Positions 1 through 64,000 of a stretch of DNA of 64,000 nucleotides are shown here, piece by piece. Source of the stretch: Fibrobacteraceae bacterium. Lineage in GTDB: Bacteria > Fibrobacterota > Fibrobacteria > Fibrobacterales > Fibrobacteraceae. How positions within the stretch are numbered: position 1 is the first letter of the stretch; each line of letters starts with the position of its first letter. The stretch lies in NCBI GenBank assembly GCA_017631885.1, contig JAGBSH010000009.1:1-64000 (forward strand), written 5' to 3'. A program made the translations under genes and the position numbers. The notes under the pieces were generated by a model. The model had not been told where the DNA came from. It saw only the letters and a program-made list of their open reading frames with translations, and searched no databases.

Positions 1-50
1 TGTCGATTCTCTCCATCGCGAGTGACAAGAACCACGAGGCAAGTGTAGGA

Positions 51-129
51 TTGTCATCGCGAACGCAGTGTGGCGATCTCTAGCAAGGAGATTACCACGC
101 CGTGCAGTCAGCACGGCTCGTAATGACAA
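51..129. repeat. Imperfect palindromic intergenic repeat
   Basis: The outer ends are inverted (TTGTCATCGCGA against CTCGTAATGACAA). An inner stem pairs 70-80 with 88-98 around a 7-nt loop, with one mismatch and one wobble. The GTCAT...ATGAC layout is that of the short palindromic repeats scattered between genes in many bacteria. A partial related copy starts near 331. It would fold strongly as RNA. Function unknown. Confidence 0.65.
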
Positions 130-170
130 GAACCGAGCGACATGGGTTTCTACCAAACCCCACAAGCGAG
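122..170. repeat. 49-bp direct repeat, copy 1
   Basis: Identical at 48 of 49 positions to 858-906 (a C/T change after GAGCGA). Both copies lie upstream of the same kind of promoter block, so they are part of a larger duplicated segment. Confidence 0.85.
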
Positions 171-404
171 TGCAGCGGAAAAACAAAAATCCTTCACAAA
201 CAATATTTTCAAAAATCAAAGTTCGCATAAAATTAAGTTGCAATAGCGTCGGCCAAGGAAGGGGAGGCTTGGAGGGGACCGTGCGGCCTTCGCAACTCCG
301 AGCCGGGTCCCCTCCAAAGAAAAAAAATAAGTCATCGCGAACGTAGTGTGAATTGTCATGGCGAAAGGCCTTGTACCTCGCGGCCAGCTTGGTTTTTGTT
401 ACGA

Positions 405-552
405 GCTAGACTTGCTTTGAGGATAGTATGGTGGCAGTAATCTTCTCACAACTCTTCAAGACAATTGAAATTTCAAAAAAATTAAAAACAAAACAATCTT
501 CTTTTGAGTAAATGAAAATTTTACTTGACAATGTTTTTTTTTTGTTTACATT
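405..552 (+). promoter_or_regulatory. Duplicated leader/promoter block, copy 1
   Basis: Closely similar to 1005-1149: both begin GCTAGACTTGCTTTGA, share ATCTTCTCACAACTCTTCA, and end in a T-rich spacer. A minus-35 box TTGACA (525-530) is followed after 16 nt by TACATT (547-552), about 33 nt before the ATG at 586. This is probably the promoter of the small lipoprotein gene. Confidence 0.65.
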
Positions 553-585
553 TGAAGTGGTCGAATATTCTAACTAGAGGATTTT

Positions 586-795
586 ATGAAATTAAGATTT
601 CTTTTTCTCGTGATTCTAACTGCTATTCTTTTAGAGGGATGTGCTGCTGGATGGCATAAGCAAGGGGTAAGCGAGTATGAAACAGAAAACACCCTTGCAC
701 AATGTGAATACGAAGCCGCCGGCGGAAATAATCAAAACAATCGAGGAGACTTCGTAAACAATTGTATGAAACGCCAAGGATTCCGCTGGTATTAA
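586..795 (+). CDS. Small lipoprotein of unknown function
   Basis: A 69-residue protein with an N-terminal hydrophobic signal (residues 4-16) ending in a lipobox LEGC, so it should be processed by signal peptidase II and lipid-anchored at about Cys19. The mature part is only about 50 residues, polar, with two further cysteines (in AQCEYE and NNCMKR). The start is supported by AGAGGA a few bases upstream and a good promoter block. It stands alone between that promoter and a strong terminator. I do not recognise the family. It differs in sequence from the lipoprotein at 1179 although the two share duplicated promoters. Confidence 0.8.
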   Translation: MKLRFLFLVILTAILLEGCAAGWHKQGVSEYETENTLAQCEYEAAGGNNQNNRGDFVNNCMKRQGFRWY

Positions 796-814
796 AATTT
801 CCCGAAAAAAAAAT

Positions 815-839
815 TGCCTGCTATCGCAGGCATTTTTTT
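815..839 (+). terminator. Rho-independent terminator
   Basis: A 7-bp stem TGCCTGC/GCAGGCA with a 4-nt loop is followed by seven T residues, 20 nt after the stop of the small lipoprotein gene. Confidence 0.9.
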
Positions 840-857
840 ATTCCTTATGCTTGTCTG

Positions 858-906
858 AATGACAAGAACCGAGCGATATGGGTTTCTACCAAACCCCACA
901 AGCGAG
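858..906. repeat. 49-bp direct repeat, copy 2
   Basis: 48/49 identical to 122-170. It lies 147 bp before its promoter block, against 283 bp for copy 1, so the two duplicated segments differ by an insertion or deletion. Confidence 0.85.
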
Positions 907-1004
907 AGTCACGAAAACTTGCAAAAGATTGCTCGCAACTAGCAAACAGATTACTTTACTCTTTCAGAGTTCGCAAGTGACAACTTATTATTAGATAACC
1001 ACTA

Positions 1005-1149
1005 GCTAGACTTGCTTTGAGGGATGCATAGTAGCAGCAATCTTCTCACAACTCTTCACAACAATTGAAAATTTCCAGGATTTAAAGCAAAATCGCCTTA
1101 TTTTAAGTAAATAAAAGTTTACTTGCTTTTGTTTTTTTTTTTTTACATT
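1005..1149 (+). promoter_or_regulatory. Duplicated leader/promoter block, copy 2
   Basis: Second copy of the 405-552 block. TTGCTT (1123-1128), then a 15-nt T-rich spacer, then TACATT (1144-1149), 29 nt before the ATG at 1179. The minus-35 box is degraded compared with copy 1 (TTGCTT against TTGACA), which suggests a weaker promoter. Confidence 0.6.
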
Positions 1150-1178
1150 CCGAAAGATGGATTATTCTAGGGTGCCGT

Positions 1179-1661
1179 ATGAAACAACTTTTTGTTTTGC
1201 TAATAATCTCGTATTTTCTTTCAGGCTGTTCTGTTCAACGACCAAAAATTTTCTTTAATCTTTCTGAAAAACCCACTCAACACTCCTCATTAGCTATAGC
1301 TATGAACGAAGACCCAGCCAATGTGCGAATGGACTTGCAAACAAATCTTTTACAAGCCGGTTATTCAATAGCATCTACTGCAGGGAACGAAAATGCTGAA
1401 AATATCATGACATTTTCATACAATTATTATTTCGATGACAAAGGAAATGTCTGGCTCAATAGTTTTTGGGCAGAAATTACTCGCCGCGAATCAGGAACTG
1501 TTTTAATGTCTATTTCTTATCCACCAGGAAATTTCAAGAAAAATCTTGTTCTAAAAAATTTTTTGACTCGAATGGATTTATGCATTAAAGAAAATATTTG
1601 CGATGAAAAATCACAATCAAAAAAAATCAAACCATTAGATCGCATTGTCGGCGCCAATTAA
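1179..1661 (+). CDS. Lipoprotein of unknown function
   Basis: 160 residues with a signal peptide and lipobox LSGC at about residues 14-17, so a lipid-anchored envelope protein. The mature part has a predicted alpha/beta character (an NVRMDLQTNLLQAGY-type segment, then alternating aromatic strands around residues 85-120), in the manner of small outer-membrane-associated lipoproteins, but I do not recognise a named family. AGGGTG precedes the ATG. It is the first gene of an operon with the Cys-rich beta-barrel protein at 1675 (13-nt gap) and the Ser-rich lipoprotein at 3243, which suggests a shared envelope role. Confidence 0.8.
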   Translation: MKQLFVLLIISYFLSGCSVQRPKIFFNLSEKPTQHSSLAIAMNEDPANVRMDLQTNLLQAGYSIASTAGNENAENIMTFSYNYYFDDKGNVWLNSFWAEITRRESGTVLMSISYPPGNFKKNLVLKNFLTRMDLCIKENICDEKSQSKKIKPLDRIVGAN

Positions 1662-1674
1662 AAGGAAAAGAAAA

Positions 1675-3234
1675 ATGAAACAACTTTTTGCCATTATTTT
1701 TTTTATTGCTGTTTCAAATGCTATCGCAAATCCGATGTGCGTTTCTTTTTGCACGGAATGTAAAGAAAAACAAGAAGATGCTGCCTGCGCAAAAATTGAT
1801 TCTACTTGCTCTTGCACAGCACTACTTGATAGCATTCGTTTAGAAGAAGAACGTAAAGCAGCAGAACAAGAAAGATTACGCATTGAAGCAGAACAGAAAT
1901 TAGCTTTGAAAAAAGTTCAAATACAAAAAATTGCTGATGTATTAATAGATAGCTGTCAAAAAAGTTTTTGTGCTTTTGAATTTTTTATGGAAGCCGATAC
2001 TTTAAAAAAAATGAATTCCACCAAATTGCCTATGGCAAAAGACAGTCTCAAAAATTATTTAGAAAAACACAAAAAACCTGAACCCACCATAGATTCATCA
2101 ATAACTAAACCTGAAGAAGAAATTGTTTTACCACCGATGAATGCAGAATGTAAAGAATTCTGTGCCATGTGCCCCACAGATTCTAATTCAACAATACAAG
2201 ACACCTCATTCATTGCAATGTGCAATAAAATTGAAGAACAATGCCAATGTATTTTACAAGCAGAACTTGCCAAAAAAGCAGAAGAAAAATTAGCAGCCGA
2301 AAAAAAAGCAGAAATGGAAAAGAAATTACTTTATTTAGAAACAGCAAAAAAAACAGCGGAAGTTATTTATGAGTATTTTAATAATGTACCTCAATGTTCA
2401 ACGCTAATAACACTTCGTAAAGAAACTTTAGACATTGTGGAATTCAGAGCCATTCCTAAAAAAGAAACCCCAGTTGTAAAACAAGTTCCCAAACCCCAAA
2501 CCACCCCTAACAAAGTAACACCTAAAAAGCCACAAAAACCCAAAAACTTAAAAGAAAATAAAAAAGAAAAAACTTTTTATTCAGGAATTTCTTTAAATAT
2601 CGGTGATGTTGACAGACAAAGCTATTTTGAAAATTTTGATGAAGAGGAAGATGGTATAATAGGAGGGATAGGGTATTTGGCTCGTTGGTATTTCTATTCA
2701 GCGGGAAGTTTTCAATTAGGCATAAATGCATTGGTAGAATCTGTAACGATGACTGATGGTGGATATTCTTATTTAAATTTTAATGTTGACCAAATAAGTC
2801 TGGTTGCAGAAATTCCTGTTGAAGTGCGTTTTGGTATTCCTCTATCCGAATATTTTGCTCCATTTGTAAGTTTCTCTTTAAACGTAAGAAAATACATTTA
2901 TGGATGGTTCAAATATGAAATGGATGCCTCTGGGAGCGTAGGGGACAACTATTATAATACTGGCTATGAATATATCGACGAAATAAGGGAATTGCAGAGC
3001 CCCGTGGACAACTTTTATAATGCTGTCTATGAATATAACGACGCTACAGAAGATGGATTTTATGAAAGTGGCGATATTGACTTTTTAAACTTTTTAGGTA
3101 TAGGCATTGAAATCACAAAACATTTTGCAATCCAATACCAATGGTTAATAGGTGGCATTGGTTGGCGCTCTGGTTATGACTTTAACTATGATGAAGATTG
3201 CACGAATCGTTTTAGTCTAGACTTTGCATTTTAG
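1675..3234 (+). CDS. Cys-rich two-repeat protein with C-terminal beta-barrel
   Basis: 519 residues. I use the ATG at 1675 (MKQLFAII...) rather than one 30 bp upstream, because it gives a clean signal peptide, has AAAGGAAAAG before it, and does not overlap the preceding gene. The mature N-terminus has two related Cys-rich modules (CVSFCTEC... from residue 22, and CKEFCAMC... near residue 150), each followed by an Ala/Glu/Lys coiled-coil stretch. A Pro/Lys linker follows, then about 220 residues rich in alternating aromatic strands that end in Phe (SLDFAF), as in outer-membrane barrels. A 63-bp imperfect tandem repeat sits in one loop. It may be a barrel with a periplasmic disulphide-rich arm. 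Function unknown. Confidence 0.75.
   Translation: MKQLFAIIFFIAVSNAIANPMCVSFCTECKEKQEDAACAKIDSTCSCTALLDSIRLEEERKAAEQERLRIEAEQKLALKKVQIQKIADVLIDSCQKSFCAFEFFMEADTLKKMNSTKLPMAKDSLKNYLEKHKKPEPTIDSSITKPEEEIVLPPMNAECKEFCAMCPTDSNSTIQDTSFIAMCNKIEEQCQCILQAELAKKAEEKLAAEKKAEMEKKLLYLETAKKTAEVIYEYFNNVPQCSTLITLRKETLDIVEFRAIPKKETPVVKQVPKPQTTPNKVTPKKPQKPKNLKENKKEKTFYSGISLNIGDVDRQSYFENFDEEEDGIIGGIGYLARWYFYSAGSFQLGINALVESVTMTDGGYSYLNFNVDQISLVAEIPVEVRFGIPLSEYFAPFVSFSLNVRKYIYGWFKYEMDASGSVGDNYYNTGYEYIDEIRELQSPVDNFYNAVYEYNDATEDGFYESGDIDFLNFLGIGIEITKHFAIQYQWLIGGIGWRSGYDFNYDEDCTNRFSLDFAF
2944..3069 (+). repeat. Imperfect 63-bp tandem duplication inside CDS
   Basis: Two 63-bp units start with GACAAC at 2944 and 3007. 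Roughly the first 39 bp align well and encode DNYYNTGYEYIDE and DNFYNAVYEYNDA. The frame is kept, so the encoded surface loop has been lengthened by 21 residues. Confidence 0.7.
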
Positions 3235-3242
3235 GAGGCTAT

Positions 3243-3998
3243 ATGAAAAAGAATAAAATTATTTCTTGGGTGGTATCCGCATTAACGTTCACATTTTTAA
3301 TGGCTTGTGCTGATGAAAGCCCAGTAAGTCCTTTAGAAGAAGATTTAGAAGAAGAATACATTACACATTACAGTAGCAGTTCATCTTGTACCTCCATTAT
3401 TGATTGTGCAGATGCAGCATCACGCCCCCACGGCTATAGTAGTTCATCGGAAAAATATTCAAGCAGTTCGTATTATTATGGCAACTCTTATTCCAGTTCA
3501 TCAGTTTCTGAATCTGAAAAATGCCGTCTAGGTACAAGTTCTAAACCTGATTCTTATTGTTGTAGTTATTATGGGTATCAGTGTGTTGCATTACAAGAAG
3601 CCAAAACTTTACATTTTACAGTAACGGACTATTACCAAGGTTCTTATGAATGGGATGGTTTAGATGACCCAGGCGATCCAGAAATATATTTTAACATTTA
3701 TACCTACAAAAATGGAGCTAAAGCTCAATCTTTAAGCACTGGATATCTTTTAGACCTCAAAAACCAAACTGCTTGGTCTGGAACAAAATCCGTCGCCTTG
3801 ACTATTAATTCTGGAGTTGATTCTCTCAAAGTTTGTCCTCATGTTATTGACGAAGATGTTTTAAGCAATGATGATTATTCTTCTGACTATTGTTTCTCAA
3901 AAGGGAAACTTGGAAAATTAGACGATTACGAAGATGTTTACCAATATGATGCAGAAACAAATAAATATTCTTTATATTGGCAGTGGTATTTGTATTAA
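3243..3998 (+). CDS. Ser-rich lipoprotein
   Basis: 251 residues with a signal peptide and lipobox LMAC near residue 22. The mature protein starts with an acidic stretch, then a low-complexity Ser/Tyr-rich linker (several SSSS runs, residues about 43-90). The C-terminal part of about 150 residues contains paired cysteines and a beta-rich pattern. Poly-serine linkers are typical of Fibrobacter surface lipoproteins. A ribosome binding site (GGAGGC) overlaps the upstream stop region and the gap is 8 nt, so it is translated with the barrel protein. It ends tail-to-tail, with a 4-nt overlap, against the EF-G-like gene. Function unknown. Confidence 0.78.
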   Translation: MKKNKIISWVVSALTFTFLMACADESPVSPLEEDLEEEYITHYSSSSSCTSIIDCADAASRPHGYSSSSEKYSSSSYYYGNSYSSSSVSESEKCRLGTSSKPDSYCCSYYGYQCVALQEAKTLHFTVTDYYQGSYEWDGLDDPGDPEIYFNIYTYKNGAKAQSLSTGYLLDLKNQTAWSGTKSVALTINSGVDSLKVCPHVIDEDVLSNDDYSSDYCFSKGKLGKLDDYEDVYQYDAETNKYSLYWQWYLY

Positions 3999-5905
3999 TC
4001 TTTTATTTCACGATATTCTAAAAAGCGCATGCTGTAAATAGCGGTTCCTCGAGAAATCGAGCGAACAGCTGTTGCGTAACCAAAAAGATTTTTCAAAGGC
4101 ACTTCAGCATAAAAAGAGTGAATGTTACCATCACCTGAAATGGATAAAACTTTCCCTTGCCTAAAATGAATATCTCCCGTAAGAGCCCCAGCATAATTCG
4201 CGGGGATTTCTGCAAAAACTTCCATTATAGGTTCATAAACAGAAATATTCTTGGGTAAAATCGCTAATTTAAACGCATCAGTACAAACTTTTTGTAAAAC
4301 AGAAAGAGGAGCATTTTCAGAGACATTTAAAAATTCCAATTTAAAACGACTCCCACAAAGTTTACCTTTCCCGACAATTCCTTCTCTAGCCAATTCTTGC
4401 AACGCATCAGAAACAATCGGCAAGTCTCTTTCTGGACAACCTAAAATCAAAATTTCATTGTTTGAAAAGTCACCTTTATCTTCTGCAGAAAATTCTACTG
4501 ATGCTTCAAATGGACCAAGACAACATTTATTAAAGAAATTTTTTATAGGCTCTTTTAATCGCTCTTGATAAGTGACTTCTGGCATTCCAGCAGAAACTTT
4601 ACATTTAAATTCCCGTTCTAGTCTAGAAAGCAAAACTTCTAATTGTACTTCACCTACAGTATAAACAATCCAGTTTCCTGTTTCTTCTTTGTAGTCTATT
4701 TTAAAAGAAGGGTCTGTCCGTAAAAGTGTGGCAATAGCATTTTTCGTTTTTGTAAAATCTTCTTCTGCTAAACATTCTAATCGTGTTTGCAAAAGTGGTT
4801 GGTAATGCCCACTCAAATCTAAAGCGCAACGCAATTTTTCACCTTGCAAAGAAATAACTTCACCTAATTCTAAAACGCGTTTTGCTTTTAATGCGTAAAT
4901 ATCACCTTGTCTTATTTCCATTACAGGCAAAAGCAAATTCCCACGCATTCTAAAAAATTCAAACCCTTCTGGAAAGTTTTCTTTTTTCAATCCAGTATGC
5001 GCACGAAACAAAGCTACTTCACCTTCATGATGAAAATACCGCAATCGAAAAACTAATCCAAGTTCTGAGCTATTTAACGCAGGGCAAGGGGCTGCAAAAA
5101 ACGTTAATGAAGTCATTAAACTACGTACAGAAAAATTCTTTTTTGCAGAACCAGCATAACAAAGAATATACTTACCAGAAACAACTAATTTTTCTAATGC
5201 CTGTATAAGCAATTGCGGAGAAACTTCTTCATTCGAAAGAGCTTTTTCTAGAACCACATCATCAATATTAGACGCAAAGTCAACAGCCTCTGCATAAAAT
5301 TTTTTTAAAATTTCAGGTTCTTCACCAGGTAAAAATTTCTCTGGAATTTCGCGCCCGTCTTCATTATGAATCAAACGAGTTTTACTTAAAACATCTAAAA
5401 CAGAAACAAGTTCTCCATTTTTATATTCTGGAATAGAAAGCAGAATAGGTCGCACATTAAAGGACTCTTCAATACTTAATAATGTTTCGTCTAACGAATA
5501 ATCTGGATTGTCTAATTTATTGATAAAAACAAAGGTTCGTAAAGAATGTGCTTGTAGTTTTCTCCAAGCCGTTAATGTCTGCGTTTCAACACCACTAGAA
5601 GCCGAAACAACAAGAACTGCCGATTCAGCAGCAGACAAGGCCGAATCAACTTCTGCTCCAAAATCTATATGCCCTGGCGTATCAATAAAATTAAACCAAA
5701 TTTTCCGCCAGACAAAATGTGCAATACCCGCTTCAATTGTAATGCCACGATTTTTTTCTTCAACTAAATAATCCATCGTAGCAAGGCCATCTTCAACTTC
5801 TCCAGGCCTTCTAATTTCAGAAGCTGTAAAAAGAATTCTCTCCGACAAAGTGGTTTTGCCAGCATCTACATGAGCAAGAATCGCTATGTTACGGAGAGTT
5901 TCCAA
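3995..5905 (-). CDS. EF-G-like translation factor GTPase (short, TetM-sized)
   Basis: 636 residues. The GTPase motifs are clear: AHVDAGKT (11-18), switch I RGITIEA (53-59), DTPGH (75-79) and NKLD (129-132). A GSA segment resembling the G5 loop of ribosome-protection proteins lies near residue 255. EF-G domain III (a GEVQLEVL-type motif) and domain V (ending in FGYATAVRSISRG) follow. Normal EF-G is about 690-700 residues; TetM/TetO ribosome-protection proteins are about 640. Sequence features are mixed between EF-G and TetM. It probably acts on ribosomes as a GTPase; a housekeeping paralogue or a protection factor are both possible. It is the last gene of the bat operon, 3 nt after the TPR gene. 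Confidence 0.85.
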   Translation of the reverse strand: METLRNIAILAHVDAGKTTLSERILFTASEIRRPGEVEDGLATMDYLVEEKNRGITIEAGIAHFVWRKIWFNFIDTPGHIDFGAEVDSALSAAESAVLVVSASSGVETQTLTAWRKLQAHSLRTFVFINKLDNPDYSLDETLLSIEESFNVRPILLSIPEYKNGELVSVLDVLSKTRLIHNEDGREIPEKFLPGEEPEILKKFYAEAVDFASNIDDVVLEKALSNEEVSPQLLIQALEKLVVSGKYILCYAGSAKKNFSVRSLMTSLTFFAAPCPALNSSELGLVFRLRYFHHEGEVALFRAHTGLKKENFPEGFEFFRMRGNLLLPVMEIRQGDIYALKAKRVLELGEVISLQGEKLRCALDLSGHYQPLLQTRLECLAEEDFTKTKNAIATLLRTDPSFKIDYKEETGNWIVYTVGEVQLEVLLSRLEREFKCKVSAGMPEVTYQERLKEPIKNFFNKCCLGPFEASVEFSAEDKGDFSNNEILILGCPERDLPIVSDALQELAREGIVGKGKLCGSRFKLEFLNVSENAPLSVLQKVCTDAFKLAILPKNISVYEPIMEVFAEIPANYAGALTGDIHFRQGKVLSISGDGNIHSFYAEVPLKNLFGYATAVRSISRGTAIYSMRFLEYREIKD

Positions 5906-5908
5906 AAG

Positions 5909-6556
5909 TTACCAATCCTTTTCTGGATAAGCTTGTCCACGAACAGGTCGCCAGGGTTTACGTTCACCTTTCTGTTCATCAAAATCTTTCAATAATTGCG
6001 AAGCTTCTTCTGGCGTCATTTGCCCTGGATAGGCTTCTGGCTGTTCTTGATTTTCTCCACTTGCAGAAGACGAACTCAAACCAGATGGTTCATTATTGCT
6101 TTGCCCTTCTGAACTTTCAGAAGAAGAACTTTCCCCCATTCCTGCACTTGAACTATTCTGGTTTTCATTTTTATTTTCGCCTTGATTTTCTCCATTTGAA
6201 GACGAACTTTCAGAAGAATTTTCATTTTCTTTATTTTCATTACCAGATTGATTATCCTGATTTTCCTGATTCTGTTCGTCTTGGTTTTTATCTTTTTCAG
6301 AATCATCTTTTTGATTTTCTGAATTATTTTTTTGATTCTGATTTTTCTGTTCTTCTTTTGCTTCACGAATCCTGTCTAAAAGCATTTGCAGTTTTTGATC
6401 CTGCGGGTATTTTGCTAAAGCTTCTTCACAGAGAATTTCTGCCGAAGGCAAACGATTTTCAATATAAAGGAACGATGCTTCTTTATAATATTCAGAAGCC
6501 GTTTTTGCAAAAGCCATAGAAACAACAATCATTAAAAGCAATGCAAATCGTTTCAT
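5909..6556 (-). CDS. TPR protein with long acidic Asn/Gln/Ser linker
   Basis: 215 residues. A signal peptide (MKRFALLLMIVVSMAFA) is followed by one helical repeat pair resembling a tetratricopeptide unit (residues about 18-70), then about 100 residues of low complexity (Glu, Asn, Gln, Lys, Ser). A short conserved-looking tail (TPEEASQLLKDFDEQKGE) resembles the end of BatC-like proteins. It is probably a periplasmic partner of the vWA proteins. Its start overlaps the stop of the preceding TPR gene by 1 nt, so the two are translationally coupled. Confidence 0.75.
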   Translation of the reverse strand: MKRFALLLMIVVSMAFAKTASEYYKEASFLYIENRLPSAEILCEEALAKYPQDQKLQMLLDRIREAKEEQKNQNQKNNSENQKDDSEKDKNQDEQNQENQDNQSGNENKENENSSESSSSNGENQGENKNENQNSSSAGMGESSSSESSEGQSNNEPSGLSSSSASGENQEQPEAYPGQMTPEEASQLLKDFDEQKGERKPWRPVRGQAYPEKDW

Positions 6557-7281
6557 TAGATAACCTCCAAATCATTGTCAACGTTAGAAGCATCTATTTT
6601 CGCTTTAGGTTTTCTGCCAGCTTGAATTTCTATAACATCATCAATGCGTTGTACATAACTTTGTAATTTAGAAGCGGTCGCATCTTCAGCAACCACTTTT
6701 TCTAAAAGTTCTTTAGCTGGAGCATATTTTCCTTCTTTACAAAATTGCAAAGCTCTAGCCAAAGCCGCTTTAGCAGCTTCACTCATTTCTGGTTCATCTT
6801 GCTTATTTTGGTCATTTTCTTGTTGCTCGTTTTTTTGTTCATCAAGAGCTTCTTTTAAACGCCTTTGAACAATCTCTATATTCTTTTTTGCTTTTTCATA
6901 ATTTGGGACAAGTTCTATTGCTTTTTTCAAATAAGCAATTGATTGTCTCCACGCTTCAATCTTAGTTGCACTTTCCGCTTTTTCACCAGAACGGAAATAA
7001 GCATTTGCCAAATTATAGGCTGCCTTAGCTGCTAAAGAAGAATCCGGGAAACGCACAGCTGGTTCAAGTTCCTTAATAGCTTCTTCGTAATTCCCAAGCA
7101 TATACTGGCAAGTTCCAATATTATAAAACAGCGCTGGTTCAGCGGGGTTTTCTTTTCTCGCCGACAAATAACTTTCAAGAGCCTTGCCGTAATCTCCATT
7201 TGCAAAAAGTTTATTTCCTTCAGAAACAGGAGAAGCATTTAACAAAGCAAAACTCAACAACACAAAAACAGCTATTTTCAC
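6556..7281 (-). CDS. BatC/BatE-like TPR protein
   Basis: 241 residues with a signal peptide (MKIAVFVLLSFALLNA). Three or more tetratricopeptide repeats cover residues about 18-130 (for example FYNIGTCQYMLGNYEEAIK and YNLANAYFRSGE), then a Gln/Glu/Asn-rich linker, and another helical repeat from about residue 165. The family is the periplasmic TPR component found beside BatA/BatB in aerotolerance-type operons. It overlaps the batB-like gene by 4 nt and the next TPR gene by 1 nt. The role is probably as a scaffold for vWA proteins in the envelope; this is inferred from context. Confidence 0.8.
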   Translation of the reverse strand: MKIAVFVLLSFALLNASPVSEGNKLFANGDYGKALESYLSARKENPAEPALFYNIGTCQYMLGNYEEAIKELEPAVRFPDSSLAAKAAYNLANAYFRSGEKAESATKIEAWRQSIAYLKKAIELVPNYEKAKKNIEIVQRRLKEALDEQKNEQQENDQNKQDEPEMSEAAKAALARALQFCKEGKYAPAKELLEKVVAEDATASKLQSYVQRIDDVIEIQAGRKPKAKIDASNVDNDLEVI

Positions 7282-8306
7282 GAGAACCTCCCGTTCAAAG
7301 CTTTCCGTTTTCTCCCTCGTTCAGAAAGTAAGGCTTCTATTAAAAACAACAATGCAGCCATTGCCAAAAAGATTTGATACCTATCATGATACCCTTCAGC
7401 CTGATCACTTGCATGTTCTTTCTTTTCAAAATTTGCAATTTCTGTTAAAACTTTCTGTAATTGAAACTCTCCTGGTGAAGCATGGAAATAAGCGCCACCA
7501 GAAACTGCTGCTATTTCTTGCAAAGTCCTTTCTTCTAGCCGAGTTGTTACAATATTTCCTTGTCTATCTTTTTTATAACGTTCGCCATCTTTTGCAGATT
7601 GGAGAGGAATCGGAACACCTTCTAAAGAACCAATCCCAATCGTATAAATTTTAATCCCAGCTTCACTAGCTTCTTTTGCCGCAACAACTGCAGAATTTTC
7701 TAATTCTTCTCCATCAGACATCAGAACCATTACAGAAAATTTACCTGCCGTTTTGGCGCTTTTAAAAAGTTTCATACCTTCACGAATAGCACTTTCTAAA
7801 TTTGTCCCTGGCAACAAATACCCTGGTTCAAGTTCCGAAAGCATCATTTGCACAGTTCCATAATCAAGTGTAAGAGGAACAAGAACACGACTTTCTCCAG
7901 CAAAGGCAACAAGCCCCACACGGTCTCCAGTCAAAGAACTCAAAAAAGCAGAAATTTCATGTCTTGAACGCACCAAACGACTTGGTTTCACATCTTCAGC
8001 AAGCATAGAAAGAGAAACATCTTGCAAAAGCACCAAATCAAGACCTTTACGTTCTACATGTTCTACTTTCATTCCCCACTGTGGCCGAGCAAGAGCCACA
8101 AACAAAAATGCAACAGCAAATAAAATCAAAGTCGTTTTAATCAAGCGGCGCCACGGCGAAAGAGATGTTGCAACCTTAGGCAACATGGAAAGCGAAACAA
8201 AACGTGCAGCCAGTTTTTGCCTTCTACGATAAGCAAGCCAAAACAAGCAAGCCAAAAACGGAATCGAAAAAAGACCCCATAAAAAAACAGGTTCAGCAAA
8301 TCTCAT
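7278..8306 (-). CDS. batB: BatB-like vWA membrane protein
   Basis: 342 residues. Two N-terminal membrane segments (about 7-26 and 56-73) are followed by the family motif ARPQW (73-77), then a von Willebrand A domain with a complete metal site: DVSLS at 96-100, the Thr of the LPGTNL loop, and MSDGEE. A last membrane helix lies near the C-terminus. BatA/BatB proteins are inner-membrane vWA proteins that work with a MoxR ATPase. Its own promoter (TTGAAT/TATATT) and GGAG site follow the terminator of the lipoprotein gene, so it starts a second transcript: batB, two TPR genes and the EF-G-like gene. Confidence 0.88.
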   Translation of the reverse strand: MRFAEPVFLWGLFSIPFLACLFWLAYRRRQKLAARFVSLSMLPKVATSLSPWRRLIKTTLILFAVAFLFVALARPQWGMKVEHVERKGLDLVLLQDVSLSMLAEDVKPSRLVRSRHEISAFLSSLTGDRVGLVAFAGESRVLVPLTLDYGTVQMMLSELEPGYLLPGTNLESAIREGMKLFKSAKTAGKFSVMVLMSDGEELENSAVVAAKEASEAGIKIYTIGIGSLEGVPIPLQSAKDGERYKKDRQGNIVTTRLEERTLQEIAAVSGGAYFHASPGEFQLQKVLTEIANFEKKEHASDQAEGYHDRYQIFLAMAALLFLIEALLSERGRKRKALNGRFS

Positions 8307-8330
8307 TCAAATCTCCAAGATTTGAGAACG

Positions 8331-8360
8331 AATATACAATTTTAGATTCACTAAATTCAA
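8331..8360 (-). promoter_or_regulatory. Predicted promoter of batB
   Basis: On the minus strand, TTGAAT (8355-8360), an 18-nt spacer and TATATT (8331-8336), with GGAG before the ATG ending at 8304. It lies directly after the terminator of the upstream lipoprotein gene, so the downstream genes need it. Confidence 0.55.
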
Positions 8361-8380
8361 TGGCTTTTCTTAAAAAATAT

Positions 8381-8402
8381 AAAAAAGGGGAAAGCCTTCC
8401 CC
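8381..8402 (-). terminator. Rho-independent terminator
   Basis: A 6-bp stem GGGGAA/TTCCCC (8387-8402) with loop AGCC, followed on the minus strand by six T residues. It ends transcription of the lipoprotein gene at 8465. Confidence 0.8.
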
Positions 8403-8464
8403 TCGTTCGCACGTTGTTGCTCTCTACCCCTTCTATAGAGCATTCCGACAACGCTTTTAAAAAC

Positions 8465-9280
8465 TTATTCCAAAAGAGTATGCACATATATTTTCAGCAT
8501 TAACTCTGTAAAACAATCTTCATCACCTTCAAATTCTAAATCATAATCGTCAAACTCAAAATATTCATCACTCAAATCATCCACCAGATACTCTTCATAA
8601 GCCTCTTTACAATCTTCTTCATAAACGGCATAACGTTTTTTAAGTGAAAAATCGCAAGCTATTTTATCATAAGACAAAGCCAACTGAAGAACTTCCGAAG
8701 AAAAATCTCGTATTTTCAACAAACCTTTACCATTCAAGAAAGTCAATTCCGAACAATTTTTGTATTTCAAATCATCTATTCCAAATCCATTATCCATTTC
8801 ATCTTCAAGTTCTTCCAACAAATCCTTCGCTAAACAATCCCCTCGATAAATTTCCACATCTTTAAAGCCTTCTTTTTCATCAAACCAAAAAGCATCTATT
8901 ACCACCTCTGAAACATCGCTTTCATCTTTCCAAAGGCCATACGGAAAATTATTCCCTTCATAACGATAAACATCTGAATCATCTTCACCTAACTCCACCA
9001 AACGAGCCGTCTTTTTTAACGGATTATAATTCTTTATAACCAACACTTTTTTAGAAGAAACTGATTCACCTTGTTTTTGCCACACCAAATTTCCAGCCGC
9101 ATTTTCTCTACAAACTGGAAAAATAAGAGTCAAAACAGAATCACTCGAATCATAAACTAATTCACCCTTATCAGCAATTAAATTAGTTTCATTTGCAAGT
9201 CCAGATGTTCCAGAAGAACTCTCTTCAGAACAACCTAAAACTAAAGCAAAAAACAAAAGTAAACATATTTTTCTTTTCAT
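8465..9280 (-). CDS. Lipoprotein, paralogue of the neighbour at 9389
   Basis: 271 residues with lipobox VLGC near residue 17. The mature protein is acidic. It shares a layout with the next lipoprotein upstream: a NLVW segment, an FPYGLWK segment, a Cys-Ser-Glu (NCSEL) block, and a C-terminal DCKEAYEEYL-type block followed by EDCFTELML. The two are clear tandem paralogues of an unrecognised family. It is bounded by terminators on both sides, so it is probably a separate transcript set inside the bat locus between the two vWA genes. Function unknown. Confidence 0.78.
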   Translation of the reverse strand: MKRKICLLLFFALVLGCSEESSSGTSGLANETNLIADKGELVYDSSDSVLTLIFPVCRENAAGNLVWQKQGESVSSKKVLVIKNYNPLKKTARLVELGEDDSDVYRYEGNNFPYGLWKDESDVSEVVIDAFWFDEKEGFKDVEIYRGDCLAKDLLEELEDEMDNGFGIDDLKYKNCSELTFLNGKGLLKIRDFSSEVLQLALSYDKIACDFSLKKRYAVYEEDCKEAYEEYLVDDLSDEYFEFDDYDLEFEGDEDCFTELMLKIYVHTLLE

Positions 9281-9341
9281 AAAATCCTCTCTTTTTAACG
9301 AACATAACCAAAGAAAAAAACTCAGACAAGAGGGATTTTAC

Positions 9342-9368
9342 AAAAAGAGCCGCGAGGATTCGCGGCTC
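9342..9368 (-). terminator. Rho-independent terminator
   Basis: A 9-bp perfect stem GAGCCGCGA/TCGCGGCTC with a 4-nt loop and five T residues on the minus strand, 20 nt past the stop of the lipoprotein at 9389. Confidence 0.9.
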
Positions 9369-9388
9369 CTAAAAACATTAACAAAAAA

Positions 9389-10297
9389 TCATCGAGAAAC
9401 TTTAGTTAAAGACTTGGCAAATTTTACAACCTTTCCTTGTAAAACACCTTCTGACAAAGGAACACCTAAATCTTTATGTAAAGCAAGCATTAATTCTGCA
9501 ATACAATATTCATCTTGATCTAAAACAACAGAATATTCATCGAAATCAAATTCTTCCGCTTCTTTATCTAACAAAAATTCATCATAGGCGGCTTTACAAT
9601 CGCTTTCGCTTTTTGCATAACGAAGAGAATAAGCAATCGGACATCTTTTAGATTTGTAAATCAAACTCAAATTTCCAGAAGATTCTTTCAAACTTTCTAT
9701 TTTCAATGTCACTAAACCATCATACATTGTAGCTTCCGAGCAACTTTTGATTTCTAATTCAGGCATAGGACTCATTGATTCTATTTCTTCATCACCTTCA
9801 AGTTCTGTATCTTCAAGCTCAGATTCTTCTTCAAGACCTTTATAATAATCTTCTAAAAAGCAAGAGCCACTATAAGAAAGCACCATTTGCAATTCTTTTT
9901 TATTTGTTAATTTCATAGCACCTTGCATTACGGCATCTTCACCTTCTTTCCAAAGGCCTAAAGGAAATACAGAACCTTCATAATCAAATTTGCTCCATTC
10001 TTCATCAGAAGCATTTTTTGTAGAAACTATTTTTTTCTTAGAATTAAAACTTACCTGAAGTGTATCACCTTTCTCCTCTTTTTCTTTCCAAACTAAATTC
10101 CCTAAAGTCCCTTCTTTACAAACTGCATTATAAACAACCATCGCAGTATCTTTTTTACCAGCGATATATTCATAAGTTGCTTTATCAAGAACTATTTCAA
10201 ATGAATCATCCATAGCGAAACCCGATGGAGAAGAATCACTATCAGAACATGCTACAAAACACGCCACACCCAAAAAAGAAAGCAAAATCTTTTTCAT
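9389..10297 (-). CDS. Lipoprotein, paralogue of the neighbour at 8465
   Basis: 302 residues with lipobox FVAC near residue 17. It matches the downstream lipoprotein in several blocks (NLVWKEKE, FPLGLWK, SCSEATM, DCKAAYDEFL, EYCIAELML) but has a longer acidic insert around residues 150-170. Four cysteines outside the lipobox are shared in position and may form disulphides. It follows batA by about 41 nt with no visible terminator between, so it probably belongs to the batA transcript. No known family recognised. Confidence 0.78.
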   Translation of the reverse strand: MKKILLSFLGVACFVACSDSDSSPSGFAMDDSFEIVLDKATYEYIAGKKDTAMVVYNAVCKEGTLGNLVWKEKEEKGDTLQVSFNSKKKIVSTKNASDEEWSKFDYEGSVFPLGLWKEGEDAVMQGAMKLTNKKELQMVLSYSGSCFLEDYYKGLEEESELEDTELEGDEEIESMSPMPELEIKSCSEATMYDGLVTLKIESLKESSGNLSLIYKSKRCPIAYSLRYAKSESDCKAAYDEFLLDKEAEEFDFDEYSVVLDQDEYCIAELMLALHKDLGVPLSEGVLQGKVVKFAKSLTKVSR

Positions 10298-10338
10298 AAA
10301 GCCTCCAATTAAATATCCAAAATAAATCTAACAATTAT

Positions 10339-11433
10339 TTAAGGAATACGCACAAATCGAGTATTAGCTAAAAGCAATTCTAGAAAAATCAACAAAGCTC
10401 CAGCCAAAAGCCAAGGGTAAAACAACTCAGCATAACGCGCATACACAACTGTTTCTATTTCTGTTTTTTCTAGCTGGTTAATTTCTTCATAAATTTTTTC
10501 AAGTTCTTTTTTGTTTTCGGCTCGATAAAATTTTCCACCAGTTTTCTCAGCAATTCCTTTCAACACATCTTCATCTACACTTTCTTCTGGCGTAATTTCA
10601 CGTTCCCCCCAAGAAATATCTCCTGTCCAAGGATTCTGCTGAAAAGCCAAAATACTACCACTCTTTTTACCCACTCCAATCGTATAAACTTTCACACCAA
10701 GTGCCTTAGCAACCTCCGCCGCATGAAGCGGCGGCACAAGGCTAGCATTATCACGACCATCAGTTAAAAGCACAACCACTCTAGACTTTGCATCTGACTT
10801 TTCTAACCTCGCTATAGACGTCATCAATCCATCGCCAATTGCAGTCCCACTCCCCGAAGCCGAAGAATCATTAACTGAAAGTAAAATTTCTTGCAAAGAA
10901 CCATAATCAAGAGTCAAAGGACACATCGTAAAAGAACGCGAAGCAAAAACAGAAAGACCTATTCTATCACTTGTTCTTTTTCCAATAAAATCAGAAATCA
11001 CTTTTTTCGCATACCCCAAGCGACTAAAATCCCAAAACTCTCCAGACTTCAAAACCTTTTCTGCATTCATCACGCCAAGTTTCATTCTATCAGCAGGCAT
11101 CAACATATCAAGCGTCATCATAGACCCAGAAACATCAAGTGCAAGCATAATATCCACACCATCAGAAGAAGAATACTCAACTTCTGTCGCATTCTGAGGT
11201 CTTGCAAGAGCAACAATAAAACAGCAAATAGCAAGCAAACGAAGCAAAGGCACTATATGACGAAATTTCACTCTTGCCCCAGACCGCACTTTCTTTGCAA
11301 TCCCTAATGCCGGAAACTTCATTGTACTCTTACGTTTACGCATACGGTAAATGTATTCGGCAACAAGCACAGGCACCAAAGCAAATAAAAACAACGCTTC
11401 AGGATTATGCAAATGATAACCAAAAATATCCAT
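10339..11433 (-). CDS. batA: BatA-like vWA membrane protein
   Basis: 364 residues. N-terminal membrane segments lie at about 12-29 and 59-77, then ARPQ (77-80), then a vWA domain with a canonical metal site DVSGS at 100-104, a GSGTAIGDG loop carrying the metal-binding Thr, and LTDGRDN. A C-terminal membrane helix (FYPWLLAGALLIFLELLL) follows. This architecture is that of BatA in bacterial aerotolerance-type loci. It lies 7 nt after the BatD/DUF4381-like gene. Having both BatA and BatB implies a hetero-oligomeric vWA complex in the inner membrane; this is inference from other systems. Confidence 0.9.
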   Translation of the reverse strand: MDIFGYHLHNPEALFLFALVPVLVAEYIYRMRKRKSTMKFPALGIAKKVRSGARVKFRHIVPLLRLLAICCFIVALARPQNATEVEYSSSDGVDIMLALDVSGSMMTLDMLMPADRMKLGVMNAEKVLKSGEFWDFSRLGYAKKVISDFIGKRTSDRIGLSVFASRSFTMCPLTLDYGSLQEILLSVNDSSASGSGTAIGDGLMTSIARLEKSDAKSRVVVLLTDGRDNASLVPPLHAAEVAKALGVKVYTIGVGKKSGSILAFQQNPWTGDISWGEREITPEESVDEDVLKGIAEKTGGKFYRAENKKELEKIYEEINQLEKTEIETVVYARYAELFYPWLLAGALLIFLELLLANTRFVRIP

Positions 11434-11440
11434 AAACCGC

Positions 11441-12349
11441 TTACCTCTTTTCTCCTGACTTCTTTTCTTCTTCAGGAACAGGCTTTGTTTTTTCTAACAA
11501 TTCAAAAGCAAAATTTTCCCAATGCAAAACTCTATCTTTCTCAAGATTCACCTTTGCAAACTTCACAGGTTCTGTCTCTACCGCAAGAGAAACCACTCCC
11601 ATTTTAAACGCTTCCGGAAGCCCCGCCACGCAAGACATTCTTTGCTTCAATTCAGCAACAGTAGCATCTAAAATATCAACTTTAAATCGTTTTTCAACAT
11701 ACCGGCGAACAATAAAACCTAACTCCATAAAATACTGACCCTGATCAGAATCAGCAATTTTCTTTTCTCGCAAAATAGAAAGAGCAAGCATCGCTTCTTC
11801 ATAAGGCGGTAACACTTTTTCAGTCACATTTCTTTTCAAATACTTCCAAAGGAACACAAACAAAAGAGCCAAAAGAAGCACGCCAAAAGCAATCAACGCA
11901 AACACATACCACGGCGTACCAGGCACAGACACAGGGCCTTCTGCCTCTAAAATATCCACATCAGCTTCAGTCGTTCTTGGCAAAACACGTATAGCCACGG
12001 GGTCAGTCAAAGTCACAACCGTATCAGCTTCAAAAACAACTTGAACTTCTTGTGGCGCTAAAGCAAAATCCCCACTCACAAAAGTATTCAAAACAGCGCT
12101 ATGAATAGTTTTAACCAAACCATCCTTCAATTTCTCTTCAGAAGTTTTCAAATCACGAATTTCAAAACTACCCAGATTCCCGACAAAAGACGGAAGAGTA
12201 ACACCAGCTCCTTCCTTTGTCACCACTTCCACTTTATAATCAAAAACATCTCCAATAAAAACCTGCGATGCACTCACAGAAGCTTTCACACTCACATCTT
12301 GAGAAAAAGCAAAACCTAAAAAAACAAACAGCAAAAACAAAATTCTCAT
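11441..12349 (-). CDS. BatD/DUF4381-like envelope protein
   Basis: 302 residues. A signal peptide (residues 1-16) is followed by a beta-rich periplasmic region (about 18-125, beginning VKASVSASQVFIGDVFDYKV, the usual opening of BatD-type domains), a membrane helix (about 148-168), and a cytoplasmic helical part with a charged tail. The layout fits the DUF4381/BatD group encoded between DUF58 and batA. Its start overlaps the DUF58 stop by 4 nt (ATGA type), which indicates translational coupling. A second protein of similar layout is encoded at the head of the locus. Confidence 0.8.
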   Translation of the reverse strand: MRILFLLFVFLGFAFSQDVSVKASVSASQVFIGDVFDYKVEVVTKEGAGVTLPSFVGNLGSFEIRDLKTSEEKLKDGLVKTIHSAVLNTFVSGDFALAPQEVQVVFEADTVVTLTDPVAIRVLPRTTEADVDILEAEGPVSVPGTPWYVFALIAFGVLLLALLFVFLWKYLKRNVTEKVLPPYEEAMLALSILREKKIADSDQGQYFMELGFIVRRYVEKRFKVDILDATVAELKQRMSCVAGLPEAFKMGVVSLAVETEPVKFAKVNLEKDRVLHWENFAFELLEKTKPVPEEEKKSGEKR

Positions 12350-13233
12350 CTAGCTTCCCTCGCTCTTCTCCTGAAATGTTCAATCAAAGGAGCCGCCGTA
12401 TCCTGAAAATTCTCTTTCACCAAAATACGCACAAAATCAACAGACATTCGAGCAAACCGTTCAGCCACTTCTCTAGCATTTCTTTTCGCTTCACGCATAA
12501 AACTCTCACGAAAATAAGGGTCGCCAGTATCCACCAAAAGTGTCTCTCCCGTTTCAGGGTCTTCTAATTCAACAAGCCCAACAGGAGGCAATTCCGTTTC
12601 TCTCACATCATTCACTGCAACAGCAAGCACATCATGTCTTTTACGCAAAACCTTAAACGCATTATCAAAACCAGAATCCAAAAAATCAGACATCACCACA
12701 ACCACAGAACGCCTAGAAAGAATTTTCCCAGCATACTCAAGAGCCGCTTGCAAATTTGTCCCATGATGTTCTGGTTTAAAATAAAGAATCTCTCTCACAA
12801 GTCGCAAAACATGCTTTCTGCCTTTAGCAGGCGGAATAAAAAGTTCCACTTGATCAGTAAAAATCAAAAGCCCCACTTTATCATTATTCTTAATCGCTGC
12901 AAAAGCAAGCAAAGCCGTAAGTGCAGCCATAGCCTCGCCTTTCATTTGCGAGCCACTCCCAAATTCCGAAGAAGAACTAGCATCCACCATCAAAAGCATT
13001 GAAAGTTCGCGTTCCTCCACAAACTTCTTCACATACGGAGTCCCGGTTCTAGCCGTCACATTCCAATCAATTGAGCGCACATCATCGCCCGGGACATACT
13101 CGCGGACTTCACTAAACTCCATCCCGTTCCCTTTAAAAGAACTATGATACGCTCCGGTCATAACCGCATCGAGCTTTCCTTTCACAGAAAGTTCAATCCG
13201 ACTCACCGTTTTAAAGACTTCTTTTGAAAGCAT
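12346..13233 (-). CDS. DUF58 domain protein (MoxR partner)
   Basis: 295 residues. The family signature spans residues 38-64 (GMEFSEVREYVPGDD, then RSIDWNVTARTG). A degenerate vWA-like fold follows with VDASSSS (83-89) and VVVMSDFLDS. DUF58 proteins are nearly always encoded beside MoxR ATPases and are thought to be their adaptors or targets. No membrane segment is visible, so it is probably cytoplasmic. A 127-bp gap carrying a GC-rich structured repeat separates it from moxR. Confidence 0.9.
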   Translation of the reverse strand: MLSKEVFKTVSRIELSVKGKLDAVMTGAYHSSFKGNGMEFSEVREYVPGDDVRSIDWNVTARTGTPYVKKFVEERELSMLLMVDASSSSEFGSGSQMKGEAMAALTALLAFAAIKNNDKVGLLIFTDQVELFIPPAKGRKHVLRLVREILYFKPEHHGTNLQAALEYAGKILSRRSVVVVMSDFLDSGFDNAFKVLRKRHDVLAVAVNDVRETELPPVGLVELEDPETGETLLVDTGDPYFRESFMREAKRNAREVAERFARMSVDFVRILVKENFQDTAAPLIEHFRRRAREAR

Positions 13234-13250
13234 CTTCTTCTCTTTTCATT

Positions 13251-13349
13251 GGGCGTTGCCGAGTATCTCGGCCGTTCCCCTCTAAGGCTACCCTCTGGTC
13301 GGTGCCTTTGGCACCGGCGCTTACGCGCCGCCTTCCGGGCAACTAACGC
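13251..13349. repeat. GC-rich structured intergenic repeat
   Basis: An unusually GC-rich insert in an AT-rich locus. The ends are partly inverted (GTTGCC near 13255 and GGCAAC near 13338). Inside are two adjacent hairpins, GGTGCCTTTGGCACC and GGCGCTTACGCGCC. No second copy is visible in the window. It resembles a mobile palindromic intergenic element, and it sits inside an operon between moxR and the DUF58 gene. Confidence 0.6.
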
Positions 13350-13360
13350 AAAACATTACC

Positions 13361-14344
13361 TTATGGCACCTCCACAGAATCAAGAATCTTCTGCACAATA
13401 GATTCTGCAGAAATCTCTTCTGCTTCTGCTTCATAGCTAAGCACCAAACGATGTCTCATCACTTCCATCGCAACCGCTTTCACATCTTCTGGCGTTACAT
13501 AAGCTCTACCTTGAATAAACGCATGCGCTTTTGCCGCTTGTGAAAGGCCAATAGAAGCGCGTGGAGAAGCACCGACTTCAATAAAACCAATCAATTCCGC
13601 TTTCTTAATACTTGCCGGGTCGCGTGTAGCTAACACAAGATTCACAATATATTCTCTAACACGTTCATCAATATAAACATCACGCACAAGAGAACGGGCA
13701 GTTAAAATTTCTTCTTTCGAAACCACTTGAGCAGGAGTCCTCAAACCACTTCCACTAACCGCTTCAAGAATACGCATTTCATCTAATTTACCGGGGTAAC
13801 CCACTTTCACCTTCAGCAAAAATCTATCCACTTGTGCTTCTGGCAAAGGATATGTTCCTTCTTGTTCAATCGGGTTTTGAGTAGCAAGCACCAAAAACGG
13901 TTCATCTAACTTAAAAGACTCATCGCCAATAGTAATTGTTCTTTCTTGCATCGCTTCAAGCAAAGCACTCTGCACTTTTGAAGGAGCGCGGTTAATTTCA
14001 TCAGCTAAAATCAAATTCGCAAAAAGAGGACCTTTTCGCGTTTCAAAACGCGCTTCCTTTGCATTATAAATAGTTGTCCCCAAAAGGTCAGCCGGGAGTA
14101 AATCTGGAGTAAACTGAATCCTTTTAAAATCCAGTTTACAAGCATCCGCAAAAGCTTTCACCGCTGTCGTTTTTGCAAGTCCAGGCAAACCTTCTAGCAA
14201 CACATGGCCACCAGCAAGAATACCAGTTAAAATACTTTCCACCATTGGTTTTTGACCAATAACAGTCCCTTCAACTTCTCGAAGCAAATTAGCGCAAAAA
14301 ACGCTTTTATCTTTAATCTTTTCAGAAAGTTCTTGAATATCCAT
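13361..14344 (-). CDS. moxR: MoxR family AAA+ ATPase
   Basis: 327 residues. Walker A GLPGLAKTT (52-60), Walker B LILADE (111-116) followed by INRAPSKVQSALLEAMQE, and the sensor region LATQNPIEQEGTYPLPEAQVDRF-type sequence are all present. MoxR proteins are ring-forming cytoplasmic ATPases that act as chaperones on vWA-domain partners. Downstream are DUF58, BatD-like, BatA and BatB, the usual partners. It lies 11 nt after the first bat gene, so it is co-transcribed with it. Confidence 0.94.
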   Translation of the reverse strand: MDIQELSEKIKDKSVFCANLLREVEGTVIGQKPMVESILTGILAGGHVLLEGLPGLAKTTAVKAFADACKLDFKRIQFTPDLLPADLLGTTIYNAKEARFETRKGPLFANLILADEINRAPSKVQSALLEAMQERTITIGDESFKLDEPFLVLATQNPIEQEGTYPLPEAQVDRFLLKVKVGYPGKLDEMRILEAVSGSGLRTPAQVVSKEEILTARSLVRDVYIDERVREYIVNLVLATRDPASIKKAELIGFIEVGASPRASIGLSQAAKAHAFIQGRAYVTPEDVKAVAMEVMRHRLVLSYEAEAEEISAESIVQKILDSVEVP

Positions 14345-14355
14345 AGAATCTCCCT

Positions 14356-15186
14356 TTAATTATCCTCTACTTGTTTTAAATCTTCTTCTAAATTCATCAA
14401 AGCAACAGCAGTTTTCCATATTTCTCTGAGCTCAAAAACATCTCTTTTAGTGCCACCATAACGTGCTTCGTCAAAAAGCTTTACCCAAAAATCTCCATCA
14501 GAAATCTTTTTCAAACGAACCGCTTTCACAAAACTCGTTTCACCCACACGCAACTTAGAAAAATTATCAAACACTAGTTCAAGATTTTGCAGCCATTCTC
14601 GGCTATCAGCAACAGAAACTCTTGCTTTCAAAACAAGCATATCATTTATAATAACATCTTTTAATTCATTATGCTTTTGTAGCAAAACCCGCTTTTTAAC
14701 TTGTTTCTTCTTTTTCAAAAAAGCAACTAATACAATAGCAACCGCACAAAACAAGCCGCCCAAAAAAGGCAACGGATTCAAAGGCGATTCTACATAAAAT
14801 GAATAAGGTTCTGATTGAATAACCAAAGGCAAAGAATCACCTTGTGGAATAGCAAAAGAAAGTTTAGGAAGAGATAAATTTCCAGTATCATTCACAGAAA
14901 GTGTATAAACAAACTCTACTTTTGAAATAGTTTTCCCTTGTGAAATTTCTCTTGAAGACACCTGTTTAACACCCTCTTGAGAAATCCCTTTCGCATTTAC
15001 AGAACTCTGAGCAATAACAGGCAAAACAACAGGAGCATCAACAGAAAGAGCAACTGTATAAGTCAAAGTATCCCCTACAGAAACATTTTCGCTAGACAAA
15101 AATGCATTCACAGAAATTTCTGGAACATTAGAAAGCTCTTGCAAATCTGCTTTCAAAGAATCGCTATATGTAGAATCAGAATACAT
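14356..15186 (-). CDS. BatD-like membrane protein, first gene of bat locus
   Basis: 276 residues from the chosen ATG at 15186. A beta-rich N-terminal domain (about residues 22-115; SVGDTLTYTVALSV is BatD-like) is followed by a membrane helix (about 140-157), Lys-rich positive residues, then a cytoplasmic helical domain. The open frame continues upstream to a TTG at 15267, but that codon lies inside the terminator of the cellulase gene and has no ribosome binding site. The ATG at 15186 has no signal peptide and no Shine-Dalgarno, but sits 7 nt after a TATATT box with TTGTCT at the right distance, so a leaderless start is likely. The upstream hydrophobic residues leave some doubt about the true N-terminus. 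Confidence 0.72.
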   Translation of the reverse strand: MYSDSTYSDSLKADLQELSNVPEISVNAFLSSENVSVGDTLTYTVALSVDAPVVLPVIAQSSVNAKGISQEGVKQVSSREISQGKTISKVEFVYTLSVNDTGNLSLPKLSFAIPQGDSLPLVIQSEPYSFYVESPLNPLPFLGGLFCAVAIVLVAFLKKKKQVKKRVLLQKHNELKDVIINDMLVLKARVSVADSREWLQNLELVFDNFSKLRVGETSFVKAVRLKKISDGDFWVKLFDEARYGGTKRDVFELREIWKTAVALMNLEEDLKQVEDN

Positions 15187-15193
15187 CAGTTGG

Positions 15194-15223
15194 AATATAT
15201 AAAAAAAGAAATTTCCAAGACAA
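15194..15223 (-). promoter_or_regulatory. Predicted promoter of bat locus, near-leaderless
   Basis: On the minus strand, TTGTCT (15218-15223), an 18-nt spacer and TATATT (15194-15199). Only 7 nt separate the box from the ATG, leaving no room for a Shine-Dalgarno. The same geometry occurs at lpxA. Confidence 0.5.
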
Positions 15224-15250
15224 ACCCAAAATACACTTTCACAATAAAAA

Positions 15251-15278
15251 AACGCCTTGTAAAACAAGGCGTTTTTTT
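15251..15278 (-). terminator. Rho-independent terminator of GH8 gene
   Basis: A stem AACGCCTTGT/ACAAGGCGTT with a short loop. A-runs flank one side and T-runs the other, so it can act in both directions. It follows the cellulase stop by about 17 nt on the minus strand. Confidence 0.88.
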
Positions 15279-15294
15279 ATCAATTTAAAGAAAC

Positions 15295-16665
15295 TTAGAA
15301 CGGCTTAGTATAATAACCATTCATAAGCTGACTAAACATCATCTGCAAAATGTTAGAGAAGTAGCTTCCATTAGTCACTTGCATAGGTTCTTGGTTGAAA
15401 ATAGCTAAGCAAGCATCAAGCCAACCCTGAGAGCCATTCATGCCAGTCAAGCACCAAGCACCGCGCCATTGAATTGGCAAAGCATTACCTGATTTATCAG
15501 CTCCAATAGTTGGATTCCAAGAATAGTTCACAGAAGGAATTTGAGCTGGGTCACCATTACTCTTAGCAGAAATAAAAGATTGAAGTGTATTCAAAACTGC
15601 AAGAGCGCGTTCATCTTTAAACCAATAGTAATCCCAAGCAATACGCCATGGAATACGTACAGATTCCTTATCAAACAACCAATAAGTCTTATCTGCAGAA
15701 CCATTATCTGGGTTTACAGCTACACCAGCGCCATTACTCCAGTCAGGGAAAACACCAGTACCAGCAGCTTGAACTTTCTGCATATAAGCATACATTGCAT
15801 CAAGCACACCAGTCCAATTGTGGTTTGGATCAACCATAGCAAACAAACGCAAAGCTACAGGTGAGAAATAACTCAAGTTGTAAGCAGGGTCTGCGGTATG
15901 CCACATTGGTGTATCACCAGAATAAATAAGCAAATTAGCTGGGTTAATTTCATGTTCCCAAATAGCATTAATCAAAGACAATGCATCATTAAGGTATTCC
16001 TGATTACCAGTCTTGTAATAAGCAATAACAAGAGAAGCAGCAATATCCAAATCAGCATCGGTAGCACTTGATCCATCAATAACATCCCAATGGAATGTAT
16101 TAGTGAGCCATGGCATTAAACCAGTTCCACCCGAATAAATAGAATTACGATACCCTTGGCTATATGTCCAAATAGCATTGTAAGCATCCATATCGCCTTG
16201 GAACAAAGTAATAAGCATACCATACCCGATACCTTCGGAAACAGTACAACCGCGCTTATACATTGGAGTTCCTTGGGCTTCGTCAATCAAACATTTAGAA
16301 TTGCTAGATGTACTCCAAATAACGCGAGCAGGAACTCGGCCTTGAGCCATATAAGGGCCAAAAATTTCACTAAATTCTGCACCAAGAGATGGGTATTTAG
16401 CCGCTTCATCTGCAGCAGACACATAAGAACCTGCTTTCCAGGCAGCATAAAGATTCTGTGTAATAGCCGGGTCAGAAACAGAACTTGGTATAACAGGAGC
16501 AGGAGCAGCGCTCCCACCGCCTTGACCAGGATCTACAGGTGTTTCAGCAGATGGTGGTTGCGGATTTGTAGGTGTAGAATCTTCAGAAGAATCACTAGAA
16601 GTACACGCCGTAGCAAGCAACAAAAACGAACTCGCTAGTAATGGCATCAAAAACTTTGTTTTCAT
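15295..16665 (-). CDS. GH8 endoglucanase, lipoprotein
   Basis: 456 residues. I use the ATG at 16665 because GAGG lies 6 nt before it; a TTG 12 bp upstream is less likely. Lipobox ATAC with Cys21, then a Ser/Pro/Gly-rich linker to about residue 65, so it is tethered to the membrane surface. The GH8 catalytic domain has VSEGIGYGML with the probable acid Glu144. ATDADLDIAASL (from about residue 201) matches the GH8 family signature and its catalytic Asp. It probably cleaves internal beta-1,4-glucan bonds; xylanase or chitosanase activity is also known in the family. It is monocistronic with its own terminator. Confidence 0.92.
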   Translation of the reverse strand: MKTKFLMPLLASSFLLLATACTSSDSSEDSTPTNPQPPSAETPVDPGQGGGSAAPAPVIPSSVSDPAITQNLYAAWKAGSYVSAADEAAKYPSLGAEFSEIFGPYMAQGRVPARVIWSTSSNSKCLIDEAQGTPMYKRGCTVSEGIGYGMLITLFQGDMDAYNAIWTYSQGYRNSIYSGGTGLMPWLTNTFHWDVIDGSSATDADLDIAASLVIAYYKTGNQEYLNDALSLINAIWEHEINPANLLIYSGDTPMWHTADPAYNLSYFSPVALRLFAMVDPNHNWTGVLDAMYAYMQKVQAAGTGVFPDWSNGAGVAVNPDNGSADKTYWLFDKESVRIPWRIAWDYYWFKDERALAVLNTLQSFISAKSNGDPAQIPSVNYSWNPTIGADKSGNALPIQWRGAWCLTGMNGSQGWLDACLAIFNQEPMQVTNGSYFSNILQMMFSQLMNGYYTKPF

Positions 16666-16840
16666 AAAAGGCCTCAATAAAATTTTACTTCTGCTTAATA
16701 TATATAGAGTTCAAAAAAAATCACTCTTTATAAGCGTAAAAAAATCTTTTTTAACAAGATTTTTAATTAAATCACTTAAATTTGCACACTATTACCCTAT
16801 TTTACTTTTTTTCTTTAAAAACCTTTCGGCCAATAAAAAA

Positions 16841-16864
16841 AGAGACGACTTAAAAGTCGTCTCT
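16841..16864 (-). terminator. Rho-independent terminator
   Basis: A 10-bp perfect stem AGAGACGACT/AGTCGTCTCT with loop TAAA, flanked by A-runs and T-runs, 20 nt after the stop of the gene at 16885. Confidence 0.92.
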
Positions 16865-16884
16865 TTTTTAAGAATGTTCAAAAA

Positions 16885-17796
16885 TTACTTAAGAACAATC
16901 TTTTGGCTATGATTCACTGCTTTACCAGCAACGCGAACCATATAAACGCCTGCATCAAGAGAAGCAAGGTTCAAGGAAGAAGAAGCGCTTACAGCACCTT
17001 TCAAAACAACTTGACCTTGGAGGTTGATGACTTCAGCAGCAGCAACGGAGTTGATGCCGGAGATGGAAAGTGTACGGCCAGAAAGCATAGCTTTAACAGA
17101 GGAAGCTGCAACTGGAGCAGAAATAGCGTCAGGAACGTCACCGCAAGCACCTTTTTCACCAACTTGAATAATGTTGAAATCGCCTGATGTACCAGCCTTA
17201 CCGGAGAATTTAACCTTAACAGCTGCAATCATTGTCAAGTAAGAAGCTTGAGGAACAGTTACACCCCAACCACTTTCTTGTTTGAAATCAGACCAAGCAA
17301 GGTCCAAAGTGCTTGCAGAAGCAGCAACTTTCAATTTGCTCATGTAGTTGTTGTATTCAGTAACGGTAGCTTCATCTTCTGGAGCAATTTCCAAGATTGG
17401 AGCAACACCTGCTGTATAAGTGATGCAGAGACCACCCCAAGCAGTTACGTCAGCACCAGTCTGATCTGGACCAGTCAAGTTAAAGCCAAGGCCGGCAAAC
17501 GGATAGTCATAACCAGCGCCCAAAGTTACAGTACCACAAAGACCACCGCAATGGTCGATGATTGGGTCAAGAGCGTTGTCATCATATTCGTTACCAGTAG
17601 CTACAGGCCATGTAATTGCAGATGTACCGCTGTTAGCGTCATCAGCATAAGTGTACCAGTAACCAGATTCATCAGAACCATCATCAAGGCCAGTGTCTAC
17701 GCGGTAGTCGCCATTAGCACCAGACCAAGTGGTCAAAGCAGAAACCATTGTTGCAGCAGCGAGGAAAGCTGAAGCAATAAGAATTTTCTTGTTCAT
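16885..17796 (-). CDS. Secreted CBM-like protein with T9SS-type sorting domain
   Basis: 303 residues. Signal peptide (MNKKILIASAFLAAATMVSA). A beta-rich domain covers about residues 22-215, rich in Gly, Asp and aromatic residues with a Cys pair (HCGGLCG), as in carbohydrate-binding modules, but I cannot name the family. The C-terminal 75 residues, ending in VNHSQKIVLK, have the layout of a type IX sorting domain (LSGRTLSISG..., then GVYMVRVAGK). It is therefore probably exported through the outer membrane and may bind plant polysaccharide. Codon use here looks optimised (many AAG, GCA, ACC), which suggests high expression. Confidence 0.75.
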   Translation of the reverse strand: MNKKILIASAFLAAATMVSALTTWSGANGDYRVDTGLDDGSDESGYWYTYADDANSGTSAITWPVATGNEYDDNALDPIIDHCGGLCGTVTLGAGYDYPFAGLGFNLTGPDQTGADVTAWGGLCITYTAGVAPILEIAPEDEATVTEYNNYMSKLKVAASASTLDLAWSDFKQESGWGVTVPQASYLTMIAAVKVKFSGKAGTSGDFNIIQVGEKGACGDVPDAISAPVAASSVKAMLSGRTLSISGINSVAAAEVINLQGQVVLKGAVSASSSLNLASLDAGVYMVRVAGKAVNHSQKIVLK

Positions 17797-17846
17797 GTTC
17801 TCTCTCTTTGTTTATTGTGAATTGCCCAAAAGGGCTGTTTGGCGTT

Positions 17847-17877
17847 AATATATCTTTTTTTGACGAAATTGTGACAA
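17847..17877 (-). promoter_or_regulatory. Predicted promoter of secreted CBM-like gene
   Basis: On the minus strand, TTGTCA (17872-17877) and TATATT (17847-17852), spacer 19 nt (17 if GATATA is used). A leader of about 45 nt containing a short GCCC/GGGC hairpin ends in AGAGAGAGAAC before the ATG. Confidence 0.5.
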
Positions 17878-18008
17878 TTATTTTTCATATTTTCACTTTT
17901 TTTTTATAAAGCGTTGATTTTTATAAATTAAGGGTATTTAGTATTATTTTTTTTACCTTTGTATACACTCCAAATTTCGCCAAATTACTCAAATCTTCCA
18001 AAAAAACA

Positions 18009-19775
18009 TTAACCTATAGAATCTAACTCTTCAAAACGTTCATAAAACTCTGTTAATTCCTTTTCTTTTTCAGCAATTTCTCTTTGAATTTTAGTCAGTT
18101 TTACATGGTCTGTATAAATTTCTTCTTTTGTCAATTCTTGCTCTAATAAAGCTATTTCTTGTTCCAAATTTTCAATTTTTCCTGGCAAAGCTTCGTATTC
18201 GCGTTCTTCTTTATAACTTCTCTTTGTTTTTACTTTTTCCTTTTTTTGTTCTAATTCTTTTTCTTTTACAAAACTATCTGATTTCCCTTCTTGTTTTTCT
18301 CTTATTTTCCGGATTTCAGCATATTCTGTATAACCACCAACATTTTCATGAATATTTCCAAGGCCTTCAAATCCAAGAATTGTTGTTGCAAAAGAATCCA
18401 AAAACGCTCTGTCATGACTAACCGTAATAACTGTGCCCTTATATTCAGCCAGTAAATTGGCTAAAAGGTCTAGCGTTTCCATATCCAAATCATTTGTCGG
18501 TTCATCTAAAACAAGAACATTTGATGGATGTGAAAAAAGGCAAGCCAAAAGCAATCTGTTTTTTTCTCCGCCAGAAAGAGCACTAATAGGGCCCCTAGCA
18601 CGTTCTGCAGTGAACAAAAAATCTTGTAAATAACTCAACACATGACGCTTTTCTCCATTCAACACAACATATTCTTGGCCGTCCCCAATATTTTCTATCA
18701 AAGATTTATCTTCTCGTAAACGCGTTCGCATCTGGTCAAAATAAGCTATTTGCAAATTTGTCCCTAAACGAACCGAACCTTTATCGGGAGAAAGTTCACC
18801 AAGCAAAATTTTTAAAAGCGTTGTTTTTCCGCAGCCATTTTCACCAACAATACCAACTCTATCACCTCTTGAAATTTCTACAGAGAAATCTTTAATAATT
18901 TCAGAGCCTTCATAACAAAAACTCACATTTTCTGCACGAACAACCAATTTCCCTGAACGTTCCGCTTCAGTAATTTGCATATTAACAGAGCCAGTTCTGT
19001 TTCTACGATTAGCTCTTTCTTCACGCATTTTTAAAAGAGCTCTAACTCGGCCTTCGTTACGTGTTCTTCTTGCTTGAATCCCTTTACGAATCCAAATTTC
19101 TTCTTCGGCTAAACGTTTGTCAAATAGTTTATTACTTGTTTCTTCTTCTGCTAAAGCGGCATCTCTATATTCCACGAATTTATCATAAGGAAAATTCCAC
19201 GATTTAATTTTTCCTCTATCTAATTCAAGAATTCGCTTACTTAATTTTTTCACAAATGCTCTATCATGACTAATAAATAAAACCGCACAAGAAAGTCTTG
19301 AAAGTATGCCTTCTAGCCACTGAATCGAAGCAATATCTAAATGGTTTGTTGGTTCATCTAAAAGCAAAAGATCCGGTTCGCTTGCTAATGCTTTTGCAAA
19401 TAGAACTCTCCTTTTTTGCCCACCAGAAAGGTCATCATAAAACGCTTCTGAATCTATTCCTGTTTTTCCTAAAATACTTTCGCCAAAAGAATTTCTCTCT
19501 TTATTTTTTCCTAAAACAATTTCTCTTACAGTCCCTTTTATGTGAGCTGGAATTTCTTGAATAAGCCTTGCTACGTGCAATCCATTTTTTCGAATAATTT
19601 CTCCAGAATCTGCTTGCATTTCTCCTGAAAGGATTTTTAATAGTGTGCTTTTGCCTTCACCATTTCTGCCAACAAGACAAACACATTCCCCTTCTTCTAT
19701 ATCAAAAGAAACTGAATCTAGAAGCGGTGGCCCTCCAAATCGCAAACAAATATTTTGAACAGAAATTAATGCCAT
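18009..19775 (-). CDS. uup: ABC-F ATPase Uup
   Basis: 588 residues with two ATPase domains and no membrane segments. The first Walker A is GRNGEGKST (36-44) with LSGGQKRR, and the second is GENGCGKTT with LSGGEKNR. The inter-domain linker is charged and helical, and a C-terminal coiled coil (about 515-585) is typical of Uup. Uup acts on ribosomes and in preventing aberrant DNA events, not in transport. It lies 10 nt after the DUF167 gene, in an operon with divIVA. Confidence 0.9.
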   Translation of the reverse strand: MALISVQNICLRFGGPPLLDSVSFDIEEGECVCLVGRNGEGKSTLLKILSGEMQADSGEIIRKNGLHVARLIQEIPAHIKGTVREIVLGKNKERNSFGESILGKTGIDSEAFYDDLSGGQKRRVLFAKALASEPDLLLLDEPTNHLDIASIQWLEGILSRLSCAVLFISHDRAFVKKLSKRILELDRGKIKSWNFPYDKFVEYRDAALAEEETSNKLFDKRLAEEEIWIRKGIQARRTRNEGRVRALLKMREERANRRNRTGSVNMQITEAERSGKLVVRAENVSFCYEGSEIIKDFSVEISRGDRVGIVGENGCGKTTLLKILLGELSPDKGSVRLGTNLQIAYFDQMRTRLREDKSLIENIGDGQEYVVLNGEKRHVLSYLQDFLFTAERARGPISALSGGEKNRLLLACLFSHPSNVLVLDEPTNDLDMETLDLLANLLAEYKGTVITVSHDRAFLDSFATTILGFEGLGNIHENVGGYTEYAEIRKIREKQEGKSDSFVKEKELEQKKEKVKTKRSYKEEREYEALPGKIENLEQEIALLEQELTKEEIYTDHVKLTKIQREIAEKEKELTEFYERFEELDSIG

Positions 19776-19785
19776 AAAAATTATT

Positions 19786-20007
19786 TTAATCGTCTATTTC
19801 AATAACTTTCTTGGAATTCGTTCCGCCTAAAATAACTCGTACTGCACTTTTAGGCTTATGAAAATATTCGGCAAGCAATTTACAAATCGCAGCATTAGCT
19901 TCGCCATCTGAAGGTGGGGCTTTTACATCTACTTTAAAAGAGCCATCCGCTTGTTTGACCACAGACTCCCGACGACTGCGAGCATGAGCTTTTACTTGTA
20001 TTCTCAT
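19786..20007 (-). CDS. DUF167 (YggU-like) protein
   Basis: 73 residues from the ATG at 20007, 2 nt after the divIVA stop. A longer frame would overlap divIVA and adds no family sequence. The core KVDVKAPPSDGEANAAIC and the tail VRVILGGTNSKKVIEID are the DUF167 signature. Small cytoplasmic alpha/beta protein, conserved beside yggT/divIVA-type genes; biochemical role unknown. Confidence 0.9.
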   Translation of the reverse strand: MRIQVKAHARSRRESVVKQADGSFKVDVKAPPSDGEANAAICKLLAEYFHKPKSAVRVILGGTNSKKVIEIDD

Positions 20008-20009
20008 AA

Positions 20010-20474
20010 TTAAAGAGAGTCGAAATCTTTTTCCATTGCTTGTAATAGTTCTTCTTGCGATTGAACCAAAGCACGACAACGAATTAAATAATTCGTTCTT
20101 AATTTTTTCAATTCTTCAATTTCTTTTCGCAATGCTTCTGCTTGTTGTTTAATAGATTCTACTTCTCCTAAAGCTTTAGCTCTAGCTTCTGCAACAATAA
20201 GCGCTGCTTCTTTTTCTGCCGCCATTTTGGCATCATCAGAAGTTTTTTGCATAGTCATTACAGCATCTTGAATCGTTTTTTCAATTTGACGATAATAATT
20301 AACGCGTTCTTCTGCAATTTTTAATCTTTCACTTAAATCATTGCGGTTTCTAGACATTTGTTCAAAAGCCTGAGCAGCCGTTTCAAGAAAAGCTTTGACT
20401 TCTTCTGGGTCATAGCCACCAAAACGTTTAGAATGAAACGTTTGATTTCGAATATCTAATGGAGTCAATTCCAT
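20010..20474 (-). CDS. DivIVA domain protein
   Basis: 154 residues. The N-terminal DivIVA motif (LTPLDIRNQTFHSKRFGGYDPEEV type) is followed by long coiled coil to about residue 130. DivIVA-family proteins bind curved membrane at septa and poles through the N-terminus and oligomerise by the coil. The Arg/Gly-containing loop needed for membrane insertion (KRFGGYD) is present. It heads the divIVA-DUF167-uup operon. Length is normal for the short form of the family. Confidence 0.9.
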   Translation of the reverse strand: MELTPLDIRNQTFHSKRFGGYDPEEVKAFLETAAQAFEQMSRNRNDLSERLKIAEERVNYYRQIEKTIQDAVMTMQKTSDDAKMAAEKEAALIVAEARAKALGEVESIKQQAEALRKEIEELKKLRTNYLIRCRALVQSQEELLQAMEKDFDSL

Positions 20475-20702
20475 AATTACCAGCCCTAAACTTCAAAAAC
20501 TGAAAACTTGCTTTAAAAATAAAAAACTTCTACTCAGAAATCTTCTTTTATTTCTAGAAGACTTCATTTTTTTAAATGCGCCAGACAAAAAGCACAACAA
20601 AAGAGGCGTCATAAATAGAATCCACATGCAATTCTAAAAACCAATCCACACAAAAAAAGCAAAAAGAAAATATCTACAACGAATCATAAAATTTAACAGA
20701 AG

Positions 20703-20727
20703 AAAGCCCGCCAATTTGGCGGGCTTT
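20703..20727 (-). terminator. Hairpin terminator of PEGA gene
   Basis: A 10-bp GC-rich stem AAAGCCCGCC/GGCGGGCTTT with a 5-nt loop. The following minus-strand tract (CTTTCTTCTGTT) is only moderately T-rich. Confidence 0.75.
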
Positions 20728-20751
20728 CCCTAGGAGGAGAAATGAAGATTC

Positions 20752-21267
20752 TTATTTCTTAGTTGCATCAAGCATAATTTCAGAAGTTTCTTCGCCCTTG
20801 ATAGTAACAAGCATTTCTGCTGAGCGACGACCACATTCGGCACGAACCATATGGTCACCGGCATCTAAGTTACGAACAGTAAGAGCTGCACCATCTGTCA
20901 TATCAGCTTGATCACCATCAACATAAATGATGCACTTTGCAGGCTTTGTAGAAACCTTTAAGTGACCTTTTGGAATCGTTGTTTTGCCACCAAATTCATT
21001 TACTTTGTTTGGCCAAACATTGAAACGCTGGTTAACAAGTTCATAGCCCTGATCAATAATAACCAAAGTATGGCGACCAGATGGGAAATCCTTTTCAACA
21101 ATAGGGGTCTTACCTATTTCTTCACCACCAAGAAAAACCTGACTTCCTGGAGGATCAGTCATAATTGTAACCTTACCCATTTGCCCACGAGGTGGTGGTT
21201 CTTCTGCAAAAGTGGCAATTGAAGCACACAGAACCAACAAAACAAAGAGCAAAAAGTTTCTTTTCAT
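20752..21267 (-). CDS. PEGA domain exported protein
   Basis: 171 residues. Signal peptide (residues 1-21, ending TFA), then a first PEGA-type module (VTIMTDPPGSQVFLGGEEIGKTPI, about 33-95) and a second, less complete one (LKVSTKPAKCIIYVDGDQADM, about 103-165). PEGA domains are small beta-folds in surface or periplasmic proteins that probably bind other proteins or cell-wall material. It is a single gene with its own terminator. Codon use looks like that of a well-expressed gene. Confidence 0.85.
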   Translation of the reverse strand: MKRNFLLFVLLVLCASIATFAEEPPPRGQMGKVTIMTDPPGSQVFLGGEEIGKTPIVEKDFPSGRHTLVIIDQGYELVNQRFNVWPNKVNEFGGKTTIPKGHLKVSTKPAKCIIYVDGDQADMTDGAALTVRNLDAGDHMVRAECGRRSAEMLVTIKGEETSEIMLDATKK

Positions 21268-21413
21268 AAAATCTCCTTAAATTTATGTGCTTTTAAGATA
21301 TAAAGTTTTTAAGCTTAAAGTTCATTTTTTTTATTTTTTTTTTGATACTATTCAAAATAAGCCTTAAAAAAGCCAATTTTGTTTGAAATTTCACTTTTTT
21401 TCAAGAGAACGCA

Positions 21414-23105
21414 ATGAAAGAACTCTACCAAAGATTAAAAGCCCTTTCTGGGAAAAATTACGGCAATTACAGACAACTTGCCAATAAAAAACTGGATTTT
21501 GGCGATTTTTCTTTGGAATTTCTACACATTCAAGGCGATCCTTATGCCCCACCTTCTAAAATACTCATTTCGGCTCCTTTAAAAATCCTGGGCTGGACTT
21601 CTAATTTTACCAATTCTTTTACAAAACAGATAGCTTTTTCTGATTTTTTACACCGAGAATTAGCACAAAATATCCAAGAACGTTTTTCTGAAAAAAACTC
21701 TCCTATTATCTTAAATATGCCTGGCGAAGAAATTTTAATTCGAAATTCTTTGTGGTGCGATAATGGGAACATTTCTTTAGTTTTACAAATTGCTTTGCCT
21801 GGAGAAAAACGCCTTATTGATGGCGAAGCTGTTCAAGAAATTTTTATTTCTGCATTACCTGATATTTTAACCAATTCCCTTTATGCTTCTGCAGAAAAAA
21901 TTCAAAAAGCTCTTTTGGCTATTGAAAATCTTGAAATCAGAGAAGGCCTTTTACAAGAAATTGCCAAAAAAGATTTAATCGCTTTTGTCCCTAATGGCGC
22001 TATCTTGCCAAGGGAAAGCGGTATTTCTGAAAAACCTTTACCAGAAGCCATTCCTTTTGAATCACCAGAAAGCCTTTGTGTTGAATTAGAAAGTTGCGGC
22101 AAAAAGATAAAAGGCATGGGTATTCCAAAAGGCATAACTGTTATAACAGGTGGGGCTTTTCATGGTAAATCTACTTTACTTGCGGCATTAGAAAAAGCTG
22201 TTTACCCTCACATAAAAGGCGATGGCCGCGAATGGATTGTTGTTTCTGAAGAAGCTGTTAGAATTAAAACCGAAGAAGGTAGAAGCATTCGCCATTCTGA
22301 CATTTCGCTATTAGTTCATAATTTACCAGGCAATAAAACCACGTCTGATTTTTCAACAGCTTATGCTTCTGGTTCTACAAGCGAAGCCGCTAACCTTTTA
22401 GAAATGTTTGAATTCGGAGCAAGAACATTTCTTATTGATGAAGATTCTAGCGCCGTTAATTTTCTTGTTCGAGATTCTAGAGTTCGCGCTCTCATTGGAA
22501 ATGAAAAAGAACCTCTTGTCCCACTAATTGATCAAATCAAAAATTTTTCTACACTCGGTTGTAATTTTATTTTAGTCGCCGGTGCTTGTGGCGATTACCT
22601 TGAAGTGGCAAATACTGTTTTACTTTTAACAGAATATCGCGTAGAAAATGCGACTGAAAAAGCAAAAAGAATTTGTTCAAATAACTCTGAAATAAAATCA
22701 GAACTCCCTTTAGAATTTGTCCAACTGCAATCTAAATCGTCGCGCGATTTTAAAAATTTTTCCGATGAATTGCGCCCAGCCATTAAACCTCTTTCTGTTG
22801 TAGAAAAACAAGTAAAAGTTAAATTGCAAGGGAGCCGCTTGCATATCGGTTTTTTACAAGCTGAATTAGCTCACATTACCCAAATGCCAAATAGCGCATG
22901 CCAATTAGGGGCTGGTGTTTTTTTATTAAACCTTTTACAAAATCCAGAAAACAAACCTTCACAAGAATTGATTCAAGAGAAATTGGAAAAAGTTTTTCAT
23001 ATAGGTTTTAGAAATTTACCCCAAGGTATGATTCGCGAAATGGCTCTCCCAAGATATTTTGAAATCGTTGCCGTTTTTTTGCGTTTAAGAGATTATGGAC
23101 GTTAA
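21414..23105 (+). CDS. Predicted ATPase of the ABC class (PF09818-like)
   Basis: 563 residues with no signal peptide. A P-loop GGAFHGKST lies near residue 246, followed by a long ATPase domain with an FLIDEDSSAVNF segment (Walker B-like) and a region of DEAD/ABC-type folding, plus distinctive N-terminal and C-terminal domains. The whole length matches the ABC-class ATPase family found as single genes in many bacteria; its cellular role is unknown. It ends with a 4-nt tail-to-tail overlap with the DMT transporter. Confidence 0.88.
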   Translation: MKELYQRLKALSGKNYGNYRQLANKKLDFGDFSLEFLHIQGDPYAPPSKILISAPLKILGWTSNFTNSFTKQIAFSDFLHRELAQNIQERFSEKNSPIILNMPGEEILIRNSLWCDNGNISLVLQIALPGEKRLIDGEAVQEIFISALPDILTNSLYASAEKIQKALLAIENLEIREGLLQEIAKKDLIAFVPNGAILPRESGISEKPLPEAIPFESPESLCVELESCGKKIKGMGIPKGITVITGGAFHGKSTLLAALEKAVYPHIKGDGREWIVVSEEAVRIKTEEGRSIRHSDISLLVHNLPGNKTTSDFSTAYASGSTSEAANLLEMFEFGARTFLIDEDSSAVNFLVRDSRVRALIGNEKEPLVPLIDQIKNFSTLGCNFILVAGACGDYLEVANTVLLLTEYRVENATEKAKRICSNNSEIKSELPLEFVQLQSKSSRDFKNFSDELRPAIKPLSVVEKQVKVKLQGSRLHIGFLQAELAHITQMPNSACQLGAGVFLLNLLQNPENKPSQELIQEKLEKVFHIGFRNLPQGMIREMALPRYFEIVAVFLRLRDYGR

Positions 23106-23962
23106 ATATTACCTAGTGCTATAAACGAAAGTCCAAGCAACACGACAAATAAAGCAAGCCATTTGCGTTTACTTTTCGATTCTTTAAAAAGAAAAAGGCC
23201 TGCCATAAAAGCAATAAGTACACTTGAGCGTCTAATAATAGTAACAATTGAAACTAATGCATTTTCTTCGTGTAAAGAAAGGAAATAAAGTCTATCTGCA
23301 ATAAGCAAGAATACTCCGACAAAAAGCATAATCGGTCTAAACCGGAAAGGCATTTTTTGTCTACGCGGAAACCAGTAAAATAAAAGGATCAAAGCTTGAA
23401 CGCAAGACATATAAACATTGAACCAAAATTGAAGTACTAATGGGTCGTAGTCTAAATTCTGCAAAAGAAACTTGTCATAAACACCGCTGCAAGAACCTAA
23501 AAAAGTTCCAACAAACATACATATCACAAATGGATTTTTCCAATAAGACCCTGATTCTTTTTTACTTGCTGAACTAAATAAAAAATACCCAACAAGGCAA
23601 ACTGCTATTCCTATCCATTGTAATATTTGTGGACGTTCTCCCATAAAAGCTGTTGCCATAAAAATGGTAAAAATAGGTGCTGAAGCTCGAATTGGAGACG
23701 TTATAGAAATCGGAAGTTTAGCTATTGCATTGTAAGTGAATCCCCAACTAGTTGTCACAATTGCTGCTTTAACTAATAAAGTCAAATGATCTTTTAAAGA
23801 ACTTATTTCTGGTATTCCAAATAAAGAAAGTAAAAAAACATTGGTAAGACTACATATTAAAAGTACTGGCCAAACAGCATTTCCGCTGACGGCATTCTTT
23901 TTACAAATATCATAGACTCCAAGAAAAAGAGCCGAACCAAAAGCTAAAGTGAGCCAAATCAC
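23102..23962 (-). CDS. EamA/DMT superfamily transporter
   Basis: 286 residues with about ten hydrophobic helices. Two EamA halves (about 1-135 and 145-286), the second ending ALFVVLLGLSFIALGNI, are typical of the drug/metabolite transporter family. Substrate cannot be told from the sequence. Faces the mscL gene across a 127-bp divergent gap. Confidence 0.88.
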   Translation of the reverse strand: MIWLTLAFGSALFLGVYDICKKNAVSGNAVWPVLLICSLTNVFLLSLFGIPEISSLKDHLTLLVKAAIVTTSWGFTYNAIAKLPISITSPIRASAPIFTIFMATAFMGERPQILQWIGIAVCLVGYFLFSSASKKESGSYWKNPFVICMFVGTFLGSCSGVYDKFLLQNLDYDPLVLQFWFNVYMSCVQALILLFYWFPRRQKMPFRFRPIMLFVGVFLLIADRLYFLSLHEENALVSIVTIIRRSSVLIAFMAGLFLFKESKSKRKWLALFVVLLGLSFIALGNI

Positions 23963-24089
23963 ACCACAAAGATAGTTTTAGAAATCAAAAACAAAAAAGC
24001 ATTTAAAAATATTCTCTTTCAAAAAGAATTATTTAATTTTCTTTTTCAAAGAACTATTGTAGTTCATTTTAACAACATCTGGAGAAAAC

Positions 24090-24545
24090 ATGTCCTTAAA
24101 AAATAAAGCGTCTTCCTTAATGGATGAATTTAAAGCGTTTGCCTTTAAAGGCAATATCGTTGATATGGCCATTGGTGTTATCATCGGTGGTGCATTCGGT
24201 AAAATTGTAACATCTTTCGTAAACGACATTGTAATGCCTAGCGTCAATGCTTTAGTTGCAATGATTACAGGTTCTCAAGCTGCTGGCGAAGGTTTAAAAG
24301 CCCTTACTTATATTACGGCTGCTGGCGCAGAAATTCCTTACGGAAAGTTCCTTGGCCAAGTTCTTGATTTCTTCATTGTCGCTATCGTGGTTTTCATCGT
24401 TATGAAGAAATTCCTCGGTTTTATGCAAAACATGCGCAAGAAAGAAGAAGAACCAGCTCCAGCACCAGCAGAACCGCCACCTCCTCCACCAGAACAAGTT
24501 TTACTTACTGAAATTCGTGATTTATTAAAAAATCAACAAAAGTAA
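24090..24545 (+). CDS. mscL: Large-conductance mechanosensitive channel MscL
   Basis: 151 residues. The first helix motif FKGNIVDMAIGVIIGGAFGK and the second helix (LGQVLDFFIVAIVVFIVMKKF) are diagnostic of MscL, a homopentameric inner-membrane channel that opens under osmotic downshock. The region between the helices and the Pro/Ala-rich stretch before the C-terminal bundle (about 122-137) are longer than in the shortest homologues but within normal range. GGAGA precedes the ATG. Followed by a very strong terminator. Confidence 0.97.
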   Translation: MSLKNKASSLMDEFKAFAFKGNIVDMAIGVIIGGAFGKIVTSFVNDIVMPSVNALVAMITGSQAAGEGLKALTYITAAGAEIPYGKFLGQVLDFFIVAIVVFIVMKKFLGFMQNMRKKEEEPAPAPAEPPPPPPEQVLLTEIRDLLKNQQK

Positions 24546-24552
24546 AATGATA

Positions 24553-24590
24553 TAGAAACCGCCGGCTTTGTTCAAAGCCGGCGGTTTCTA
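24553..24590. terminator. Strong bidirectional terminator
   Basis: A perfect 17-bp stem (24553-24569 with 24574-24590) and a GTTC loop, with A/T tracts outside. It lies between the convergent mscL and lipoprotein genes. Confidence 0.92.
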
Positions 24591-24636
24591 TTTTAACTGA
24601 AAAAAATCTAAACGATTGGTTTAAAGCAGAAAAAAG

Positions 24637-25575
24637 TTACTTCCAATAAGTTATTTCTACAGAAGAACCACCTTCGCCATCCACTCGTTTTCCGACAAGC
24701 AACAAATACATATCTTTATCCGACTTCAAAATCACCCAAGCATTCTGATGAACTTCTATTTCTTGCCCAAGAGTTCCTGGGTAAATTTCAAGACTTTCTT
24801 TACAAACTTCATCTGGAATAATTCCTGCTCTAAAATTCCCATATTCTTCACCAAGAGAAAATTCATCTGAAACTGTTTCTAATGCAAGCATCCCGTCAAA
24901 AATGGTAAGTGCTATCTGCATTTTAGTAGCTTCGCCTGAAACCTCGCCTTCATCTAAATTAGCGTAACGACTTTCATCACTAGCAACCGTAGAAAGAGTT
25001 ATTGTTCCCATTTCCATTTCAGAACATTCTTCAGGTTCACTAGAAGATGATTCAGGGGTTTCAGGTTCTTCTATTTCTTCGCAGTAACCTGTTTCTTTTT
25101 CAAAATCCAAAGAATCCATCGAAACATAAACAGTTTTTGACGAACCACTTGCAAATGCCCAGAAATAAACTCTGAAATTTCCGCAACCTTCTAATTCATC
25201 ATAAAGAACTTCTTCTGTATTCAATGGTAAAGCATGTACTGGATATTCTGCATCAATATTTCTTGATAAAAGAATTTTAGAAACACCTTTTTTAGTAACT
25301 TCTCTAACTTCAAAAAGAGCACTATCTAATTTTGTTTCAATTGCATCTTCAACTTGAGAATATTCTTCATCAATACTTATTGTACCCGAAAAACCTATTT
25401 TGAAAGATTCTCCTGCAAGCAACTTATTTTTCCCTAATTTTGTAAAGACAATTGGAGAAAATTCAGAAACAGATGAAGAAGATATGTCTTCATTAGCACT
25501 ACTTGAAGAACTATCATCAGAGCACGCTATCAAAAGACAACTTAATGTTAAAAAACAAATTTGCTTAAATCGCAT
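24637..25575 (-). CDS. Lipoprotein partner of fibro-slime gene
   Basis: 312 residues with lipobox LIAC (Cys near residue 18) followed by DDSSSSSANED and another poly-Ser stretch, typical Fibrobacter surface-linker style. The mature part has beta-rich segments, an acidic PETPESSSSEPEEC linker near residue 175 and a second domain of about 120 residues. I recognise no family. The gap to the fibro-slime gene is 12 nt, so it is co-transcribed with it and may assist its surface placement. Confidence 0.75.
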   Translation of the reverse strand: MRFKQICFLTLSCLLIACSDDSSSSSANEDISSSSVSEFSPIVFTKLGKNKLLAGESFKIGFSGTISIDEEYSQVEDAIETKLDSALFEVREVTKKGVSKILLSRNIDAEYPVHALPLNTEEVLYDELEGCGNFRVYFWAFASGSSKTVYVSMDSLDFEKETGYCEEIEEPETPESSSSEPEECSEMEMGTITLSTVASDESRYANLDEGEVSGEATKMQIALTIFDGMLALETVSDEFSLGEEYGNFRAGIIPDEVCKESLEIYPGTLGQEIEVHQNAWVILKSDKDMYLLLVGKRVDGEGGSSVEITYWK

Positions 25576-25587
25576 TTAAAGCCTCCA

Positions 25588-28500
25588 TTACTTTTTTCGA
25601 CGCAAACCAAATGAATCCATTCTTGTTGAACGATTTGCATAATTTCCTATCTGGATATACCAACTAAACGAAGAAATATAAACTCCTGATCCAACTAGAC
25701 GTCCTTCATTTGAAATACCATTCCAACCAATATAAAAATTACCAGGATTCGAAATACAGTTTTCACCTTTTCCAAAAATCTTTTCATCATCACAAGCAAC
25801 TCGTTCACTCACAGAAGCTACGAAATTTCCCATATTTGAAAAATAAGAAACGGAATAAAAGACATTCAAATCTTCAATCCCTAAACTTTCATCTAGCTTT
25901 TTATAACGTTCATAAACTTCTGGTAAATCAACTTGAATCCAATGACCTATTGTGTGTGATAAAGAATCTATAGATTCTACCATTTTTAAACTATCGTTTA
26001 AATCAAAACGAACTAAAGTCACCACTTCTTTGTCTTTGATTCTATTTTGCAAAACATCTGATTCTGTAGAAAGTTCTGCAAAATTACGCTTGTTTATTTT
26101 CACCTTAATTTGCAAATCTCCCGTTACAGGAACCCAAGGAGAAGGCACTTCAGCATCATAATCTTTTGGTTTGTTGCCTAATGTATCAGTCAATACATCT
26201 GGAGCAAAGCGTGCGTAATCTCCAACTAGAGGTGTTTTAAATACTTTTCTTCCATCTGTATGCCGATAAAGTGTTAATGCAGAATCAGCATTTAATTCTG
26301 TTTCTTTTTCTGATTCAACAATAGCATACCTATCTATAGGTTCATAATCATCTGCAGACAACATGTAATAAGCAAAAGCTTTATTTAAATCAGAACTATC
26401 TTTCGCCATAACAGGTTCTGAGAAAAGCATTTCTATTGTATTTTTTTCTCGGCTTTCTTTATTAACATAATATTTCGCTTTTAAAAGAATCGGTGGAATT
26501 TTTTCACTTAATTTTTTATCAAATGATTGCACCACTTTTTCTCCATAATGCTTGAAAGCCATAAAAGTTCTGGCAAAGCCAACGCCTGCTGTTTTTATAC
26601 TTTCTGAAAAAGTTCTTTCGCCAAAAGACAAAATACTATCTGACTTTCTGTTTTTCCACGCAATTTCAATTGCTTTTTTACCAATCGTATCAGAACATAC
26701 CACTGCAGAATCTTTATCTTGCAATGAGCCAAAACTTGAAAGTTTCTTTTTAACATTCGTTTTGTATTTTAAAGAATCTCCCCATTCAACACAAATTAAT
26801 TTAGGCAAAGAATCACTTTTAAGTTTTCTGTCAAAATAAACTCTCAAAGAATCAGCGACTCCATCTAAATAAGCTCTAGTCGGTTCATGGTATGGTGCAG
26901 GGATATCTAACTCTTTAGGTGAAACTACTCCTTTTGCGTCATAAATTTCAACTAATGTCGGGAACGGAACTGGTGGTTTTAAAAAGCGCATATTTTCATA
27001 TTTTGCAAAAATCAAAGAAGCATTTTCTGAACTTGCTATTGCAATAGCAGCTGTTGAGTCATCGTAAATCGTAGAAGAATTCAAGATAACCTTTACTTCA
27101 CCATTTCCTATATCAGATAAAAGCACTGTAAGGCCCGTTGATTTTTCTGATGCAAAAAGATCTATAGAACATGTTTTACAAATTGTAGAATCTGATGCAT
27201 TGAGAACTAATAATGTTAAAGAAATATCTGAACCAATCCAATTTGCATACGGATTACCATCTAAAGAATCAGGATCTCCAGAAACATTTTCCCAAGAAAT
27301 AATTTGTCCAAGAGAATCTCTTTTTATGTTAGAAGCAAAAGTAAGAACCGGAGCATAAAATTCTATTTCTGCAATAAGTGTATTCACTCGTAAAGAAACT
27401 TTTTCCGAGGCTTTTTGCATTGCATTAATTGGCAAAGTTACCCAAAGGGTATCAACTCCTGTTGAATCAATCGTCAAAACCGTTTTACTGCTAACCATTT
27501 CATCGCCAGTTTCAGAAGTATAAATAGCACCACTAAAGCCAGCATCATAATAAATACGATAAGTTTGTCCCGCGGCTGATGCTAAATCCAAAACATTCCC
27601 ATTTATTTTTGATACATAAACAGGCACTCTTGTTCCGGCAGAAGCCTTTCCAACAAATTCCCACTTTGTTTTCTTCGGGTATGCTTTTGTTGTGCCATCA
27701 AAAGAAACATCTTGGTTTACAATGTCTACATTCACATCCCCGGTCACTCGGAAATTAATATAAGTCTTTTTCCCTTCTACATCAATCCAAAGTCTGTATG
27801 CGCCTGGAGGTAAGCCTGTTATTGCTCTATCATTAATACTTGGGTGATAATAATTAGTGTCTGAAAGATCTATACCTCCATACCAAACCTTTGCACTATC
27901 CAAAGTATCCACAGGAGCCCCTGCTCTTGTTGTTATCGTATATGAAATATTCAGATGTCCATTCTTTTTTATTTCTGCTCCGCAATAACGAACAGTATCT
28001 GAAGATGTCACCAAAGAGGTTCCACAAGAATTACTAGAACTACCTGATACCTTTTCATAGCAAATTTGGTAATCTACAAAATCTGTTTCTTCATCAACAT
28101 CACCAGCAGTAAATTCAATACTGCTTTGTTGCATGATATACATATTTGTCTTAATCAAAACATTTGTCATGGTTGTCATACGATCACAGAAAAAGATATC
28201 TATTGGATAAGTCTTGCCATGTACAAGAGCATCTCCATTTTTATCTACAAAATCCTTAAGTACTACATGCCCAGGAGATGACCAATGAACTCCGCCAATA
28301 TCTACAGCTAAGCGCCCAGCGATAAACACCCAGATATCATCGTCACCTCGGAAAGAAAATTCCTGTGTTGAATCATAAACAAAACTTGCATGGGATTCAA
28401 AACAATACAAAGCATTCCGTTTCGAACCACTCCAAGAACGAGTTCCCCAACTGCCTAGGTTCCCCCCTGAATTTTCGCCTTCGCAATCAATACCACCTTG

Positions 28501-29883
28501 CCAGCCACCAATTTCTGGGCCATTACAAAGTTTATCATAATCTGTATAACCTTGCCTTACATACGTATTAGCAGGGCCCCTATTTGGGTAAGGACCATCT
28601 GCACGGCGAAGATTTCTACAATCTTCACATATTTCTTGAGACTCCCCTTCTATTTCTAACAACTGAATATTGGATTTTTCTTCTACCGGATAAAAACCAC
28701 CAACATAATCATCATAAACCTCATCGTCAGAATTAAAAGCCCAAAGACCTGTAGTATCTCGGCTAAAAGTCATTTCGTAACAAGTTACTTCATTCACTCC
28801 AGCACGATAATTGAAAAGTTGATTAAACAAAGTAGTATCATCATCAAAACATCTTTTTGCATTTTCTGAACCTACATCTAAAATAGGTTTATTGTTCTTA
28901 TCTAATGTATCTTTAACAATTCCTTGACGAATTCCTCGACAAGCCGAGACTAATTTATAGCGAGATTCATTCACAGAGCCATCATCTGATGAAGTAAATA
29001 AAGAACTAACTTCTTGGTCAGAATCATAAATATATGCAGCTATTTTGTATTCGCAAACCCCGCTAATACCTGGGTCAAAATCATACCACCCATTCGTTTC
29101 TTTGTCTGTACGCTTATTTGCATCGGGAATAAAATAAAGTTTGTCTGTTTTAAGAGAATCAAATAATGTTGCAAGAGGAATAAAAGAGGCAGTAGGTTCT
29201 GTTTCCTGAAGACCATTTAAACCTATCTGATCTTCATGATTATTGCTTCTATAGATAATAACACTATCTGTTACAGAATTTAATTTTATACTGAACCAAC
29301 CACATAAATTTTTATCCGCGCCAAATCGTACGCCTGTTTTTCCTCCATCAAGGCTAAGCATTGGTATTCCTGTCATCCAACCAGAAATTTCAGGAATTAA
29401 AACATACAATGTTAAATTTGTTGTTCCAGTTCCTCCACCAGGATTAGAAGGTTTATTGCCTGGTAAAGAAGTGCTCTTATTTGAAAGGACTGTTTTACCT
29501 TTTTCGCCTTCATATATATAAAGAGTTCTTGTGTCATTAAAATCCGAACAAGATATTAAATCTTCATCTGTTTTTTCATCTGTTGCAAAATTAGAGGCAT
29601 CAACCCATTCACCATCACCATCTGTGAGCAAAAATGTAGTAGCTCGCGTACCAGCAAAACCACTTCCCGAAAGCGAAGATGCAGATATTTCATACCACCC
29701 ATCTTCATTTTTTTGGAGCCTTGTTTCTTTTGAACCAACCACCCCATAAACTCTATCCCAATGAGCCGGGGCTTTAAAATAAATAGTCCCTAAACAATTT
29801 AAAGCATGCAAAAAAGGTGCAAAGCCAAGAAGCATTGCTAAAAAGAAAAATTTTGCGGGGAACAAACTATTCAATCTGAACAT
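25588..29883 (-). CDS. Fibro-slime domain giant surface protein
   Basis: 1431 residues. Signal peptide (to about residue 27). Two N-terminal repeated sugar-binding-like or starch-binding-like domains (about 28-115 and 150-265, both with a G-W pattern) precede the fibro-slime domain (about 285-600). The fibro-slime core is marked by FSFRGDDDIWVFI, LAVDIGGVH and YPIDIFFCDR. Long beta-rich repeats follow, and the C-terminal ~90 residues (GNFYIGWNGISNEGRLVGSGVYI) resemble FlgD/T9SS-type sorting domains. Fibro-slime proteins are implicated in Fibrobacter adhesion to cellulose. Transcribed with the lipoprotein gene downstream. The promoter carries a perfect dyad. Confidence 0.93.
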   Translation of the reverse strand: MFRLNSLFPAKFFFLAMLLGFAPFLHALNCLGTIYFKAPAHWDRVYGVVGSKETRLQKNEDGWYEISASSLSGSGFAGTRATTFLLTDGDGEWVDASNFATDEKTDEDLISCSDFNDTRTLYIYEGEKGKTVLSNKSTSLPGNKPSNPGGGTGTTNLTLYVLIPEISGWMTGIPMLSLDGGKTGVRFGADKNLCGWFSIKLNSVTDSVIIYRSNNHEDQIGLNGLQETEPTASFIPLATLFDSLKTDKLYFIPDANKRTDKETNGWYDFDPGISGVCEYKIAAYIYDSDQEVSSLFTSSDDGSVNESRYKLVSACRGIRQGIVKDTLDKNNKPILDVGSENAKRCFDDDTTLFNQLFNYRAGVNEVTCYEMTFSRDTTGLWAFNSDDEVYDDYVGGFYPVEEKSNIQLLEIEGESQEICEDCRNLRRADGPYPNRGPANTYVRQGYTDYDKLCNGPEIGGWQGGIDCEGENSGGNLGSWGTRSWSGSKRNALYCFESHASFVYDSTQEFSFRGDDDIWVFIAGRLAVDIGGVHWSSPGHVVLKDFVDKNGDALVHGKTYPIDIFFCDRMTTMTNVLIKTNMYIMQQSSIEFTAGDVDEETDFVDYQICYEKVSGSSSNSCGTSLVTSSDTVRYCGAEIKKNGHLNISYTITTRAGAPVDTLDSAKVWYGGIDLSDTNYYHPSINDRAITGLPPGAYRLWIDVEGKKTYINFRVTGDVNVDIVNQDVSFDGTTKAYPKKTKWEFVGKASAGTRVPVYVSKINGNVLDLASAAGQTYRIYYDAGFSGAIYTSETGDEMVSSKTVLTIDSTGVDTLWVTLPINAMQKASEKVSLRVNTLIAEIEFYAPVLTFASNIKRDSLGQIISWENVSGDPDSLDGNPYANWIGSDISLTLLVLNASDSTICKTCSIDLFASEKSTGLTVLLSDIGNGEVKVILNSSTIYDDSTAAIAIASSENASLIFAKYENMRFLKPPVPFPTLVEIYDAKGVVSPKELDIPAPYHEPTRAYLDGVADSLRVYFDRKLKSDSLPKLICVEWGDSLKYKTNVKKKLSSFGSLQDKDSAVVCSDTIGKKAIEIAWKNRKSDSILSFGERTFSESIKTAGVGFARTFMAFKHYGEKVVQSFDKKLSEKIPPILLKAKYYVNKESREKNTIEMLFSEPVMAKDSSDLNKAFAYYMLSADDYEPIDRYAIVESEKETELNADSALTLYRHTDGRKVFKTPLVGDYARFAPDVLTDTLGNKPKDYDAEVPSPWVPVTGDLQIKVKINKRNFAELSTESDVLQNRIKDKEVVTLVRFDLNDSLKMVESIDSLSHTIGHWIQVDLPEVYERYKKLDESLGIEDLNVFYSVSYFSNMGNFVASVSERVACDDEKIFGKGENCISNPGNFYIGWNGISNEGRLVGSGVYISSFSWYIQIGNYANRSTRMDSFGLRRKK

Positions 29884-29911
29884 AGTTTTCTCCTTTTTAA
29901 AATTCGCAAAA

Positions 29912-29949
29912 ATATTTGAATTATATCACAAACACACCAATTCAAATAT
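29912..29949 (-). promoter_or_regulatory. Dyad overlapping the fibro-slime promoter
   Basis: A perfect 11-bp inverted repeat ATATTTGAATT/AATTCAAATAT with a 16-nt spacer. On the minus strand the spacer side contains GATATAAT, a good minus-10 box, so the arms straddle the promoter. This is the pattern of a repressor or activator binding site. GGAG lies before the ATG. Confidence 0.55.
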
Positions 29950-30076
29950 ACACAAAAAACTTATTTTCATCTGCTTTTATTATTAAAACTCCCCCTTTTT
30001 TTCGTACACTTTCTCTTTTTTTACATAATTTTTATTTTATACTCAAATTTCTAAACAAAGTTAACAACAACAAAAA

Positions 30077-30105
30077 AGTCCTTAAAAGTTGAACTTTCAA
30101 GGACT
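30077..30105 (-). terminator. Rho-independent terminator of cellulase operon
   Basis: Imperfect long stem AGTCCTT...AAGGACT with an inner AAAGTT/AACTTT, followed on the minus strand by TTTTTTGTTG. Confidence 0.75.
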
Positions 30106-30128
30106 AAACTTAAATCTTTCAAAACCAA

Positions 30129-32330
30129 TTATTGCTTATTTAGTCTCAGCATATATTGTTTTGAACCTTGGCGAATTTTCATTACATAAAAGCCTGTAGG
30201 CAAAGATTCTAAAGAGAGGTAGTGAGACCCTGCAGTATAATGTCTAGATGCACTCTGTTTGAGTTTACCTGCAACAGAATAAATTTCTAAAGAAACAAAA
30301 CCAGGTTCAGAAACTTGCAATAAGACTCCACTATTTTGCATTTCAGCTCTGAATGGAATTCCTGGGAGAACTGCCGCAATTGGAGAACCTTGATATTCTT
30401 CTTTATTGACCGCCTGAGAACTATCACCAATAACAACTGTGATAGACTTGTTAAAGGCTTCATAGTAGTCTGTTTCTGGTGCTGTTGCAGTTACTTGCAC
30501 AACAGCGTTTTGCATTCCAGCTACAATTCCGTTACCTACATGAGTCAAATAAGGAGAAGTAGCTTCACCATTAAATGTATAAGTCACTGGCAAACGATCA
30601 TTCATTGTTGTATCAGGTAAGCAATCGTTTACTGTTGCCCCTAATGCAATAGTTTGATCTTTAAACTTAGAATGAAGTTTATTCAAAGCCTTGGCTAAAG
30701 TAACTGTTATAGTGTCGTTCAACGCTCTATAGCCAGTAACGGCTGGTGCAGTTGCAACTATTTTAGCTTCACCTAAATTTTTAAATGCAAGCATAGTAAC
30801 ATTAGAATTTAATTGATCACCATAGCAATATGAAGAATTAGCACATACAGCTTTCTTGATTTCTGCTACTTCAGGATTCAAAGATGTCAGAGTAATTGTA
30901 GCACCTTCATTTGTTTTTCCTGTCGTAGAAAGAACAACTTCTTTGCCACCAGTTTTTGTCAAATCTCTCATTTGACGGCTACCACTACAAGAGCCATTCA
31001 AACGGCATAAGAAATCGCCCCATTTATTAATTGTCTGACTAGGTTCTGCAGAAATAGTTACGATTGATTTAGAGCCATCATTGCCTTGTAAAATTGCATA
31101 ACCAGCACCAACAATCTGCAATGTAGAACCATTAACAGTAACAACACTTTCGTCACTTGATGTATAAGAACAACCAGCATTCAACACACCATTTATAGCA
31201 CCATCAGTTTCTTTAGCTGTATGATTTTTAAAAGAACAAGCCCCTTTAGCGCCAGCAATCAAAGAATCAGCCCAAGAACTACGATACTGATTTAAATAAT
31301 TTGTTACAAGTTTTCCTGATGAAGTAAAAGTTGCTTTGCTCAAAGCTTCTTTTGTTGTTAAGTATTCACTACCGTTCAAAATAGCTGATTCTTCATTTGA
31401 ATTATTTAAAGTACTTGTGTATTGACGCATACTCCAGTTACAGTTGCTAATTTTATTTTGTTCCATAAAACTAATCCACTGTTGTGTAGCATTAGCATCT
31501 GGATTTCCAGAACCACTTGCAGATGTAGTTCCCCATTCAGAAATAAACACTGCATTACCAGAATTAATTGCACTTGTTATTCTGTTACCATATGTTCCTA
31601 CACTATGTGAAGCGGCATAAAAGTGAAATACATAAGCAACATTTGTTGCATTTACATTACCATAGCTAGTTAATTGAGACCAGCTCGGTGTACCAACAAG
31701 AATCAAATTTTGTGTATAAGCTCTAATGCTACCAGAAATATCATTTGCATAGCTTTGAATTGTACTCCAGCCAGTATTTACAGGTTCGTTGTAAATTTCA
31801 AAAATGATGTTTGGAACATTGGCGTATTTTTGTGCTACATAAGAGAAAAATTCTTTTGCAGCACTCTTTTCACTTTCAGCACGATGGCTATGCCAGTCCA
31901 CAACAATGTAAACATCGTTTTCAATGGCTGCTTGAACCATTTGGTCTAACTTAGAAAGGTAACTTTCTTTTGCACCCATATAGGAATAAGCTTCATCAAG
32001 AGGATCAGAGGCGTTCCCTTGGCTATTGTAATATTGAATACCCATTGCAAAACGGAAAACATCTATTCCAAGCGTTTCCGTCATATATGAAATTACTTCT
32101 GGGTTGTAGTATTGAATACCTGTTGCATCAGACCAGAATAAACTTATTCCGCGAAGCATTACTTGCTTTTTAGAAGCTAAACTAATGATTTTTCCACCAC
32201 TAGTACCAAGCGCACCATAATTTTGAACAGGGCCTACACGCAATGGTTTTGCTGACAAAGCGTCTGCAAAGACATTTGATAAACCTAAAGTTAAAACACT
32301 AAAGCACAAAACCTTAAGCATTTTTTTCAT
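30129..32330 (-). CDS. GH5 endoglucanase with T9SS-type tail
   Basis: 733 residues. Signal peptide (ending about residue 22). GH5 (subfamily 2-like) domain about 35-355 with both catalytic residues: IIFEIYNEP (acid/base Glu182) and VFISEWG (nucleophile Glu265). Two beta-rich modules of unknown or immunoglobulin-like type occupy about 375-640, and residues about 660-733 form a C-terminal sorting domain ending in a Lys-rich tail. It should hydrolyse internal beta-1,4-glucan. It follows the GH8 gene after 77 nt with no terminator between them, so the two probably share a transcript. Confidence 0.93.
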   Translation of the reverse strand: MKKMLKVLCFSVLTLGLSNVFADALSAKPLRVGPVQNYGALGTSGGKIISLASKKQVMLRGISLFWSDATGIQYYNPEVISYMTETLGIDVFRFAMGIQYYNSQGNASDPLDEAYSYMGAKESYLSKLDQMVQAAIENDVYIVVDWHSHRAESEKSAAKEFFSYVAQKYANVPNIIFEIYNEPVNTGWSTIQSYANDISGSIRAYTQNLILVGTPSWSQLTSYGNVNATNVAYVFHFYAASHSVGTYGNRITSAINSGNAVFISEWGTTSASGSGNPDANATQQWISFMEQNKISNCNWSMRQYTSTLNNSNEESAILNGSEYLTTKEALSKATFTSSGKLVTNYLNQYRSSWADSLIAGAKGACSFKNHTAKETDGAINGVLNAGCSYTSSDESVVTVNGSTLQIVGAGYAILQGNDGSKSIVTISAEPSQTINKWGDFLCRLNGSCSGSRQMRDLTKTGGKEVVLSTTGKTNEGATITLTSLNPEVAEIKKAVCANSSYCYGDQLNSNVTMLAFKNLGEAKIVATAPAVTGYRALNDTITVTLAKALNKLHSKFKDQTIALGATVNDCLPDTTMNDRLPVTYTFNGEATSPYLTHVGNGIVAGMQNAVVQVTATAPETDYYEAFNKSITVVIGDSSQAVNKEEYQGSPIAAVLPGIPFRAEMQNSGVLLQVSEPGFVSLEIYSVAGKLKQSASRHYTAGSHYLSLESLPTGFYVMKIRQGSKQYMLRLNKQ

Positions 32331-32407
32331 ATCATCTCCTTATGCTTTCTATGCATAAAAATACAGCCTAAACCACCCAGCAAAACCCATCCTTATCTAT
32401 TTTCTGT

Positions 32408-34603
32408 TTACCGTTGGATACGAATACAACGAGAATAATCAGAATCGGTTACTCGAACGAGATAAGAACCTTGTCCTAATTTAGTTGAAGAGAGATCAAA
32501 AGTCTTTGTCCCACTCACATTTTTAGACAACAATTCTTCTCCATTCATAGAATAAATCTGTAAACGCACATCGTTTTTAAAGCCATTAAACACAACTTGC
32601 TTACCCACTTGAGCTAAAGAATATGCGTTAAATTTATTTTTAAATGTTTCTGGGATAGAATTGATTCCAGATAAAGAAGTAATCACATTACCACTTGCAT
32701 CTAAAAGCGATACTTCACTCAAAGCAAATGATGCATAACCTGCTTTAGCCATTTTTGCATCAAATTTGAGACCACGAACCATTGATAATACAACAGAGCG
32801 ATTGTTTGGCCAAGAAACCCACGAAGGAACACTCAATGCTTTAAATTCATCTGAACCATTATCAGAAATATCAATATCCATTGTTGTAAATTCTGCTACT
32901 TGAGGCAAATAAAGACCAGGTTCTCCACCTTCATTTCCATCTGCAAGTGTCATTGAATCTAAAAGAGCAAAGCGCATTACGCCTTCACTTCTATAAGTAA
33001 TTCTCACTGTATTCAAATCAGAAAGATTATAGTAGCTACTATTTTCATCAAAAGAAACTGAAACTCCAGCAAATGGATATTTTAAATCAGCATTAGCATC
33101 ATAAGTTGGTTCAGGGCCAATGAAAATTTCTGTGGCAATAACGGGGGTTCCATTCTGTAAATAAATAGCTGTTGTTCCAGAATCTGGATACATTACGGTT
33201 TGCCCTAATTTATCTGAATAAGCTCCCCAATGTTCAAATCCACAAACTTTTATACCTGTTCCTTCTGGTTGTAATTCACCTACAGGAGATTGCGGGCGAC
33301 GAACAGCACCAACAGGGTCTGGAGTAAATGGCACATAACCAGTCATATTGTAGAAATTTGGCATATTACCAGTTAAAGTCAAAAGATAAAGAATATTGAG
33401 TGTTGCAGCAAAATAGTTTTCACCCTTACCAGCACGAACGCTATCTTTACCATCTGTATTAATTAAAGAATAATAAACTGTTTCCAAATAATGCTTGTCG
33501 TCATCAACAGAAGTCATTGCAAGGCCAAGACCACCTGAATATGTTGAAGAAACAAAAATATCTGCATTAGAAGTTCCATCTAAATTGTAGCCTGGCAAAA
33601 TCATTCCTGCATAGCCATAAGTGGAATTATAAAGCCAGTTAAATAAAGCTTCGTTCGCTTCTTTAGCCACAGGAAGACCATACCAATGATAAGCTTGAGC
33701 AATGCGCCATGGCGTTCTTGCTGCATCGTCACCAAAAGTACCGCCACCAGTACCTACTGCCGCATTTGTTGTAGTTCCTTTATGAGAATTCCAATCACAC
33801 CAGTCAGGCATTAAGCCAGTTGTTTTATCTTGACATTGACGCAAATGATTTAGAGTAGTCGTTACAGCTGTATTCCAGAAAGCATCATTTGTCACTTCTT
33901 GGAAAAGTTTAAATGCTCCTACATGTGAATAACTTGGGTTAAAAGCATCGTTCCAGTTAGAACCTGGGCGAATACTACCATCACTTTGCATATCATTACT
34001 TTTTGTCCAATTAATGAGTTTTTTCGCATCTTCTAGGTAAGAAGAATTTCCCCATTGTTTGTAAGCCATTATCAAAGCGACTGCGGCATCAAATTCAGCA
34101 TCACTAGCTGTTCCACCGCCGATACTGCCGGTATAGTTGTCCACTTGCCAGTCCATACCTTGACCACTCCAAGAATTACAACCATTACCATTTAAACCTT
34201 TACCATAACATTTCCAGTATTTCCAGAGTTTATCAAACTCTGATTGGTAATCGTTTTGCGCATCAGACATGTACACCATCAAAAGCATACCATAGCCAAT
34301 ACCTTCAGAAACCGTTAATTCTACTTTGGCATTTGGGCTTATAACACGAGCTGTTCCACTCGGCATTCTCTGGTTTGCATTTTCTGAAGCACCACCATAC
34401 ATTGCATAAAACTGCCCTGCTTCTGTGTACCAAGCTTTTTTCCAGGTTTTAAAATGTTGCTGAATTTTTGATGTTTCAGCACCCTTGAAAGTAAGCCCAT
34501 AAGGATAAGCCTGGTTCTGAGGGAATGGAAACTTCGGAGCAGCAACAACTGAGGTTACCGCAAGAGCACCGATAGTAATAGCAGTTAAAAATAATTTTTT
34601 CAT
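32408..34603 (-). CDS. GH8 cellulase with CBM-like and T9SS-type domains
   Basis: 731 residues. Signal peptide (ending VVAAP). GH8 domain about 25-420 with VSEGIGYGML (Glu100) and ASDAEFDAAVAL (166-177, carrying Asp168), matching the GH8 signature with Ser for Thr and Glu for the second Asp. Residues about 455-650 form a beta-sandwich that looks like a carbohydrate-binding module, and the last ~80 residues form a sorting domain. Secreted through T9SS by inference. A 17-bp perfect hairpin sits in the leader. First gene of a GH8-GH5 operon. Confidence 0.93.
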   Translation of the reverse strand: MKKLFLTAITIGALAVTSVVAAPKFPFPQNQAYPYGLTFKGAETSKIQQHFKTWKKAWYTEAGQFYAMYGGASENANQRMPSGTARVISPNAKVELTVSEGIGYGMLLMVYMSDAQNDYQSEFDKLWKYWKCYGKGLNGNGCNSWSGQGMDWQVDNYTGSIGGGTASDAEFDAAVALIMAYKQWGNSSYLEDAKKLINWTKSNDMQSDGSIRPGSNWNDAFNPSYSHVGAFKLFQEVTNDAFWNTAVTTTLNHLRQCQDKTTGLMPDWCDWNSHKGTTTNAAVGTGGGTFGDDAARTPWRIAQAYHWYGLPVAKEANEALFNWLYNSTYGYAGMILPGYNLDGTSNADIFVSSTYSGGLGLAMTSVDDDKHYLETVYYSLINTDGKDSVRAGKGENYFAATLNILYLLTLTGNMPNFYNMTGYVPFTPDPVGAVRRPQSPVGELQPEGTGIKVCGFEHWGAYSDKLGQTVMYPDSGTTAIYLQNGTPVIATEIFIGPEPTYDANADLKYPFAGVSVSFDENSSYYNLSDLNTVRITYRSEGVMRFALLDSMTLADGNEGGEPGLYLPQVAEFTTMDIDISDNGSDEFKALSVPSWVSWPNNRSVVLSMVRGLKFDAKMAKAGYASFALSEVSLLDASGNVITSLSGINSIPETFKNKFNAYSLAQVGKQVVFNGFKNDVRLQIYSMNGEELLSKNVSGTKTFDLSSTKLGQGSYLVRVTDSDYSRCIRIQR

Positions 34604-34629
34604 ACAAACTCCAATAACTTAAAATAAAT

Positions 34630-34670
34630 CTTTTTATTACCATACAGGTCATTTGTATGGTAATAAAAAG
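34630..34670 (-). promoter_or_regulatory. Perfect 17-bp leader stem-loop of GH8-GH5 operon
   Basis: Arms 34630-34646 and 34654-34670 are perfectly complementary (CTTTTTATTACCATACA) with a 7-nt loop. It lies 27 nt upstream of the ATG and just before the Shine-Dalgarno (TTGGAG). It could be an mRNA-protecting stem, an attenuator or a protein-binding operator. Confidence 0.7.
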
Positions 34671-34760
34671 TTTATTCTTCTTATTTTAAAGGCTTTTACA
34701 AAACTACTTGTGACAAAAATCAACTTTTTTCTGACACAATATCCAAACAAAAAACACCAA

Positions 34761-34787
34761 AAAAAAGCAGCTCATTTTCAGAGCTGC
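34761..34787 (-). terminator. Terminator of six-gene envelope operon
   Basis: A 7-bp stem GCAGCTC/GAGCTGC with a 7-nt loop and six T residues on the minus strand, 10 nt after the stop at 34797. Confidence 0.9.
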
Positions 34788-34796
34788 AACATTACA

Positions 34797-35858
34797 TTAT
34801 TTCTTTTTCTTTCCTTTATAGTCAACATCTGGACGTAATTCAAGTCCGATTGTCACTAACAAAGAAACAATAGATTCATGATGGTCTTGAGAAAGATCAT
34901 ATACGGCAACGCCAGCAAAACCACTATTCTTAACATTTTCAGAAAGTGCTTTTACAGATGGAATGCCCATGAAAACAATAGCTTCAGAAGCGCTTACAGC
35001 ATATTCTGACTTAGAAGCGTCATCAAAAGAAACGGTGTAATCAGGAGTATCAAATTTTCCCATCAATTCTTTATAAGATAAATAACCTTCGTTACCGCTT
35101 CCGATTCCAGAATGAGAAGAACCTAAGCCAGTAGCACCAGAGAATGATTTACCATACAAATAAACAACAGGAACCATTTTGTCTTTATTCAAACCTTTAT
35201 CAGCCATTGAATTAAGTGTTTCTTCAATAAAAGTAGCACTCTGATTTGGCTTGAGAGCAGATTCTTCTTCACTCATCTGATCTGGCATAAAGACTGTAAC
35301 ATAGTCCAGATTATTTAATGCAGAAACATCGTAAGCATCAGCAGCCACAAGAGGGTAAACTGTAGATGACAATGTATAATTTCCTGCAAATGCTGATTGC
35401 AAAGCACTCAACAAAGCAGTGAAATCTGCAGTATTTTCAGTTGAAAGATTCTGCCAATCTATTTCTACGCCAGAAAATCCGTTTGCTTGCATCCAAGAAA
35501 CTAGATTAGAAGCAAATGTATTACGGAGTTCTTCGGAAGCAGCAATTTCTTGTAAGGTGGATTCCATTTCCATACCACCAACAGAAACCACCAATTTTAC
35601 TCCATTTTCTGCCGCAAACTTTGAAAGTTCCTGCACATTTGGAGCATCGTTTTCATCGGCTAAAGCAACAGAACCGTCAGAAGCAGGATTCAAGTTGGCA
35701 TAATGGATATGAGTCAACAAAGAATAACGAATATCCTTTGGGTAGAATTGAGAATATTGGCTCCAATAAGGGAAAAAACCAATTACCTTATCAGCTGCCG
35801 CATGTGCCATTACAGCACATCCGAGAGCAAAAGCAATAGCGATATTTTTTACATTCAT
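34797..35858 (-). CDS. GH18-fold protein lacking catalytic Glu (chitinase-like)
   Basis: 353 residues with a signal peptide (ending AHAA). The fold is GH18: beta-1 VIGFFPYW, the SxGG-type VVSVGG (90-95), and the active-site strand FSGVEIDWQ (128-136). In active chitinases this strand is DGxDxDWE; here the sequence is SGVEIDWQ, with Gln136 (codon CAG at 35451-35453) in place of the proton-donating Glu. Hydrolysis is therefore unlikely and a lectin-like binding role is likely, as in other inactive GH18 proteins. It is the last gene of the six-gene envelope operon, with a Lys-rich tail. No lipobox is visible, so it is periplasmic or exported. Confidence 0.85.
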   Translation of the reverse strand: MNVKNIAIAFALGCAVMAHAAADKVIGFFPYWSQYSQFYPKDIRYSLLTHIHYANLNPASDGSVALADENDAPNVQELSKFAAENGVKLVVSVGGMEMESTLQEIAASEELRNTFASNLVSWMQANGFSGVEIDWQNLSTENTADFTALLSALQSAFAGNYTLSSTVYPLVAADAYDVSALNNLDYVTVFMPDQMSEEESALKPNQSATFIEETLNSMADKGLNKDKMVPVVYLYGKSFSGATGLGSSHSGIGSGNEGYLSYKELMGKFDTPDYTVSFDDASKSEYAVSASEAIVFMGIPSVKALSENVKNSGFAGVAVYDLSQDHHESIVSLLVTIGLELRPDVDYKGKKKK

Positions 35859-35867
35859 AAAATCACC

Positions 35868-36731
35868 TTACTTGTTGATAATTTCGCGAATCAAATTGCC
35901 GTCGGCACAATAAGATTTGACCATTGGGTATGTTTCTGACTGAACTGGATTTTTGAGTTCGTCTTCTTTACAAACTCTGTATGGCCAGCCATGAGAACGA
36001 CCAAAAATCACATATTGATAACTGATTGCAAATGTATCTAAAGGAACTTCTAACAATTTAGCGTAGTCATCTTCTGTATCGTAGAAAGAGAATTTCTTGA
36101 TTTGACGAACTACGTCTTTTGTCAAACCACCAGGAATTTCAACCTGTGTAGTATCACAAGAAAGAGTATCTACAACAGTCTTTGTTCCTCTCTTAGCTAC
36201 AGTATAATCTGTACCAATAGAGTATGTAACTGGTGTTGTTTTTGTAGAATCTTCGAAACCTTCGATTTCAGTGATAACACCATCTGCATCATAAGTGATG
36301 TTTTCAACATATACTGTAATAACAGCATCGTTGACTACATCATCGAGTTTCATACTGATAGTATCTTCTTTTGTGGTGCAAGCAACAGAATCCTGATAGA
36401 AAGATTCCCAACTTTCTTCCCAAAGTTCTTCAGAATAACCACCAAGAGTCGGGTCTGCATAAATTTTATGCAACTGAGCTGTATCTGCCATAAAAGCAAT
36501 GGTGTCAGCTTCAATTTCTTCTTCAGAAAGAGTTAAACCTGAATTATAATTATCAACATAGTCAAGAATTTGCAAACTGCGTAAAGCAGGATGAAGTTCT
36601 AAATATTCAGCTGCAACAAAATCAGCTGGAAAGTTTTCTTCTACTGATTCCGCTTCATTTACTTCCATTGAAGAACAAGCAGTAAGTGCTGCAACAGCAA
36701 GAAGCATTAAGTATTTGAAATGATTTTTCAT
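35868..36731 (-). CDS. Lipoprotein of surface operon
   Basis: 287 residues with lipobox LTAC (Cys near residue 19) and an acidic mature N-terminus (MEVNEAESVEE). It has a helical N-terminal region and a later beta-rich part with four cysteines. I recognise no family. The gap to the beta-barrel gene is 11 nt and to the GH18-like gene 9 nt, so it is certainly co-transcribed. It is a candidate membrane-anchored subunit linking the barrels to the GH18-like protein. Confidence 0.78.
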   Translation of the reverse strand: MKNHFKYLMLLAVAALTACSSMEVNEAESVEENFPADFVAAEYLELHPALRSLQILDYVDNYNSGLTLSEEEIEADTIAFMADTAQLHKIYADPTLGGYSEELWEESWESFYQDSVACTTKEDTISMKLDDVVNDAVITVYVENITYDADGVITEIEGFEDSTKTTPVTYSIGTDYTVAKRGTKTVVDTLSCDTTQVEIPGGLTKDVVRQIKKFSFYDTEDDYAKLLEVPLDTFAISYQYVIFGRSHGWPYRVCKEDELKNPVQSETYPMVKSYCADGNLIREIINK

Positions 36732-36742
36732 GATAACACCTC

Positions 36743-38875
36743 TTAGAACGCTACCGTAACATCGGCAATGATTACATTTTTATCAATGGAAAGTTCATCA
36801 TCAACAGAAATCGGGGTTACACCATCTTCTGCTAAACCACTTCTTGAGAAGCTAACTGCATTGGTCAACATTCCATATTGAAGAGAAATATAAGATGCAG
36901 GAGCAATCTTAATGCGTGGACCTACAAGCAACAAGGCTTCTTCTGCTTTAGTTATTGCGGCTTCTGCTGTAACAAACAATGGGTTACCGTATTCTTTAAC
37001 AACGCTCTGGTAACCGGCGAGTAAAGAGAATGGACCCCAAATGTCTAAAGAAGCACCAGCCATAATTCTGTCAGATTTGCGTTCATAGAAAGCATCTTCT
37101 TCTGCATGGTCATAAGAACCTTGAATAACCAAATCACGACCTAAGTTGAAAAGACGACCAACATTTACACCAAGACCTGCAGCATATTGTGTATACTTGT
37201 TATCAATAGCATCTTGATTGTATTGAGAGAAACGAGCATTTACTTCAATAGCTTCAGCATAATCCATATCTAAAGAAGCAGAGAATCCTTTGCGGTCTGG
37301 AGTTGCGATTCCATAAGGCAAAGCCATGTTCATAGATGGATCCATAAGCAAGAATGCTTCATTTGCTTCAAGACGTTTCATTACATCAGCATTGTAACCA
37401 TTGCGATAGAAATGAGTGTTCTTAAAGTTGTTATACAAACGAGAAGGAGTAAATGCGGATTCTAAATCACCACTCAAAGCGGTAGCCGATGCAGGAGACA
37501 TAATGTTCTGCTGATTGAGTGGGTTCGAATTATAAACCGAGAAATAAAGATTTTCAAGGCTAGAAGCTCCAAATGAAGCCACTAAATTCGTATAAACAGA
37601 ATCTGAATAGAATCCATTCGCATTAAATACAACTGCATTGCCACGATAAGCAGGAGCAGAAGCCATTTCTGACCAGAAATTTTCATCATTCTGGAGGTAA
37701 CGACCTTTCAAATCAAAGCTGAAGTTACCAAAAGCCCCCTTCACATAAGGTTCTACATAGAAACTGGTTCCATCGTCATCACCAAATTTCTGTTTTACAA
37801 CCTGATTAGAGAACTTTGTTTGAGACTTAATGTAAGCAACTGTATCCAAAATACCATCAGCATTTGGGTACAAACCTGTAGAAGAACCATAGAATTGTTC
37901 ACCTACACGTTCTGTTGTCCACATATCGGCTTCCCACCAAGACATGGCGTATTCACCGAACAAACCAAAGGAAACTGGCAAATTAGAGAGAACAGATTTA
38001 GAATCAAAACCAAGTTCAGCTGAGAACACTGCGTTATCATCTAAGATAAGTGTATCCGCTGTTCCTTGATCATGAGAATCTGTAGAAAGTTTTCTATCAA
38101 AGACATTGACAAAGTTAGCCCCAACATGAGCGCCATAAGCGTCTAATGCTAAACGACCACCATAAAGGTAACGATCTGACCAATCAAAGTCAAAGAATAC
38201 CTGGTCGTTTTTCTTAGCAATGTTACGGAGACGAGCGCCAGTTGCCTGAGCGTGAATATCGTCAAAAACACCAACTTTACCGCTGTGATAATCGATATTC
38301 AAACCTTGTAACAAACGTCTTGAAGTTGTATCCAAATTACGCTGCGCCAAAGCTTCAGAACGACTTTCAGCAAAAATTTCTGGTTCTTGTAAAAGTTCAG
38401 CTTGTGGGGCATACATGGTAAGAGGAGTATAACCAACACGCATGTAACCTAAGTTGAAAGCAAGAGTTTTGTTAAATAACAATCCGTCATAAGAGAACCA
38501 ATGACCAAGAACAGGATTATTGTTTTCTTCAAAACCACTCTGCCAATCTTTGTGCAAACGAAGTTCAACACGAACTTCTGTTTCAGAACTAGGTCTTGCT
38601 GTCACAACCAAGTTCACATCGGTATAAGCTTGGTTTTCTTGTGTTGGAGACAAATCATTGAACTGGTCAGAAGAAGCCATAGAAGTAGCTCCGCCAGCCT
38701 TTGCAGAACCGTTGAGTTTTAATCCCAAAACAGCTGCATTGAGAGAATCCAACTTGTCTAAAAGAGATTTCTGTTTTTGAACAACTGAATCTTGTTCGGC
38801 AGCAAAAGCAGAGACTGCCGAAAGCAGGAGTGCAGAAGTTAAACCAATCGAACGCATTTTCATATTAAAGCTCAT
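36743..38875 (-). CDS. Outer-membrane beta-barrel protein (paralogue 1)
   Basis: 710 residues. Signal peptide ending AFA, then a short amphipathic helix (QKQKSLLDKLDSLNAAVLGL), then long beta-strand-rich sequence (aromatic/Asp/Asn-rich) ending in VTVAF. C-terminal Phe is the usual recognition residue for outer-membrane barrel assembly. It shares the block PLTMYAPQAEL...EPEIFA and LLQGLNIDYH with the neighbouring barrel, so the two are paralogues. No TonB box or plug domain is visible. Could be a pore or a surface adhesin. Strong GGGAGGG ribosome binding site. Confidence 0.85.
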   Translation of the reverse strand: MSFNMKMRSIGLTSALLLSAVSAFAAEQDSVVQKQKSLLDKLDSLNAAVLGLKLNGSAKAGGATSMASSDQFNDLSPTQENQAYTDVNLVVTARPSSETEVRVELRLHKDWQSGFEENNNPVLGHWFSYDGLLFNKTLAFNLGYMRVGYTPLTMYAPQAELLQEPEIFAESRSEALAQRNLDTTSRRLLQGLNIDYHSGKVGVFDDIHAQATGARLRNIAKKNDQVFFDFDWSDRYLYGGRLALDAYGAHVGANFVNVFDRKLSTDSHDQGTADTLILDDNAVFSAELGFDSKSVLSNLPVSFGLFGEYAMSWWEADMWTTERVGEQFYGSSTGLYPNADGILDTVAYIKSQTKFSNQVVKQKFGDDDGTSFYVEPYVKGAFGNFSFDLKGRYLQNDENFWSEMASAPAYRGNAVVFNANGFYSDSVYTNLVASFGASSLENLYFSVYNSNPLNQQNIMSPASATALSGDLESAFTPSRLYNNFKNTHFYRNGYNADVMKRLEANEAFLLMDPSMNMALPYGIATPDRKGFSASLDMDYAEAIEVNARFSQYNQDAIDNKYTQYAAGLGVNVGRLFNLGRDLVIQGSYDHAEEDAFYERKSDRIMAGASLDIWGPFSLLAGYQSVVKEYGNPLFVTAEAAITKAEEALLLVGPRIKIAPASYISLQYGMLTNAVSFSRSGLAEDGVTPISVDDELSIDKNVIIADVTVAF

Positions 38876-38890
38876 TCTTAAACCCTCCCA

Positions 38891-41134
38891 TTAAAATTCC
38901 ACATTAATGGAAGCTTCGATGATAGACTGTGTAAATTCATGCGTGTATTTACCAGTTGCATCCGTTGTAACATCATAATAGTCAGGAAGATTGTAAGCAC
39001 CTTCTGCAGAAGCAGCTGCTACAAGACCAGCGGTATTGTATTCATTTTCAACCGAAATCATGCCATAATTCAAAGAGAACCATGCATTCGGAGCGAAAGA
39101 ATAGTCAAGACCAACCATCCATTGCATTTGTTTGCCTGTTAGCATTGGAGCTTTCAAAGCGCTTACTACACCTTGGAAATCATTGTATTCTGTTGTAATA
39201 TACTGGAATCCAGCAGTAACACCAAGTCTAGGTAAATACTGAACATAAAGACCAGCATTGATAAAGTCACTCTTTAATTCTGCAGTTCCGTCAACCATTC
39301 CAAGAGAAACCCAATTATCGGTATCCATGCTACGTTCAGAATGCTTATAAGAACCAGAAATTTCAAGAGGCTTTTTGAATCCTAGCAATTTGAAAACATC
39401 AACCTTAGCTCCGCCACCATATTCCGTATAAGCAGCTTCTTTAAAACCAACAAGTGGAGAAACCTGATTGAACATGCTGAACAAGCCTTGAAGTTCTGCA
39501 GCTTCACCCCATTTAGCAGTCAAGAGACCTTGAGCACCCATACGGTTAGAAGTAGCTAAGCCATTTGGCAAAGACATCTGTAAAGCAGGATCAGTCATTG
39601 TTTCGAGCAATGCTAACTGATTACGAGTATAAATTGTTGTTCCCCAAGAATTCTTGTTAAATGGAGCAATGTTATAACTTTCTGTTTGTCCATCGCGCAA
39701 GCCACCATCATCTGTAGCAAGAGACGTTGCAGCAGGAGAATACTTTGGAGAGAAGTTATACAAAGCATCGAAAGAAGAATAAAGAGGTGAATTTACGCCA
39801 TAACGGATTGTATTTCCATCTTTATCTGTATTGAGAATTCTTTGAGCAAAGAATTGTGGAGACTGAGCCAAATTATTAAACCAGTTGCTATCGTTACGGA
39901 TAAAATCAACAGCAAGGTTAAGATTTAAGTCAGAAACTTTATAACCCACATTCATATTAACAAGCAAAGCAGTCCCGTTTAAAGTTTCTTTGCTAGCTAC
40001 ATCTTCAAATACTTGTTCTCCAGATTCTGGGTCAAGTAACGGAGTAGCACCTGTTGGGTCTGCTGGATCCATTACAGGAACATCGACATGGGTATAAACA
40101 TCGTCAGAAGAATAAGCAAATTCACCAACAAGATCCAAAGTCAAACTATTTGACTTTATGATTCCTGCTACATCTGCACCAACTCGACCACTTACAACCA
40201 TTGTCTTTTGAGGGTCAAGATCAAATGGATTAACTGGTTCAAGTTCATACGGCATGGAAAGATCATTTTCTGCATGGCGATAAGTGTAAGTAAATGAATC
40301 TTCGTTATCAAAGATATACATTGGAGTTACACCGACATACAAGTTTTTGCTAAGAGGCAACAATTCCAAGTTAGCAGCAACAAGCCACTTATCCATATTG
40401 GCGGCTTGAGAAGCTCCAGCAAAATTTCCATTCGGGAAAATGTTTCCTTCTGCACCGGAGAAATCTAGAACAGCAGCTCTATTCAAGCGAGCAAAAAGAG
40501 CTTCTGCACGAACTTCTCCAACAGCATCATTGATATGCTTGCGGAACTGAACGTTTGCACCTTGTAAATTTCTTTGATTTCCTTCAATCAATTCTTGCTT
40601 TTGAGCCATGTGGCGTTTACGAGCAAAAATTGTTGGTTCAAACATGACATCTACGGAAGGAGCGAAAAGAGTCAAAGGAGAATATTGCTGACGGAAATCA
40701 CCTACAATCCAATAGAAAGATTGGCCAACATTACCTTCAACATTCACCCAGCCAACAGAAAGCGTTTTAGATGCTGAAGAGAAATACTCTTGCATACCAG
40801 CACCAAGACGAAGCATCACATTAGCGCGGACATTTTCCCATGGACGGAAATGGAAATCCAAATCAGCCATTGCAATAGCATTACGCTCTTCATTTGGCAT
40901 AATGTTTTTGCCTGTTGGATCTTGGTCATTATCAACAAAAGAGTTTTGGACTACTGCGCGAATGCTTCCGCCGATTTCTACGCCACGTTTAGCGTTAATA
41001 GAATCGACTTTATCTTCTAAGGCTTGTTGGTTATCGAAAACGGAGGTAGCAGAAGCTAGAGCTGTTGCCGATAACAAAGCCGTTAAAGTTCTTTTCCACA
41101 TTTTAAAACCTTTCGAACTTTTTTTCATATTCAT
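38891..41134 (-). CDS. Outer-membrane beta-barrel protein (paralogue 2)
   Basis: 747 residues. The N-terminal MKK-rich start and hydrophobic segment (LTALLSATALASA) form the signal peptide. A short helix (NQQALEDKVDSINAKRG) precedes a beta-rich region ending ASINVEF. Shared motifs with paralogue 1 include YSPLTLFAPSVDVMFEPTIFA and RNLQGANVQFR, so the two come from a duplication. An alternative in-frame ATG lies 11 codons into the protein; I prefer the first because AGGAGGAGTT precedes it at good spacing. No enzymatic motif seen. Confidence 0.85.
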   Translation of the reverse strand: MNMKKSSKGFKMWKRTLTALLSATALASATSVFDNQQALEDKVDSINAKRGVEIGGSIRAVVQNSFVDNDQDPTGKNIMPNEERNAIAMADLDFHFRPWENVRANVMLRLGAGMQEYFSSASKTLSVGWVNVEGNVGQSFYWIVGDFRQQYSPLTLFAPSVDVMFEPTIFARKRHMAQKQELIEGNQRNLQGANVQFRKHINDAVGEVRAEALFARLNRAAVLDFSGAEGNIFPNGNFAGASQAANMDKWLVAANLELLPLSKNLYVGVTPMYIFDNEDSFTYTYRHAENDLSMPYELEPVNPFDLDPQKTMVVSGRVGADVAGIIKSNSLTLDLVGEFAYSSDDVYTHVDVPVMDPADPTGATPLLDPESGEQVFEDVASKETLNGTALLVNMNVGYKVSDLNLNLAVDFIRNDSNWFNNLAQSPQFFAQRILNTDKDGNTIRYGVNSPLYSSFDALYNFSPKYSPAATSLATDDGGLRDGQTESYNIAPFNKNSWGTTIYTRNQLALLETMTDPALQMSLPNGLATSNRMGAQGLLTAKWGEAAELQGLFSMFNQVSPLVGFKEAAYTEYGGGAKVDVFKLLGFKKPLEISGSYKHSERSMDTDNWVSLGMVDGTAELKSDFINAGLYVQYLPRLGVTAGFQYITTEYNDFQGVVSALKAPMLTGKQMQWMVGLDYSFAPNAWFSLNYGMISVENEYNTAGLVAAASAEGAYNLPDYYDVTTDATGKYTHEFTQSIIEASINVEF

Positions 41135-41148
41135 AGCTCAACTCCTCC

Positions 41149-43380
41149 TTAGAACCAAACCTTCGTTTCGGCTGCAATATAGTGAGAATGCCAATCGTTT
41201 ATCGAAAGCGTTTCGTCAGAATGAGTCATCCATTTATAACGGACATGCAAACCAGCACGATCTGCGAAGTCCCAATCAAAGCCTAAACCAATTGCTGTTT
41301 CCATGTAATTGATTGGGGCTTTTACAAAGTAAGAAGTACCTACTTGTGTTACTAAAGAAGAGGTTTTTAAGATTGTATTAGAAATGGATTGTGTTGTATA
41401 AGCGTTTTCTGCACGGAAGGTTTCAAGGCCTAAGATACCAACCATGTGGAATTTAGGAGTAATTGCAATGGTTGGTTCAAATTGACCAAAGAAACTCCAA
41501 AGCAACATGTCATCTTGAGCTTCGCTATAAGCAAGTGGAGTAAATGTTGTTGAAATTCCAGAAAGAGATGCATAAGCAGTCATCATGATATTTCTGTCAG
41601 TACCAAACCAATGACCGATATCATAACCACCCATCAAAGAAACAAAAGAAGACCACTTTGTATGTGCCGGAACAATAGAATCACGAATCTGTTCTGCATC
41701 TTCGTATGCAACAAAAGATTCCCACATTTCCCAAGTTCCACCATAGAGGCCACCTTTCTGACGAAGCATTTTTACACCAGTTCCGCGGTGTTGAACGCCA
41801 GTGCGCGCTACATAACCATTAGCACGTGGGTTTGCATTACCAGAGTCTGCATTGAACAAAGGTTTATGCTTTGTCCAGGAATTGGTGCTTTCCCACATAT
41901 TGCGGCCATTCAAACGGTAATTGAAAACAAGTACATCATCACCTTCTTCAACCTGACGATGTTGACCATATTGCAAGTCAAAATAGCCACGATTGAATGT
42001 TGGTTCTAACTTGAAGTTAAGACCAAACATATTTGGGGTATAACGCAAAGAACCTGCATTCAAATACATTTCATCTTTACGCCAGCTCGTAAAGCGAGAA
42101 GGGTTACTCATAGAGTATGGAGAATAGAATTCTTTAGGCAAGTAAATACCTTCAAGAGTCATTGGCCAACCTTCTACATACTTACTTTGAGCTTTTACAT
42201 AAACACCAACTTGAGGGGTAGCTAAAGCTGATTCGTAAGAAGATTTTTCATAGCCAGCGATGAAACTAGATTCATCGGACTTATAATACTTCATTGAATC
42301 AGTGATGCTTAAAGCTACATCTGCCATCAAGTAAAGTTTAGGAGTAATGTTACCTTTAACATCTAAAGAAGCTACATGTGTATTCAACAAATGTGGTTGA
42401 ACTTTTACAGCATCCCATTGTGAATAAAAGTCTTTTTCGTATACGATACCTTCGTCAAAAACAACTCCCATATAGTTCAAGCCAAGGCTTAAATTATCGA
42501 GAATTTTGTTTTTAGCGATACGGCCATGATAAACATCGCCACGGAAATCATGCATACCATAAGTTTCAAGTTCGCCTGGTTGACCACCATAAAGGCGAAG
42601 ACCATCACGAGTACCCATGTCTGCATCTATTGGCTGTGACAACATGAATTGAGCAGTCATGTTCCAAGGAAGTTGATAGAAGTTCATGAACAAGCCACCA
42701 AAAGAACGGTTTGTCCAGAATGCACGACCACCTTCTTTTACTGGTTTGAATGATTTTTCTTTATAATAGGTACTAACTGTTTTTTCGTCTTCAAACAATT
42801 CGTATTGCCAAGAGAAACGAGGAGCTGTTTCACGTTCCCACATAGTTAGCGGTGAAGAATTAGCCCAAATAACACCACCTGCGGTTACATAAGCACCAAA
42901 AACACCAGCACGAATATCTACACCGACATTAAATTCTTCGTTAATTGTTGGACCATAATAGTCAGTTGAATGGTCCCAAAGAACGCGTTCATCTTCTGTA
43001 GGAGCATTTGTTGGTGTTTTAGAAAGCAAGTTCCCATAAGTACCAGATAAGTCAAATGGGAAAGCCAAATTAGTCCAAAGAGTTACATAGGAGTTTGGCA
43101 TTGCCACAATAGACATATTCAACAAAGCGTCTACCGGAGTACGAGCATAGTCACTACCAGTCCAAGGAGAACGTTCTGAATAATGGAAATTCTTTAAGCG
43201 GAATGCCATGTAACCTGAGACTGCTAGTGGCAAGTCATCTTTACCCAACAAAGTGGATTCCATATTGGAAGAAAGAGTATCCAAAGAAGCATGAATTGAA
43301 TCCAACTGTAATTGCGGAGTCAAAGCCCACGAGGCACCGACGCAAGAAGCAAGAAGAAGAGAAGTAATCTTTTTACGCAT
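41149..43380 (-). CDS. Outer-membrane beta-barrel protein (paralogue 3)
   Basis: 743 residues. Signal peptide (ending ASWA), helix LQLDSIHASLDTLSSNME, then a beta-rich region ending ETKVWF. The block SPLTMWERE corresponds to the shared PLTL/PLTM site of the other two barrels but the rest is more diverged, so it is a more distant paralogue. It carries several Trp/Tyr-rich segments, as expected for a barrel with long external loops. The third barrel of the operon, 9 nt after the CBM-like gene. Confidence 0.83.
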   Translation of the reverse strand: MRKKITSLLLASCVGASWALTPQLQLDSIHASLDTLSSNMESTLLGKDDLPLAVSGYMAFRLKNFHYSERSPWTGSDYARTPVDALLNMSIVAMPNSYVTLWTNLAFPFDLSGTYGNLLSKTPTNAPTEDERVLWDHSTDYYGPTINEEFNVGVDIRAGVFGAYVTAGGVIWANSSPLTMWERETAPRFSWQYELFEDEKTVSTYYKEKSFKPVKEGGRAFWTNRSFGGLFMNFYQLPWNMTAQFMLSQPIDADMGTRDGLRLYGGQPGELETYGMHDFRGDVYHGRIAKNKILDNLSLGLNYMGVVFDEGIVYEKDFYSQWDAVKVQPHLLNTHVASLDVKGNITPKLYLMADVALSITDSMKYYKSDESSFIAGYEKSSYESALATPQVGVYVKAQSKYVEGWPMTLEGIYLPKEFYSPYSMSNPSRFTSWRKDEMYLNAGSLRYTPNMFGLNFKLEPTFNRGYFDLQYGQHRQVEEGDDVLVFNYRLNGRNMWESTNSWTKHKPLFNADSGNANPRANGYVARTGVQHRGTGVKMLRQKGGLYGGTWEMWESFVAYEDAEQIRDSIVPAHTKWSSFVSLMGGYDIGHWFGTDRNIMMTAYASLSGISTTFTPLAYSEAQDDMLLWSFFGQFEPTIAITPKFHMVGILGLETFRAENAYTTQSISNTILKTSSLVTQVGTSYFVKAPINYMETAIGLGFDWDFADRAGLHVRYKWMTHSDETLSINDWHSHYIAAETKVWF

Positions 43381-43389
43381 AAAACCCTC

Positions 43390-44127
43390 TTAAATCGCGT
43401 TTCGGAATGGATAGTTGGCAGGACCTTCATAAGGCTTGCCATGCTTCTTGATTACAACATCATCAATCCAAACCTTGAACTCTGTATTTTCATCTTTACG
43501 GACTTCGAGACGGAAACCTTTGAAGTTTGCCCAACCAAATGGCATAAACACATCACGTGTATTTTTGGCATCCCAGTAAAGACCTGTCATACCAAAAAGT
43601 TTTAACGGAATGCTTACATGTTTCCATTCTGTAGAAATTTCAACGAAACTTGAAGAACGGAGCTTAACCTGTAGAGATTCACCACCACTCTTTACGCCGT
43701 CATCAACAAGCACGAACAAGGCGTTTTCGCCGCCTTTATTGCCCTTAATCCAAAATTCAAGGACGCCTTCTTCAAGGTAAGGAGTCAAATCTACAGAACC
43801 AGCGATACAGATAGCAACACCAGAATAATCGCTTGCAATGAGCTCAATTTCCATAGAAAGAGCGCCTTCTTTTGCATATTTATCTGTCATGACAGGTTCT
43901 GGGTTTTCACGCGGATACTGGTAAGTATAGCCACCACCACGAGGGATAGCTTCACGCATAACCACAGACACAACATCCTTATCCGGGCGGAAAGGCTTTG
44001 GGTCTTTTAATATGAAACGGGATTGATCGCGGTCACGATAATCGCTGAAACCGCCATAGGAAAAAGACACAAGAAGAAATGCGCCTAAAGCACATTTCCA
44101 AATAGCATTCTTAAAATGTGAATTCAT
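43390..44127 (-). CDS. Secreted CBM11-like carbohydrate-binding protein
   Basis: 245 residues from the ATG at 44127; a TTG 90 bp further upstream would begin before the predicted promoter box and is unlikely. Signal peptide (MNSHFKNAIWK... to about residue 26). The mature sequence has a single jelly-roll-like module (about 60-235) with the pattern YLEEGVLEFWIKGNKGGE, TEWKHVSIPL and FKVWIDDVVI, resembling CBM11 and related beta-glucan-binding modules. No catalytic domain. It heads the six-gene operon and is likely the soluble or surface recognition subunit. Family assignment is tentative. Confidence 0.72.
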   Translation of the reverse strand: MNSHFKNAIWKCALGAFLLVSFSYGGFSDYRDRDQSRFILKDPKPFRPDKDVVSVVMREAIPRGGGYTYQYPRENPEPVMTDKYAKEGALSMEIELIASDYSGVAICIAGSVDLTPYLEEGVLEFWIKGNKGGENALFVLVDDGVKSGGESLQVKLRSSSFVEISTEWKHVSIPLKLFGMTGLYWDAKNTRDVFMPFGWANFKGFRLEVRKDENTEFKVWIDDVVIKKHGKPYEGPANYPFRNAI

Positions 44128-44161
44128 AATTGGTAAAAGTCTCCAAATTCCAATGCATAAC

Positions 44162-44167
44162 AATATA
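44162..44167 (-). promoter_or_regulatory. Predicted minus-10 box of six-gene operon
   Basis: TATATT on the minus strand, giving a leader of about 30 nt before the ATG of the CBM-like gene. The minus-35 box is not clear. Confidence 0.4.
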
Positions 44168-44268
44168 ACTTGTTTTTTTGCATCTGAAACGCTTTCTTGT
44201 GAAAAAAAAAGATACAATTATTACAAATTTATGACGAATTTGCCTGTTTTTTCTCAAAATCACTATTT

Positions 44269-44316
44269 TTGCGTGGTTTCTATGGTATACACTATATTTC
44301 TAAATATCATTAGAAA
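44269..44316 (+). promoter_or_regulatory. GH5 lipoprotein promoter with overlapping dyad
   Basis: TTGCGT (44269-44274), an 18-nt spacer and TATATT (44293-44298). A 7-bp inverted repeat TTTCTAA/TTAGAAA (44297-44316) overlaps the end of the minus-10 box and the start site. It lies in the 242-bp divergent region shared with the six-gene envelope operon. Confidence 0.45.
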
Positions 44317-44369
44317 AGTTCTTTTTTTTTGTGTATTTTTCACTTGTGAACCTTTTTTGCAGGAAAATT

Positions 44370-45551
44370 ATGAAAAAATCCCTTTTATTAGCAGCTTTGT
44401 GTTGTGGGCTTCTGGCTTGTTCTGAAGAATCTAAAGGCTTAGCTGCTTCAGAAAATACTTCCACAGATACGGATTCTACTGTTTTTGTTCCAGTCCCTGT
44501 TGACTATTCTGCCGGAAGAGCTATGAACAAACGTCTTGGAAGGGGCATGAATTTAGGAAACTCTTGGGAATCTAAATCCTATAGTGGAGATGTTCCTGAT
44601 GAACCTTACAACTTTGGATATAACGATAATTTAGATGCTGGCTGGGGAAACCCTATTAAAGATGAATATTTCCAACTTTTAAAAGAAGCTGGTTTTAATT
44701 CTGTCCGTATCCCTGTTCGCTGGCAACATAATTCTGACCCAGTTAATCACACTGTAAACCCAGAACGTTTAGCTGGTGTAAAAGAAGATATTCAATTAGC
44801 TATTGATGCAGGTCTTGCTGTTGTTGTAAACTTCCACCACTATAAAGAATTAATGGTCACAGCTAACAATAGCGAAACCGATCCAGCACCATACGAAGCA
44901 GAAAAAGCTCATTTCTTTGCTCTTTGGGATCAAGTAGCAGAAGAATTAAATTCTTTCCCTGATTCTATGCTTGTTCTTGAAATTTTAAACGAACCAGAAA
45001 TGAAAAGCCCAGATTTACTAAACGAAGTGACTATGGGGGCTTATGAAATTATTCGTAAAAAAGCCCCAACTAAAACCATTATGATTGAATCTTATCATGC
45101 TGGTAAATTTGCTGATTTAGATGTTTTAAAACTTCCAGAAGATGGGAATATTATCTTTTCTGGTCACTACTACGAACCTTATACTTACACTCATGAAGGC
45201 CATGGGTATAATTGCGTTGGCGACGACTCTTATGTAAATAGTGCTTTGTCTGATATGCAAAAATACGTGGCTTTAGCTCAATCCCTTTACCCAGATGTGA
45301 ACGGCGGTCATGTACCTATGAACCTTGGTGAATTTGGCGTTTCAGGACAAACTGGTTCTTGTAGTACAAACGGACCATCAAACAGAAGCCAATTACTCTG
45401 GACAAAAAAGACTATCCGAGCAGCAGAATCTTATGATATGTCTTGGCATTATTGGGGATTTGCAAGAACTGGTGGTTTTGAAGCTTATGATTCAAAGACT
45501 GGTTCTTGGTTACCTGGTTTCTTAGAAGTATTCCAAAACCCTAATGATTAA
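44370..45551 (+). CDS. GH5 endoglucanase, lipoprotein
   Basis: 393 residues from the ATG at 44370 (AGGAAAATT before it; a longer frame adds a poor N-terminus). Lipobox LLAC with Cys17, then an acidic Ser/Thr linker. GH5 domain (subfamily 4-like: GMNLGNSWE, FNSVRIPVRW) with LEILNEP (acid/base Glu208) and LGEFGVSG (nucleophile Glu321). It should cleave beta-1,4-glucan or xyloglucan near the cell surface. Divergent from the six-gene envelope operon and overlaps the end of lpxA by 11 nt tail-to-tail. Confidence 0.92.
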   Translation: MKKSLLLAALCCGLLACSEESKGLAASENTSTDTDSTVFVPVPVDYSAGRAMNKRLGRGMNLGNSWESKSYSGDVPDEPYNFGYNDNLDAGWGNPIKDEYFQLLKEAGFNSVRIPVRWQHNSDPVNHTVNPERLAGVKEDIQLAIDAGLAVVVNFHHYKELMVTANNSETDPAPYEAEKAHFFALWDQVAEELNSFPDSMLVLEILNEPEMKSPDLLNEVTMGAYEIIRKKAPTKTIMIESYHAGKFADLDVLKLPEDGNIIFSGHYYEPYTYTHEGHGYNCVGDDSYVNSALSDMQKYVALAQSLYPDVNGGHVPMNLGEFGVSGQTGSCSTNGPSNRSQLLWTKKTIRAAESYDMSWHYWGFARTGGFEAYDSKTGSWLPGFLEVFQNPND

Positions 45552-46302
45552 TTAAAACGCCTGACCAATTTTCAAAAAAAGCGCGGAGTAAAGGCTCTGT
45601 GCTTTTTTTTAAACTTTCTATCGATTGGGATAATGGCGTTTTAGAACGGAATAAATCCCGATAAGTTTTTTCTAAAAAGACAATACGTTCTGGAGAGAAT
45701 TCTTCTGGAAATTTTTTTAACGCATGAATATTTAACCCAGCATAACGCAAAGGATTACCTAGGGCTTTTACAGCCGGAGGAACATCTCTGTCTACTTTAA
45801 GAGAAGCCCCGACAAAAGCATAATCGCCAACTTTATTTTTTTGTTGAACCCCTGCTGTTCCACCAAGAGTCGCGTATTTTCCTATCTGAACATGGCCGCC
45901 TAATTGGCAAGCATTAGCTATAACGGCTCCCTCACCTATTCGACAATCATGCGCTACATGAACATAAGCCATGAGCAAAACACCATCACTAATTTCTGTC
46001 GAACCCGACGCCATAGTTCCTCGGTTTAAAGTACAGTATTCACGAATAATGCAATTTTTTCCGATTTTCAAAAAAGTTTTTTCTTGATTGTATTTTAAAT
46101 CTTGGGGTGCTTCACCTAAAATACATCCATCAAAAACCTTTGTATTCTCTCCGATTTCTGTCAAAGAAACGACACGAACCCGAGCTTCTAGACGAACGCC
46201 ACTTGCTATTTTTACATTATCTTCTACAATACACCAGGGGCCAATATAAGCATTTGGGTGTATTTCAGCCTTACTTGAAACTATTGCGCTTGGATGAATC
46301 AT
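45541..46302 (-). CDS. lpxA: Acyl-ACP--UDP-GlcNAc O-acyltransferase LpxA
   Basis: 253 residues. Left-handed beta-helix hexapeptide repeats cover residues 1-185, with the catalytic His118 in YVHVAHDC (equivalent to E. coli His125) and the C-terminal helical domain (NIHALKKFPEEFSPERI). LpxA catalyses the first step of lipid A synthesis in the cytoplasm. The N-terminus MIHPSAIV matches LpxA starts. A TATATT box is only 7 nt upstream with no Shine-Dalgarno, so a leaderless mRNA is likely. The start codons of lpxA and the divergent GT2 gene are 27 nt apart. Confidence 0.95.
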   Translation of the reverse strand: MIHPSAIVSSKAEIHPNAYIGPWCIVEDNVKIASGVRLEARVRVVSLTEIGENTKVFDGCILGEAPQDLKYNQEKTFLKIGKNCIIREYCTLNRGTMASGSTEISDGVLLMAYVHVAHDCRIGEGAVIANACQLGGHVQIGKYATLGGTAGVQQKNKVGDYAFVGASLKVDRDVPPAVKALGNPLRYAGLNIHALKKFPEEFSPERIVFLEKTYRDLFRSKTPLSQSIESLKKSTEPLLRAFFENWSGVLINH

Positions 46303-46309
46303 ACGGCAT

Positions 46310-46315
46310 AATATA
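46310..46315 (-). promoter_or_regulatory. Predicted minus-10 box of lpxA, leaderless geometry
   Basis: TATATT on the minus strand with only ATGCCGT between it and the lpxA ATG. The corresponding minus-35 region would lie within the first codons of the divergent GT2 gene and is weak. Confidence 0.45.
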
Positions 46316-46329
46316 TATTTTGCTAGACT

Positions 46330-47433
46330 ATGAGTGAAATCATTATTGCAAGTTTAAGCACTCTCTATGTATTGCTTTTCTTGTTCTTTACAATAGGTTT
46401 ATTAAAAACAAAGCGCTATAAAGGAATAAAAGCAACTCCTAGCGTTTCTGTTGTTGTGCCAATGCGCAATGAAGAAGAATTTGCAGAAAGGACTCTTGAA
46501 GCTTTAGCTCTTCAAGATTACATTGGCGAATGGGAAGTTATTTGTGTTGATGATAGATCTACAGATAGAACAAAAGAGATTCTTGAAAATTTTGCAAAAA
46601 CTCACAACCGCTTTAAAGTACTTTCTCTACCAATAGATTTACCACCAATAGAAAGCCCCAAAAAAAGAGCTTTAGAAAGTGCTTTTAAAATCGCAAAAAA
46701 CGATATTCTTTTAACCATTGATGCAGATTGTATTCCTAAAAAAAGTTGGATTACCTCGATGGCTGGTCGCTTTGTTGATGGCATTGCTATTGTGCAAGGC
46801 CCAAAACAAAACAATGGCTCAAGAACTATGCCGCATCTTTATCAAAAATTAGAAACATTAGGTTATACTGCAATGGAAGCCGCCGGTTTTAGCTTTGGGC
46901 ATCCGCTTGTGGCTAGTGCTGCTTGTCTTGCTTACAAAAAGGAATTATTCTTTGCTGTTGGTGGTTTTGGTAACCTAGTGCATTTATCTTCCGGCGATGA
47001 TGACATGCTCATCCATAAAATGCTAAAGATTCCTGGGACAAAAGTTTGTTACAACTTAGATAAAGATGCTGTTATTGAAACAGCACCAGTGCATACATGG
47101 AAAGCTCTTTTTAACCAAAGAGCGCGCTGGAGTAGTAATGGAACAAATTATGAAAGTGTCTGGTACGTTTTCTTATTGACTTTAATTTATACGTATTATG
47201 TTTGGATGTTCTTAAGTCCTTGGTTTGTTTTATTTTTTGATTTTTCCTGGAAGTTATGCGTTTTTTCAATTTTACCCAAAATTATTATTGATTTCATTTT
47301 TTTAAGCATTGCTTCTTATAAGTTACAAACCAAAAAACGAATGCTTGCGTTCTTGCCTGTTGAATTGATTCAAATTCCTATGATTGTCTTTGCAGTTCCT
47401 GCAGGAATCACAGGGCTTTTCAAATGGAAATAG
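46330..47433 (+). CDS. GT2 family membrane glycosyltransferase
   Basis: 367 residues. An N-terminal membrane helix (about 5-24), then a GT-A domain: SVVVPMRNEE, VDDRSTD (73-79), a DAD (131-133) metal site and an FNQRARW segment (QxxRW type), which is typical of processive or membrane-embedded GT2 enzymes. Two or three C-terminal membrane helices (about 275-367). It probably adds a sugar to a lipid or envelope glycan; the acceptor is unknown. Divergent from lpxA and overlaps the CCA gene by 14 nt tail-to-tail. Confidence 0.88.
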   Translation: MSEIIIASLSTLYVLLFLFFTIGLLKTKRYKGIKATPSVSVVVPMRNEEEFAERTLEALALQDYIGEWEVICVDDRSTDRTKEILENFAKTHNRFKVLSLPIDLPPIESPKKRALESAFKIAKNDILLTIDADCIPKKSWITSMAGRFVDGIAIVQGPKQNNGSRTMPHLYQKLETLGYTAMEAAGFSFGHPLVASAACLAYKKELFFAVGGFGNLVHLSSGDDDMLIHKMLKIPGTKVCYNLDKDAVIETAPVHTWKALFNQRARWSSNGTNYESVWYVFLLTLIYTYYVWMFLSPWFVLFFDFSWKLCVFSILPKIIIDFIFLSIASYKLQTKKRMLAFLPVELIQIPMIVFAVPAGITGLFKWK

Positions 47434-48733
47434 CTAATTTGTTTTTTGCAAATTCTAACGCTTCATTCGCATTTTTAATTTCACCATTTAATTGTAATTC
47501 AAAACTTTCTTGAATAACTTTTCCCATTTCTTTACCTGGAGTCATTCCTAAATCTAAAAGCATTTTACCTGTAAGATAAGGTTTGGGAGCTTCTTCTAAT
47601 AAGTTCAATTCTGAAGAACGTTCAAAAAATTCTTTTGCATACAAAGGATTGGGTATTAAATGTTCCGGTGTTGAAAAAACCAATAAACATAAAGTTGATA
47701 AACCATCTAACCGGACGGCATAACGCCTTAAGACAGCATCTGCAGGAATGGTTTCAAAATCTAATTCCCCATAAACTGTAAGTATCTCTGGAACTTTTTT
47801 GATTAAATGAATTTCATTGGTAATGCGATTTAAAAAAGCTAATACATTTTCTTTTATTTTAGCTTTTTCATCGGCCTGTTTATTTTTTAAAAATGCGTTT
47901 CCTGCAAGCAAAGCCGAAAAAGCCAATTCCGTTTTTGCTTCTTCAGTAATAAAAGCTTCTTTTCTAACTTCAAACATTTTATCTAAAAGAAGCGCGAGAT
48001 TTTCAAATGAAGAAGCTAAAGGCAAGATTTCTGGGAAATAATTTTCAAGCCTGATATCTAAAAAAGCTTTTAAGCCAAAAGAAGGCTTGCCTGGTTTTAG
48101 CAACCACTTTTTAAATTCTTCAAAAATCCTTTCTATTGACAAATCAGAAAGTGATAAAGTCCGACAGAGTTCTATTGTTTCTTGCGTAAGAGTTAATTCA
48201 AAGCGACTTGCAAATTGCACACCTCGTAAAATCCTTAAAGAATCTTCTGAAAAGGCAGGACCTACATGGCGTAAAAGTCGTTCTTTCAAATCATTTTCAC
48301 CACCATACGGGTCACACAATTTCATTTCAGGAAGTTCCATTCCCATGGCGTTAATAGTGAAGTCACGCCGGTATGCAGCTTCTTTAAAAGTTAATTTAGG
48401 ATTGGTTTCTACTAAAAAACCACGATGCCCATAACCTACTTTACTCTCTGTCCGCGGAAACGAAAAATCTAAAGAAAGACCTCGCATTGATAAATGAAAA
48501 ACTCCAAACGCTTTACCCACAATATCTGTACGGCCAAAAGATTTTAAAATTTGCAATAATGATTCTTGCTCTAAATCATAAACTTCTATATCAAAATCTC
48601 GGCTATCTGTATTACCAAGCAGCACATCCCGAACAAAACCACCCACTAAAAAAGCTCGACCGCCAGCTTTACGGATTTCTGAAGCTATCTCTAAAATTTT
48701 TTCAGGAACTTGTAAATTAAAGAGATTTTCCAT
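47420..48733 (-). CDS. cca: CCA tRNA nucleotidyltransferase / poly(A) polymerase family
   Basis: 437 residues. Nucleotidyltransferase head with GGFVRD (31-36), DFDIE (46-50, two metal-binding Asp), YRRDFTINAMG and the RILRGVQFASRF segment of the RNA-binding neck. A helical C-terminal part follows. These features fit the bacterial class II CCA-adding/poly(A) polymerase family; which of the two activities it has cannot be told here. It is cytoplasmic and acts on tRNA 3' ends if CCA-adding. Confidence 0.9.
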   Translation of the reverse strand: MENLFNLQVPEKILEIASEIRKAGGRAFLVGGFVRDVLLGNTDSRDFDIEVYDLEQESLLQILKSFGRTDIVGKAFGVFHLSMRGLSLDFSFPRTESKVGYGHRGFLVETNPKLTFKEAAYRRDFTINAMGMELPEMKLCDPYGGENDLKERLLRHVGPAFSEDSLRILRGVQFASRFELTLTQETIELCRTLSLSDLSIERIFEEFKKWLLKPGKPSFGLKAFLDIRLENYFPEILPLASSFENLALLLDKMFEVRKEAFITEEAKTELAFSALLAGNAFLKNKQADEKAKIKENVLAFLNRITNEIHLIKKVPEILTVYGELDFETIPADAVLRRYAVRLDGLSTLCLLVFSTPEHLIPNPLYAKEFFERSSELNLLEEAPKPYLTGKMLLDLGMTPGKEMGKVIQESFELQLNGEIKNANEALEFAKNKLAISI

Positions 48734-48776
48734 TATCGCCTTCTTTTTTATAAATCAGAAACTTTTGCATACAAAA

Positions 48777-51011
48777 CTAATAAACAATCAAAAGTTTTCC
48801 TTTCTTTTGCTTTTTACCTTTTTTAATAAAGTAATGATAAAGCCCAGGGGCTACTAAATTCCCAGAGTCATCTCTAGCATCCCATTCTAAACGACCACCT
48901 TGTAGTAATTCTCCGCTAAAAGAACGAACTAATTTTCCGCCCGCATTAAAAATGTTGACTCGCGAACTTTCAGAGATATAGTCAAAAATGATTTTCTGAT
49001 GAAGTTCTGGCCTGAATGGATTAGGGTAAACTTTAACTTCAGAAGTTGCTGAATCCGTCATAAAACCAGAAGCTTGACGCAAGTCATTACGTTTTAAAGA
49101 AGTAATTCCTAAATCTTGTGCAAACCAAATTGTACCCGTGATAGAATCCAAAGCTATGTCAAAAACATTTTCACTTAATAACCCATCTCGAACACGAAAT
49201 CTTTTTGCTGATAATGTGTCAACAGAATTTCTTATTTTTTGTAATCTGAATACACCTTGGCCATTTGAAGAAACCCACGGATTTCCTTGCGGGTCAATAG
49301 CTATTGAAGAAAATGAAGATGCAGCAAATTGAGAAATTCTATGAGGGACTCGCAAAGTATCATTATCTTCTAAAAAGCCTATATTTGAATAAGTTACTCC
49401 CCAAAGTCTATTTTCGGCATCAAAAGCCATATCTAAAACAAATCCTTTTTCCGGAGTACTGATAGATTTTTTTTCTAAAACTTTCAATGAAAATCCACTT
49501 CTTGAAGGCGGTTCTATAACAAACTTATCAATAGAGCCTGTTCCATTCAAAGCGGCAGTTGTCCCCGAAGAAACAAAGACTTCCCAATCAGAAGAGTCTT
49601 CTACTTTACGAGCAAGCATTGGACCAGAAAATGAAGACGAGCCTACTGAAGGAGCGCATAAAATATCGCCATATAAATTCATAAAAGCTAAACCATAAGC
49701 TTCTTTTCCCCAATAAGAAATTAAAAAACCAGACCCATCAGGAGCTGCAACTGCTGAGGCAGAAACCCAATAATTTTCTAAAAAGTTTTCCATGCATGTT
49801 TCCATAGAAGCTTGGAAAAAAGCCTGCACATTTGGTGAATGGAAATTCTCAAAAATAGTTCCGCCTAAGCCCCATATTCCATAATACATTTTATTATTAG
49901 GTAAAACAGAAAGTGTTTTCATTAAATGATTTGGGCCATCAAATGCATTTGACCAACCCAAAGGATTAGAAGGCATTGGTAAAGAAAAGGCTTTATCTTT
50001 GGGGCCTATAAAAGAAAGCATTGAATTATTACCAGAAGCAACTATTCCGCCGCTAGGTAAAGTGGTCAATTCATAAACAGGACCTAATTGGTAAGAACTC
50101 CATTCTGAAAAATTTTTAGACTCATTTGTTAAACCATAAGCCACAAAATTTTGTCCAACAAAAAAATATTTTCCTTCGTGAGGCAAAATCCAATTCACAA
50201 GACTTGTATCGTTTTTATAAAATGATTTTGGTTTTACTGTTTTGCCATTGACAACTAAAGCACTTGTATCTTCAGATGCGGAAAAAAGCAACTCTTTTCC
50301 CCAGACATAAGTCCCTTTTTGTTCTTTAAAATGTAACTTGCCTGAATTATCTATCGCTAGCGCATAAGGTGTAGTATCTAATTGTCTATGTTTCCAACTT
50401 GCCGGATCAGCAAGTAATTTGTCTTTTTTCAAATTTCTCCATGACATGTTTCTTGAGTAGAGATTTTTTTCTACAGCGACCAACAAAGAATCACCATGGA
50501 TAGTAATTACTTGAACAGGTGTTCTTTCTAAATCAGAAGTTCCTATTCTCGAAATAGACATAATAAATTCTTCAGAATCTAAATCAAAAAAGGAAAGCTT
50601 TTTTTCAAAAGCAATAACCATTACATTTTCGGTAATAGCAGCTAGTGTTGGAATAGCAAAAATCCCTTTTTCTTGAAAAGAACGATTGATTACATGAAAT
50701 TTATTTTCGCCTTTTTTCTTTCTAGCAATAGTCCCTTGGCGAGAAACGGCGTACAACGCATTTTCATTCGCTTTTACAGAAACAAAATGAGAAGTTTCAA
50801 GACCATCTTCTGAAGTAAAAAATACTGAACTTCCATCTGAAGAAACCTGACGTACACCTTGAGATGTTGCTAAGTAAAGAGAACCATCAAACAAAACTGC
50901 ATCATGAATAGGAAAAGGTAAAGCAAACCCTTCTAATTGGTTGTCTGATGAAAAGACCTCTGCCACAAGTAGAGCAAAGAACGCAATGAAAATTTTGATT
51001 TTTAATTCCAC
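48777..51011 (-). CDS. Beta-propeller protein with T9SS-type tail (PorZ-like outline)
   Basis: 744 residues. Signal peptide (ending about residue 22), then repeated blade-like segments (GSLYLATSQGVRQVSSDG, ENALYAVSRQG, and NPWVSSNGQGVFRL late in the protein) as in two-component-regulator propellers. The last 90 residues contain VYPNPFRPE, GGKLVRSFSG and APGLYHYFIKKGK, a typical type IX sorting domain. The two-propeller-plus-tail layout resembles PorZ, a component of type IX secretion that helps attach cargo to the surface, but this is an outline match only. Not clearly in an operon. Confidence 0.75.
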   Translation of the reverse strand: MELKIKIFIAFFALLVAEVFSSDNQLEGFALPFPIHDAVLFDGSLYLATSQGVRQVSSDGSSVFFTSEDGLETSHFVSVKANENALYAVSRQGTIARKKKGENKFHVINRSFQEKGIFAIPTLAAITENVMVIAFEKKLSFFDLDSEEFIMSISRIGTSDLERTPVQVITIHGDSLLVAVEKNLYSRNMSWRNLKKDKLLADPASWKHRQLDTTPYALAIDNSGKLHFKEQKGTYVWGKELLFSASEDTSALVVNGKTVKPKSFYKNDTSLVNWILPHEGKYFFVGQNFVAYGLTNESKNFSEWSSYQLGPVYELTTLPSGGIVASGNNSMLSFIGPKDKAFSLPMPSNPLGWSNAFDGPNHLMKTLSVLPNNKMYYGIWGLGGTIFENFHSPNVQAFFQASMETCMENFLENYWVSASAVAAPDGSGFLISYWGKEAYGLAFMNLYGDILCAPSVGSSSFSGPMLARKVEDSSDWEVFVSSGTTAALNGTGSIDKFVIEPPSRSGFSLKVLEKKSISTPEKGFVLDMAFDAENRLWGVTYSNIGFLEDNDTLRVPHRISQFAASSFSSIAIDPQGNPWVSSNGQGVFRLQKIRNSVDTLSAKRFRVRDGLLSENVFDIALDSITGTIWFAQDLGITSLKRNDLRQASGFMTDSATSEVKVYPNPFRPELHQKIIFDYISESSRVNIFNAGGKLVRSFSGELLQGGRLEWDARDDSGNLVAPGLYHYFIKKGKKQKKGKLLIVY

Positions 51012-51107
51012 GACTTAAAAATACGAAATATCTGAAAAGAAACAAAACGTTACTTTCGGAATCATTCACTTATAAGGTGAACTAACAGAGCTAGATAAGT
51101 TTTCCTT

Positions 51108-51599
51108 TCACTCTTCTGCTAAATCTTCAGGTGAAGATTCCAATCTTTTTTTGAGCTTATATAGTTTCCTTCTAATAGAAATTACAGACACTCCTAAAAT
51201 CAAAGACAATTCATTCAAGTTAAAACCTGCATAAATAAAATCTAATATCATCCTTTCTAAAGCAGAACATGAAATAAAGTCTAATTCTTTTACAATTTCC
51301 TCATCTTTTGTAATGTTTGTACTGCAATACCATAAATTTTTGTTTTTTAAAATCCTTGCTTCTCTTCTTGCTGATTGACGCCACTCTGAACGGCATTGAT
51401 TTTCTATGACTTGCAAAAACCACCTATATGGAGTCGGGTGTTCTGCTACTTGATTTGCAAATTTGTGATATTTTAAGAAAATTTCTTGATAAAAATCCAT
51501 TGCTTTTTCTTTATCGCCACACTTTAACAAACAATGTTTGTAAATTAAGTCCGAATAGCGGAACCAAATATCATGGGCAGGCTTTTGGCCTTTATCCAT
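51108..51599 (-). CDS. ECF-type RNA polymerase sigma factor
   Basis: 163 residues from the ATG at 51599, which has AGAGGTG at good spacing; a longer frame upstream would run antisense through the dsbD start and is not used. Region 2 (WFRYSDLIYKHCLLKCGDKEKAMDFYQEIFLKY) and region 4 with a helix-turn-helix (FNLNELSLILGVSVISIRRKLYKL) are recognisable, so it is probably an ECF sigma factor. No anti-sigma gene is adjacent. Divergent from dsbD with only 65 nt between start codons. Confidence 0.8.
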   Translation of the reverse strand: MDKGQKPAHDIWFRYSDLIYKHCLLKCGDKEKAMDFYQEIFLKYHKFANQVAEHPTPYRWFLQVIENQCRSEWRQSARREARILKNKNLWYCSTNITKDEEIVKELDFISCSALERMILDFIYAGFNLNELSLILGVSVISIRRKLYKLKKRLESSPEDLAEE

Positions 51600-51664
51600 T
51601 ACATACACCTCTTGTAGATAGATACCTTCCGATATATCAAAAACCCAATCTTGAGACAAAATGT

Positions 51665-53638
51665 ATGAAAAAAGAAAGAAGAAAATCACTTTTTGTAACT
51701 TTTGCAACCTATAGGCGTCAGTTGTCTTTGTTTTTTTACCTTCTCTTAATTTGCTTTTGCTCTTTTTCTTTTGCACAAGAATTTGAATTAAACAATATGC
51801 CGCCACCGAAAATGCAATTGACTTTCGGGGAAAAGCCTCTTAATGAAAATGGCTTTGCTGTTCTTGAAATAACAATTCCTGAATCATGGCATGTTAATTC
51901 ACACATTCCAGTTGATGAATTTTTAAAGCCCTCTCAAGTTCATGTTTCTAATGAAGGTCTTACTTTTGGTTTGCCAGAATGGCCAACACCCAAAAAAGAT
52001 TACAATGAAATTCTTGATTTGGAAAATTTAATTTTTGAAGGTACTTTTTATATAAAAATCCCGATTTCTAAAACAAACGATTTTTACGATTCCACTCAAA
52101 CAAGGGCTAGCTTTCATTACCAAGCTTGTAGCAAATCAATTTGTCTTGCTCCAGATTCCGTTGTTGTTTCTACCCTTTCTTATTTTGAGCACCCATTTCC
52201 AAATATTGTGGAAAAACTTGAAACCCAAAAATCTTCAACTCAAAATGTAATTGTACCAGAAAAGAAAAATGTTATTCATGAAAAAAATGCCAATACTTCT
52301 CTTGATACTGAAATCATTAAAAATACAGACCCTGAAATTAAAACTTCAGAAAAGTTTGATATAAAAACTTCAACTCCAAATGTTTCTGCAAAAGAACCAC
52401 CTGAAAAGCATTCATTAATTTTACTATTGCTTTTTGCATTTTTGGGCGGATTGATTTTAAACTTAATGCCTTGTGTTTTACCGGTTCTTTCTTTGAAATT
52501 ATTTTCTTTGATTAAACAATCCCAAGAATCCCGCAAAAGACTTACTTTACTTTCTTTAACAACTTGCTTTGGCATTTTAATTTCTTTCTGGGTTCTTGCT
52601 CTTTTTGTTTTTATTGCACGAATCGCAGGAACTGATCCCGGTTGGGGAATGCAGTTTCAAAGCCCTGCATTTATTGCTGCTATGATTGCTTTATTGACTT
52701 TATTTGCAATGAGTTTCTTTGGGACTTTTGAAATTTGGCTCCCTGGACAAACCATAACTAAAATGGATAGTTTTACTAAAAAAGAAGGTTTTTTAGGTGC
52801 ATTTTTCACTGGCGCTCTTTTAGTTTTATTAAGTACTCCTTGCTCAGCTCCTTTCTTAGGAAGTGCAATGGGATTTGCTTTTAATGCACCAAATACAATT
52901 CTATTTCTCTTTTTTACTGCGGCTGCTTTAGGACTTGCAACTCCCTATTTGTTAATAGGTGTATTCCCATCTCTTTTACGCATACTTCCAAAACCTGGAA
53001 AATGGATGCTTTATCTCCAAAAAATTATGGGCGTTCTACTTTTAGCAAGCGTTCTTTGGCTTCTTTGGATTGGCTTTTCTGCTTTTGGTAAAACAGGACT
53101 TCTCTTTTTCTTTTCTATCGCTTTATTGAATTTGATTTTTGCTTTTGCTATCGGAAAAATTGCTCCGCCATACAAACCTTTTGCAAGAGAAATTTTTGCC
53201 ATTGCTTTTGTTTTCATAATTAACATTGTCATAGCATTACTTTCTCCTAAATTTTTAGAAGAACAGTCTGCTTTACTTGATAATGATTGGCACGCTTATT
53301 CTGCAAAAACTTTAGAATCTATGAGATTGAATGGTTCTATTGTCTTTTTAGATGTAACTGCAGATTGGTGTATTACTTGCAAAGCAAATGAAATGGCGGT
53401 TATTGAAACTCAAGAAATAAACGATTTATTTGCTAAAGAAAATGTGAAAAAAATCAAAGCCGACTGGACTCATTCCTCAACAGAAGTTACACAATTACTT
53501 CGTTCTTTAAAACGTTCTGGAGTCCCCGCTTATGCCATTTACCCAGCAGATACTTCCAAAGCCCCGATTGTGCTTTCTGAAATTTTAACCTTTAAACAAA
53601 TACAATCCGCTATAAAAAATGCACAAAATTTTAAATAA
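51665..53638 (+). CDS. dsbD: Thiol:disulfide interchange protein DsbD
   Basis: 657 residues from the ATG at 51665, which gives a Lys/Arg-rich signal peptide; a frame extending 79 codons further upstream would overlap the sigma gene. DsbD-alpha periplasmic domain with Cys pair (ACSKSIC), a central eight-helix domain with the conserved GGLILNLMPCVLPVLSLK and STPCSAPFLG, and a C-terminal thioredoxin-like domain with WCITC (Cys569, Cys572). DsbD passes electrons from cytoplasmic thioredoxin to periplasmic proteins. Fits a Gram-negative cell that secretes many Cys-containing proteins. Confidence 0.93.
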   Translation: MKKERRKSLFVTFATYRRQLSLFFYLLLICFCSFSFAQEFELNNMPPPKMQLTFGEKPLNENGFAVLEITIPESWHVNSHIPVDEFLKPSQVHVSNEGLTFGLPEWPTPKKDYNEILDLENLIFEGTFYIKIPISKTNDFYDSTQTRASFHYQACSKSICLAPDSVVVSTLSYFEHPFPNIVEKLETQKSSTQNVIVPEKKNVIHEKNANTSLDTEIIKNTDPEIKTSEKFDIKTSTPNVSAKEPPEKHSLILLLLFAFLGGLILNLMPCVLPVLSLKLFSLIKQSQESRKRLTLLSLTTCFGILISFWVLALFVFIARIAGTDPGWGMQFQSPAFIAAMIALLTLFAMSFFGTFEIWLPGQTITKMDSFTKKEGFLGAFFTGALLVLLSTPCSAPFLGSAMGFAFNAPNTILFLFFTAAALGLATPYLLIGVFPSLLRILPKPGKWMLYLQKIMGVLLLASVLWLLWIGFSAFGKTGLLFFFSIALLNLIFAFAIGKIAPPYKPFAREIFAIAFVFIINIVIALLSPKFLEEQSALLDNDWHAYSAKTLESMRLNGSIVFLDVTADWCITCKANEMAVIETQEINDLFAKENVKKIKADWTHSSTEVTQLLRSLKRSGVPAYAIYPADTSKAPIVLSEILTFKQIQSAIKNAQNFK

Positions 53639-53679
53639 CATGTTCTAATTTACAATTCTTAAGTTATTTTAAAGAAACT

Positions 53680-54909
53680 ATGAAAGCTGCTATTCTTACT
53701 AATGAATTTCCACCAGAAATTTATGGTGGTGCTGGTATACACGTTAAGTTTCTCTCACAAGAACTCACAAAGTTTTGTGCTATAGAAGCTCGTTGTTTTG
53801 GCGTACAAAATGTGAATGAAAATAACATTCACGCTCTAGGTTTTTCAAGAAAACTCGGCTTAAGCCCAACAGATGATAGGTTTCAAAAAATTTTTAAACC
53901 TCTTGATATAAACCTACAATGGGCAGCTTCTTTAGAAGATATAGATATACTCCATTGCCATACTTGGTATAGTCATTTTGGCGGAGTTCTTGCTAGTAAA
54001 CTTTTGCAAAAACCTCTTGTTTTGACAACACACTCATTAGAACCGCACCGTCCCTGGAAAGCAGAACAATTAGGGAATGGTGGTTATGCCATGAGTTGCT
54101 GGATTGAACGCTCTGCTTATGAAGCAGCCGATGGTGTTATCGCAGTAAGTGAAGGCATGAAACGTGATGTTATGAAACTTTACGGCGTCCCAGAAGACCG
54201 CATACAAGTTATCTATAACGGTATTGATCCCGATTTTTATTCTCCGACATTTGATGAAAGTGTACTTGAAAAATATGGTATCAAAAAAGACAAACCTTTT
54301 GTTTTATTTGTGGGGCGTATTACTCGCCAAAAAGGTATTTCTCAATTAATCCGAGCAATTCCTCATTTAGCTCCTGATACGCAGATAGTTCTTTGTGCTG
54401 GCGCTCCTGACACTCAAGAATTAGCCGATGAATGCAAAGCTTTAATCGAAGACGCTCAAAAAACTCGTGATGGTATTATTTGGATAGAAGAAATGATGCC
54501 TCACTCTGAACTTCGCGTGCTTTATAGCCATGCGACTGTTTTTGCAACTCCTTCTTTATATGAACCTTTTGGCATTATCAATTTAGAAGCAATGAGTTGT
54601 GGAACCCCTGTTGTTGGCAGTGCTGTTGGCGGAATTCCAGAAATTATTGTTGATGGAGAAACTGGATTTTTAGTTCCTTTGCAAGCTAAATCAGAAACAG
54701 ATTTTGACCCTGTCAACCCAGAAGCATTCCAAAAAGATTTTGCAGAAAAACTGAATCGTTTTTTAACAAATCCTGACCTTGCCCAAAAAATGGGAGAAGC
54801 TAGCAGAAAACGTGCTGTCAGTGTTTTTAGCTGGGAAGCTATCGCAAAAGAAACTTTCCATTTTTATGAAAAAGTAATTGAACGTTATTTGAAAGAAGGA
54901 GCAAGATAA
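53680..54909 (+). CDS. glgA: GT4 glycogen synthase (actinobacterial-type GlgA)
   Basis: 409 residues. GT-B fold: N-terminal EFPPEIYGGAGIHV, HCHTWYSHFGG, and C-terminal FVGRITRQKGI plus the retaining signature PSLYEPFGIINLEAMSCGTPVV (E-x7-E type). Length and motifs match the ~400-residue GlgA class that transfers glucose from ADP- or UDP-glucose to glycogen or makes maltose phosphate, not the ~480-residue GT5 enzyme. Donor is not known from sequence. It has its own terminator, and the rml operon follows it. Fibrobacter is known for glycogen storage. Confidence 0.8.
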   Translation: MKAAILTNEFPPEIYGGAGIHVKFLSQELTKFCAIEARCFGVQNVNENNIHALGFSRKLGLSPTDDRFQKIFKPLDINLQWAASLEDIDILHCHTWYSHFGGVLASKLLQKPLVLTTHSLEPHRPWKAEQLGNGGYAMSCWIERSAYEAADGVIAVSEGMKRDVMKLYGVPEDRIQVIYNGIDPDFYSPTFDESVLEKYGIKKDKPFVLFVGRITRQKGISQLIRAIPHLAPDTQIVLCAGAPDTQELADECKALIEDAQKTRDGIIWIEEMMPHSELRVLYSHATVFATPSLYEPFGIINLEAMSCGTPVVGSAVGGIPEIIVDGETGFLVPLQAKSETDFDPVNPEAFQKDFAEKLNRFLTNPDLAQKMGEASRKRAVSVFSWEAIAKETFHFYEKVIERYLKEGAR

Positions 54910-54927
54910 TCCTTTCAGAAAATATCA

Positions 54928-54960
54928 AAAGCCTTTCTTGTAAAAGAGAGGCTTTTTTTT
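54928..54960 (+). terminator. Rho-independent terminator of glgA
   Basis: Stem AAAAGCCTTTCTT/AAGAGAGGCTTTT with one G-U pair and a short loop, then eight T residues, about 20 nt past the stop. Confidence 0.88.
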
Positions 54961-54996
54961 GTTTCTAAAACAGAGTCTTTTTTTCGATTTAATATA

Positions 54997-55036
54997 AATG
55001 AATTTTTATAAAAAGTATATTTTATAGAAATTCATT
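54997..55036 (+). promoter_or_regulatory. Near-perfect 17-bp leader stem-loop of rmlA
   Basis: Arms 54997-55013 and 55020-55036 match at 16 of 17 positions with a 6-nt loop, ending 18 nt before the ATG and just before the Shine-Dalgarno (GAGG). Same placement as the hairpins at the GH8 cellulase and the metalloprotease leader. Confidence 0.65.
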
Positions 55037-55054
55037 GTTTTACTTGAGGCTAAA

Positions 55055-55942
55055 ATGAAAGGTATTGTCCTTGCTGGGGGATCTGGCACTCGCCTTTATC
55101 CGCTTACTATGGTAACATCAAAGCAGCTTTTACCTGTTTACGACAAACCTATGATTTATTACCCGCTTTCAACTTTAATGCTTGCAGGTATTCGTGATAT
55201 TTTAATTATTTCTACGCCAACAGATTTGCCAAATTTTGAAAAACTCTTGGGCGACGGCTCAGCAATGGGTTTAAACTTGAGTTACAAAGTGCAACCTAGC
55301 CCAGACGGCTTGGCGCAAGCATTTATTCTTGGTGAAGAATTTATTGGCAATGATTGCTGTGCTATGGTTCTTGGCGATAATATTTTTTATGGAAATGGAT
55401 TCAGTCCACTTTTAAAAGCCGCCGTGAAAAACGCTGAAGAAAATGGTCGTGCAAGTGTTTTTGGCTACTACGTTGATGACCCAGAACGTTTTGGCGTTGT
55501 AGAATTTGATAATTCTGGTAAAGTCATTTCTGTAGAAGAAAAACCAAAAGAACCGAAAAGTAATTACGCTATAACAGGACTTTATTTTTACGACAATCGC
55601 GTTTCTGGATTTGCAAAGGCGCAAAAACCAAGCGCTCGTGGCGAACTTGAAATTACTGATTTGAATAAGACTTATTTGGAAAAAGGCGAACTTGACGTAA
55701 AACTTCTGGGGCGCGGTTTTGCTTGGCTTGATACAGGCACAATGGATAGTTTAATTGAAGCCGGCGAATTTGTGAAAATGGTTGAAAGCAGGCAAGGTAT
55801 TCAAATTTCTGCTGTAGAAGAAATCGCTTTCATCAATGGCTGGATTTCAAAAGAAAAACTTTTAGAAAGTGCAGCAAAATATGGGAAATCTCCTTATGGG
55901 CAACATTTGAAAAAAGTTGCAGAAGGAAAAATTCATTACTAG
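55055..55942 (+). CDS. rmlA: Glucose-1-phosphate thymidylyltransferase RmlA
   Basis: 295 residues, normal length. [11 protein letters not shown] (8-18), the [12 protein letters not shown] block, GDN (metal site) and [17 protein letters not shown] are diagnostic. RmlA makes dTDP-glucose from glucose-1-phosphate and dTTP in the cytoplasm, the first step to dTDP-rhamnose and related sugars. First gene of rmlABC; GAGG site before the ATG after a long leader hairpin. Confidence 0.97.
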
Positions 55943-55951
55943 GAAATTATT

Positions 55952-57088
55952 ATGAAATCAATTGTTATCACAGGTGGTGCAGGTTTTATCGGGAGTCACG
56001 TGGTTCGCTTGTTTGTAAACAAGTACCCAGAATATAAAATCATCAATCTTGACAAGCTGACTTATGCAGGCAACCTCGCAAACCTTAAAGATATTGAAAG
56101 CAAGCCGAATTACAAGTTCGTGAAAATGGACATCTGCGACTTTGATGCTTTTTATAAACTCATGCAAGAAGAGCAAGTTGATGGCATTATTCACTTAGCG
56201 GCTGAAAGCCATGTTGACCGCTCCATCAAAGACCCTTTTACTTTTGCGCGCACAAACGTGATGGGCACACTCTCGCTTCTTCAAGCCGCAAAACTCTATT
56301 GGGAATCTTTGCCTGAAAAATATGAAGAAAAACGCTTTTACCATATTTCAACAGATGAAGTCTATGGCGCACTTTCTATGAATCACCCAGAAGGAATTAC
56401 GCCTCCGTTTACCACTACGGCGTCAAGTTCTGAACACCACTTAGCTTATGGCGATGATTTCTTTTACGAAACGACAAAATATACACCGCATTCTCCGTAT
56501 TCAGCAAGCAAGGCCGGCTCCGACCATTTTGTGCGTGCGTTCCATGATACTTATGGAATGCCAACGATTGTCACGAATTGCTCTAATAATTACGGACCCT
56601 ATCAGTTCCCGGAAAAATTGATTCCGCTTTTTATCAATAACATTCGTCACAAAAAACCGCTGCCTGTTTATGGCAAAGGTGAAAATGTTCGCGATTGGCT
56701 TTTTGTCGAAGACCATGCCCGCGCTATTGACGTGATTTTCCATAACGGAAAGATTGCTGAAACCTATAACATCGGCGGATTCAACGAATGGAAAAATATC
56801 GACATCATAAAAGTTGTGATTAAAACGGTTGATCGCTTACTTGGTCGCGAAGAAGGCGAAGATATGAATTTGATTACTTATGTAACAGATCGCCTTGGCC
56901 ACGACGCTCGCTACGCCATTGATTCAACCAAGCTCCAACAAGAACTCGGTTGGGAACCTTCGCTTCAATTTGAAGAAGGTATTGAAAAAACAGTGCGCTG
57001 GTACCTGGATAACCAAGAATGGCTCGATAACATTACAAGTGGCGACTACGAAAAGTATTACGAAAATATGTACAAAGGTAAAGTCTAA
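55952..57088 (+). CDS. rmlB: dTDP-glucose 4,6-dehydratase RmlB
   Basis: 378 residues. NAD-binding GGAGFIG (8-14), the HVDRSI sequence, STDEVYG, and the catalytic YSASKAG (SDR YxxxK) with nearby Tyr/Lys, plus GRNNYGP-type NNYGPYQFPEK, identify RmlB. It converts dTDP-glucose to the 4-keto-6-deoxy sugar. Its codon use looks more GC-rich and varied than its neighbours (CGC, CTC, GGC), a mild sign of different history. Gap 9 nt from rmlA. Confidence 0.97.
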   Translation: MKSIVITGGAGFIGSHVVRLFVNKYPEYKIINLDKLTYAGNLANLKDIESKPNYKFVKMDICDFDAFYKLMQEEQVDGIIHLAAESHVDRSIKDPFTFARTNVMGTLSLLQAAKLYWESLPEKYEEKRFYHISTDEVYGALSMNHPEGITPPFTTTASSSEHHLAYGDDFFYETTKYTPHSPYSASKAGSDHFVRAFHDTYGMPTIVTNCSNNYGPYQFPEKLIPLFINNIRHKKPLPVYGKGENVRDWLFVEDHARAIDVIFHNGKIAETYNIGGFNEWKNIDIIKVVIKTVDRLLGREEGEDMNLITYVTDRLGHDARYAIDSTKLQQELGWEPSLQFEEGIEKTVRWYLDNQEWLDNITSGDYEKYYENMYKGKV

Positions 57089-57651
57089 TGGGAAAATTTA
57101 ATTTTATCAAAACATCTATTGAAGGGGTCACGATTATTGAACCAACTGTATATGGCGATGCTCGTGGTTACTTTATGGAAACTTATAATGCTCGCGAATT
57201 TAATGACGCTGGCTTGAATATGACCTTTGTGCAGGACAACGAATCTAAAAGCAAAAAAGGCGTTTTGCGTGGACTACATTTTCAAAAAACAAATCCTCAA
57301 GGGAAATTAGTCTGGGTGATTGAAGGCGAGGTTTTTGACGTAGCGGTGGACCTTCGCAAGGGTAGCCCGACTTTTGGAAAATGGGAAGGTGTGATTTTAA
57401 GCGCCGAAAATAAAAGGCAATTTTATATTCCTGAAGGTTTCGCTCATGGTTTCGTTGTGCTTTCAGAAACAGCCACTTTTGTTTATAAGTGCACTAGACT
57501 TTATGACCCAACAGACGAAGGTGGACTTTTCTGGAATGACCCGGCTATTGGTATTAAATGGCCTTTGCCAGAAGGCTTTGAACCTCTCTTAAGCGAAAAA
57601 GACACAAAAAATCCTTTGCTTAAAGATTTAGGGTTCGCTTTTGAAATTTAA
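57088..57651 (+). CDS. rmlC: dTDP-4-dehydrorhamnose 3,5-epimerase RmlC
   Basis: 187 residues, cupin fold. Family motifs RGLHFQ, GEVFDVAVDLRKGSPTFG and IPEGFAHGFVVLSE are present, including the catalytic His of RGLHFQ. It epimerises the 4-keto sugar from RmlB. Its start overlaps the rmlB stop by 1 nt (TAATG), so translation is coupled. No rmlD is seen in the window, so the reductase step must be encoded elsewhere. Confidence 0.97.
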   Translation: MGKFNFIKTSIEGVTIIEPTVYGDARGYFMETYNAREFNDAGLNMTFVQDNESKSKKGVLRGLHFQKTNPQGKLVWVIEGEVFDVAVDLRKGSPTFGKWEGVILSAENKRQFYIPEGFAHGFVVLSETATFVYKCTRLYDPTDEGGLFWNDPAIGIKWPLPEGFEPLLSEKDTKNPLLKDLGFAFEI

Positions 57652-57692
57652 AAATCAATACGACTTTCTTAAAAATTATTGAATTTATTTAC

Positions 57693-57719
57693 AAAGTCTG
57701 TTTCAAAACAGACTTTTTT
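57693..57719 (+). terminator. Rho-independent terminator of rmlABC
   Basis: An 11-bp complementary pair AAAGTCTGTTT/AAACAGACTTT around a very short loop, then a T run, about 42 nt past the rmlC stop. Confidence 0.88.
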
Positions 57720-57770
57720 ATTTCCATTTTAAAATACTCAAAAAAATCTTTTATTTTTTAAAGGGTTTGG

Positions 57771-57808
57771 AAAAGAGCAACTACCTAAATTCAGTTAGTT
57801 GCTCTTTT
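57771..57808 (+). promoter_or_regulatory. Long leader stem-loop abutting Shine-Dalgarno
   Basis: A 13-bp perfect stem AAAAGAGCAACTA/TAGTTGCTCTTTT with a 12-nt loop, immediately followed by AAAGGAG and the ATG at 57824. The right arm ends in TTTT, so it could also act as a weak attenuator. Confidence 0.65.
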
Positions 57809-57823
57809 AAAGGAGATGTTGGG

Positions 57824-60163
57824 ATGAAATTTTTCAAAATTTCAATAATCGCTGCCATGGCGATTAGTTTTTCTATGGCAGCAGAGGGTGATCCGTATGT
57901 ATGGCCAAGCTATCGTTCGGATTTAGATTATAACACAAAAGAAAATATTGGAGAAATTGCTCCTCCAACTAAATTTTCTACAGATTGTAATGGCGTTACT
58001 GGCCAAAAAGCAGGAAAATGGTGGGCGTTTTATTGGGGAGCCGACAAAGATTCTCGCATCACTGATGAAACTATTGAAAACCTCTTAAAAAAATACGATG
58101 AGGATTTTGGTTACTTAAGAGATTCTATGGGATGGGCGCCTGATCGCCGCGCTCAAAACGGATACTATAGTGCTGTTTATTACTATGGTTCTGGAACATG
58201 TGCTGGCGGCAATAAAACAGACACAACGGGTGGTTGGCAAACGAATGTCGGCACAAATTATTACGAAGCAGTTTCTGCCTCTTTTTACCCTATTTATTCT
58301 TTCAATCCTAATTGTACATACAACGACCGTGTAGCTCAAATGAATGCAATGGTTCATGAAGGAATTCACGCCATGACAAAAGCTTACCCAGGCGCTCAAA
58401 ATGCTCACTGGTTTCAAGAGGGTGGAAACACTTGGATACAACAAGAAATGGAATCCAGGCGTTCTGGCGTATATAGCGGCATGGGATTCTTAAACGCTGC
58501 GGCCTTAATCGCTCCATTCATTCCGATTGAAAGCTATAGCGGTTGGCTTTTAGATGGTTCTTTTGGCGGCCCAGGCGCAGAAGGCGTTGATGTTCGAAAT
58601 GGCTCTCAACAACTTTGCAATTGGAGAAATTTATTAGGTGGTTATCAATACGGAAACATGTTTCCAACATTTCTTGGAGAATGGGTTGGAAAAGGCGCCG
58701 TTCGCTGGCTTTATGGGAACGCCACCAGATATTTATTAGAAGCATTTGCAACTGAAAAAGGGCTTGGCCCAGAAAAAACACAACAATTAATTATGGAATA
58801 CAGAGCAAAATCAGCACTGCTTGATTTTAAAAAATGGTCCAATGAATTAAAAAGCCTTTTGAATTCAAATTTTGGAAGTACGGCAAAAGCAGAATGGAGC
58901 CCGGCAGCGCAAGAAGTTGAAAACTGGACAATGACTCCTTATGCAGTGACCACCGATTCTAGTGGTTATCTTATTCCTGAAAAACGCACAACTCCAGGTT
59001 GGTCTGGCGCAAATATTATCCCATTAAAAGTTGAAAACGGAAGTTCTTTAGTTAAAGTTTCTCTTTTACCGCTGGGCGAAAATATGAGCCTTCAAATTTG
59101 TTATCGCGCTAGCGATGGAACACCAATATACAGCACGCCTGTTTTAGGAAAAGGTAGCACAAGCCTTCGTTTAGACAAAGCTCCTCAAGATGGAATTGTT
59201 TTTGCCGTTGTCTGTAATTTAGATTACAATTACACAAATGAAATTCGCTTGAATCATTATGATTACAGACTAAAACTTGATGCAGGAATTAGTGGTGCAG
59301 GAAGCGCGACCACAAAATATTACAACAACTTTGTGACCACTTACGATTGGCCAGAACTTGAAAATAATTCTGATGTTCCTGTAAGTAGTTCTTCTTCACA
59401 AACAAACCCTACTGAAAGTTCTTCTTCAAATTCTGTAATCGCTTCACAAGACACTTTAAAAATAGATGTTTCTATAATGCTTCCAATTGATGATAATTTT
59501 GCTGGCGTTGAATTTGATTTAATAGCTTCTGATGTAGCAAAATTCCTCGGAGTTTCTGAATCAAATATTGCAAACAGCGTTTCTTATTTTGCATACCAAC
59601 CCAACGGCTCGCTAGATTCTAATTCTACTGCTAATGCGCCAGGGCACTGGTTTGATTCTAAAGGGAATGTAGTTTCTTATGGTGAAAATGCTTACCTTTA
59701 TTCTGAATTTAATTTATCTACAATGAAAGGCGTGTTAGGGCATTATCCAAACCGAGTTTCTGACAAAGAAAATTATACCATTTCTCAGGTTTTGAAATAC
59801 AAAGAAAAATTAGTACTTTACACTATTGAAGTCACCATCACAAATGATGCTGCAAACGCAGAAGCTAATACTTCTAGCTTACGGTATGGCTTAAAAGATT
59901 ATCTTCCTAGTCATATTTGGCTTTCTGCAAAACAAGGCGTTATTCAATTACATTACCGTTTAGATTACACAGATAATGTAAAAATAGGTTTGTATTCTCC
60001 TTATGGAGCACTTCTTGGAATTGTGGGTTTTGAAAAGCAAGCTAAAGGTAATTATATAAAAGAAATTGATTTGAATCGTTTAGAACTTGCTCGAGGCACT
60101 TATATTGTAAAAGTCACAACAGGTGCTTATCGGGAAGCTTTAAGCATAACTCTTGGAAAATAA
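57824..60163 (+). CDS. Secreted HExxH metalloprotease-like protein with DUF4859-like domain and T9SS tail
   Basis: 779 residues from the ATG at 57824 (strong AAGGAG; 19 codons upstream would lie inside the hairpin). Signal peptide ending SMAAEG. The catalytic-type domain carries HEGIH (178-182) and a downstream WFQEGG with Glu199, the gluzincin arrangement seen in DUF6055-type proteins. A second beta domain (about 395-500), a Ser/Thr linker (VSSSSSQTNPTESSSS), a DUF4859-like domain (about 555-690, with GHWFDSKGN and YTISQVLKYK) and a C-terminal sorting domain follow. Probably an exported peptidase; activity is inferred from motif. Confidence 0.8.
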   Translation: MKFFKISIIAAMAISFSMAAEGDPYVWPSYRSDLDYNTKENIGEIAPPTKFSTDCNGVTGQKAGKWWAFYWGADKDSRITDETIENLLKKYDEDFGYLRDSMGWAPDRRAQNGYYSAVYYYGSGTCAGGNKTDTTGGWQTNVGTNYYEAVSASFYPIYSFNPNCTYNDRVAQMNAMVHEGIHAMTKAYPGAQNAHWFQEGGNTWIQQEMESRRSGVYSGMGFLNAAALIAPFIPIESYSGWLLDGSFGGPGAEGVDVRNGSQQLCNWRNLLGGYQYGNMFPTFLGEWVGKGAVRWLYGNATRYLLEAFATEKGLGPEKTQQLIMEYRAKSALLDFKKWSNELKSLLNSNFGSTAKAEWSPAAQEVENWTMTPYAVTTDSSGYLIPEKRTTPGWSGANIIPLKVENGSSLVKVSLLPLGENMSLQICYRASDGTPIYSTPVLGKGSTSLRLDKAPQDGIVFAVVCNLDYNYTNEIRLNHYDYRLKLDAGISGAGSATTKYYNNFVTTYDWPELENNSDVPVSSSSSQTNPTESSSSNSVIASQDTLKIDVSIMLPIDDNFAGVEFDLIASDVAKFLGVSESNIANSVSYFAYQPNGSLDSNSTANAPGHWFDSKGNVVSYGENAYLYSEFNLSTMKGVLGHYPNRVSDKENYTISQVLKYKEKLVLYTIEVTITNDAANAEANTSSLRYGLKDYLPSHIWLSAKQGVIQLHYRLDYTDNVKIGLYSPYGALLGIVGFEKQAKGNYIKEIDLNRLELARGTYIVKVTTGAYREALSITLGK

Positions 60164-60182
60164 TTACTTTTTATAAAAAATT

Positions 60183-60214
60183 AAGAATCTGGATTTATTC
60201 TGGGTTCTTTTTTT
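60183..60214 (+). terminator. Rho-independent terminator
   Basis: An 11-bp stem with three wobble pairs (60183-60193 with 60199-60209), then a T run, about 20 nt past the stop. Confidence 0.8.
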
Positions 60215-60216
60215 AC

Positions 60217-60244
60217 TTGACAAAGGGAAATTTTTATGTACTTT
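60217..60244 (+). promoter_or_regulatory. Predicted promoter of PLD-SNF2 gene
   Basis: TTGACA (60217-60222), 16 nt, TACTTT (60239-60244). The spacing and box form match the promoter blocks at 525-552 and 1123-1149. Confidence 0.5.
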
Positions 60245-60288
60245 CGTTAGTTTAAGAGGAAAGTAATAATAAAAATTTGGAATAGAAT

Positions 60289-63200
60289 ATGTCAAGCAGT
60301 CAGTTTATCACAAACAAAGATAAGATTTTAAGTGAAATAATTAAAAGCATATTGCCAAAATGCGATAATGCATATTTTCTTGTGGGTTATTTTTATTTTT
60401 CTGGATTTAAGGAATTATGTTCAGAATTAGAGAAAACAAATCTAAAAATTCTTGTTGGTTTAGAAGTTGAACGCAGTATTACAAATGGTATTAAGGAAAT
60501 AGATAATCTTCATTTTAGAGAGAAATCACGTGCTCAAATTCGTGATGAGTATTACCAAGAATTCGTTGATATATTTAATAATACGGATTTGTTTGATGGA
60601 AAAGAACAACTTGAGGCGTTTAAATTATTCTGCAACAAGATAATGAATGGGACTCTTGAAATTCGTAAAACTCTAGAACCAAATCATGCAAAGATGTATT
60701 TGTTTGAGAATCGTCCTAGTGAAACTTGTGTTGGAACATTTCCTGGAACATTAATCACGGGTTCAAGTAATCTCTCTATAACAGGGTTGAAAGATAGACT
60801 TGAGCTAAATGCTATTTTAAGAGGGCAAAATGACTATGAAGAGGGACGAACAATATTTGATGAATTATGGAATGATTCTGTTGCGATTGCGGATGCGGAA
60901 CATGTACCAGATTTTACAGAAAATGTTATAAAACATATTTGGTATGAAAAACTTTATAAGCCATACTTGATGTATTTGAGAGTTTTAAGCGAATATTTCT
61001 CAGTTGCATCTGAGGGAAATCTTATAACACCGAGTGATATTACGGGAGGAGTTTTTTCAAATCTACAATATCAATTGGATGCTGTAAAAATGGCGCTAAA
61101 GGCTATTGAAAATCATTCAGGGGTAATCATTGCAGATGTTGTTGGGCTAGGAAAAAGTATTGTGGGCTCAACAGTGGCAAAAAATCTAGGCCTTCGCACA
61201 ATTATCGTATGTCCTCCACATTTAAAACAACAATGGGAAGAGTATAAAGATGAATTTAAATTCACTGCAAGTGTTTTTAGTAGTGGAAAAATATCTGATG
61301 CCTTAAACCACTACAATCGTATAACTCACCCAAATGAAAAATTTCTTATTATTGTGGATGAAGCGCATAAATACAAAAATGAATTTACTCAGGATTATAG
61401 TATCCTTCATGATTTATGTATGGGTAACAAGGTTATACTGCTAACAGCTACGCCATTTAATAATAGACCTGAAGATATATTTTCCATGCTTAAGTTATTT
61501 CAAATTCCAAATAAATCTACTCTTAAAACAGTCGATAATTTAGGAGTAGCTTTTAAAGAATTAATAGCAAGTTATAGAGAATTAACTGAATCACAACGGA
61601 GAAATACAAGGAGTTCATCTGAAATCAAAGTTGAAGCGGATTTAATCGCAAAAAGAATTCGATCAATCATTGGTCCTTTGGTGGTTCGACGTTCTAGATT
61701 GGATTTAGAAGAAATAAAGGCATACAGAGAGGATCTCAAAGAACAAAATATTCAATTAGTTATCCCGGAAGACCCCATTTCTCTCAATTATGATTTGAGA
61801 GATACTGCCGATTTGTATCTGCGAACGTTAAATAAAATCTCTCCAGATTTTGGTAATTTTCCAAAGTCAGAGGATTTTGTATGTTACAAGTCTGCTCGTT
61901 ATAAGCCATCTGCATATTTTACTAATGATATTAAATTAAAAGAGCAATTAGCAAGGGAGCTAGAAGAAAAAACAGGTGTAGAGTTCAATATGTTAGTTGG
62001 ACGCCAAGCAAATATTTCGGATTTTATGAGAAAATTGCTTGTTAGACGTTTTGAAAGTTCAGTAGCCTCTTTTCAATCTTCCTTGAATGCTATGATTGAA
62101 TCATCAGAGCGTATTCTTGCATGGATAGAAAAAAGAAATAAGGTTCCTATTTATAAAAAAGGAACATTGCCTGATGTAGAGGAATTTTACGAAAACACAA
62201 ATGATGACATATCAGAGGAAATTGCAGGGGCTTTTGATAAGTATGAAAATAAGGGGTTCTTTGAAATTGATATGAAGTATATCTGCAAAGAGGAGTATTT
62301 AGCAGATATGCAGTCCGATCTTAATCTATTACGAAAAATTCGTGAAGAGTGGTTTGGAGAAAAGAATCAAATTCTTGTTGATCACAAACTTGATGAGTTT
62401 AAGAAATTATTGAAAGAACAACGAGAAAAAGACCCAAGGAGAAAAATTATTGTATTTACAGAATTCGCAGATACAGCTAATTACCTTGGAGAATCATTAA
62501 AAAATGAGGACTTAGGGGTTTTTAAATACACTTCAAAAGAAAGTTCATCTTTGAGTCGTAAGGTAATCAGAGAAAATTTTGATGCAAGCGAAAAAGCGAA
62601 TAATCAAAAAAATGACTATCAAATTTTGATAGCAACAGATGCTATTTCTGAAGGATACAATCTTCATCGAGCTGGAACAATATTCAATTATGATATTCCT
62701 TATAATCCAACTAGAGTGATTCAACGAATTGGACGCATCAATCGTATTAATAAAAAAGTGTTTGATAAACTATATATATATAATTATTTTCCAACAGATA
62801 TTGGAGAACAAGAAACTAGAACAAAGCAAATATCAACACTTAAAATGGCGATGATTCATGCAATTATGGGTGAAGATACAAAGGTTTTGACGAGTGATGA
62901 ACAAGTTAATGCGTATTTTAAAGAAAGGTATAGAAAAGAAATCAATGCAAGTGAGGAATTATCTTGGGATACTAAGTACAGAGAATTTCTAAATCAGGTA
63001 AAAAATACTAAAGAAATGGAGGAGGCTTTAGCTATACCGCATAGGTCCCGCATTGGTCGTAATTTAAATAATGAAAAAAAAGGAATCATCCTTTTCGGAA
63101 AAAAAGGAAATGATTTTGTTTTTAAATTTGGTCATGGGGAAAATAATGAGATTACTTCTATTAGTGCAGAAGATGCGTTTTCATTGTTTGAGGCTATTCC

Positions 63201-63564
63201 AGAAGAATCCCCAGTTAAATTGAGTGAGAATTTTGATAGCCTATATCAATTGGTTAAAGGAAAGCTTTTTAAGGATTTTGAAGGTAAACCAGAAGAAAAA
63301 AACAAGCTTGAAGCTTTTGATAAATTAAAAAAGTGGGAGGAATACAGAGTATTATCAAAAGATTATTTGTCTGATCTTAGAAAACTTTTACAAAGTGGAA
63401 ATTTAACTGGAGAAGAAATCAGATTTATTAATAAACAGAAACGTGAAAATGCATATCTCGTAGAAAAAAAGATAACAATTGATTATATCAAACGTAGTAT
63501 GATGAAAATGAGTGCTGTAGAAGAGGGCGAAGAAACTCTCATAATTGCAGAAGAATTACAATAG
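60289..63564 (+). CDS. PLD-like nuclease fused to SNF2/DEAD-like helicase
   Basis: 1091 residues, no signal peptide. N-terminal phospholipase D-like domain (about 1-195) with NHAKMYLF (HxK at 133-135) and a GSSNLSITG block (158-166). SNF2-type helicase core: VGLGKS (285-290), DEAH (357-360), LLTATPFNN, and a C-terminal lobe with VFTEF and NPTRVIQRIGRINRI. PLD-SNF2 fusions of this kind are found with restriction-modification and other phage-defence genes. It may act as a DNA translocase/nuclease. It is followed 16 nt later by a large gene, so this is probably a two-gene (or longer) module. Confidence 0.88.
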   Translation: MSSSQFITNKDKILSEIIKSILPKCDNAYFLVGYFYFSGFKELCSELEKTNLKILVGLEVERSITNGIKEIDNLHFREKSRAQIRDEYYQEFVDIFNNTDLFDGKEQLEAFKLFCNKIMNGTLEIRKTLEPNHAKMYLFENRPSETCVGTFPGTLITGSSNLSITGLKDRLELNAILRGQNDYEEGRTIFDELWNDSVAIADAEHVPDFTENVIKHIWYEKLYKPYLMYLRVLSEYFSVASEGNLITPSDITGGVFSNLQYQLDAVKMALKAIENHSGVIIADVVGLGKSIVGSTVAKNLGLRTIIVCPPHLKQQWEEYKDEFKFTASVFSSGKISDALNHYNRITHPNEKFLIIVDEAHKYKNEFTQDYSILHDLCMGNKVILLTATPFNNRPEDIFSMLKLFQIPNKSTLKTVDNLGVAFKELIASYRELTESQRRNTRSSSEIKVEADLIAKRIRSIIGPLVVRRSRLDLEEIKAYREDLKEQNIQLVIPEDPISLNYDLRDTADLYLRTLNKISPDFGNFPKSEDFVCYKSARYKPSAYFTNDIKLKEQLARELEEKTGVEFNMLVGRQANISDFMRKLLVRRFESSVASFQSSLNAMIESSERILAWIEKRNKVPIYKKGTLPDVEEFYENTNDDISEEIAGAFDKYENKGFFEIDMKYICKEEYLADMQSDLNLLRKIREEWFGEKNQILVDHKLDEFKKLLKEQREKDPRRKIIVFTEFADTANYLGESLKNEDLGVFKYTSKESSSLSRKVIRENFDASEKANNQKNDYQILIATDAISEGYNLHRAGTIFNYDIPYNPTRVIQRIGRINRINKKVFDKLYIYNYFPTDIGEQETRTKQISTLKMAMIHAIMGEDTKVLTSDEQVNAYFKERYRKEINASEELSWDTKYREFLNQVKNTKEMEEALAIPHRSRIGRNLNNEKKGIILFGKKGNDFVFKFGHGENNEITSISAEDAFSLFEAIPEESPVKLSENFDSLYQLVKGKLFKDFEGKPEEKNKLEAFDKLKKWEEYRVLSKDYLSDLRKLLQSGNLTGEEIRFINKQKRENAYLVEKKITIDYIKRSMMKMSAVEEGEETLIIAEELQ

Positions 63565-63580
63565 CAGGAGTTGAGATAAT

Positions 63581-64000
63581 ATGTTATTTAATGAAAAGTA
63601 TGATAGAAAAACCTTTGTTCAATTTTTAAAGAACAGTTTTTTACCAGAAGATTTTATTTCAGAGGAAAGTTTCATACAACCAATGCAATCTATGGTGTAT
63701 TCTTCAGCCATAAACAAACTTGGAATCTGCGAAAGTTTAGATTTGGTTGTTTACGAAATAAGGCATAATTCGAAGAATGATGCTAGAGTAGGACTCTCTA
63801 AAGAAGCTTTTCGATTTTTAGCTAACGAGTGGCAGGATAAGGCTCTTGTGGTTTTTGTCCCAGAAGACTCCAATGATAATTATCGTTTCTCACTTATTAC
63901 AATAGAAAAAGATGAGTCAGATTCTGGACGGATGATTAAGCATTATTCTAATCCTAAGAGATATTCATACTTCTTAGGCAAGGGCATTGCTTGTTATACA
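63581..64000 (+). CDS. 5' end of a large gene, probable restriction-modification protein (partial)
   Basis: 140 codons run off the window edge without a stop. The start is supported by AGGAG ten nt upstream and follows the helicase by 16 nt. The visible part has no methylase motif yet. The segment with ALVVFVPEDSNDNYRFSLIT and SNPKRYSYFLGKG resembles the N-terminal region I associate with Eco57I-like type IIG restriction-modification proteins. This is from memory of sequence style and is tentative; the full gene must be read to decide. Confidence 0.55.
   Translation, partial: MLFNEKYDRKTFVQFLKNSFLPEDFISEESFIQPMQSMVYSSAINKLGICESLDLVVYEIRHNSKNDARVGLSKEAFRFLANEWQDKALVVFVPEDSNDNYRFSLITIEKDESDSGRMIKHYSNPKRYSYFLGKGIACYT

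Follow-up and report, generated by a model that had tools for sequence, protein, structure and literature searches.

In the SusC/SusD loci of the Bacteroidota, surface glycan binding, passage through the outer membrane, and glycoside hydrolases are brought together in one locus. Glycan-specific porins such as the chitoporin ChiP and the maltoporin LamB are plug-less barrels with 16 to 18 strands and lengths of 330 to 470 aa, and the chitinase-like lectins (CHI3L1/YKL-40) have a GH18 fold in which the catalytic acid is replaced and binding is retained. Among the major degraders of cellulose in the guts of herbivores is Fibrobacter, which to our knowledge uses neither cellulosomes nor SusCD. Its cellodextrin transporters have been described as unknown or not delineated (PMC6851124, PMC4668043).

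Here, we describe a six-gene operon in a 64,000-nucleotide stretch of DNA (the window) from a Fibrobacteraceae bacterium, which we think is likely to capture cellulose oligosaccharides (cellodextrins) and take them up across the outer membrane, and which resembles each of these systems in part. As in the SusC/SusD loci, surface glycan binding and outer-membrane passage would be joined to glycoside hydrolases in one locus, and the CBM30-CBM11 proteins encoded by related operons outside the family (outgroups) are mostly lipoproteins, as are surface glycan-binding proteins. However, the barrels lack a TonB plug (there are only ∼50 residues before the first strand, and no PF07715), there is no SusD, and in the outgroup operons an ABC importer and phosphorylases replace the TonB-energized step; the barrel operon is most likely analogous to Sus, rather than homologous. 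ChiP and LamB share the absence of a plug (with 7vtz and 7vu2 among the top Foldseek matches to barrel B2), but are sequence-unrelated to the barrels here, which have ∼22 strands and 650 to 750 aa, and of which there are two or three different ones per operon. The GH18-like protein at the end of the operon recalls CHI3L1/YKL-40, although it is bacterial, is encoded in an operon with barrels, and has cellulose, not chitin, as its reported ligand.

Organization of the operon

The six genes are all on the minus strand between positions 34797 and 44127, where they had been predicted, and are separated by gaps of 9, 14, 15, 11, and 9 nt. The first encodes a 245-aa secreted protein with a signal peptide and a CBM30 domain (43390 to 44127; Pfam CBM30, E = 9.4e-19), followed by the barrels B1 (743 aa; 41149 to 43380), B2 (747 aa; 38891 to 41134), and B3 (710 aa; 36743 to 38875), a 287-aa lipoprotein, LP (35868 to 36731), and a 353-aa GH18-like protein (34797 to 35858; Pfam GH18, E = 6e-40). 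The operon is closed, as proposed, by a single intrinsic terminator on the same strand directly after the GH18-like gene (34787 to 34767; GCAGCTC-loop-GAGCTGC-T8), with a 7-bp stem (5 GC pairs), a 7-nt loop, and a T8 tract. The original prediction gave each gene its own Shine-Dalgarno sequence; these are clear in five of the six (AGAGGG, AAGGAGG, GGGAGGG, AAGAGG, and AAGG), but not in the first, the CBM30 gene, where a GGAG is badly placed ∼14 nt upstream of the start.

It had also been suggested that no standard system (SusCD, cellulosome, or type IX core) has this set of genes, and our domain and length tests agree, ruling out membership in SusCD, TonB receptor, type IX secretion (T9SS), and cellulosome systems. 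In the Pfam and NCBIfam searches, none of the six operon proteins contains a Por/Spr protein of the T9SS core or a sorting domain, and there is no Pfam match to cohesin or dockerin in the operon or in the scanned neighbors.

Conservation within the Fibrobacteraceae

The predicted six-gene operon is real and conserved. A B3 probe matches 100 of 101 genomes in the family, representing each of the 11 genera, and almost all of these genomes have a single strong match. Searches of relatives for the same order, CBM30-B1-B2-B3-LP-GH18, show it to be kept across all 11 genera, in 32 loci, wherever the contig allows, and because this six-gene synteny persists down to 34% protein identity, the order is not due to chance. 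The proposal would have been weakened if the barrels or the lipoprotein had been found singly in unrelated contexts, but this is not the case; the barrels are together in every locus examined, with the CBM30 gene adjoining them wherever the contig continues.

The proteins differ widely in their rates of change. Identities to the window proteins across genera are 65 to 87% for the CBM30 protein, the most conserved of the six products, 48 to 77% for B1, and, outside the nearest relative, 20 to 49% for LP (from an alignment of 24 orthologues); the CBM30 protein is therefore unusually constrained, and LP unusually free to change. That LP is a lipoprotein is confirmed by its lipobox (LTAC↓SSM), and it has a conserved Cys pair; C19 and six further positions, besides M1, are invariant in the alignment. 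There are no Pfam or NCBIfam matches to LP, and hence no SusD-like lipoprotein is recognized. We note that LP evolves far faster than its operon neighbors, some versions having large insertions and Ser/Glu-rich tails, which might reflect surface exposure. In three loci (L048, L056, and L062) LP was missed by BLAST, yet a lipoprotein open reading frame sits in its place.

The barrel proteins

B1, B2, and B3 have the signal peptide, barrel fold, and C-terminal Phe of outer-membrane beta-barrels. All three terminate in Phe as proposed (VWF, VEF, and VAF), and the short motif that they were said to share is present as [ST]PLT[LM], with SPLTMW of B1 in register with SPLTLF. None of the three has a credible Pfam or NCBIfam match, and a PDB sequence search was empty. 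B3 is a paralogue of B2 (hhalign, 100%, E = 1.4e-58). B1 appeared to be unrelated to B2 and B3 when only family sequences were used, but the inclusion of outgroup sequences reversed this and identified B1 as a remote homologue (hhalign, 94.9%, E = 5e-8, 616 columns aligned); as judged from these profile alignments, the three are one remote family.

The AF2 model of B2, which was built with 40 homologues and is confident (pLDDT 85.7, pTM 0.84), has ∼22 long strands by our own count on the DSSP string, along with a short N-terminal helix, a conserved ∼115-residue insertion between strands 13 and 14, and no plug domain. The B1 model (pLDDT 63, pTM 0.69) is also an all-beta barrel, with an unreliable strand count. 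There is no room for a plug in either B1 or B2, because the modeled strands begin at residues 51 to 52. Foldseek searches of the PDB gave only generic large barrels with TM scores of ∼0.3, and we therefore claim no close structural analogue.

Genes flanking the operon

The operon was described as adjacent to cellulases, which is correct but understated. A divergent GH5 cellulase gene (44331 to 45551, plus strand; Pfam Cellulase, E = 3e-36), whose product has a lipoprotein-like N terminus, lies directly upstream in the window and in nearly all relatives with long enough contigs, and the operon is therefore more than merely near cellulases. The GH5 gene is on its own strand and outside the operon, and its Fibrobacter succinogenes S85 counterpart, Fisuc_1523, is a characterized cellulase; it is probably a functional partner of the operon. 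On the other side, beyond the terminator, are a GH8 gene (32408 to 34603, minus strand), which is a local neighbor only, and a second GH5 gene (30129 to 32330, minus strand), both encoding T9SS type A sorting domains; in many genera the sorting-domain GH5 is found close to the barrel operon, and its orientation is often reversed. The predicted fibro-slime neighbor is present at 25588 to 29883 (TIGR02148).

Several other features of the window can be noted. The operon terminator and the GH8 gene are separated by a region holding a near-perfect 19-bp inverted repeat, CTTTTTATTACCATACA...TGTATGGTAATAAAAAG (34630 to 34670), possibly an operator or a bidirectional terminator. A second GH8 (15295 to 16677) resembles the periplasmic endoglucanase BcsZ, below the cut-off, and in many other genera, too, a GH8-like open reading frame is found in the vicinity of the barrel operon. 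Close to the cellulase region, the product of 48777 to 51011 has a C-terminal part that is PorZ-like (T9SS), scoring 97 bits against a 260-bit cut-off. The gene at 51108 to 51806 encodes an ECF-type sigma factor, whose S85 counterpart may be Fisuc_1517, placed upstream of the GH5 gene Fisuc_1523 in the S85 genome paper. Farther away (60289 to 63564) is an SNF2-type helicase with below-cut-off similarity to DISARM DrmD, which is possibly a phage-defense gene.

Related loci outside the family

Of 57 Fibrobacterota genomes from other families, 38 have a match to the B1 profile and 38 a match to the B2 profile, and in the loci examined the two genes are adjacent, with a CBM30 protein encoded beside them. 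One class of these loci, which we call cellulose-type, has the organization SBP5-DppBCDF-B1-B2-[CBM30-CBM30-CBM11-GH51]-GH94/GT35, in which SBP5 is a family 5 solute-binding protein; it is seen most clearly in loci L159, L162, and L192 (SBP5-permease-permease-ATPase-ATPase-B1-B2-CBM30/GH51-GH94). Dipeptide-type ABC importer genes are present in 16 of the 28 genomes with cellulose-type loci and a GH94 or GT35 phosphorylase in 12, both counts being lowered by short contigs; the CBM30 protein adjoins the barrels in 27 of the 27 whose contig continues. This protein consists of CBM30-CBM30-CBM11, to which a GH51-like catalytic part is usually added, the same layout as in S85 Cel51A (CBM30-CBM30-CBM11-GH51); in most instances it has a lipobox. 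The Cel51A orthologue is the B1-B2 operon partner in outgroups, whereas in the Fibrobacteraceae Cel51A is encoded at another locus, and the operon begins instead with the gene for a stand-alone CBM30 protein.

Judged by its gene content, the cellulose-type operon appears to encode a complete route for cellodextrin uptake. The components of a polysaccharide uptake locus, broadly defined (binding protein, barrel, enzymes, importer, and phosphorylase) are all present in outgroup operons; those in the window are the binding protein, the barrels, and the adjacent cellulases. We regard the linkage to importer and phosphorylase genes as the strongest evidence on function. The surface complex for polysaccharide binding or uptake that was originally proposed, with the GH18-like protein as a lectin, pointed in the right direction; however, uptake is favored over mere adhesion, because genes for an ABC importer and for cellodextrin- or glycogen-type phosphorylases are also present in the outgroup operons. 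The SBP5/Dpp importer class carries peptides as well, and we infer the sugar specificity of the outgroup importer from the neighboring genes. A counterpoint to cellodextrin uptake is that the importer and phosphorylase genes of the Fibrobacteraceae are outside the barrel operon. A GH9 cellulase is present in 38 of 38 outgroup genomes with B1 and in 9 of 19 without it (Fisher test, 2e-6, which ignores phylogeny), a co-occurrence that is suggestive only; GH94 does not closely track the presence of B1.

A second, chitin-type copy is present in three relatives within the class (G156, G158, and G159), with the order CBM30-B1-B2-B3-GH20-GH18-GH18, and its GH18 proteins have intact DGxDxDWE or AGxDxDWE motifs. 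Since a chitin version exists, the barrels accompany whatever enzymes for beta-1,4-glycans a locus encodes. In a further family (f2), CBM30-B1-B2-B3 is found with neither LP nor GH18 beside it. G156 and G158 (loci L155, L156, and L172) have both cellulose-type and chitin-type barrel copies and are a natural pair for addressing substrate specificity.

Proposed binding proteins and their counterparts in F. succinogenes S85

The first protein of the operon was previously called CBM11-like, but its match to CBM11 (E = 4e-5) is below the cut-off, and it is instead a CBM30 protein, scoring 68.4 bits against a curated Pfam cut-off of 27; its relatives in the PDB are the CelJ CBM30 structures 1wmx/2c24 (E = 6e-8). 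It has neither a lipobox nor a T9SS sorting domain, and it is predicted to bind cellulose or beta-glucan.

Using the published locus order, we took the S85 counterparts of the CBM30 and GH18 proteins to be Fisuc_1525/FSU_2007 and Fisuc_1530/FSU_2012, respectively; exactly four S85 loci lie between Fisuc_1525 and Fisuc_1530, giving room for B1, B2, B3, and LP. No mention of Fisuc_1526 to Fisuc_1529 or of FSU_2009/2010 was found in the S85 literature searched. Both counterparts occur in extracellular or surface fractions, and GH18 is a cellulose-binding protein of the outer membrane (PMC4668043, PMC4619616, PMC3079729). The CBM30 counterpart is annotated as a cellulose-binding domain protein; one study detected it solely in the extracellular medium (PMC4668043), and another found it in the surface proteome on every substrate (PMC4619616). 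GH18 was present both extracellularly and in the outer membrane, with ∼six-fold-higher levels outside (PMC4668043). Expression of GH18, Cel51A, and GH94 is constitutively high and stable (PMC6204037). The locations and the high constitutive GH18 fit cellodextrin uptake; a point against it is that a third study recorded a slight decrease of the GH18 counterpart on cellulose relative to glucose (−1.30-fold; PMC6851124).

These locations, envelope or extracellular for both counterparts, together with the isolation of GH18 as a cellulose-binding outer-membrane protein and the strong conservation of the CBM30 protein, could also be explained if the operon encodes an adhesion scaffold, in which the barrels anchor the CBM30 protein, LP, and the dead GH18 and hold cells on cellulose without transport, as in the original lectin proposal but with the uptake removed. 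Anchoring, however, needs no three large barrels, B2 is large and plug-less, and in relatives the barrels share operons with genes for an ABC importer and phosphorylases; we consider this explanation unlikely, although it ranks first among the alternatives. A second alternative is that B1 to B3 are a secretion channel for export or display of the CBM30 and GH18-like proteins and, ancestrally, of the CBM30-GH51 enzyme. The two S85 proteins do reach the medium with no T9SS sorting domain, the CBM30 gene always adjoins the barrels, and the Foldseek matches include the usher and other large barrels that act in export. But that likeness is generic (TM ∼0.3), the operon is devoid of periplasmic or inner-membrane secretion partners, and linkage to an importer and phosphorylases suits uptake and not export, making a secretion role improbable.

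The GH18-like protein and origin of the operon

The GH18-like protein was predicted to be inactive, and by its sequence it is a pseudoenzyme. The DxxDxDxE catalytic motif here is GFSGVEIDWQ, the end of which aligns to the WE of solved chitinases, and the catalytic Glu is absent in 24 of 24 homologues in the family, being swapped for Q, G, D, L, or another residue. An active GH18 occupies the same operon position in the chitin-type copies. Furthermore, when 44 B1 proteins were placed in a maximum-likelihood tree, a branch with full SH-aLRT support separated the Fibrobacteraceae, the chitin-type copies, and f2 from all cellulose-type copies; this tree is not rooted, and some of its branches are long. 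This tree, and the terminal GH18 of both operons, suggests that the window operon descends from a chitin-type copy; with B1 of the window grouping in this way, its GH18 is probably a chitinase that has become non-catalytic.

Because the family operon is closest to chitin-type copies, a GlcNAc-containing substrate is possible. As a third alternative, the chitin-type function could have been kept in the Fibrobacteraceae for uptake or recycling of GlcNAc oligosaccharides from chitin or peptidoglycan fragments. The closest relatives in the B1 tree are indeed copies with GH20 and active GH18, and the S85 authors have proposed a role in peptidoglycan turnover for GH18. Nonetheless, GH20 has been lost from the operon along with the GH18 catalytic Glu, cellulases neighbor the operon, the S85 GH18 binds cellulose, and F. 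succinogenes is reported to grow solely on cellulose and its soluble components (PMC3079729); we give the GlcNAc explanation a low probability.

A proposed model for cellodextrin uptake

In the cellodextrin uptake that we favor, the secreted CBM30 protein and the dead GH18 protein would bind beta-1,4-glucan chains at the cell surface, and B1, B2, and B3, probably as a hetero-oligomer, would form plug-less pores passing oligosaccharides to the periplasm, with the LP lipoprotein as a putative membrane accessory. The route would be completed by Cel51A, SBP5, and the GH94 phosphorylase, whose genes are at other places in the genome. The ancestral locus would have handled chitin, its terminal GH18 chitinase losing catalysis and now acting as a binding protein. 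The basis computed here is gene order, homology, conservation, loss of the catalytic Glu of GH18, absence of a plug, and linkage to importer, GH51, and phosphorylase genes in relatives; from these we infer the direction of transport, the substrate, the assembly of the pore, and the lectin role, with transport coming from gene linkage.

In this genome, the orthologue of Cel51A (endoglucanase F) is on contig C10, apart from the barrel operon, an SBP5 orthologous to the binding proteins of outgroup operons is elsewhere on C10, and the single GH94 is on C29. ABC permease genes were not found beside the SBP5 gene; the route is therefore dispersed and partly unproven, and we do not claim a full uptake operon for the Fibrobacteraceae. 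There is one TonB plug protein in this genome and zero to four in the family members sampled, and SusC-type uptake is therefore scarce.

Implications

The analysis defines an outer-membrane barrel family for which there is no Pfam or NCBIfam model. It is possible, although we put this forward only tentatively, that TonB-independent import through this unnamed family of plug-less ∼22-strand barrels, assembled into a hetero-oligomer together with a CBM30 protein for capture and having evolved into cellulose and chitin versions, operates throughout the phylum and is the main route for beta-1,4-glycan oligosaccharides in the Fibrobacterota. The window operon offers a concrete case of a chitin locus that was probably remodeled for cellulose, with a chitinase made into a binding protein. 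For Fibrobacter, it names a candidate for the outer-membrane step in cellodextrin uptake, specified by five or six genes, which in S85 would be Fisuc_1525 to Fisuc_1530 if the correspondence drawn from locus order holds.
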